Source of the DNA: a virus
DNA: 29,417 bases
Direction: 5' to 3' (one strand)
Virus record (IMG/VR): IMGVR_UViG_3300027631_002625
Coordinates: 1-29,417 of that record
Below the pieces are notes generated by a model. It saw nothing but the letters and a program-made list of their open reading frames with translations, ran no database searches and had not been told where the DNA came from. This document shows positions 1 through 29,417 of this stretch, one piece after another. Within the stretch, counting starts at the first letter, position 1, and each line of letters opens with the position of its first letter. Position numbers and translations under genes: made by a program.

Positions 1-25
1 TTATTTAATAGTAACTAGTTCTAAA

Positions 26-40
26 TATAAATATAAGAAC
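26..40 (-). promoter_or_regulatory. Promoter-like AT motif downstream of the tail operon terminator
   Basis: Read on the minus strand this is GTTCTTATATTTATA. It lies just past the terminator of the tail tube gene and points out of the window, so it could drive the next gene. A 16-base exact copy, counting one more base, lies at 10423-10438 upstream of the lipoprotein gene. Related ATATTTAT(A/T) motifs occur before other genes here. Promoter function is inferred from position and recurrence only, and similar strings also occur by chance in this AT-rich DNA. Confidence 0.4.
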
Positions 41-51
41 ATTTTATTTTT

Positions 52-80
52 AAAACAACAAAACCCGGATAAAATCCGGG
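52..80 (-). terminator. Rho-independent terminator after the tail tube gene
   Basis: The arms cccggat (64-70) and atccggg (74-80) form a perfect 7-bp stem with a 3-base loop. On the minus strand the hairpin is followed by a T-rich run (TTTTGTTGTTTT). It begins about 25 bases after the tail tube stop codon and so probably ends the late tail transcript. Confidence 0.9.
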
Positions 81-105
81 CTTTATTAAATTATGTTAAT
101 TTATC

Positions 106-591
106 TTAGTAGTTTAAGATACAGTAGTCCATTGCCACAGTAATGTTTAAGTCTACTACAGCATCTGAAGACCAGTCAAACTGACCAAAATCTCCTGTTT
201 GTAAGAATGCTCCTTTAATGATCCATTCTCCTACAATATCTCCTACAGGACCTAAAATGTTTAGTGTTAAGTCTTTTTTGTAGAAATCTGAATAACCAGC
301 TCTACCGGTTACTGATTCATAAGATAGACGTGCCCATTCCATTACTGCTTGTGCTCCTGATGGAGTGATTGGATCGTAAAGTGTCATAGTCATATCTGAC
401 CATTCTCTTTTACCTCTGATCTTTCTGTATGAGTTAATATGATCTAACTTTACTACGTTATCTACAAATGTTGGAGCCTTTACGTTCTTAACCAAGAAGG
501 AAGGAATACCGTCCATGTACATAACAAATCTGTTTTGTACTTTTGGTTCGAATGCTCTGAACATTATTTCGTTTGGATCTAATACTGCCAT
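106..591 (-). CDS. Tail tube protein (T4 gp19-like)
   Basis: This 161-aa protein has the size and order expected of a T4-type tail tube subunit: it lies directly after the sheath gene, as gp19 follows gp18 in T4. The family forms stacked hexameric rings that line the contractile tail and carry DNA during ejection. Visible features fit the family. These include an N-terminal segment with NRFVMYMDGIPSFLVKNVKAP, a central basic stretch (INSYRKIRGKREW) and a C-terminal beta-rich part rich in aromatic and acidic residues. The start codon is preceded by AT-rich sequence without a clear Shine-Dalgarno, with a promoter-like ATATTTATA 16 bases upstream. The assignment rests on size, context and general sequence resemblance; no alignment was run. 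Confidence 0.88.
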   Translation of the reverse strand: MAVLDPNEIMFRAFEPKVQNRFVMYMDGIPSFLVKNVKAPTFVDNVVKLDHINSYRKIRGKREWSDMTMTLYDPITPSGAQAVMEWARLSYESVTGRAGYSDFYKKDLTLNILGPVGDIVGEWIIKGAFLQTGDFGQFDWSSDAVVDLNITVAMDYCILNY

Positions 592-607
592 GTTATATTT
601 GCTTTAT

Positions 608-616
608 TATAAATAT
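608..616 (-). promoter_or_regulatory. Promoter-like motif ATATTTATA before the tail tube gene
   Basis: The minus strand reads cgATATTTATAataaagc in the 36-base gap between sheath and tube genes, 16 bases before the tube ATG. It would allow extra transcription of the highly expressed tube gene. Read on the plus strand it contains TATAAATA, the T4 late-promoter string, but in the wrong direction for the genes. Function is inferred. Confidence 0.4.
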
Positions 617-627
617 CGTTTAAAAAA

Positions 628-2346
628 TTATCCTGCGAAAGAAGCTCCTGTTGGTTCTACTACGAAGTCTAATACTATAAATTCTGCTGTTTTAGCTGGC
701 TGTATAAAGATCTGACCAACTAATTGGTTTCTATCAATAACGTCTGCTGTATTGTTTGTATCGTCCATTACTACTCTGTAAGCATAAAGACCTTGTCTCT
801 GTGTTACTGATTCTAAGTACGGATTAACTGTAGATAAGAATTTATTTCTTGTTGTAATAGTATTTTGTTCAAATACTAAGTTTTGAGCTTGATCACCAAT
901 AAACTTCTTAAGGTCGATTAATAATCTTCTAACGTTTACTCTATCTAAAGCAGAAGCTTTAGTTTGTAAAGTTTTCTGTCCAAATACTGCTAAACCTGTT
1001 CCAGGGAAAGTAGCGATTGGGTTAACTTTACCGTTGTATAAAGTATCTCTATCTGTTCTAGATAATTTTCTTTCTGCTTGAATTACTCCAACGATTCCTC
1101 CTCTCACAAGTCCTGCTGGTGCGAACCATGGTGCTGCTGCTCCATCAGTGAAAGCGTAAATTCCTGGGATAACAACTGAAGCTGGTACCCATACGTTTTT
1201 ACCTGTGGCTGATTGAGTTTGTAACCAAGGCCAGTAAGAAGCTGCATAAGAGCTATTCTGATCTGCTGCTTGTGTGGTTGTCTCTGCTACTGTAGCCCCG
1301 TAAGTTACTAAATCTAATACTGCGATACAATCTCCTCTAGATTCTGCAAGAGAGACGATGTTATCTATTTGAGTACCGTGAAGAGAGTTAATTAATCCTG
1401 GTGCTGAAATTACATTAAACTGATAATCATCTGCATTTCCTAATAAAGTAATAGCTTTATCGTACACTGCTGGTCCTACACCTTGTGTATTGTTTGCAGC
1501 TATGTTACCATAAAGTAAAGCTCCTCCTGCTACATCTCCAGTTGCACTAAAGAATCCTCCTTTTTGTGCTATAGGAAGTAAATCTGCGTAATTACTTCTT
1601 ACAGTAACTCCGTCATTTTCTAAGAAGTTAAGTGTAGGTGAATTAACAGCTGATACTCTAATGAAGTTAGATTTGTTAACATAATCTCCTGTTACTGTTA
1701 CCTGTGAAGCATCTCCTGAGATCGCTTTAACTTGGTTACCGATAACTTTCTCAATATAGTTAGGAGAGTTAGGATCTAATGATAAGTTATTAAACGATTC
1801 TAATACTACTCTATTCTTAGTATTATCATCTCCTCTTCTAACTGAAAGTGTAAATGTACCTCTTGCACTATCTACATTTGAAATATCAAATCTTAAGTTA
1901 TCAGAAGAACCTGATACTAAAGAACCATCTGAATTTTCTTCTCCGTAAGTAGAACCAGAATGGTTATTGTATATAACTCCTTTACCTAATGTTTCTAATT
2001 CGAAAGGTGAAGTGCCAGATCCAGATACATCTGTAATGTCTGTTGAAGTACCAGCAGCGTATGTTCCGTTTACTACTCTTGTTACTAAACAAGTGTTTCC
2101 TCCTTGATCAAAATAGCTTTTTACAGCCATTGAAGTTAAGAACTCATGTTTATCTGATCCTGATTCAAATGTTACTCCAAATTTCCTTGTATAGTCATTA
2201 TACGAAGTAACGATTGTAGGAATCTCAACTGGTCCTTTAACTGTTGGTCCAAGGATTGCTGCTCCTGCCTCTACTGGTGCTGGTTGGATGAATGAAATGT
2301 CATTCTCTCTTTGAAATACACCTGGTGAGATTATTGTTTCTGCCAT
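628..2346 (-). CDS. Contractile tail sheath protein (T4 gp18-like)
   Basis: This 572-aa protein is a contractile tail sheath subunit, which packs around the tail tube and shortens to drive it through the envelope. The N-terminus shows the familiar ISPGVFQREND pattern of phage sheaths, which forms the interlocking arm. The C-terminal region carries the conserved sheath core: a basic RRLLIDLKKFIGDQAQNLVFEQN helix region near residues 470-490, then VTQRQGLYAYRVVMDDTNNT and IFIQPAKTAEFIVLDFVVEP. The middle, roughly residues 100-330, is rich in Ser, Gly, Thr and Asn and looks like the variable outer domains. T4 gp18 is about 660 aa, so this is a somewhat shorter version. It is immediately upstream of the tail tube gene. 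I am confident in the family. Confidence 0.95.
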   Translation of the reverse strand: MAETIISPGVFQRENDISFIQPAPVEAGAAILGPTVKGPVEIPTIVTSYNDYTRKFGVTFESGSDKHEFLTSMAVKSYFDQGGNTCLVTRVVNGTYAAGTSTDITDVSGSGTSPFELETLGKGVIYNNHSGSTYGEENSDGSLVSGSSDNLRFDISNVDSARGTFTLSVRRGDDNTKNRVVLESFNNLSLDPNSPNYIEKVIGNQVKAISGDASQVTVTGDYVNKSNFIRVSAVNSPTLNFLENDGVTVRSNYADLLPIAQKGGFFSATGDVAGGALLYGNIAANNTQGVGPAVYDKAITLLGNADDYQFNVISAPGLINSLHGTQIDNIVSLAESRGDCIAVLDLVTYGATVAETTTQAADQNSSYAASYWPWLQTQSATGKNVWVPASVVIPGIYAFTDGAAAPWFAPAGLVRGGIVGVIQAERKLSRTDRDTLYNGKVNPIATFPGTGLAVFGQKTLQTKASALDRVNVRRLLIDLKKFIGDQAQNLVFEQNTITTRNKFLSTVNPYLESVTQRQGLYAYRVVMDDTNNTADVIDRNQLVGQIFIQPAKTAEFIVLDFVVEPTGASFAG

Positions 2347-2373
2347 GTTAGGTAAAATTTATTTTATGTCTAT

Positions 2374-2382
2374 AATAAATAT
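2374..2382 (-). promoter_or_regulatory. Promoter-like motif ATATTTATT before the tail sheath gene
   Basis: The minus strand reads acatATATTTATTatag 27 bases before the sheath ATG. A related CTATTTATA lies 50 bases further upstream at 2432-2440. Both sit in the 111-base gap between the small coiled-coil gene and the sheath gene. A dedicated promoter for the abundant sheath protein is plausible but inferred. Confidence 0.4.
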
Positions 2383-2457
2383 ATGTAGATAAGGTAAACC
2401 TACTGTTTCGGAAAGGGTATCTAACTACGTATATAAATAGACTAAAAGTTATGAAAC

Positions 2458-2703
2458 CTAAGTGACTATAGGAGTAAACTCACCTGTCTCTATATCAATA
2501 TTACCTTTCCCGTACTTTTCTTGCATTTCTTGAGCGATTTTTGTTTCGCTTTCAATTGTCTGAGAGTAGAAGGTTTCTAGTTTATATTGTCTCATTTTTA
2601 AATTAAGTTTAATTTGTCCAATTGAACTTAATTCTTCTTTGATTGCAGCATGACGCTGTTGAACTTCTTTGATTGCTTGTAACTCTTCTTGTGTTAATTT
2701 CAT
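2458..2703 (-). CDS. Small charged coiled-coil protein
   Basis: This 81-aa protein starts MKLTQEELQAIKEVQQRHAA and is almost wholly helical and highly charged, with heptad-like spacing over residues 3-60 that suggests a coiled coil. The C-terminus ends with a less helical NIDIETGEFTPIVT tail. I do not recognise a named family. A reading frame open from 2835 would add 44 residues, but that extension lies inside the end of the upstream gene and is rich in Asn, Thr and Ile in an implausible way. The ATG at 2703 is preceded by AAAGAAG and is preferred. It lies just before the sheath gene, so a role in tail assembly or chaperoning is possible but unproven. Confidence 0.75.
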   Translation of the reverse strand: MKLTQEELQAIKEVQQRHAAIKEELSSIGQIKLNLKMRQYKLETFYSQTIESETKIAQEMQEKYGKGNIDIETGEFTPIVT

Positions 2704-2749
2704 AACTTCTTTAATCGTATTAGTATTATTTAATGTATTATATCTGTAC

Positions 2750-3616
2750 CTACAGTATGTCGGAAAAATTCCAAGTTTTATATTCGTATTGGTGTTCGTT
2801 ATCAATAATGTAAGAATTATCTTTAAACTTAACAACTAATTGGGGGGTAATTATTCCTTTTGCTGCTCCAGTATACTTACATCTCGAGTTTATAATCGGT
2901 ATATTGTACTTTTTAATAAAAGTATACCACATTACGGTACCTTGAGTTCTGTATACAGGTAAATCTTTCTTATTAACTTCAAACTTTTTATATTGATTTT
3001 TGCAGATCTGTATAAATTCTTGAAATAACTCCGTTACATCTTTTCCTTTAAAAAGTATATTTAGTACTTCGGGGAAGGTTACGAAAGTACGTTCATCTAT
3101 TCCCTCATGTAGGTAGTTAACGTATATACAGTCTTTATAGGTGTTTTGTTCTAATGTAGGAAAACAATGCTGTTTAATTTTAGTGTACATGTCTTCTATA
3201 TCTTCTTTGACCCCAAATGGAAAGTGGTTATTAGGGTTATATATGTCCACCTTATACTTAATTATGTAATCATACTGTGTTAGGTCTATGTCATTTACTA
3301 ATCTATGAAGAAGGTACCCTATAATGAATGTTTTATAATGGCCTTGTTGTATATCTGTAAATTTTATGGTTTCGGCAAGTTTTGGTATAAACGTATCCGT
3401 ATATTTTTCTTTATGTATAGTAAAATTATAGTATTCTTTATACCTGTCTAAGCTTTTTATGAACTTATTATTAAAAGGTATATCCCAAGTGTACACTATG
3501 CAGTCTACTTTGCTACCTTTTTGTACTTTATTTGCACTTACTAGCTTGTTGTACATTTTTAACATATGGGTATTGTGGCCACTTACAAGCCCTACTATTA
3601 TTACGACTGGTTTCAT
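2750..3616 (-). CDS. Possible glycosyltransferase, family not firmly recognised
   Basis: This 288-aa protein starts MKPVVIIVGLVSGHNTHML, a hydrophobic first strand like that of nucleotide-sugar enzymes. At residues 115-124 it has YDYIIKYKVD, resembling the YDxIIRxRxD element of some GT-A-like capsule and lipopolysaccharide transferases, where the last Asp would lie in the metal and sugar-nucleotide site. The rest is rich in Lys, Tyr and Asn with no clear second motif. Its start codon overlaps the stop codon of the upstream gene as TAATG, so the two are probably translationally coupled. Placement between enzymes of a glycan cluster supports the guess. The functional call is weak; the gene itself is well supported. 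Confidence 0.5.
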   Translation of the reverse strand: MKPVVIIVGLVSGHNTHMLKMYNKLVSANKVQKGSKVDCIVYTWDIPFNNKFIKSLDRYKEYYNFTIHKEKYTDTFIPKLAETIKFTDIQQGHYKTFIIGYLLHRLVNDIDLTQYDYIIKYKVDIYNPNNHFPFGVKEDIEDMYTKIKQHCFPTLEQNTYKDCIYVNYLHEGIDERTFVTFPEVLNILFKGKDVTELFQEFIQICKNQYKKFEVNKKDLPVYRTQGTVMWYTFIKKYNIPIINSRCKYTGAAKGIITPQLVVKFKDNSYIIDNEHQYEYKTWNFSDIL

Positions 3617-4677
3617 TAGCTTGTAATTAGTATATCTGTTATATTTTTGATAAATTGCTCTTTAAAGGTTTCTTCAAGAGTCTTCAATACTACTGTATTA
3701 TTGTACAATCTTTTGTTGAGTTCAGGATTATTTAAAGGAGTATTACACAACCTTTTCACTTCATTGGCTACTGCCTTAAGTCTAAACTCTGGGTTTTCTA
3801 TATTGTCATAAGAATGGTTGACTATATCGTCAAACACATCAAATTTTAATTCTCTCATCTGCTGTACAAATCCTTTTGGGGCAACCCAAATTGGAATTTG
3901 AAAACTATTAATACATTTAGCAGATTTTTCAGTAAAGAATAAGCGAGTCCATCCGTGACAGTACCGTAAGTTTGTTTCCTCGCTGCTGAAGTGTTCATAA
4001 GAGGATTCTAGTATTAGGTTAAACTGGGATAATTCTATATTCTCAAGGTTGAAATTGGAGCTTTCGTATCTGTTAGCTAATTTATTTTCTATTCTGATGG
4101 GGAGAAGTTTTTGAAATTCTCTGTCTAAAAGTGTATTGCTTTTATACTCATCTAGCTCTTTATCTGTATTTCCTGAACCGCATGTTATTACACCTTTTTC
4201 TAGTAAACCTAGTCTATACAGCTCTTGAATTAGAAGTAATCTATGCTCCCTTCCGTTTATAAGTCTAGCAAAGCAAGTATACTTTTTAGTCCGGTTTAGA
4301 ATATCTATTTGAGTTATTGGTTTGTACTTAAAAAACATTGGGTGGAATATTTCATTAGCTACTCGCCTATTTGTATTCAATGCAGATGTAATAACTACGT
4401 ACCGTATATCTTTCTTTTTACACCAATCGTCCAATATATTGAGTACCTGTAAAGGAATGGCTTCTGTACTGCAATCAACTATCAGTATGGAATTTTTAAT
4501 GTATATTGATTCTATCCATTCAAGTCTACTTTTTAAATTAACAACTGTTAACACAGTTCCTACTAGTGTTACATTATTACTTATTTCAGAAATAGTTTTT
4601 TTAGTTAGTCCATAATGAAATTCAAGATACTGTGTAGGATCTTTCACTACTGTATCTTCATAGTAGTACCTTATCAT
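3616..4677 (-). CDS. SEKTW-type glycosyltransferase-like protein, divergent
   Basis: This 353-aa protein appears to be a divergent relative of the 438-aa protein encoded at 10440-11756. Both have a central F-x-x-x-x-x-R-x-H-R element (FARLINGREHR, residues 136-146 here), followed by LxxLGLLxKG-type sequence. Both then have a C-terminal (S/T)EK block (FFTEKSAKCI, residues 247-256) followed by a hydrophobic PIWVAPKGF stretch and KFDVFDDIVNHSYD (residues 278-291). In the family as I know it from phages, the C-terminal half resembles a nucleotide-sugar-binding Rossmann domain of GT-B glycosyltransferases. Here TW of the SEKTW motif is replaced by SA, so activity may differ or be lost. It overlaps the upstream SGNH gene by ATGA. 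Confidence 0.55.
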   Translation of the reverse strand: MIRYYYEDTVVKDPTQYLEFHYGLTKKTISEISNNVTLVGTVLTVVNLKSRLEWIESIYIKNSILIVDCSTEAIPLQVLNILDDWCKKKDIRYVVITSALNTNRRVANEIFHPMFFKYKPITQIDILNRTKKYTCFARLINGREHRLLLIQELYRLGLLEKGVITCGSGNTDKELDEYKSNTLLDREFQKLLPIRIENKLANRYESSNFNLENIELSQFNLILESSYEHFSSEETNLRYCHGWTRLFFTEKSAKCINSFQIPIWVAPKGFVQQMRELKFDVFDDIVNHSYDNIENPEFRLKAVANEVKRLCNTPLNNPELNKRLYNNTVVLKTLEETFKEQFIKNITDILITS

Positions 4678-5459
4678 AAGTTTATTTTAGTGGAAAGGTC
4701 TTGAGCTATGGCTTTATACCCTTCAATTGTAGGATGAACACAATTTGTAATATAGGTATCAGGATACGGCATATTAGTATAATCGTTCCAGGTTCTATCA
4801 GGTGTGTTATTTAAATTATTCAGAAACTGGTAATAATTAGTGTTTGGAGTTAGGTACCTATCCCAGTTAATTTGCATACTTAAGTTATAATGTTCATCTG
4901 GGAGAGCAGTTAAGTCATCCATAAATTCAAATGCTGATGCGAAATAAAACTCTAAGTTATTAAGTTTAGCAATCATTTGAGCTTCTAAAATATTGTGTAG
5001 GGTTTCTACTTTAGCTAAGTATTCGGTATATTCCAGTCTATACCAGTTCTCTTCTCCTGGTTTTTCTTTATTATCTCCTCCATGTGGGTAATAGGTTCGG
5101 AACCTTCTTCTATACTGTGTATACCCAGTAGGTGCCACAATATCAAATCTTATTCTACTGCTAAGCATAAAAACCATACACCCGCCTGTTATATTTTCCG
5201 GTAAAGGGTAGTGGTATAAATTTTTAACTGCTCCTCTATTTCCGTATCCTCTCATTCCTAAATTAATAGGTACATGATCTTTAAAGTAGTCTCGAGTTAA
5301 TACGTTTACCCAGGAGTTTTCTAATTCATACTTAAGAAGCTTAGGTTCAGTTTCATTATCCGATCTATCTACTCTACCTCCCCATTCTTCAAAAAATCGG
5401 TACGGTACTCCTCCCTGTCCTTGAGTCCAACTATCCCCTATTCCTACAATTACTTTCAT
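4674..5459 (-). CDS. SGNH/GDSL-type hydrolase-like protein
   Basis: This 261-aa protein begins MKVIVGIGDSWTQGQGG, with the block I GDS nucleophile motif at residues 8-10. A Gly-rich NLGMRGYGNRG follows, which fits block II. Near the C-terminus VHPTIEGY provides the catalytic histidine of block V at H242. Family members are mostly esterases, often removing or moving acetyl groups on glycans. The Asp normally three residues before the His is Asn here, and no clear GxND block III is seen, so the catalytic set is altered. It is one of three SGNH-like genes in this cluster and is coupled by ATGA to the next gene. A 64-base gap separates it from the upstream gene. Confidence 0.72.
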   Translation of the reverse strand: MKVIVGIGDSWTQGQGGVPYRFFEEWGGRVDRSDNETEPKLLKYELENSWVNVLTRDYFKDHVPINLGMRGYGNRGAVKNLYHYPLPENITGGCMVFMLSSRIRFDIVAPTGYTQYRRRFRTYYPHGGDNKEKPGEENWYRLEYTEYLAKVETLHNILEAQMIAKLNNLEFYFASAFEFMDDLTALPDEHYNLSMQINWDRYLTPNTNYYQFLNNLNNTPDRTWNDYTNMPYPDTYITNCVHPTIEGYKAIAQDLSTKINL

Positions 5460-5523
5460 AGTAGTTATATGTCTTTATACTTGTTTTTGTTAATCTAAAC
5501 GGTATCTACACTTATTAAAATAG

Positions 5524-6399
5524 TTACTCAGTACTACTAAGTAGTGAGCTCTCCTGTATGTGGTCAGGTCTCTTTACTGTATTATAGTTCCTCAACTTCC
5601 TATGGAGTTTATCAGAAAGAAGTCTATGCTGTTGTGCAGATGGATGACCACCGTCGGGAAAATCTACTTTTTTCTCGTTTATTCTATTTAAAAAGTCTGA
5701 GTAGCTATCGAGAATTGTTTCGCTTTTGTTCTTACCTAAGTATTTTTCTATTGTCTCATATGTTCTTAATGTGCATGCAATAGGTGGTTTTTTCAATCCT
5801 AAAATACCCGGTATCCACTTACTTATTTTACCTTTAATAAATGTATACTGGTTGTCTAACTCTAATGTAGTGCTTTGCCCTTCTACAATTAAAAATGGAA
5901 TTTTAGTTAATTTGTGTATAGCTTCTGCAAAATCAAATGAAATTTTTAATATTTCTCTATTAACTATATCTACTTGTTCTGTAAGGTTAATTGTGTTTTT
6001 TATATACTGTTGGAATTTCATACAATACTCCGGTCCGTTGTATTCGTATAAATCCCTAAAAGGTTCAGTTATACACCATACAATTACATCCGGAAAAGGT
6101 GTTCTACTACTACGGGGCTGTGGGGACATTCCTAGGGATTCAAATAGAGCAACTAGTTGGAGTAGGTTACTGTCCCCTCCTAATGCAAGATTACTTACTC
6201 TATATCCTCTTTTTTCTAAAAAGTAACTAATCCCGGGATGACTTACTCCATAGTTGTAGGGGAGATTAAACTTCCCAAGATATTTAGTCAGTTCCGCTAC
6301 TCCAGGACCGTATTGAGGTATTTTATACTCGTCTGCTTTAGGTAATCTATTCCATTCTCCAACAAAATTACTATCTCCTAAAAGTGTTATATTTCTCAT
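5524..6399 (-). CDS. SGNH/GDSL-type hydrolase-like protein
   Basis: This 291-aa protein starts MRNITLLGDSNFVGEW, with the GDS nucleophile motif at residues 8-10. LALGGDSN fits block II, and DGGHPSAQQH near the C-terminus gives a canonical DxxHP triad end (D249 and H252). The block III region reads CITEPFRD instead of GxND. A final 30-residue basic tail after the fold is probably disordered. The likely role is ester hydrolysis or transfer on a glycan, consistent with nearby sugar transferases. Its start overlaps the radical SAM stop codon by ATGA, implying coupled translation. The more complete catalytic set makes this the most convincing hydrolase of the three. Confidence 0.75.
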   Translation of the reverse strand: MRNITLLGDSNFVGEWNRLPKADEYKIPQYGPGVAELTKYLGKFNLPYNYGVSHPGISYFLEKRGYRVSNLALGGDSNLLQLVALFESLGMSPQPRSSRTPFPDVIVWCITEPFRDLYEYNGPEYCMKFQQYIKNTINLTEQVDIVNREILKISFDFAEAIHKLTKIPFLIVEGQSTTLELDNQYTFIKGKISKWIPGILGLKKPPIACTLRTYETIEKYLGKNKSETILDSYSDFLNRINEKKVDFPDGGHPSAQQHRLLSDKLHRKLRNYNTVKRPDHIQESSLLSSTE

Positions 6400-7460
6400 A
6401 GTAAATGGTGAAAATTATGGTTAACGTATTGTTTATTATTAACTTTTAGTAACTCCTGCATGAAAGGTAAGAAATCTTTATGCTCTTTATTAAATACTTG
6501 CATTTGGTAAACCTCCTGTTCTGTGTACTTACCTGTTCCCCAATGTATATGTTGACGAAAGTTAATAGATAATGTAAAGGTGCTATTTTTAAAAATACTA
6601 CTAATCAATGTGTGGAAGGTATCCATTTCCTTATAGTTTTTTTCACTTACTACCATGGAGATGATAACTTCTGAAAGTGTCGGTATAGTGCTAATAAATT
6701 CTAGGTTTTGTAGAAGTTTATCCCATTTTCCTCCTAATCTTGTTACGTTTTCGTATGTTTCTTTCGTACCTGCATCTATACTAATTTCAATCTGTTTAAT
6801 ATACGGACCAGCTTTGAGTTTATCCCAAAGAGATTTGTCCAGCATTTTTCCATTCGTAATTATTTGTATATTTTCTAGAGAAGGGTATTTACTTTTATCA
6901 AAATTCAGTAAAAAGTCCCTATAAATATTAGAATAAAATGGATCCCCAGAACCAGTCACTACTATTTTTTTTAATGTAGGCCCTAATTTATTTTCTACTA
7001 CTTCCAGTAAATCTACCTTAGCTTTATGTTCCTTCGAATTAATTTTACTATTAGGTATTAGGTTAATTCTACAGGAAGGGCATTTTAAGTTGCAGCTTCT
7101 ATCCCAACCGAATAATACTTCCTCAGGACCTTTTTCAAATTTATCTACATCTTCAACAGTTTTAATATCATATTTTTTTTCAAATTCTTCTTTTGTGTAA
7201 AAATTGTACGGCTTTAAACCGGTATTAAGGAGGGAACTTAAGGAAGGACATATTTCATGTTTACAGTGTCTATAGGATCCGTCTACTACGGATTTACGTA
7301 TATCTTTAGCATTAGAAGAATTCCAATCTAAATCTTCACCAGCTCGGATGTTGGTAGGGCACCAAGATGGACAACAGACGTAATCTGCATCTGTCTGTAT
7401 ATCTATATACTCAAATGGATGTTTACAGACGTATTTATTTAAAACCTCTTTAGAGTTCAT
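6396..7460 (-). CDS. Radical SAM protein
   Basis: This 354-aa protein carries the radical SAM signature CxxxCxxC (C123, C127 and C130 in SCNLKCPSC), which would hold the 4Fe-4S cluster that cleaves S-adenosylmethionine. VTGSGDP at residues 168-174 fits the GGE motif position, and ITNGKML and ISIDAGT fit later beta strands of the barrel. An extra Cys-rich N-terminal region (CC at 29-30, C34, C66 and C71) could bind another cluster or zinc. This is unusual because auxiliary clusters of SPASM and twitch proteins are C-terminal. The substrate is unknown. It sits between SGNH-like genes, with an 11-base overlap upstream and ATGA downstream, so a glycan or small-molecule substrate is plausible. Confidence 0.85.
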   Translation of the reverse strand: MNSKEVLNKYVCKHPFEYIDIQTDADYVCCPSWCPTNIRAGEDLDWNSSNAKDIRKSVVDGSYRHCKHEICPSLSSLLNTGLKPYNFYTKEEFEKKYDIKTVEDVDKFEKGPEEVLFGWDRSCNLKCPSCRINLIPNSKINSKEHKAKVDLLEVVENKLGPTLKKIVVTGSGDPFYSNIYRDFLLNFDKSKYPSLENIQIITNGKMLDKSLWDKLKAGPYIKQIEISIDAGTKETYENVTRLGGKWDKLLQNLEFISTIPTLSEVIISMVVSEKNYKEMDTFHTLISSIFKNSTFTLSINFRQHIHWGTGKYTEQEVYQMQVFNKEHKDFLPFMQELLKVNNKQYVNHNFHHLL

Positions 7461-8247
7461 TTAGAAATGGTATTATAATTTGTTTGGTAAACTCGTAATG
7501 TTCTTCTTCTGAGGGGTGGTGTTCTTTTATATAGTCTCTATTTGGGTTGAGTTGAGAAATCCATTCCCATTCACCTTCGACAGGGATAAATTTGCTCCAT
7601 TCTATTAAATCTGAAATCCATTTTAAATCTGGTTTAGCCAGGTCGGGGTGGCTTCCTATATTTTGGTTTTTAGTTTCGGATGTACCTTTGTACTGTCCCC
7701 AATGATCCCATTTAAATTCAAAGATATTCCATGCGTTTGTCATAAAGTACTTTACTCCGGCAGATTCTAAGAATTTCTGTGTGTACAGTATATCGTGAAG
7801 TGTGCTAATTACTCCTCCTATAGGGTTATGAAAATACTTATAATATTGTTTTTGCAATACTCCCTCATGTGAAAGTAGCAAAGGTTTCCAAACGGTATCT
7901 AAACTCTCAGGTATGAAGTTATAGGCATCTACCCATACTTTTCCGGTCTTATCTTCATTTAAGATATTTTTATCAAAATGTATACCTACTCTATCTGGTC
8001 CGGACCACATAACGCCAACCAGTATGTCTTCCGGTTTATATGTTTTGAGTAATTCCGATACTCTATAAATAATTCTCATTCTTATGAGATTGTTTGACTG
8101 ACCTCCTCGACCTTCATTAAACCAATCCTTTATGTTTAATTGGTCTGCAAGTTGTTTAGGCCAAGTTTTATAAGAACGCCAGTTTTGTGTATCGGAAAAA
8201 CTACATCCAGATGTAGCTACTACTTTGAAATTTGTTCCTGAATCCAT
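7450..8247 (-). CDS. SGNH-like protein with GCS in place of GDS
   Basis: This 265-aa protein has an N-terminal block ATSGCSFSDTQNW in which GCS (residues 14-16) takes the place of the SGNH GDS nucleophile motif. NEGRGGQSNN then fits block II, and a C-terminal EHHPSEEEHYEF gives HP at residues 244-245. Such GCSFT/GCSFS proteins are common in marine phage glycan clusters and look like a divergent SGNH subfamily. The protein is rich in Trp and Tyr in the middle, which could form a carbohydrate-binding surface. It overlaps the epimerase gene by 28 bases and the following radical SAM gene by 11. The hydrolase call is structural inference; activity is uncertain. Confidence 0.6.
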   Translation of the reverse strand: MDSGTNFKVVATSGCSFSDTQNWRSYKTWPKQLADQLNIKDWFNEGRGGQSNNLIRMRIIYRVSELLKTYKPEDILVGVMWSGPDRVGIHFDKNILNEDKTGKVWVDAYNFIPESLDTVWKPLLLSHEGVLQKQYYKYFHNPIGGVISTLHDILYTQKFLESAGVKYFMTNAWNIFEFKWDHWGQYKGTSETKNQNIGSHPDLAKPDLKWISDLIEWSKFIPVEGEWEWISQLNPNRDYIKEHHPSEEEHYEFTKQIIIPFLNEL

Positions 8248-9179
8248 TTATAGGTTTTTTCTAGTCCGTGTTTCAAAGTAGCTGTTGTTTTCCAGCCCAC
8301 ATGTTTTTCAAAAAGCGTATTATCGGAGTTTCGTCCCCTTACTCCCAAAGGTCCTTTTATATGTTTGAACGTAATATTTTTACCCGATATTTCCGTAATA
8401 TATTCGCCAAGTTGGTTAATAGTTACCATTTCTTCTGAGCCAATATTAACAGGTTCTTTAAATTCGCTTTTCATTAATCTGATAACTGCTTCGATACATT
8501 CGTCAATATATAGAAATGATCTAGTTTGTAATCCGTCGCCCCAAATTTCAATTTCTCCTCCATCATTACATTCAGCTATCTTTCTACATAGTGCAGCTGG
8601 TGCTTTTTCTTTACCGCCATTCCAGGTACCTTCTGGGCCAAAAATATTATGAAATCTAGCAACTCTAATATCAAGTTTGTAATTTCTATTAAAAGCAGCA
8701 AATAACCTCTCACTAAATAATTTTTCCCATCCGTATTCTGAATCCGGTTGTGCTGGGTATGCAGAAGATTCCTCACAGTTAGGGTTATTAGGGTCTAATT
8801 GGTTGAATTCAGGGTACATGCATGCTGAGGAGCTATAGAATACTTTTTTAACTTGTTTTTTAACGCATTCATATGCCACATGAAGATTAATTAATGCTGA
8901 GTTATGCATTACGTTGGCATCATTTTCTCCTGTAAATATATACCCTGCTCCTCCCATGTCTGCAGCAAGTTGGTAAACTTCATCAAAAGGTCTATCAATT
9001 ACTTTTTCTACTACCAAAGCATCTCTAAGATCCCCGATTATAAAATTATCTGCTGTTGTAGGTGAAAAATCAGGATATTTTAAATCTACTCCTCTTACCC
9101 AGTATCCATCCTTTTTAAGTCTTGTAACTAAGTGAGAACCTATAAATCCTCCTGCTCCTAAAACTAATGCTGTTTTCAT
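8220..9179 (-). CDS. GDP-mannose 3,5-epimerase-like SDR enzyme
   Basis: This 319-aa extended short-chain dehydrogenase closely resembles plant GDP-mannose 3,5-epimerase, which converts GDP-D-mannose to GDP-L-galactose (and GDP-L-gulose). The NAD-binding loop GAGGFIG is at residues 8-14. Diagnostic blocks are LAADMGGAGY, SSACMYPEF (with catalytic-type C120), YGWEK (Y149, K153), ARFHNIFGPEGTW, KEKAPAA (K192), WGDGLQTRSF and GVRGRNSDN. In the Arabidopsis enzyme the equivalent Cys and Lys perform the epimerisation and Tyr/Lys the redox step. All are kept here, so activity is likely. A promoter-like motif lies 13 bases upstream of the ATG. It could supply an unusual sugar donor to the transferases around it. 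Related epimerases of bacterial surface-sugar pathways are the main alternative. Confidence 0.85.
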   Translation of the reverse strand: MKTALVLGAGGFIGSHLVTRLKKDGYWVRGVDLKYPDFSPTTADNFIIGDLRDALVVEKVIDRPFDEVYQLAADMGGAGYIFTGENDANVMHNSALINLHVAYECVKKQVKKVFYSSSACMYPEFNQLDPNNPNCEESSAYPAQPDSEYGWEKLFSERLFAAFNRNYKLDIRVARFHNIFGPEGTWNGGKEKAPAALCRKIAECNDGGEIEIWGDGLQTRSFLYIDECIEAVIRLMKSEFKEPVNIGSEEMVTINQLGEYITEISGKNITFKHIKGPLGVRGRNSDNTLFEKHVGWKTTATLKHGLEKTYKWIQEQISK

Positions 9180-9192
9180 ACAATCTATTTTA

Positions 9193-9201
9193 AATAAATA
9201 T
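9193..9201 (-). promoter_or_regulatory. Promoter-like motif ATATTTATT before the epimerase gene
   Basis: The minus strand reads agtATATTTATTtaaaatag in the 45-base gap between the lipoprotein and epimerase genes, 13 bases before the epimerase ATG. It matches the motif seen before the sheath, tube and lipoprotein genes. Promoter function is inferred. Confidence 0.35.
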
Positions 9202-9224
9202 ACTTATCATTTTTAAACTACAAA

Positions 9225-10403
9225 TTATTTTATAGTAAATTTTAAACCGTTCCATTCCCAACGTGGAAATCCTAAACTTAAATTTCCTTTGTCAGTAGAT
9301 ATTATATCTATATTTCCATTTTTATCTATATCTTGTACTCTTATCCATATAGCCCATCTAAGTTTGTCAGCTAAAGTGTTATCGGTAATATTATCAATAA
9401 TTTGGTAATCCTTTGTACTTATAATATCAATATAGTACCCTTCATATACATTTTTATATCTTCCAGCTATAATTTCTATGTGTCCGTCTTTATTTATATC
9501 AGCAAAATCAAAATCTACAGTTCCTTCCCAAGGTGCAGTGAATGGTAAAATTTTTGAACGTTCGTAGGTAAAGTCCACTCCATTGCCAAAATATACTCTA
9601 GATTGAAGATTATTTTCGTCTCCTCCTCCAATAAGGTCTAAATATCCGTCGTTATTTAAATCAAATAATTCAACAGTAACAAACCCTTGATGACTAGTCT
9701 CTGGAGGTAGTTTTATAATATCTGTCTCTACAAAGGTACCGTCTCCGCTGTTTAGAAATGTTAGTCTACTGTGTTGTGAAGACATAATAATATCTAAATC
9801 TCCATCATTATCTATATCTCCTGATGCACCGGTGTGTAAGTAGTGCTTAGACTCAGACAAATTTATAAGTTCATAGCCGGTATCGGTACTAATTAGTAAT
9901 GTGGGAGTTGTTCCTTCTGTTGGCCACATATCAATACCTTGTTCTGGGTAAGCTACGTCTGGTTTACCGTCATTGTTAAAATCCCCTAATAGTCCTTTAC
10001 GTGCATTAAATGTACCTACTTCTCCTTCAATATCAAAAGGTGTTAATTTAAAAGTCTCATTATCCCCTTGATTTTTAAAAAACTCAAGAGGTAAATCTCC
10101 ATACCCGCCAGCATTTTCATATAAGGAAGGTGCTGCCATCCAATCTTCAAACCCATCACCATCAAAATCAGCTATTACTTCTGGGCAACCATAGGCGGTA
10201 GTTCTGAAATCGATATTGTTCTCTTCAAGTACTTTATAGTAATCTATCCAAATAGTAGATTTAGATAATTCATACGAAGTATTATAATAGGATCTAACTT
10301 TTTGTTCAACTGTAACCGGAACTTGTAAACTCTCTAGTGTATCTTTTTGACAAGAACTAATTAAACTTACTAGACATACTAACCAAATACTATTCTTCAA
10401 CAT
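9225..10403 (-). CDS. FG-GAP/VCBS-repeat lipoprotein
   Basis: This 392-aa protein begins with a signal peptide and a lipobox, LISSC, with lipidated Cys at residue 18. The mature start CQKDTLE partly resembles the QKDDE-type lipoprotein export signal described for surface lipoproteins of Bacteroidota. The rest is a repeat protein with six calcium-type D-x-(D/N)-x-(D/N)-G-x-x-(D/E) loops, at about residues 79, 141, 196, 248, 302 and 358, as in FG-GAP beta-propellers. It is likely made in the infected cell and anchored to the envelope, perhaps on the surface. It has gaps on both sides and its own promoter-like motif, unlike the coupled enzymes around it, so it may be separately expressed. Roles in blocking superinfection or binding glycans are guesses. 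Confidence 0.85.
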   Translation of the reverse strand: MLKNSIWLVCLVSLISSCQKDTLESLQVPVTVEQKVRSYYNTSYELSKSTIWIDYYKVLEENNIDFRTTAYGCPEVIADFDGDGFEDWMAAPSLYENAGGYGDLPLEFFKNQGDNETFKLTPFDIEGEVGTFNARKGLLGDFNNDGKPDVAYPEQGIDMWPTEGTTPTLLISTDTGYELINLSESKHYLHTGASGDIDNDGDLDIIMSSQHSRLTFLNSGDGTFVETDIIKLPPETSHQGFVTVELFDLNNDGYLDLIGGGDENNLQSRVYFGNGVDFTYERSKILPFTAPWEGTVDFDFADINKDGHIEIIAGRYKNVYEGYYIDIISTKDYQIIDNITDNTLADKLRWAIWIRVQDIDKNGNIDIISTDKGNLSLGFPRWEWNGLKFTIK

Positions 10404-10422
10404 AACCTTTATTTATTTATTT

Positions 10423-10438
10423 ATATAAATATAAGAAC
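10423..10438 (-). promoter_or_regulatory. Promoter-like motif before the lipoprotein gene
   Basis: The minus strand reads GTTCTTATATTTATAT, ending 19 bases before the lipoprotein ATG. It is an exact 16-base copy of 25-40, beyond the tail terminator. An overlapping palindrome atttatataaat (10419-10430) is also present. Two identical copies before separate transcription units favour a promoter or operator. Confidence 0.45.
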
Positions 10439-10439
10439 T

Positions 10440-11756
10440 TTATACCGGATTACCTACTTTACCTACAAATACATCCCAAATATTTTGTAACATATCTAAT
10501 GTAGGCTTTTGGTGAATATGTACACCATTTTCAGTATAAAACCTATCAGTAGTTCTTTTCCTCATTACCTCCTTGTTGTGCTGGCAGATTGGTAGCATCT
10601 CTTTTCTCATTACTTTTAACTCTTCTTGAGGTAGTCTACTTAATTTTTTCAGCTCTTCTAAAATTTTGTTAAACCTTTTACTGTGGTTTATTTCTAAGTC
10701 GTAGGATTCGTCTATCCATTTATCAAATGTTCTAAAACCTTGATTATGTAGCCAATTTAGTACACCTGGGCTACCTACGATTAAGAATGGTACCCCTACT
10801 ATTATAGGTTTCCAGGTTTTTTCTGAAATAAATAAGGTATCGGTACAGTACTGGGTTTCTGTAACTATATTTATAAAGGTTCTTTCGTAATCGTCTAGCG
10901 GAACATGAACTGTTATGTCATCTGTAGTATTATCTCTATCTATAAATAAAGGAGATTTGGAGTACAATTCTTCTACATACGGAGTTAAAGTATTATCCAT
11001 GGCATTTATTTGTTCCATATTAGGTGGGAATAGACCATTAAAGCTACTTAACCCTTTATTAAATAAACCCTCTTTCAGTAATTTAGAAGCTATATAAATT
11101 CTATGTGTTCTAGGTCTTCTTGAATAATTTAAAAATAGGTATTTTTCATCTACAGGTTTAAATTCTAATGCATATGTTGGAAATTTAAAAACACTATTCC
11201 AACATTCTTGCACTGTTACAGGATTTACAGTAATTCTAGATTCTTGTTTTTCTGCTATAATTTTACTCTTCAAATTACCGTTAATATACACAACATCAAC
11301 AGGGTCTATTCTAACTTCTACAGCCCAGTCGTGTATAGTTTTAAAGTCTTTTGTGGAACCGCTTTCTTTAACCCCTGAGTATCCTTCAATATCTTGGCAT
11401 ATTACTAGCTTACATTTTTTATTCCTTATATCTTGCAGTATTTCTTCATCTATACATTTAAAACCGGTATTTTTATTTCTTAAAAAATACAATGGTTCGT
11501 AAACATCAATAAAGTAGAGATAAGTAGATTTACCTACAACCTCTTTTTTGTCTACGTATTGACTGTTGGGTATTTCCCTATGTATAAAGTTTCTTAAGTC
11601 TACTTTATCAACTGTCTTAATTAAATGTGGTCCTAAATTAGGTGGAAATCTTAAATGTTCTGGTTGTTTATTCCAATCAGGTGAGACTCCACTAGGCCTG
11701 TAAAAGTCTAGTTCAGAGTCCCACTCTTCTCGTACTATTTTAATAACACTACTCAT
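10440..11756 (-). CDS. SEKTW-type glycosyltransferase
   Basis: This 438-aa protein has a C-terminal Rossmann-like half typical of phage GT-B glycosyltransferases. LNYSRRPRTHR (residues 209-219) is followed by a (L/I)LxEGLxxKG helix. INIVTET, FISEKTWKPI (308-318) and GVPFLIVGSPGVLNWL come next, and GFRTFDKWIDESYD (340-353) closes the block. In relatives the SEKTWKP segment is placed at the donor-sugar site, much as in fucosyltransferase and exostosin folds. The N-terminal 200 residues are poorly conserved and probably bind the acceptor. It overlaps the upstream radical SAM gene by 8 bases. The 353-aa protein at 3616-4677 looks like a degenerate relative. Transferase function is likely; donor and acceptor are unknown. 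Confidence 0.7.
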   Translation of the reverse strand: MSSVIKIVREEWDSELDFYRPSGVSPDWNKQPEHLRFPPNLGPHLIKTVDKVDLRNFIHREIPNSQYVDKKEVVGKSTYLYFIDVYEPLYFLRNKNTGFKCIDEEILQDIRNKKCKLVICQDIEGYSGVKESGSTKDFKTIHDWAVEVRIDPVDVVYINGNLKSKIIAEKQESRITVNPVTVQECWNSVFKFPTYALEFKPVDEKYLFLNYSRRPRTHRIYIASKLLKEGLFNKGLSSFNGLFPPNMEQINAMDNTLTPYVEELYSKSPLFIDRDNTTDDITVHVPLDDYERTFINIVTETQYCTDTLFISEKTWKPIIVGVPFLIVGSPGVLNWLHNQGFRTFDKWIDESYDLEINHSKRFNKILEELKKLSRLPQEELKVMRKEMLPICQHNKEVMRKRTTDRFYTENGVHIHQKPTLDMLQNIWDVFVGKVGNPV

Positions 11757-13194
11757 TTAGTTTTCTGCATTCTTCCCAAAAGTTTTCAAATTCTGGGAAT
11801 GTTTTAATAAAATCTGTACCTCTTCTTTCGTCATGTGCTTTAAAAAACCTATAAAAATTTGACCTGCTTCTTTTTATCTGTTCTTCATCATGATCTGCTT
11901 CCATCCAATCTGCTATTCTGGATAATTTGTCAATTTCTATATCTGTATATCCTGCGTACCAAGGTTCCCATTCTGGTGTATCCCAAGTTTTAATTGTTCT
12001 CAAGCTTTCTCCAAAAGCGGCATACTCTCTAACTTTTTTTGCCCATTCTTTTGGTAGTACATTAACTGCTTGATGAGCAGGATGTCTTAAGTAAGAAGAG
12101 TCTAAGAAAATAGAAGGACACCAGTATCTGTCTGCACTATTATGTTTCTTTTTCATTTCGTAAATAAAGTACATTAAGTCTTGATATCTCGGTATAGAAA
12201 GTGCATTAAATGTAGACATACACACTACTGATATTCTTTTAGTGCAGGATAACACTTTATCTACGTTATCTCTCCATTGCTTCCAATCAAATCCATTTCT
12301 AATATAGTCTGCTTGTTCTCCGGAGGTATCTGCAGATGTATAGAGGACTAATTCTCTTACAAGGCCTTTGCTTTCAATAATTTTAATCTTTTCAATTAAC
12401 TTATCTATAAGTTTATCTGGTACACCTAAGTTTGTGTTTATACCTAAAACTAACTCTCTATTAGGATTTTCATTATCTATAATATAATCAAGTACTTTCC
12501 AAGTATCGTCTGAAAGTAGAGGTTCTCCTCCTGTAATTCTAAAAGTATGTAAGTCCCTATATAAATCTGGCCACCAATCCCAAAATGCTTCTACATATGG
12601 ATTGTACTCATCATGATGAAATGGCATTTTACCTTGGTCTTCTAACCACTTTATATCGTTAAAGTTATCATCAGTTGGGTACCCTCCGTGTTTTTTAGAT
12701 TCTACTACCCATGCAGAAGAAAAAGATGGACCGCAGTAAGAGCATTTAAAATTACATTTATTAGAAAATGCTACTTCTACATATTTAGGATTATAATCCT
12801 CACGCCAATCCCCTTCTTTAATCTCTTCTAAGTACTCTCTAGACCAGGGTTCATAGGATTTATATATTCTGTCTGAAAGTTCATTTGAAGTATCTTCTAC
12901 TCTCCAGCAATAATCACACTCAGAAGGTCTTTCGCCTTCTAGCATTTCTTTTCTTTTTTCTTTTTTGAATTTTGTGTTGTGGAGTGCTGATGGATTCCTT
13001 TTTAGTTCTCCTGTAGGTATTTTATGTGTGGCAGGGTGGTGGCAGGAATGGGTTTCCCCCATTTGTAGGTGAATGGTAGTCTGTGTCCATTTTGCAAGGC
13101 AGAAACCTGGGCCAACTTCATCTAATTGTTTTTTGTAGTGTTGGATCTTTTCTTTTTCCCCCCAACCCTTTTGTACTTCTTCTTCGTAACTCAT
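11749..13194 (-). CDS. Radical SAM protein, twitch/SPASM-like
   Basis: This 481-aa protein has CxxxCxxC in NKCNFKCSYC (C147, C151 and C154), the cluster that cleaves S-adenosylmethionine, and the GGE motif TGGEP at residues 221-225. N-terminal cysteines at 51, 93 and 96 (SCHHP, ECDYC) resemble the extra metal-site cysteines of twitch-type proteins found in T4-like marine phages. I chose the ATG at 13194, which overlaps the upstream stop codon as ATGA; an ATG 27 bases earlier would lie within the upstream gene. The substrate is unknown. Its position directly after two galactosyltransferase-like genes suggests it modifies a sugar or glycopeptide. The stop is TAG, one of the few in the window. 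Confidence 0.87.
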   Translation of the reverse strand: MSYEEEVQKGWGEKEKIQHYKKQLDEVGPGFCLAKWTQTTIHLQMGETHSCHHPATHKIPTGELKRNPSALHNTKFKKEKRKEMLEGERPSECDYCWRVEDTSNELSDRIYKSYEPWSREYLEEIKEGDWREDYNPKYVEVAFSNKCNFKCSYCGPSFSSAWVVESKKHGGYPTDDNFNDIKWLEDQGKMPFHHDEYNPYVEAFWDWWPDLYRDLHTFRITGGEPLLSDDTWKVLDYIIDNENPNRELVLGINTNLGVPDKLIDKLIEKIKIIESKGLVRELVLYTSADTSGEQADYIRNGFDWKQWRDNVDKVLSCTKRISVVCMSTFNALSIPRYQDLMYFIYEMKKKHNSADRYWCPSIFLDSSYLRHPAHQAVNVLPKEWAKKVREYAAFGESLRTIKTWDTPEWEPWYAGYTDIEIDKLSRIADWMEADHDEEQIKRSRSNFYRFFKAHDERRGTDFIKTFPEFENFWEECRKLNE

Positions 13195-14603
13195 AGTTCT
13201 ATATTTAACACTTTTGCCCATGGAGTGAGTATAGTCTCACTTTTTAGGGTATATTTTACTTGTTTAATTCCATCTTTTTTGTGGTCAATATTACCTTGTT
13301 GCATCTGTAATACGTATCTTTCTTCATTTTTAGCAGTAGTATCTCCTTTTGACCATTTTCCATCAACCAATCCTTCGTCAACATGAGGAAGACAGGTAAA
13401 CCTACCTTCAACTCTGTATGGTAGAATAGAGTTAGGAATATTAATTAAGTCGTTATGTTTTACAGTACCTAAATTTAAATAGTCCGTATTAGGGGTATTG
13501 AAATCTAAATCCACTACTAAGTCTGTAGAGGGTATATCGTTATGTAAATTACTAACCTGTTCAGGAGTGAGTTTTTCTTTCCATGCATATACTTTAGCAA
13601 TATCTCCTTTAAAGAATTTAAACGTACAGTCATCTGGAAGAGATGGTGTTGAACCGAGGTAAATATCCTGCTGCCCGTAACTTTTTAACTTACCGGTATA
13701 CTGTAGAGGAGAGTTACTTCCATGGCCAGCTTTAGAGTCTACTTCTGTACCGTTTAGGTAAAAATGAGTCTGTCTATTTTCAGCATCAAAAACAGCTGTT
13801 ACCCAACTCCACTGGTTATCGTATCTTTTAATCCACATGTAATTATGGTTATTAAACGTATTCCAGTAAGTAAGTGATAATGCTCTTGAATTATTAAAAG
13901 ATAGTCCGTAATCGTATCCGGGTATTCTCAAAATAGGATACTCAACGTATTGGTTATTTTTATCCCCAATTAAAAATATAGGATTTTTATCTGGTTGTTG
14001 AAAAGGTCTAGTAAGTACGGAAATTGTGTGTGATTTTGATGTAAGTCCTCGAGTATTCCTAGAGAAAGGAATTTTTATATAAGAATCCACACCATTAAAT
14101 GAGTAGTAAGATTGATCTAAATCACTTTTTAGGTATGTATCGTTAGTATACCCTTCTTTGTGGCAGCGCCAAAATAAGTCATCATCCTCCATACCCCAAT
14201 CCCAATACTCATTGGAATATCCGTTTGTTTTTTCAACTTGTTCTTTTGTGAAAACCACTGCACCTCCAAAATATTCATGATATTTAAGTTGATACTCCAT
14301 TTGAGAAATTTGAGTAGCAATATGTCTTGGATTATCCTGGGGGTATGAGTAATCTGCTCCTCCGTCTACATCTGGTATCATATCAATATCGTGCCAAACA
14401 ATGTAATCACATCCTTCTTCAAAAGCATGTTTAGCAGCAATATTTTTAGTTGCACCTCTATTGAATAGTTTACTATCATCCTGGTGACAAAAGTAAATAT
14501 GGAAATCTATTCCTTGCTCCTTTAGGTATTTTCCAACTTTGGGTACAAAGGTATGTAAATGTTCTTCTCTATTTCTATACGGTACGCAAACTCCTAATTT
14601 CAT
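13191..14603 (-). CDS. Beta-1,4-galactosyltransferase-like (GT7) enzyme with inserted LamG-like domain
   Basis: This 470-aa protein matches the beta-4-galactosyltransferase family in an ordered way. VPYRNREEHL is at residues 7-16, FNRGATKN at 47-54, HDIDMIP with the metal-binding DxD at 71-77, YFGGAVVFTKEQ at 111-122 and the substrate motif WDWGMEDDD at 134-142. Residues about 165-360 are a LamG/concanavalin-like segment (SFNGVDSYIKIP, FYLNGTEVDS, KFFKGDIAKVYAWKEKLT). After it, PYRVEGRFTCLPHVDEG with H407 and a KKDGIKQVKY segment resemble the C-terminal end of GT7 enzymes (RMIRHSRD, DGLNSLTY). The LamG part thus appears inserted inside the catalytic domain. It lies 7 bases from a tandem relative and overlaps the next gene by ATGA. 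Galactose or GalNAc transfer is inferred. Confidence 0.8.
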   Translation of the reverse strand: MKLGVCVPYRNREEHLHTFVPKVGKYLKEQGIDFHIYFCHQDDSKLFNRGATKNIAAKHAFEEGCDYIVWHDIDMIPDVDGGADYSYPQDNPRHIATQISQMEYQLKYHEYFGGAVVFTKEQVEKTNGYSNEYWDWGMEDDDLFWRCHKEGYTNDTYLKSDLDQSYYSFNGVDSYIKIPFSRNTRGLTSKSHTISVLTRPFQQPDKNPIFLIGDKNNQYVEYPILRIPGYDYGLSFNNSRALSLTYWNTFNNHNYMWIKRYDNQWSWVTAVFDAENRQTHFYLNGTEVDSKAGHGSNSPLQYTGKLKSYGQQDIYLGSTPSLPDDCTFKFFKGDIAKVYAWKEKLTPEQVSNLHNDIPSTDLVVDLDFNTPNTDYLNLGTVKHNDLINIPNSILPYRVEGRFTCLPHVDEGLVDGKWSKGDTTAKNEERYVLQMQQGNIDHKKDGIKQVKYTLKSETILTPWAKVLNIEL

Positions 14604-14610
14604 ACATATT

Positions 14611-15918
14611 TTAATTTATTCCTACTTTGACAAGCAAAGTTGAGCGTTTATGTTTTTTACTGTGTACATGGTACTGACAGTTGTTAAGACCGTCCTCCGT
14701 GTTTTTATACTCATCAGAGTTAATTTCATTATTGTATCTTAACTGATTCCACCTAGTCAGGTCGTCTTTCCATCTACCGCCTATAAAACCTGAGTCTTCA
14801 TGGGAAAGTACGGTGTATTTACTCATTCTCCTATAGGGAATATAGCCATTATAATTTATAGGTGCTTTAAACTGTTTAAATTCTATATTATTAAGTTCTG
14901 CATTCCTATTATATGTGGAATGATCTTGCCATTTATAATCTTTAGTAACGGTACTGTAATAGCTACACTCTGTATTACCTTTACTGCCCTCTATGCTAAA
15001 TGAATCAATACTTCCTTTAAATTTATTTCCAAGATCGCTACTACTTCCTATAAATATATGTTTAGCCCTACTGTAGTTATATAAGCGGTTATTTAATACA
15101 ACTTTGCTTATTTTTCTACCGTTATGTATTAATTCTACTGTTTTACTAGAAACATTATGAATAACTTCTAGTTCATTAGCATTGTTTCCAATAGGATCAG
15201 TAACTAATTGGTAGAATTCTCCTTTCGAATCAAAAAACTGTACGGTAAGTCTTCTGAAAGAAGAATAAAAAATATCAAAATTATATCCACTGTCAATATT
15301 TAATAAGTTAAATTTATCTTGATCTTTATTTAAATCGTATGCCACTTTTCCTAACCTCATACTAATTTTAATATGAAAATCTCTAACCACTTTAAGACAA
15401 TTTTCAACTTTTATGTACGAGGTTAAACCGTTAAAGACTGCTACTTTATCTACTACTTCAATTTGTGTATTCAAATTTTTAGCAAATTTAATACCATTAC
15501 TAACACACCTATACCTTAAATCATCATCTTCATATCCCCAACCCCAATAAACATTAGAGAATCCGTTTATTTTTTCAAAAATCTCATTAGGGAATAATGT
15601 TATTCCGCCAAAATAGCTCTCAAAAGGTAAATTAGCAGTTGCAAGGTGTATAGGAACATCACTATAGGAGTAGTCAATATCATCTGGAATCATATCGATA
15701 TCGTGAAATACTACATAAGTGCACTTAAGTTTTTTAGCTTCTAAGAACCCTATATTACATAACATTCCTCTATTAAATGCTGCTCCATTATCTTGTTCTA
15801 CAACTATAATTTCAAAATCAATTCTCTGTCTCTTTAACTGCCGTTTTATCTTAGGAACAAAGTGGGAGTAGTGTCCCCATCTATTCCTAAACGGAACTAC
15901 TACTCCTAACTTATTCAT
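14611..15918 (-). CDS. Beta-1,4-galactosyltransferase-like (GT7) enzyme with inserted LamG-like domain, second copy
   Basis: This 435-aa relative of its downstream neighbour has the same order of parts. VPFRNRWGHY is at residues 8-17, FNRGMLCNIG at 48-57, FHDIDMIPDD at 71-80, SYFGGITLF at 101-109 and WGWGYEDDD at 125-133, close to the GT7 consensus. A LamG-like region follows at about 158-310 (AVFNGLTSYIKV, ELIHNGRKIS, FIGSSSDLG). The GT7-type C-terminus then resumes with PYRRMSKYTVLSHEDSG (H373 as likely metal ligand) and NTEDGLNNCQYHV at about 406-418. The two copies are quite diverged outside the motifs, so the duplication is old or they were acquired separately. It overlaps the upstream 61-aa gene by 8 bases. 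Confidence 0.8.
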   Translation of the reverse strand: MNKLGVVVPFRNRWGHYSHFVPKIKRQLKRQRIDFEIIVVEQDNGAAFNRGMLCNIGFLEAKKLKCTYVVFHDIDMIPDDIDYSYSDVPIHLATANLPFESYFGGITLFPNEIFEKINGFSNVYWGWGYEDDDLRYRCVSNGIKFAKNLNTQIEVVDKVAVFNGLTSYIKVENCLKVVRDFHIKISMRLGKVAYDLNKDQDKFNLLNIDSGYNFDIFYSSFRRLTVQFFDSKGEFYQLVTDPIGNNANELEVIHNVSSKTVELIHNGRKISKVVLNNRLYNYSRAKHIFIGSSSDLGNKFKGSIDSFSIEGSKGNTECSYYSTVTKDYKWQDHSTYNRNAELNNIEFKQFKAPINYNGYIPYRRMSKYTVLSHEDSGFIGGRWKDDLTRWNQLRYNNEINSDEYKNTEDGLNNCQYHVHSKKHKRSTLLVKVGIN

Positions 15919-16096
15919 TAGTGTCTATGTACTTTTTTTTCCAAAGATCTAAATACCATGCAATTCTTTCTCCCCATTCGTCCTTATCTACTTCTTCAAA
16001 CCATAAAGTTAAGGCGTCTATAGAGTTAGCAATTTTTTCTAAAGCTTTTACTTGTCGTTCTTCTAATGAAGGAAGGTCTACTTTTTTATTACTCAT
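15911..16096 (-). CDS. Small helical protein of unknown function
   Basis: This 61-aa protein, beginning MSNKKVDLPSLEERQVKALE, is charged and helical with two Trp-containing segments (ALTLWFEEVDKDEWGERIAWYL). Its start overlaps the upstream glycosyltransferase stop as ATGA and its end overlaps the next gene by 8 bases. This tight packing on both sides supports a real gene. I do not recognise a family. It may be a small partner of the enzymes beside it. Confidence 0.7.
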   Translation of the reverse strand: MSNKKVDLPSLEERQVKALEKIANSIDALTLWFEEVDKDEWGERIAWYLDLWKKKYIDTNE

Positions 16097-16932
16097 ATTG
16101 TAACAATTTTATTAATTAATGAATTCCAATGTGTATAATCCATATAGTCAATATATGAACTTTCTTTTAATATTTCAACTAAATACTCACTATTATTTAT
16201 GTCTATTTTATCTCCTGTGTTTTTAATTGCATCGTACATAATCTTATACTCCTGAGAATATGCATACTTCATATTGGTATTAGCTACTTTTTTAATCCTA
16301 CTAATACATGTAGAATCCCATTTAAAATGATGTACTTGTGTGAATACTTCTTCTATGGGCATTCTTTTTGGGTGTTTTTTGCCCCAGCTATTTGTACCGT
16401 CTTGGAATTGGGCGTAATGTTGACCGGGAGTAATGTCTTGATAACCTTTCATTAAGGTTACTTTATTTGGACAAGCTCCAGACATAGGGTATCTAAAAAA
16501 TCCAGCCAGTGGGAAAGTCTTATGTAGATTCGTGTCTCTGTCAACTATTGGGAAAGTACCATCTATACCTATTCTATCTAAGAACCCGCCTGTGACAAAG
16601 TCATAACCGCTTCTTTCACATTTATCTATAATGTCTTCGATTGGTTCTGGGTATACCTGTAATTCATCATCATCTGAAACTATCCACCACTCGTTTGGTT
16701 TGGTTCTTTTAGTTTCATTGTATAAATCTGTAACTTTATTCCAATTATATTTTGGTTCAGTTACAACTTTATATGGTGTGATTCCTAAATCCTCTACCTT
16801 TTCTAAAATATCATCTCTTTCGGATTGTCTATATACTACTACATACACTTTATCTACCTTATCTTCATAATGTTTTAACATATGAGGTAAGATGTGTGTA
16901 TTCTCTCCGACTACTGTAACTAAGTTAGGCAC
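16093..16932 (-). CDS. Glycosyltransferase, GT2-like (GT-A fold)
   Basis: This 279-aa protein has a GT-A pattern. It shows an N-terminal VTVVGENTHILPHMLKHY, a KVYVVVYRQ strand, and WWIVSDDDELQVYP at residues 82-95 with DDDE at 87-90 as the metal and nucleotide-sugar site. VTGGFLDRIGIDGTFP and a FPLAGFF segment follow, as in GT2 and GT92-like enzymes that read a glycan-transfer acceptor. QVHHFKWDST near residue 210 resembles the late His-containing motif of that group. It overlaps the methyltransferase gene by 8 bases and couples to the 61-aa gene by ATGA. Donor and acceptor cannot be read from the sequence. Confidence 0.75.
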   Translation of the reverse strand: MPNLVTVVGENTHILPHMLKHYEDKVDKVYVVVYRQSERDDILEKVEDLGITPYKVVTEPKYNWNKVTDLYNETKRTKPNEWWIVSDDDELQVYPEPIEDIIDKCERSGYDFVTGGFLDRIGIDGTFPIVDRDTNLHKTFPLAGFFRYPMSGACPNKVTLMKGYQDITPGQHYAQFQDGTNSWGKKHPKRMPIEEVFTQVHHFKWDSTCISRIKKVANTNMKYAYSQEYKIMYDAIKNTGDKIDINNSEYLVEILKESSYIDYMDYTHWNSLINKIVTI

Positions 16933-17686
16933 GCTGTAATAATGTTATTCCTGTTGAGGATGGTTTATCTGGTAATTGACCTGAATTAAAGAAGTTAAAT
17001 TGTTTCCATTCCGGACCAATCTCTTTTATGAATCTTGGTGGGCCGTCAAATAAGTCGTAATACTCTTTTTCGTCTTCTGTAATAATTAATTCTTTCTGAA
17101 ATGTTTCATCTGTATCGTGGATGGAGATCATTCCATTTGGAGCTAATAGTTTTGAGTACAACTCAAAGTCTTTTTTAACATCTTCATAAGAATGTCCAGC
17201 ATCTATATGTAGAAAGTCTATTTTAATATCCTGTTTTACAAAGAAATTATAATAGGCGTTTTCGGTAGTCTCTTTTATAAATCTTGGATTAAATTGGTAT
17301 CTAAAGTAGGAATTATCTTCTAAGTAATCAGGCGTACCGCCTACTCCGTTAGCTGCGTCGACAAGGTATGTTACACCTATATCACCCCAATTGTAGTCTT
17401 TATCGCCTTCAAATATACCTTGATCATGTAGATCTATTCGGGCTTGAGTCATAATACGGGGAATAAATCCTCCACCGGAACCTAAACATACTACCGTCTT
17501 GTACCTCATTAACTGAATAATGGTGTATACTAGTAATCCGTCTCCTAAATGATTTTCGGTAGCTCCGTGTGTCCACCTAAACGGTACAGGTCTGTAATCG
17601 AGTACTTCTGTTCCGTCCGGTCTATTTCTAACAACCTTATTACTTGTAACGTGAGTTTTAACAAACTCATTATTGATTATAGACAT
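16925..17686 (-). CDS. Class I SAM-dependent methyltransferase
   Basis: This 253-aa protein has the Rossmann motif I as VVCLGSGGGFIPRIM (GSGGGF at residues 69-74). Later come IDFLHIDAGHSYEDVKKDFE (about 156-174) and LLAPNGMISIHDTD, the pattern of the Methyltransf_24 group that includes sugar and natural-product O-methyltransferases. The Asp, His and the HDTD motif may bind a metal. It lies one base after the upstream transferase gene and overlaps the next one by 8 bases, so it is part of the glycan operon. The likely role is capping a sugar hydroxyl with a methyl group, inferred from family and neighbours. Confidence 0.82.
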   Translation of the reverse strand: MSIINNEFVKTHVTSNKVVRNRPDGTEVLDYRPVPFRWTHGATENHLGDGLLVYTIIQLMRYKTVVCLGSGGGFIPRIMTQARIDLHDQGIFEGDKDYNWGDIGVTYLVDAANGVGGTPDYLEDNSYFRYQFNPRFIKETTENAYYNFFVKQDIKIDFLHIDAGHSYEDVKKDFELYSKLLAPNGMISIHDTDETFQKELIITEDEKEYYDLFDGPPRFIKEIGPEWKQFNFFNSGQLPDKPSSTGITLLQRA

Positions 17687-17687
17687 T

Positions 17688-18542
17688 TTATCTCTTTTTA
17701 ATACTCGATAGGTCTAAGTTAGGAAAATTTATACAATTTAACAAATGTTTCATTTCTCTATCGTAATTTTGATCTGCTTTATTATTAAGTATAAATCCTT
17801 TTAGTGGTCCGTAATGTTTGAATAGAGTTAATGCTTCTTCTTCTGACCATATGCCTTTATCATGTTTATTCCCCCATTTCCATTCTTTGCAGTCCCAGTA
17901 GTTAGAAAGTATACTTCTATGTTCTATGCCTTTTTTATTCAACATATGACTTAATAGTAGCTGTTCAGCGAATATAAGGTACTGAGAATTTGGTGCTTTA
18001 AGGAGAGTAAATTCTTCCATCATATTAAGACTTTCATTTGCATACTCTCTAGTAAAAAGTGGATCAGGTAAGTTTAGGAAAGAAACGTTCACAGATTCTG
18101 TTTTCCATCTAGGTTTATAAGTAAGTTTTTGTACATATGGATCTATAGCTGTAGGATAGTATCCTTTACCTACCTCGTAATTAGTAACATATACTTTAGA
18201 TAAGTCTAAATAATGTTTAAAAGGTTTATAGATATGTGTATCATTATCCATTAGGATTACTGGCTCACTTACTTCAGCGAGTACCTGTAATTTAGCTGAA
18301 GCCCAGAAAACTGATTTATTAATTTTTCTTGATGGTGGGAGTGGTAGTATTAAATCCCAAAATGATATAACTTTCAATCTATCTAGTAGATCTATAGTCA
18401 TATCATCTGCGTAAAGTGCACAGGTATCCTCTGGATGATTTTTTTTCCAGAGGTGTACCGATGCTAAAAGTAAGAGTATATTGAATTTGCTGTAAAAGCT
18501 TTTATTCTTTTCTATATTTTCTAAAACCCAAATTATTTTCAA
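17688..18542 (-). CDS. DxD-type glycosyltransferase-like protein with TTG start
   Basis: This 284-aa protein resembles GT-A transferases of capsule clusters. FWASAKLQVLAE leads into PVILMDNDTHIYKPF, whose DND (residues 99-101) is the likely DxD metal site. A later NVSFLNLPDP and AEQLLLSHML fit the acceptor half. The frame opens at a TTG codon with an in-frame TGA three codons before it. A nearby ATG at 18551 is in another frame and stops after 16 codons. TTG initiation is therefore the simplest reading, though a one-base frameshift at the 5' end cannot be excluded. It is the first enzyme of the cargo cluster after the fibre block. Confidence 0.68.
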   Translation of the reverse strand: MKIIWVLENIEKNKSFYSKFNILLLLASVHLWKKNHPEDTCALYADDMTIDLLDRLKVISFWDLILPLPPSRKINKSVFWASAKLQVLAEVSEPVILMDNDTHIYKPFKHYLDLSKVYVTNYEVGKGYYPTAIDPYVQKLTYKPRWKTESVNVSFLNLPDPLFTREYANESLNMMEEFTLLKAPNSQYLIFAEQLLLSHMLNKKGIEHRSILSNYWDCKEWKWGNKHDKGIWSEEEALTLFKHYGPLKGFILNNKADQNYDREMKHLLNCINFPNLDLSSIKKR

Positions 18543-18562
18543 AACCTTTCATTATTTAGTTA

Positions 18563-19018
18563 TTACGGTGAAACGTGTGTTGTAGTAAAGTACGCATAAT
18601 ACGTAGTTGCTTGTGCTGTACCTGTTGTAATTGTTAGGGTACTTGAAGCAGTGACTTGACTTCCACCTCCATTTGTGCCTGTTCTCCAACTATGGAAAGT
18701 GTATGGATATGTTGCAGAAGCAACAATTGTGGGGTTATATATTCCAAGGTCCATATTTTTTATAGTAAAACTTGTAGATGAACCTATTGAATACGGTGCG
18801 GAAAGGGATATAGTCCCTCCTGTATTTGCTACTGCGCTTCCGTAAAAACAATCTGTTCCTAAAAGAGTAGAAGCAGACCATGGTGCTGATTGAGTTGGGT
18901 ACCAATCGCCTAGTGCGCTAGGAAGGTTTGCGTTTGTATCGCTGGAGACGTTATTAGCCCATATATCAAATGTGCTAAAGGCTATTGGACCGCCGGGTGA
19001 ATATGAATGGTATGACAT
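18563..19018 (-). CDS. Small beta-rich, probably structural protein
   Basis: This 151-aa protein is rich in Ser, Thr, Gly and Ala with few charged residues, as in tail accessory proteins. The C-terminal YPYTFHSWRTGTNGGG and TTYYAYFTTT resemble the F-x-x-W ... Y-A-x-F spacing of bacterial Ig-like or InlB B-repeat domains, a weak resemblance. I do not recognise the N-terminal half (IAFSTFDIWANNVS). It follows the second S74 fibre and a 182-aa protein, and precedes the glycan cluster, so a minor virion or fibre-tip role is likely but unproven. Confidence 0.6.
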   Translation of the reverse strand: MSYHSYSPGGPIAFSTFDIWANNVSSDTNANLPSALGDWYPTQSAPWSASTLLGTDCFYGSAVANTGGTISLSAPYSIGSSTSFTIKNMDLGIYNPTIVASATYPYTFHSWRTGTNGGGSQVTASSTLTITTGTAQATTYYAYFTTTHVSP

Positions 19019-19021
19019 GTT

Positions 19022-19570
19022 TTAAACAGTTTCTATTTTATTTTCAGGAAAAAACTCCTTCAATTTATTATATACTTGTCTGTAACCGAACTTGTATATA
19101 TTATCTACAAGACTTATATTTATTACGTTTCTTTTTTCACTCTTGGATCCAACTTTAACTGTATCTTCTGATGTAACGGTGCGAAATAATGTTATCTCGT
19201 CACCGTTTTCATCAAAGCTTGTATAAGGAACTTCCTTACTTATAGTTTTAGTTTCATAAATTGGTACCTCTATCTCCTTCTCTTCTGCAATATCTACCTC
19301 AATCATGTGAGGGACTATTACTTCTACTCCTTCCGATGTTTCACCTTCAAAGTAAAGAATTCTTTCTTGTACCAATCCAACCATATTCCTTTGCTCTTCT
19401 TCTACATATTCCCTATTGAACGCAGTAGCATGGTCTTTATCTATCCAATATGTCAATTGAAACCTAGCTTTCGCTGTTACTCTATTTACAACTAGACTCT
19501 CGATTCTCACGTACACTTCATGTGAAGGTCCGTTACTAGTCTCAAGATCAACATTTAATTTGTAACCCAT
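19022..19570 (-). CDS. Unknown, probably structural protein
   Basis: This 182-aa acidic protein starts MGYKLNVDLETSNGPSHEVY and alternates predicted beta strands with a charged middle (EKEIEVPIYETKTISKEVPY, residues 95-114). No family is recognised. It lies 21 bases after the S74 fibre and 3 bases before the next gene. Position in the adhesin block suggests a tail or baseplate accessory. The reading frame, its codon context and tight spacing support a real gene. Confidence 0.6.
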   Translation of the reverse strand: MGYKLNVDLETSNGPSHEVYVRIESLVVNRVTAKARFQLTYWIDKDHATAFNREYVEEEQRNMVGLVQERILYFEGETSEGVEVIVPHMIEVDIAEEKEIEVPIYETKTISKEVPYTSFDENGDEITLFRTVTSEDTVKVGSKSEKRNVINISLVDNIYKFGYRQVYNKLKEFFPENKIETV

Positions 19571-19591
19571 GTTTTTCTATTAATATATGAA

Positions 19592-21802
19592 CTACTTAGA
19601 TAATTCGTCTACTTTAGCAGATAATTCTTTTACTGCCTCTATAAGTAAACCTGTGATCTGTGCATAGTTTACTGACTTCATACCTTCGTCGTCTGTTAAT
19701 ACTAATTCTGGTAATACTGCTTCTAATTCTTGAGCAATTACACCGATTGATTTAGTATCGTCTTCTATACGTGTAAATTCTACACCTCTAAGTTCTTTAG
19801 TCTTATCTAAAGCTCCTTCGATAGTTTTTACATCTTTCTTTAAACGTGAATCAGAATATGCAGTAATGTTTCCTGTTGCACTAAAGTTACCTGTATAAGC
19901 ACCACTCATTAAGAAAGTATTACCTGATAAAGATAAACCGTTACCGGCAGTATAGGTATTGACTGTATCTGTGTTAACTACTGTCTCTGTTGCAGAAGCA
20001 ATTCCTGTTACGTGTCCAAATCCATCTAAAGTAATATCTTGGATGTAAGTACGTCCTGAGTTATTAACTGAACCTTGAGTTGATGTATCAGTATGGCTAA
20101 AAGTTGTACCTGTTAAGCTTAATCCTGAACCTGCTGAGTAAGTAGTGTTTGTATCTGTGTATGATGTTAAGTATCCTGCTGTAGCGTGGTTGCCCCAATT
20201 GTATGCTGTTTCTCCGAAAGTACCCTGTGCTGCTGATGCATAAGCTGTAGAGTTAGTAATAGCTGCTGTACCTAATCCTAAGTTAGTTCTTGCAGTAGAT
20301 ACACTTGTTAAGTCGGATAAGTTAGAAGCTTTAGCTAATTTTCCAGATTGAGTAGTCAATATAGTAGCGATATCACTATCGTTAGCTATAATTGCATCTC
20401 CTAACTCTTTTAATGTATCGTAAGCTGTTCCAGCACCGTTAATTAAGTTGTTAACTGCAGAAGTGACATCTGAGGGTGTTGCTTTAGCATCAAGTGCAGA
20501 TTGTAGTCCGTCTACGTTAGCAATAGTATGGTTGTGAGAGTCGTCAGCAATAGTTAACGTCATTGTAGCGTTACCTAAATTTGTAAATGTTGCTGTACCA
20601 CTAGCATCTCCTATTACTGTAAGTACAGGATCTTTAGCGTTAATAGTAGCGATTGCTCCTGTGTTTGTAGATACTGATGCTGCTGTTGCATAGTAAGCTG
20701 AAGATTGGCCATCTAATAAATCGGCATCAAGTCCAGATCCAGCTCCGTCTACAGTTTTTAAAGCTGTTAAGATTTCTGCTGCAGACTGGTCTCCTGTTGC
20801 TCCTGCTTCGATTCCAGATAATTTAGAAGTGTTAGCTGCAATAGCAGTTGTATTAGAAGATACTGATGCTGCTGTTGCATAGTATGCTGAAGATTGACCA
20901 TCTAATAAGTCAGCGTCTAAGCCTGAACCTGAACCGTCAACAGTTTTTAAAGCTGTTAAGATTTCTGCTGCAGACTGGTCTCCTGTTGCTCCTGCTTCGA
21001 TTCCAGATAATTTAGAAGTGTTAGCTGCTATTGCTGCTGCATTAATTGCAACATCGTTTGCTACTGCTGTTACATCAGCATCTGAAGCGTAAGTTAGATC
21101 TAAATCTGCTATTGCTTGAGTGTTAGTTGCTACTGAAGCTGCTGTTGCGAAGTAAACTGAAGAATGGCCATCTAATAAGTCAGCGTCTAGTCCAGATCCT
21201 GCACCATCTACAGTTTTTAAAGCTGTAAGTATCTCTGCTGCTGTTTGGTCTCCTGTTGCACCAGATTCAATTCCATCTAATTTAGAATTAATTACAGCTA
21301 CATCTGATATTCTAGCTGTTTCTTCTGATGAAATAGCTGCTGCATTCTGTGCTACTGCAGTATTATTAGAAGTAACGTATCCGCCAAAAGCAGTGTCGTT
21401 AACTGTATCTACTGAGTTGATTAATGATACAATCTCTGCAAATGAATCTTTATCTGCAGATGAAGCTGCTAAAATAGATGATACATCTCCTTCTACAGAA
21501 GAAACTCTTCCGTCTAGTGAAGATAGCTCTGCCGTATCGTTAGTAGCTCCTGCTTGAATTCCTGCTAGTTTAGCTGAATCTGTGTCAAAGCTAGATTTTA
21601 ATTCAGAAACATCAACACCGTCTACTACTCCAGCGGTGATAAGGTTTCCAACGGTTAAGTCTCCGGTAATAGAGGCATCACCAGTGTGTGAACCATCCCA
21701 CTCTGCAGTGATTCCGGTTAATTGTGAACCATCTCCTTTGAAGGATCCGGTAAAGGAACCGGTGATAATGGCATTGTCTGAAATTGGATTGTCTATTCTC
21801 AT
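19592..21802 (-). CDS. Tail fibre with 63-aa repeats and S74 chaperone domain
   Basis: This 736-aa protein is a phage tail fibre. The N-terminus has a GDGSQLTG element, then extended coiled and repetitive regions. Units built around SAAEILTALKTVDG, GSGLDADLLDGQSSAYYA and ANTSKLSGIEAGATGD recur. Two are 63 residues apart and one is 90 residues away. The C-terminus is an intramolecular chaperone (peptidase S74) starting SDSRLKK at S650, with K655 five residues on, the Ser-Lys pair used for self-cleavage in endosialidase relatives. GVIAQELEAVLPE is typical of this domain. Cleavage would release about 87 residues after trimer folding. It lacks an obvious receptor-binding domain, so the neighbouring proteins could supply it. 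Confidence 0.9.
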   Translation of the reverse strand: MRIDNPISDNAIITGSFTGSFKGDGSQLTGITAEWDGSHTGDASITGDLTVGNLITAGVVDGVDVSELKSSFDTDSAKLAGIQAGATNDTAELSSLDGRVSSVEGDVSSILAASSADKDSFAEIVSLINSVDTVNDTAFGGYVTSNNTAVAQNAAAISSEETARISDVAVINSKLDGIESGATGDQTAAEILTALKTVDGAGSGLDADLLDGHSSVYFATAASVATNTQAIADLDLTYASDADVTAVANDVAINAAAIAANTSKLSGIEAGATGDQSAAEILTALKTVDGSGSGLDADLLDGQSSAYYATAASVSSNTTAIAANTSKLSGIEAGATGDQSAAEILTALKTVDGAGSGLDADLLDGQSSAYYATAASVSTNTGAIATINAKDPVLTVIGDASGTATFTNLGNATMTLTIADDSHNHTIANVDGLQSALDAKATPSDVTSAVNNLINGAGTAYDTLKELGDAIIANDSDIATILTTQSGKLAKASNLSDLTSVSTARTNLGLGTAAITNSTAYASAAQGTFGETAYNWGNHATAGYLTSYTDTNTTYSAGSGLSLTGTTFSHTDTSTQGSVNNSGRTYIQDITLDGFGHVTGIASATETVVNTDTVNTYTAGNGLSLSGNTFLMSGAYTGNFSATGNITAYSDSRLKKDVKTIEGALDKTKELRGVEFTRIEDDTKSIGVIAQELEAVLPELVLTDDEGMKSVNYAQITGLLIEAVKELSAKVDELSK
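20751..21028 (-). repeat. Tandem 189-base fibre repeat (89-base exact core)
   Basis: Bases 20751-20839 and 20940-21028 are identical over 89 bases, 189 bases apart, which is 63 codons. They encode the EILTALKTVDG and SKLSGIEAGATGD parts of the fibre repeat. A third, diverged copy lies at about 21205-21290. Exact identity between adjacent copies suggests recent duplication or gene conversion. Confidence 0.9.
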
Positions 21803-21837
21803 TTTTTAAATAGGTTGTTTACTGTTTCTGTGTTATT

Positions 21838-21846
21838 AATAAATAT
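21838..21846 (-). promoter_or_regulatory. Promoter-like motif ATATTTATT before the second fibre gene
   Basis: The minus strand reads aaccATATTTATTaataac in the largest gap of the window (21803-21941), 35 bases before the fibre ATG. Apart from this motif I see no hairpin terminator or other feature in the 139-base gap. It could allow the second fibre and the following cargo genes to be expressed separately from the LamG block. Confidence 0.35.
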
Positions 21847-21941
21847 GGTTAAATTGTCATTTAATGAAACTGATTTTAGTAACTGCCAGGGCTTATTGTT
21901 AATATTGCTAATGTTGATTAGTTTGTTAAAAATCTTATATT

Positions 21942-23150
21942 TTATAAATTAAATCTGTTTTTATATGCTTTGAAATTTTGTTTTATTTCTTGGGCTGAGA
22001 GTGCTCGGTTATAAATTTTTATTACAGGGTATGTACCTTCTCCATACCCACCGTTACTACCCCCAAAAGCTACATTACCTCCTACTTTTATGTCACCTGT
22101 ATTATCAACTGTGGTTCCTACATTAGTACTTGTTTCTTGGCTATTTTGACTACCATTTATGTAAAAAATAGCTTGACTAATACCATCCCAAGTCCCCACT
22201 ATATGATAATAGTTATCCCTACCGATTATACCTCCAGGATTAAAAGTATTACCTCCTGTTCTTATATACAAATAAACAGAGTTATCAGTCCCTCCTCTAA
22301 ATAATCCCCATGACCCTGTATACGACCCTCTTCCTATTATACCTGTTCCACTACCTTGATTATACCATATAGCACTTGAAGGTATGTATACTATTGCTTC
22401 AACAGAAAAGGGTTGTGACCAAGAAGAGGGAAAAGTACCCGGATTAAATGTAATTATATCATCTGTACCATCAAATGTAGGTAATCCATCAGAATCAAAT
22501 GATACATTAGATACATCTATATTTGTTGTTTTGGTTAAATCTATAAGTGAGTTTGTGGAAGAACGTGAACTTACATTAAATGGAGATGCTACCGTACCTA
22601 CTTCTAATTGTGCTCCGTACATCAAAAATACCTTACCACCGTGACTATTATGTGAACCAATATATATTTGATGAGATGTAGTATCAGCAGGGTTTACTGC
22701 AAACGTGTAATGTTGCCATTCAGTTGTTATACTAAAATTGGTGGAAGATGGTAATGCCCATGGACTATTTCTAAAACAACCAACAAAACACCCTTGACCA
22801 GCTGTTTCACCTTTTAACCATACTGAAAATGTGTGGGTTGATGTTGTTGTGGGGGTGAAACTCTGGTAAATACGTGGGTATGAGCCATCAGAAGGTAGTG
22901 ATAGTCTATCTGCTTTTGTTCCTTTAAATGGCCCTTTAGCTACCTTACTATCTATTGTGGGGTATGAACCACTGTTTCTTGCTGTAGTCCAAGAACTAAA
23001 GTCACTACCGTAGTTTACCCTGTTGGTTACGGGTTTACCTTTAAAATGTCTTCTACTATACGCCCTATGGTCAAAATCAGAGGAAGGGTTTCTTCCTGTA
23101 TCGTACCCAAATACTAATCCATCTCTTTTTATGTGCGGTCCTGAATGCAT
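21942..23150 (-). CDS. LamG-domain tail protein
   Basis: This 402-aa protein begins with GPHIKRDGLVF (residues 4-14), the signature shared by the three LamG proteins here. Residues about 90-192 look like a carbohydrate-binding beta sandwich ending in LMYGAQLEVGTVASPF. A linker at 196-232 is nearly identical to that of the next protein. A LamG/concanavalin-like domain follows (PFSVEAIVYIP, YYHIVGTWDG, AIFYINGSQNS, IKIYNRALSAQEI). It ends ALSAQEIKQNFKAYKNRF, also shared. It probably binds surface glycans as part of the tail tip. Its start overlaps the upstream stop as TAATG. Confidence 0.82.
   Translation of the reverse strand: MHSGPHIKRDGLVFGYDTGRNPSSDFDHRAYSRRHFKGKPVTNRVNYGSDFSSWTTARNSGSYPTIDSKVAKGPFKGTKADRLSLPSDGSYPRIYQSFTPTTTSTHTFSVWLKGETAGQGCFVGCFRNSPWALPSSTNFSITTEWQHYTFAVNPADTTSHQIYIGSHNSHGGKVFLMYGAQLEVGTVASPFNVSSRSSTNSLIDLTKTTNIDVSNVSFDSDGLPTFDGTDDIITFNPGTFPSSWSQPFSVEAIVYIPSSAIWYNQGSGTGIIGRGSYTGSWGLFRGGTDNSVYLYIRTGGNTFNPGGIIGRDNYYHIVGTWDGISQAIFYINGSQNSQETSTNVGTTVDNTGDIKVGGNVAFGGSNGGYGEGTYPVIKIYNRALSAQEIKQNFKAYKNRFNL
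22455..22525 (-). repeat. 71-base exact repeat, copy in the 402-aa LamG gene
   Basis: Identical over 71 bases to 23606-23676 in the neighbouring LamG gene, with similarity continuing about 40 bases further at high identity. It encodes the IDVSNVSFDSDGLPTFDGTD linker between the N-terminal beta sandwich and the LamG domain. The flanking domains are far more diverged than this segment. Confidence 0.92.
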
Positions 23151-24334
23151 TATATATTAAATCTGTTTTTGTATGCGTTGTAGTTTTGTTGTATTTCTTG
23201 TGCTGAGAGTACATCATCATATAACTTAAATACAGGTATCGACCCGTTCCAATAGTAACCAGCTCGTCCACCAACGTTTAAAGCTTGTATTTCGTAAGAA
23301 CTGTAACTCTTTGTACTATGTAAAACACCGTTGTTATATAAAGTTGCAGTACTACCGTCCATAACTATTACATAATGATGAAAATTTGTATCCTGTACAC
23401 CTGAACTGCTCCATGCAGAGTTCTGTATTCCCATTGGGTTTCCTGTTCCTGTTGCAGCAGAAGCACAATACAGTCTTTGATTAGTCCCATTACTTGTTGC
23501 ATCTAACCACATTCTTGCTCCAGAAGTAGTATCTGATTTAACTATTGATTCTATCGTAAAAGGGTCTGTTGTTGGGTTTCTACCGTTAAATAATCCTGTG
23601 TTTAGTATATCATCTGTACCATCAAATGTAGGTAATCCATCAGAATCAAATGATACATTAGATACATCTATATTTGCTGCTTTGGTTAGGTCTATGAGTG
23701 AGTTTGTGGAAGAACGGGTACCGTATGCAAGTGGGGTAGCGTAGGATTTTTGCTCAACCTGTAGTCCATCCCACCATATTATTGATCCCGGTAAATATGT
23801 GTCAGCACCGTCTAGTCTAGCTTGTATACCGACTACTGACGCATTTGTAAATGTTCTAGTATAAGTAAATCTTTGCCATTCTGTTGTTATTCCAAAAGTT
23901 GTCGCATTAAAATCAAGGATAGTACCTGATGTGCTAGCTCCAAAGTGAAAAATTTGTCCGGTTGTATTTTGATTTGCTTTTGCCCAAACGCTTATTGTCC
24001 AAGTCTGACCTGCAGATGCTGGCGCTAAAGTTCTACTGAGGTTATTATAGGTGCTTGTGTATGCGTCATTACCTATAGTTACCATTTTTAAAGGTGTATT
24101 ACCTACAGGAGATTTAATACCTCCTTGCGATAACTGGATTTGATTACCTCCGGTGGCCCATGTAATTAAGTTTGTTGGATCATAAGATAACCCTAAAACA
24201 TTTGTAGTAGGTTCCCCTCTATAAAATCTACGGTTACTATTTCTAAAGTTTAGTCCAGGTAGTAGAGTATCTCCATTATCAAACCCAAATACTAATCCAT
24301 CTCTCTCTATGTTAGGTCCTCCAGCTGTAGCCAT
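23150..24334 (-). CDS. LamG-domain tail protein
   Basis: This 394-aa protein has the same plan as its downstream neighbour: GPNIERDGLVF at residues 6-16, a beta-sandwich region at about 60-203 ending WWDGLQVEQKSYATPLAY, and a conserved linker at 207-243. A LamG-like domain follows (PFTIESIVKSD, FHHYVIVMDGS, ATLYNNGVLHS, VFKLYDDVLSAQEIQQNYNA). The WWDGLQVE segment is typical of carbohydrate-binding modules found beside LamG in marine phages. Start and stop positions fit a compact operon. It likely adds an alternative glycan specificity to the tail, but which glycan cannot be read from the sequence. Confidence 0.82.
   Translation of the reverse strand: MATAGGPNIERDGLVFGFDNGDTLLPGLNFRNSNRRFYRGEPTTNVLGLSYDPTNLITWATGGNQIQLSQGGIKSPVGNTPLKMVTIGNDAYTSTYNNLSRTLAPASAGQTWTISVWAKANQNTTGQIFHFGASTSGTILDFNATTFGITTEWQRFTYTRTFTNASVVGIQARLDGADTYLPGSIIWWDGLQVEQKSYATPLAYGTRSSTNSLIDLTKAANIDVSNVSFDSDGLPTFDGTDDILNTGLFNGRNPTTDPFTIESIVKSDTTSGARMWLDATSNGTNQRLYCASAATGTGNPMGIQNSAWSSSGVQDTNFHHYVIVMDGSTATLYNNGVLHSTKSYSSYEIQALNVGGRAGYYWNGSIPVFKLYDDVLSAQEIQQNYNAYKNRFNI
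23606..23676 (-). repeat. 71-base exact repeat, copy in the 394-aa LamG gene
   Basis: Partner of 22455-22525. The two copies lie 1151 bases apart in direct orientation, so recombination between them would fuse the N-terminal half of one LamG protein to the LamG domain of the other without changing frame. Confidence 0.92.
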
Positions 24335-24335
24335 A

Positions 24336-24668
24336 TTATTCTAAACTTCCTGTTGTAGTCCAATTACTACCAGTTAATAAATTCAATATTTCAGTATGGT
24401 TATATTCTGTATATTGCTCATCATAAATTGAAGGCCGTCCATATACCCCTGCTTCGATTGAAGAAGTAATCCATGTATCTGGGTTTCCTACATCTTGATA
24501 ATATTCTTCATATGATGCTGTAACCTCGTTTATTTCGTATTTAATAAATGTTTGTGTGCCATCTATGGATAGACGTAAAGTGTCTACCGAAGATTCTAAT
24601 ACTTGGTTAAAATCTATTGAACTTGTTAGTGTTGTTGGTATGACCAACCACCTTCTATTTTCAAACAT
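24336..24668 (-). CDS. Small unknown protein in the adhesin block
   Basis: This 110-aa acidic protein starts MFENRRWLVIPTTLTSSIDF. It contains alternating strands (TLRLSIDGTQTFIKYEI) and an acidic, Tyr-rich end (YDEQYTEYNHTEIL). I do not recognise a named family. It lies one base upstream of the 394-aa LamG gene in the transcript and after the 233-aa LamG gene. It may be a fibre-attachment or assembly protein, but nothing in the sequence proves this. Confidence 0.65.
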   Translation of the reverse strand: MFENRRWLVIPTTLTSSIDFNQVLESSVDTLRLSIDGTQTFIKYEINEVTASYEEYYQDVGNPDTWITSSIEAGVYGRPSIYDEQYTEYNHTEILNLLTGSNWTTTGSLE

Positions 24669-24679
24669 ATAATATATTT

Positions 24680-25381
24680 TTATAATCCAAACCTTAGTTT
24701 TTGTGCGTTAAAGTTTTGCGCTACTTCAGATGCTGTCATTGCTCTATTGTAAAAATATATAGGACCCATATATCCTGTCCATGAATTAGAAGTCGTATAT
24801 CGGGTTCCTATTCTATAATTTTTACCAAAGTCTTCATCTACTGAATTGCTTGATGTTGATACTTCATTTCCATTTAGGTATAGTTTAGAACCGGTATCTT
24901 CCGAAGTTGCTACCATATGAATCCATTGATTTAAAAAATTAGCGGTGGATGGGTTATAAGTTGCATCGTAATTGTACCCTAGTTGATGTTCCCAGTTAAT
25001 ATTATAACTGCTGTAATTAGCTAAAAACCAATCTCCTCCGTCATTTCTACCATCAAAAAAATATTCATTAGAACTGTTTGTTTTGTAGAACCAAACGCAA
25101 ATAGACGATATTGTATGACCACCTAGGTCTCCATCAATATTTATACCCCTACCTCCTGCAAAATTAAATACACCGCCATTTATAGCGCTATAGGCAGGAA
25201 AATTAGCAGTATCTGGTGTATGTGTTCCACCTCCTGGGGTTCCGCTAGCTCCTGAACAATTAAAGCCCTGTATTAAGTCTGTTGCCGTAGTGTTACCGCT
25301 TGTAAAACATCTCGGGGAACCGGCATCAAGGGCAAATTCTAACCCATCTCTAACTATATCTGGTCCTCTATAAAACCCCAT
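24680..25381 (-). CDS. LamG-domain tail protein, short form
   Basis: This 233-aa protein has the shared signature GPDIVRDGLEF (residues 6-16) and a single LamG-like domain at about 75-225 (ISSICVWFYKT, WIHMVATSEDT, KLYLNGNEVS, GYMGPIYFYNRAMTASEVAQNF). It lacks the long N-terminal beta-sandwich and the conserved linker of the two neighbours. It is the first gene after the 1231-aa fibre, with 3 bases between them. A glycan-binding adhesin is the likely role. Confidence 0.82.
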   Translation of the reverse strand: MGFYRGPDIVRDGLEFALDAGSPRCFTSGNTTATDLIQGFNCSGASGTPGGGTHTPDTANFPAYSAINGGVFNFAGGRGINIDGDLGGHTISSICVWFYKTNSSNEYFFDGRNDGGDWFLANYSSYNINWEHQLGYNYDATYNPSTANFLNQWIHMVATSEDTGSKLYLNGNEVSTSSNSVDEDFGKNYRIGTRYTTSNSWTGYMGPIYFYNRAMTASEVAQNFNAQKLRFGL

Positions 25382-25384
25382 AAC

Positions 25385-28300
25385 TTATTGTATTTTTTTT
25401 TCTAATTCCTCAATTCTTGAAGCAAGTTCCTTATTAGATTCTATAAGTAAGGCAACTAATTTTTGATAATCAACTCCTTTGTACCCATTACTACGGGTAG
25501 TAACTACTTGGGGTATTACTTTTTCTACTTCTTGGGCAATTAACCCAATATCGTTACCACTTCTTGAAGTTATATTTTCTATATCAGATTTCCAATCAAA
25601 GGTATATCCACCAATTTGTTTTACTTTATCAGTTGCATTATCAATTGGTTTAATGTTTTCCTTTAATCTTTCATCAGACGAATGGTATGCTATTATGTCT
25701 GCTTTACCTTGTATTTCTCCTTGAACAGTTAGTATTCCTCCTATAGTTTGGTTTCCTGTAGTTTCTAAATTACCATCAAAATACGAGTCGCCAGAAGCGT
25801 TAACATTTAAAATAGGTATACCAGAAATATCGGACACCGAGAATAGATCTCCGGTTAAATCGTCAGTTACTGAGAATAACTGTCCTTGTGAACCTTGTAT
25901 ATCTAATACTGTTGAACCAGAACCGTATATTTCTAGTTTGGCTGTAGGACTACTCGTCCCAATACCAACGTTTCTGGATGAATCTATTGTGAGTGCTAGT
26001 GCATTATTTACATTTATATCTAACTGATTAGTGGTATGGAAGTATCTAAGTCCTCCTACATAGTTATCAGATTCATCACCAAAAAATATATTACCAGATG
26101 TACTGCTTGGACTAAGTATTGATATTCCAGCACCTGTTGATGAAGCCGTTTCTACAACTAACCCATTTGCAATAGTATTTGGAGAAGATTGTCCGCTAGA
26201 ACCTTGCTGTATATGTAATGAACCATTCATGGTATCTGAGGTATCACTCCTCAAAAATGAAGATGCATGTAAATTGTCTACTGTATCAGCGTTTGTTGCC
26301 GAAGAAGCGTTTCCTGATAGAGCTCCTACAAATAAGGCTGCTTGGACAGAAGCGTTATTTGTTCCTCCATCAGAATCAAAATGGAATCTTCCAACACCGT
26401 TTGTATCGTCGTATCTAATGTAGTCGTTGTTGCTAAATCCAAGTTTATTAGAAGACCCAACTGTTAAGGTATCGACTGTAAGATTAGAAGCTGTATCTGC
26501 TACATCACTTCTTACGTATTTACTATCTGTTTGAGTAGTAATATCGAATGAAGTAAGATATCCCAAGTCGTTGGTAAACATAGAAATGTTACCACCTACA
26601 TTTTGGAGTGTTCTTCCTGAGGTAATAACTGATGTTCCTCCGACCTGTAAGCCAAATACAGCATTAACTCCTGAGTCATCTAGTATTTGAAAATGAATTT
26701 TATTAGTATCTTCCGGTTCATAGAAATCTAAACCTTCTGGTGTGGCTTTGATAGCCATATCAATACCGCCATCAGATGAACCATTAAATGTTATTTCAGG
26801 ATTAGTAGTTCCAGCAAGATCAATGCTTGTAAAAGTAGGTCTTGATGTCGTATTTACTGCTTGATTAGCCGTATAGGTAGTCGCACCAGCGGCAATTCCA
26901 TCTAACTTATTCTTTAGAAGAGTAGTAAAGTTTTGTTCTGTTTGAGATGCAACTACGAAATCCATATTCCCATTAACATCATCATAGGTAACTGCAATTC
27001 CAGTTTTTGTACCTCCTGTTGCTACTAACGGTCCTGCAATATCTTGTACTTGTTCTGTGCTTAATTGAGTGTTTACATAAGATGTAATATATCCAGCACC
27101 ATTGGCGATATATTGGTTATCTAATGCTCCTCCATTACCGGTATAGGATGTTATCGCTATATTTTCTACGTTGTTTAGCTGAATATCACTTTTGGTAAGG
27201 TTTCTTGTTGCGTAAGTAGCATTAGCATCAGTTACGTGCCCATTAGTATCGGTCGTAATATTAAAATCTAAGTCACTAATTACTGTTGCGCCTGTGAGTA
27301 TTCCAGTATCTAAGTTGATATCGTCTCCAGCATAACTTGGGTGTACATAGTTGTTAGCGTTTGTAGCTCCTGTATATCCAAGATCTACCAAAGTTAATGT
27401 TCTAGTAGCAATAACACCGTTAGCATCTGTTACGTGCCCTGAGGTATCTGTTGTTACGTTAATATCGATATCGGAAATAACTGTCGCACCTGTTAATAGA
27501 CCTGAATCTACTGAGAAGTTATCTCCAGGGTGTATAGGGTGAGAGTAGTTATTTGCACTAGTAGCAATTCCATCTAACTTAGTCTTGTCCTCATCGGTCA
27601 TAGCTCCCCAAGCACCTGTTGTAGCGGCTGGTATAGAAGCGTTAGTTCCATCTGATGAATTAATTGTTAATGAAGTACTATTAGCAGTTGTAGATAAGTT
27701 AGTAGATACGTTTTGAGCAGTGTTAGTAACAGTTACTCCACCAGTTGTCTGGTTTACCGAAATACCGCTACCTGCTCCAACTGAAGTTACTAAGTTAGTA
27801 TCATCGAAGAACATTGATGCATCGATAGTAAATGTAGTTGCATCATCTCGTGTAAATACTAATTCTTGATTACTACTATTATAAGTACCACTAATAACTC
27901 TTGCCAAGTTAGTATCATCTAAGTAAGCAGATAAGTTTACTGTATCAGTAGAACCATCGCCTCTTGTTAGAGTAAGCGTGTTAGCAGCGAATGTAAGCGC
28001 GTTAGTAGCAGATGATAGTGCTTGTATTGATGTTGTAGTTACATAAGAACCTACAGCTTGTTTTGTATCTAACTGAGTTTGTATGTTTGAAGTAACACCC
28101 TCAACATAATTAAGTTCTGTAGCAGTTGCATTTACATCAGAAATTTGTGATTGAGTTATAGTTAGTTGACTCGAACCACTAATAACCCCCTCGGTATTTA
28201 ATTTTGTTTTAACTAAAGTATCTGTATACCCAACTTTTGCATTATTTGCAGTAATATCAGAAGCTTGCTGTGCCGTTATACCTGTTTTAGCAGTATTAGC

Positions 28301-29080
28301 TGTAATCTCAGATGCCTGTTGGGTACTTATTGTAGTCGGAGTATTTTGTATAGAGTTGTAATCTACTTGAGATGAACCGGATACTACTCCTTCACTATTT
28401 AGTTTTGTTTTTACATCTGAATCTGTATAGTGAACTAAGTCGCTTATTTGAGATTCTGTAATTGTTATTTGAGAAGAACTTGATACGATACCTGCTGGTA
28501 TGTTTGTAAGTTCTGTATAATCTGCTGTAGTGTTTGATAAACCTAAAGCTACTGATGCGGAAAAAGCCTGTAAATCAATACCGTCTACTGTTCCTGTTAA
28601 GTCAATAGACCCTGTAATACCAAGACTATCTCCAAATAGCACTTTTGTACCAGCACTATCGGTAATCTTTTTACCAGACTGTATCTCTACAGTTCCTTTT
28701 AATTCTATATTACCAGTATCAGTTTGAAGAGTTATATCATCTCCCCCCGTCTCTAGTAGTTTTATACTCTGTCCTTCATCTGTAGTAAATGTAAGAGTAT
28801 TTGAATCCGAAGATATTACTTTTGTTCCGTCAATGTAGAGTGATGCAGAAGATAGATATAAATCTCTCCACTGTTTAGTTGGAGAACCTAAATCATATAC
28901 ATTATCTACTTGAGGTATGATGTGTTGATCTATCTCTGATAGATCTAATGTCTGAGTAGGTAAACCTGTTAGTCCTGAACCATCTCCTACAAAAGAAGAG
29001 GCAGAGACAAATGTTTCTACATTAATAGAGTTAAGCCTAGCGTCAGACCCGCTAGTTACTAGTTTTTTCCAATTCGGCAT
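25385..29080 (-). CDS. Long tail fibre with S74 chaperone domain
   Basis: This 1231-aa protein is the largest gene. It starts MPNWKKLVTSGSDARLN, an N-terminus common in marine T4-like fibres. A GDGSGLTGLP element follows, then repeats. VKTKLNSEGVVSGSSQ recurs once as VKTKLNTEGVISGSSQ, and a pair of blocks at about 505-560 and 573-630 shares ANNY-HP, TGATVISD and GHVTDAN. Near residue 1060 VGIGTSSPTAKLEIYG is typical of fibre shaft ends. The C-terminus is an S74 chaperone beginning SDERLKE at S1135 with K1140, so self-cleavage would release about 97 residues, then GLIAQEVEKVIPQ. Trimeric fibre folding is expected. The LamG genes just downstream may encode tip proteins. Confidence 0.92.
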   Translation of the reverse strand: MPNWKKLVTSGSDARLNSINVETFVSASSFVGDGSGLTGLPTQTLDLSEIDQHIIPQVDNVYDLGSPTKQWRDLYLSSASLYIDGTKVISSDSNTLTFTTDEGQSIKLLETGGDDITLQTDTGNIELKGTVEIQSGKKITDSAGTKVLFGDSLGITGSIDLTGTVDGIDLQAFSASVALGLSNTTADYTELTNIPAGIVSSSSQITITESQISDLVHYTDSDVKTKLNSEGVVSGSSQVDYNSIQNTPTTISTQQASEITANTAKTGITAQQASDITANNAKVGYTDTLVKTKLNTEGVISGSSQLTITQSQISDVNATATELNYVEGVTSNIQTQLDTKQAVGSYVTTTSIQALSSATNALTFAANTLTLTRGDGSTDTVNLSAYLDDTNLARVISGTYNSSNQELVFTRDDATTFTIDASMFFDDTNLVTSVGAGSGISVNQTTGGVTVTNTAQNVSTNLSTTANSTSLTINSSDGTNASIPAATTGAWGAMTDEDKTKLDGIATSANNYSHPIHPGDNFSVDSGLLTGATVISDIDINVTTDTSGHVTDANGVIATRTLTLVDLGYTGATNANNYVHPSYAGDDINLDTGILTGATVISDLDFNITTDTNGHVTDANATYATRNLTKSDIQLNNVENIAITSYTGNGGALDNQYIANGAGYITSYVNTQLSTEQVQDIAGPLVATGGTKTGIAVTYDDVNGNMDFVVASQTEQNFTTLLKNKLDGIAAGATTYTANQAVNTTSRPTFTSIDLAGTTNPEITFNGSSDGGIDMAIKATPEGLDFYEPEDTNKIHFQILDDSGVNAVFGLQVGGTSVITSGRTLQNVGGNISMFTNDLGYLTSFDITTQTDSKYVRSDVADTASNLTVDTLTVGSSNKLGFSNNDYIRYDDTNGVGRFHFDSDGGTNNASVQAALFVGALSGNASSATNADTVDNLHASSFLRSDTSDTMNGSLHIQQGSSGQSSPNTIANGLVVETASSTGAGISILSPSSTSGNIFFGDESDNYVGGLRYFHTTNQLDINVNNALALTIDSSRNVGIGTSSPTAKLEIYGSGSTVLDIQGSQGQLFSVTDDLTGDLFSVSDISGIPILNVNASGDSYFDGNLETTGNQTIGGILTVQGEIQGKADIIAYHSSDERLKENIKPIDNATDKVKQIGGYTFDWKSDIENITSRSGNDIGLIAQEVEKVIPQVVTTRSNGYKGVDYQKLVALLIESNKELASRIEELEKKIQ

Positions 29081-29145
29081 ATCACTTAATTACGGTTGGC
29101 TACTTAAAATAAGTCCACTCCCCTTTCGGGCCAATAATACTTTAC

Positions 29146-29154
29146 AATAAATAG
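29146..29154 (-). promoter_or_regulatory. Promoter-like motif CTATTTATT before the long fibre gene
   Basis: The minus strand reads acaCTATTTATTgtaaag, 65 bases before the fibre ATG and just after a terminator. A G-rich stretch (cccgaaaggggagtgg) lies between them. Position between a terminator and a long operon suggests a promoter, though the motif is one base off the others. Confidence 0.4.
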
Positions 29155-29169
29155 TGTATATAATATAAT

Positions 29170-29190
29170 AAAAAAAGGCCCGAAGGCCTA
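29170..29190 (-). terminator. Rho-independent terminator with UUCG loop
   Basis: On the minus strand AGGCC-TTCG-GGCCT forms a 5-bp GC-rich stem with the very stable UUCG tetraloop, followed by a run of T. It begins about 5 bases after the stop codon of the small upstream gene and separates it from the fibre operon. Confidence 0.9.
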
Positions 29191-29193
29191 ATT

Positions 29194-29376
29194 TTATTTA
29201 CTATTTTTTTCAACTATTTTTTGTAGTTTAGAAATTACTTGGTAGAATGTTTCAAACTCTGTACCTTGGTAAGTTGCTTGCCTCATCTTTGCGATGATGA
29301 ACCCAGCCTCCTTTTCATTAATGGAGGCCGGATTATCAATCTTATTTGGGGTATTGTCTGTTCTATTTATTCCCAT
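29194..29376 (-). CDS. Small unknown protein
   Basis: This 60-aa protein starts MGINRTDNTPNKIDNPASIN and continues with a helical part (EAGFIIAKMRQATYQG, FETFYQVISKLQKIV). An ATG seven codons upstream at 29397 is possible, but AAAAAGG lies about nine bases before the chosen ATG and supports the shorter form. No family is recognised. A terminator directly after it shows it ends a transcript. In T4-like phages such small proteins can be assembly factors, which is only a guess here. Confidence 0.7.
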   Translation of the reverse strand: MGINRTDNTPNKIDNPASINEKEAGFIIAKMRQATYQGTEFETFYQVISKLQKIVEKNSK

Positions 29377-29417
29377 TTTAAAAAACCTTTTTAGCATTGT
29401 ATTAACTTATTAACTAT

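Follow-up and report, generated by a model that had tools for sequence, protein, structure and literature searches.

How is a LamG-like domain built into a galactosyltransferase-like enzyme of an uncultured tailed phage, and what might it do there? The question is raised by two neighbouring genes in IMG/VR record IMGVR_UViG_3300027631_002625, of which positions 1 to 29,417 were analyzed (referred to here as the window, 29,417 nucleotides). The initial annotation had described in both products, P1 and P2 (Table 1), ordered N-terminal motifs of glycosyltransferase family GT7, a LamG-like stretch of 150 to 200 residues and a C-terminal part resembling the end of animal beta-4-galactosyltransferases (beta4GalTs), and had proposed an insertion within the catalytic fold rather than an end-to-end fusion.

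Table 1. Positions in the window of the two GT7-LamG genes, their domains and the adjoining cassette genes, with the supporting evidence.
Feature	Position	Strand	Evidence and remarks
P1	13191-14603	-	470-aa ORF
P1 residues 1-157, N-terminal GT7 core	14133-14603	-	Pfam PF13733 and PF02709; PDB matches to beta4GalT1/T7; VIA-align Z 27.9
P1 residues 158-393, LamG/pentraxin-like insert	13425-14132	-	PF13385, 53 bits; model; missing in compact GT7s
P1 residues 394-470, C-terminal GT7 core	13194-13424	-	Compact-GT7 C-terminus profile, 1.1e-10; packing in model
P2	14611-15918	-	435-aa ORF, neighbour of P1
P2 residues 1-150, N-terminal GT7 core	15469-15918	-	Pfam and PDB matches; model
P2 residues 151-359, LamG-like insert	14842-15468	-	Pfam, 16.9 bits (weak); model, residues ~155-352
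P2 residues 360-435, C-terminal GT7 core with His373	14614-14841	-	Compact-GT7 C-terminus profile, 6.1e-8; model
Class I methyltransferase (Methyltransf_24)	16925-17686	-	Pfam, 8.5e-12; homologue in 143 of 160 related loci
GT2-like glycosyltransferase	16093-16932	-	Glyco_tranf_2_4, 6.8e-5 (weak, below Pfam cut-off); 151 of 160 loci
Twitch-domain radical SAM protein	11749-13221	-	NCBIfam NF033640, 8.5e-103; 154 of 160 loci; overlaps end of P1

Architecture of the paired GT7-like proteins

Glyco_transf_7N and Glyco_transf_7C were found above the Pfam cut-off in both proteins (E values of 1e-16 to 1e-22), and a phmmer search against the PDB connected the N-terminal 150 residues of each to beta4GalT1 and beta4GalT7 (1e-24 to 1e-28). 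PHROGs gave marginal matches for P1 and none for P2, and NCBIfam gave none for either. The N-terminal motifs were present in the order first described, VPYRNR, FNRG, HDID, YFGG and WDWGMEDDD in P1 and VPFRNR, FNRG, HDID, YFGG and WGWGYEDDD in P2, and proved invariant or nearly so across 246 homologues. Behind this core, Laminin_G_3 was well above the Pfam cut-off of 27.6 bits in P1; the P2 score was below the cut-off, but the model of this protein matches LamG folds. The presence of a LamG-like domain thus stood, whereas its length had to be corrected to ~210 to 240 residues, because the final LamG strands come after the Pfam match.

Whether this domain is nested or appended turns on the C-terminal segment, for which compact GT7s served as a comparison. 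These proteins of 220 to 300 aa, without LamG, were found by a scan of bacterial genomes with the family profile and exist in other viruses as well. They hit the family profile at positions 2-154 and 396-466, with 155-395 missing; the two pieces are contiguous in the compact protein, and ~240 residues separate them in the phage proteins. The same two-piece match was repeated in dozens of compact GT7s (in L179, for example, residues 19-180 match profile positions 2-153, and residues 181-246 match 396-467). Conversely, a compact profile matched residues 2-154 and 396-461 of P1 and residues 2-147 and 349-431 of P2, and detected a separate C-terminal piece in 530 of 550 LamG-type ORFs. Even a profile made from the C-termini of 81 compact LamG-free GT7s, and nothing else, recovered 50 of 50 C-terminal segments of the phage family, one weakly (0.018) and the other 49 at E values of ≤6e-6, and the hhalign probability was 98.8%. 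The two strong decoy matches of this profile belonged to ORFs of the same phage loci; one of these ORFs also bears a LamG of the phage family, and both are taken to be truncated copies.

The structural models gave the same picture. AlphaFold predictions built from 91 homologues for P1 (pLDDT of 94.2 and pTM of 0.87) and 86 for P2 (94.3 and 0.90) both show a GT-A fold that can be laid over the known GT7 structures. With VIA-align, the P1 model aligned from residue 1 to 470 with bovine beta4GalT1 residues 180 to 398 (214 residues, 1.9 Å, Z of 27.9) and the P2 model from 1 to 435 with residues 179 to 399 (209 residues, 2.2 Å, Z of 26.2), the C-terminal segments packing into the GT7 core in both. 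When the insert was removed, the joined P1 sequence gave an unbroken alignment with human beta4GalT7 (2-225). This joined-sequence search, suggested by the initial annotation, worked for P2 with beta4GalT7 (3-210) but not with beta4GalT1, where the match ended at 147.

The alternative would be an end-to-end fusion, in which a truncated GT7 is followed by LamG and then by an unrelated tail with chance similarity to GT7. It could appeal to the weakness of the tail when compared alone with solved GT7 sequences, since a profile of the phage C-termini reached beta4GalT1 in the PDB at a nonsignificant E value of 0.33 and unrelated arenavirus glycoproteins at 0.17; the link of the tail to GT7 is clear only via the compact GT7s and the model. 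Set against it are the scores of the compact C-terminus profile, the adjoining two-piece matches, structural alignments that cover the full span of both proteins and the unbroken alignment of joined P1. As the models and the C-terminus profile agree, the insert lies inside the catalytic fold, and the fusion, to which we give next to no credence, is already refuted. Neither of the two outcomes that the initial annotation had named as refuting its reading, a C-terminal segment left outside the GT7 core in the predicted structure or the lack of a profile match of this segment to GT7, was observed. That LamG is nested inside the GT7 core of P1 and P2 is nearly certain. The C-terminal part was also read correctly as the end of a beta4GalT-type core with its metal-binding His, as profile and model agree and this residue is invariant.

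The point of insertion can be located with some precision. In compact GT7s the motif RCxxxGL...RRxGxFxxLxH is uninterrupted, whereas in the phage proteins the order is RCxxxG, LamG and PxRRxGxFxxLPH. We take this point to lie between residues ~331 and ~335 of beta4GalT1, past the helix of the xED base and ahead of the strand that ends at His347. The C-terminal core that follows in P1 carries the metal-binding His407, N426, R429-Y430 and D444-G445. In beta4GalT1 the metal site comprises Asp254, His347 and Met344, and the N-acetyl pocket Arg359, Phe360 and Ile363 (PMC7565966). The R-F pair of this pocket was aligned with R429-Y430 in the profile alignment, and Ile363 is not preserved as such in the phage proteins. 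Acceptor sites of GT-A enzymes are known to be shaped by three hypervariable positions, the beta3-alphaC loop, the beta6-beta7 segment and the tail after beta8, and the loop holding the insert is not among them (PMC7185993). By our own assignment, the insert falls between helix F and beta8 and would be a fourth place beside these three.

The phage proteins share with animal beta4GalT1 and beta4GalT7 (CAZy GT7; 1tvy and 4irq) the GT-A core, the motif order, the DxD, the xED base, the metal His and a Tyr at the donor-selecting position (Z of 26 to 28). Unlike the animal enzymes, they have no type II membrane anchor or stem, their N-terminus being already the first strand of the core (E3-9 and E4-10 in the two models), their core is split by LamG before the strand leading to the His, and Met344 is replaced. 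The closest insert-free sequence relatives are the compact bacterial and viral GT7-like proteins (e.g., L167, L168, L174 and L305), with N-core identities of 51% for L168 and 45% for L167, and with the shared C-terminal motif R-x-G-x-F-x-x-L-x-H...N...DGL.

As to the insert itself, residues 163-390 of the P1 model aligned with the LamG of PAPP-A, pentraxins and 4dqa (Z of 18 to 21), and residues ~155-352 of the P2 model with the LG domains of PAPP-A, laminin and agrin (17 to 18.6). Fold and strand order are those of LamG/pentraxin domains (Laminin_G_3), which are usually free-standing or joined end to end, while the phage copy is anchored at both ends in a glycosyltransferase. A circularly permuted LamG was also tested, because the end of the insert bears a YYDxxx...DLSxNxNxG motif that opens many LamG repeats; it was rejected, as the unpermuted order scored at least as well as permuted profiles when compared with free-standing LamG proteins of phages, and the alignment with pentraxin structures follows the unpermuted order. 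Many relatives encode, a few genes further downstream, free-standing LamG proteins of 220 to 260 aa that resemble the insert by descent (e.g., L050:8941-9675, L070:8945-9679 and L149:12231-12902) and might be its origin or its partner.

Conservation, history and distribution

Pattern scans of viral contigs provided 178 and 161 relatives, 80 loci being kept from either set, and conservation was assessed in the 246 nonredundant full-length proteins that these loci contain, nearly all of 440 to 500 aa. In P1 numbering, the positions that are invariant or nearly so are P8, R10, R12, F47-N-R-G50, H71-D-x-D74, Y111-F-G-G114, W136-G and E139-D140 in the N-terminal core, and P395, R397, H407, N426 and G445 in the C-terminal core. 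D72, D74, E139, D140 and H407 (H373 in P2) are invariant, and Tyr111 is kept in 245 of the 246 sequences. Other positions changed by clade. In the P1 clade WGWG is replaced by WDWG and the equivalent of Met344 is Cys, this last position being Val in P2, and 32 of the 122 members of the P2 clade have N or T at the Asp319 equivalent. These changes at the G313, M344 and D319 equivalents could be taken to mean that P1 and P2 are degenerate, inactive lectin-like relatives of GT7, a reading that we consider most improbable in view of the DxD, xED base and C-terminal His, all invariant in the set, and of FNRG, which is nearly so.

The proteins occur almost always as a pair. Exactly two copies were found in 154 of 163 loci, and 14 of 16 larger records (156 to 336 kb) contained just one pair. 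A third, divergent GT7-LamG clade is encoded 5' of the usual pair in two loci (L069:2669-4144 and L073:2859-4346), and in the L088 record a third GT7 match (G006:C1:14846-15082) is found within an open frame of 820 aa distant from the pair.

GT7 ORFs from all the loci fetched fell into two length classes, compact without LamG and mostly 420 to 500 aa with LamG, and no other type of insert was seen among them. A tree of 63 LamG-type and 58 compact sequences was built from the core, leaving out the insert. In it, the LamG-type sequences made up one side of a branch with an SH-aLRT support of 81, inside which the P1, P2 and rare third clades were recovered with supports of 99, 98 and 100. The simplest reading of this topology is a single insertion followed by an old duplication.

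The GT7-LamG arrangement is common to hundreds of uncultured phage sequences. A tblastn search of 50,697 isolate phage records with P1, P2, a compact GT7, the radical SAM protein, the GT2 and a DUF6734 protein gave no match, whereas the tail sheath, used as positive control, matched 2,616 isolate phage records. In the open-licence literature, we found no description of a GT7 with LamG or of a lectin inserted in a glycosyltransferase. The paper on moraphages, a large aquatic phage lineage, reports core glycosyltransferases and mentions neither LamG nor galactosyltransferases.

Possible roles of the nested LamG

The insert evolves faster than the enzyme that holds it, with identities of 43% against 72% for the core within the P1 clade and of 34% against 59% within the P2 clade. 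The insert residues that are conserved differ between the two clades, and the P1 clade has a strongly conserved set of its own (E221, N237, S239, R240, K259 and W265). Such fast change combined with conserved residues proper to each clade is what one would expect if a recognition module had ligands that differ, and leads us to favour LamG as the part that would bind the acceptor or its carrier. The initial suggestion that the two copies use different acceptors receives indirect support from the clade-specific changes flanking the xED and from the differing sets of LamG residues.

LamG folds also work in protein-protein contact and oligomerisation. In active GT7s, LamG could then be a pentraxin-like module for docking to the virion, the membrane or the tandem partner, or for oligomerisation, with no contact with the acceptor glycan, which we think possible if somewhat doubtful. 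The nearest folds are pentraxins and the LamG of PAPP-A, which act by assembly or protein contact besides sugar binding, the pair is almost always kept together and translationally coupled, and the insertion falls outside the loops known to shape acceptor sites. On the other side, a putative carbohydrate-binding protein from Bacteroides (4dqa) and a sialidase CBM40 (6er2) are among the structural matches, and the conserved P1 set resembles a ligand site; none of these points decides the matter.

A role of LamG as a regulator, in which a bound ligand would move the C-side strand and its His and so switch metal binding and catalysis, seems very unlikely to us. It would fit the location of the insert between the helix of the catalytic base and the strand bearing the metal ligand, and in beta4GalT1 the segment past the metal His is a mobile loop; the models, however, are confident in one state. 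Returning to the favoured recognition module, a bolder version would be a lectin nested in the catalytic machine, which relays engagement of the carrier or glycan via the strand to the metal His, so that the enzyme is active on the correct target only. We regard this version as unlikely. If true, it would mean that acceptor specificity in GT-A enzymes can arise outside the three known hypervariable regions.

In GT27 enzymes the lectin is an R-type trefoil joined end to end at the C-terminus, and the lectin domains of glycosyltransferases are usually attached at one end. The lectin-like domain of the phage proteins differs in being a LamG and in being nested within the catalytic fold. GT27 polypeptide GalNAc-transferases, a family akin to GT7 (PMC7185993), combine a GT-A catalytic domain with a lectin domain that steers acceptor choice (PMC4432651).

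The glycan cassette and its putative product

The two genes belong to a conserved, operon-like cassette with the order methyltransferase, GT2-like glycosyltransferase, P2, P1 and twitch radical SAM, the homologues of which were found in 143 to 157 of 160 related loci. In most pairs the tandem GT7-LamG genes overlap, by 4 bases in 91 pairs and by 1 base in 33. The compact viral GT7s are not in such a cassette. The radical SAM protein accompanies the GT7-LamG pair almost everywhere, and in one locus (L086:4175-6919) an ORF of 914 aa joins a P1-type GT7-LamG to the radical SAM; as the end of P1 is lost and the ORF may reflect a frameshift instead of a true fusion, it was not used as evidence.

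In the window, the cassette is flanked on one side by a tail fibre with an S74 chaperone domain and on the other by the tail sheath. The sheath and tube proteins are 68 to 81% identical to those of Flavobacterium phage immuto, in which several structural genes flanking the region on both sides also have counterparts and the interval from tail fibre to sheath is ~2.4 kb long, with only small genes and a lysozyme. In the window, the same interval is an island of ~17 kb (2347-19591) abundant in glycan and radical SAM genes. It includes a second radical SAM gene (6396-7460), with a twitch-family match below the family cut-off, and a gene for a protein with FG-GAP repeats and a signal of lipoprotein type (LISSCQ; 9225-10403). 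This protein, not found in the 160 related loci, is an unusual cargo for a phage.

Taken together, P1 and P2 would be phage-encoded GT7-type enzymes with a GT-A fold that transfer sugars with inversion and depend on a metal. A Tyr at the position of bovine Tyr289 favours Gal. Tyr111 probably stands for this residue, hinting at UDP-Gal as donor, and Arg429-Tyr430 would stand for Arg359-Phe360 of the N-acetyl pocket. With the residues of GT7 chemistry kept, our best guess is that galactose is transferred from UDP-Gal, in a Mn2+-dependent reaction, onto a HexNAc-like acceptor. LamG, anchored to the active site at both ends, would bind either the glycan under construction or the protein or lipid that carries it, and present it to the active site. 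The two copies may act sequentially with the GT2, the methyltransferase and the radical SAM protein to give a short capped glycan. Most likely, this glycan would be placed on tail or virion proteins of the phage itself, or alternatively on the host surface, a placement that we infer from the genomic neighbourhood only. To the scheme as a whole, in which nested-LamG GT7s build a glycan and LamG presents the acceptor, we would give an even chance.

Described here is a GT7 with a nested LamG, whose architecture is well supported and whose function is putative. A GT-A enzyme has accepted an entire LamG between its catalytic base and its metal ligand, and the arrangement is preserved in a tandem pair. 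The finding draws attention to a conserved glycan cassette of phages, absent from the cultured ones searched, and may offer a testable case of GT-A acceptor recognition gained through domain insertion, for which the compact GT7s are ready insert-free controls.
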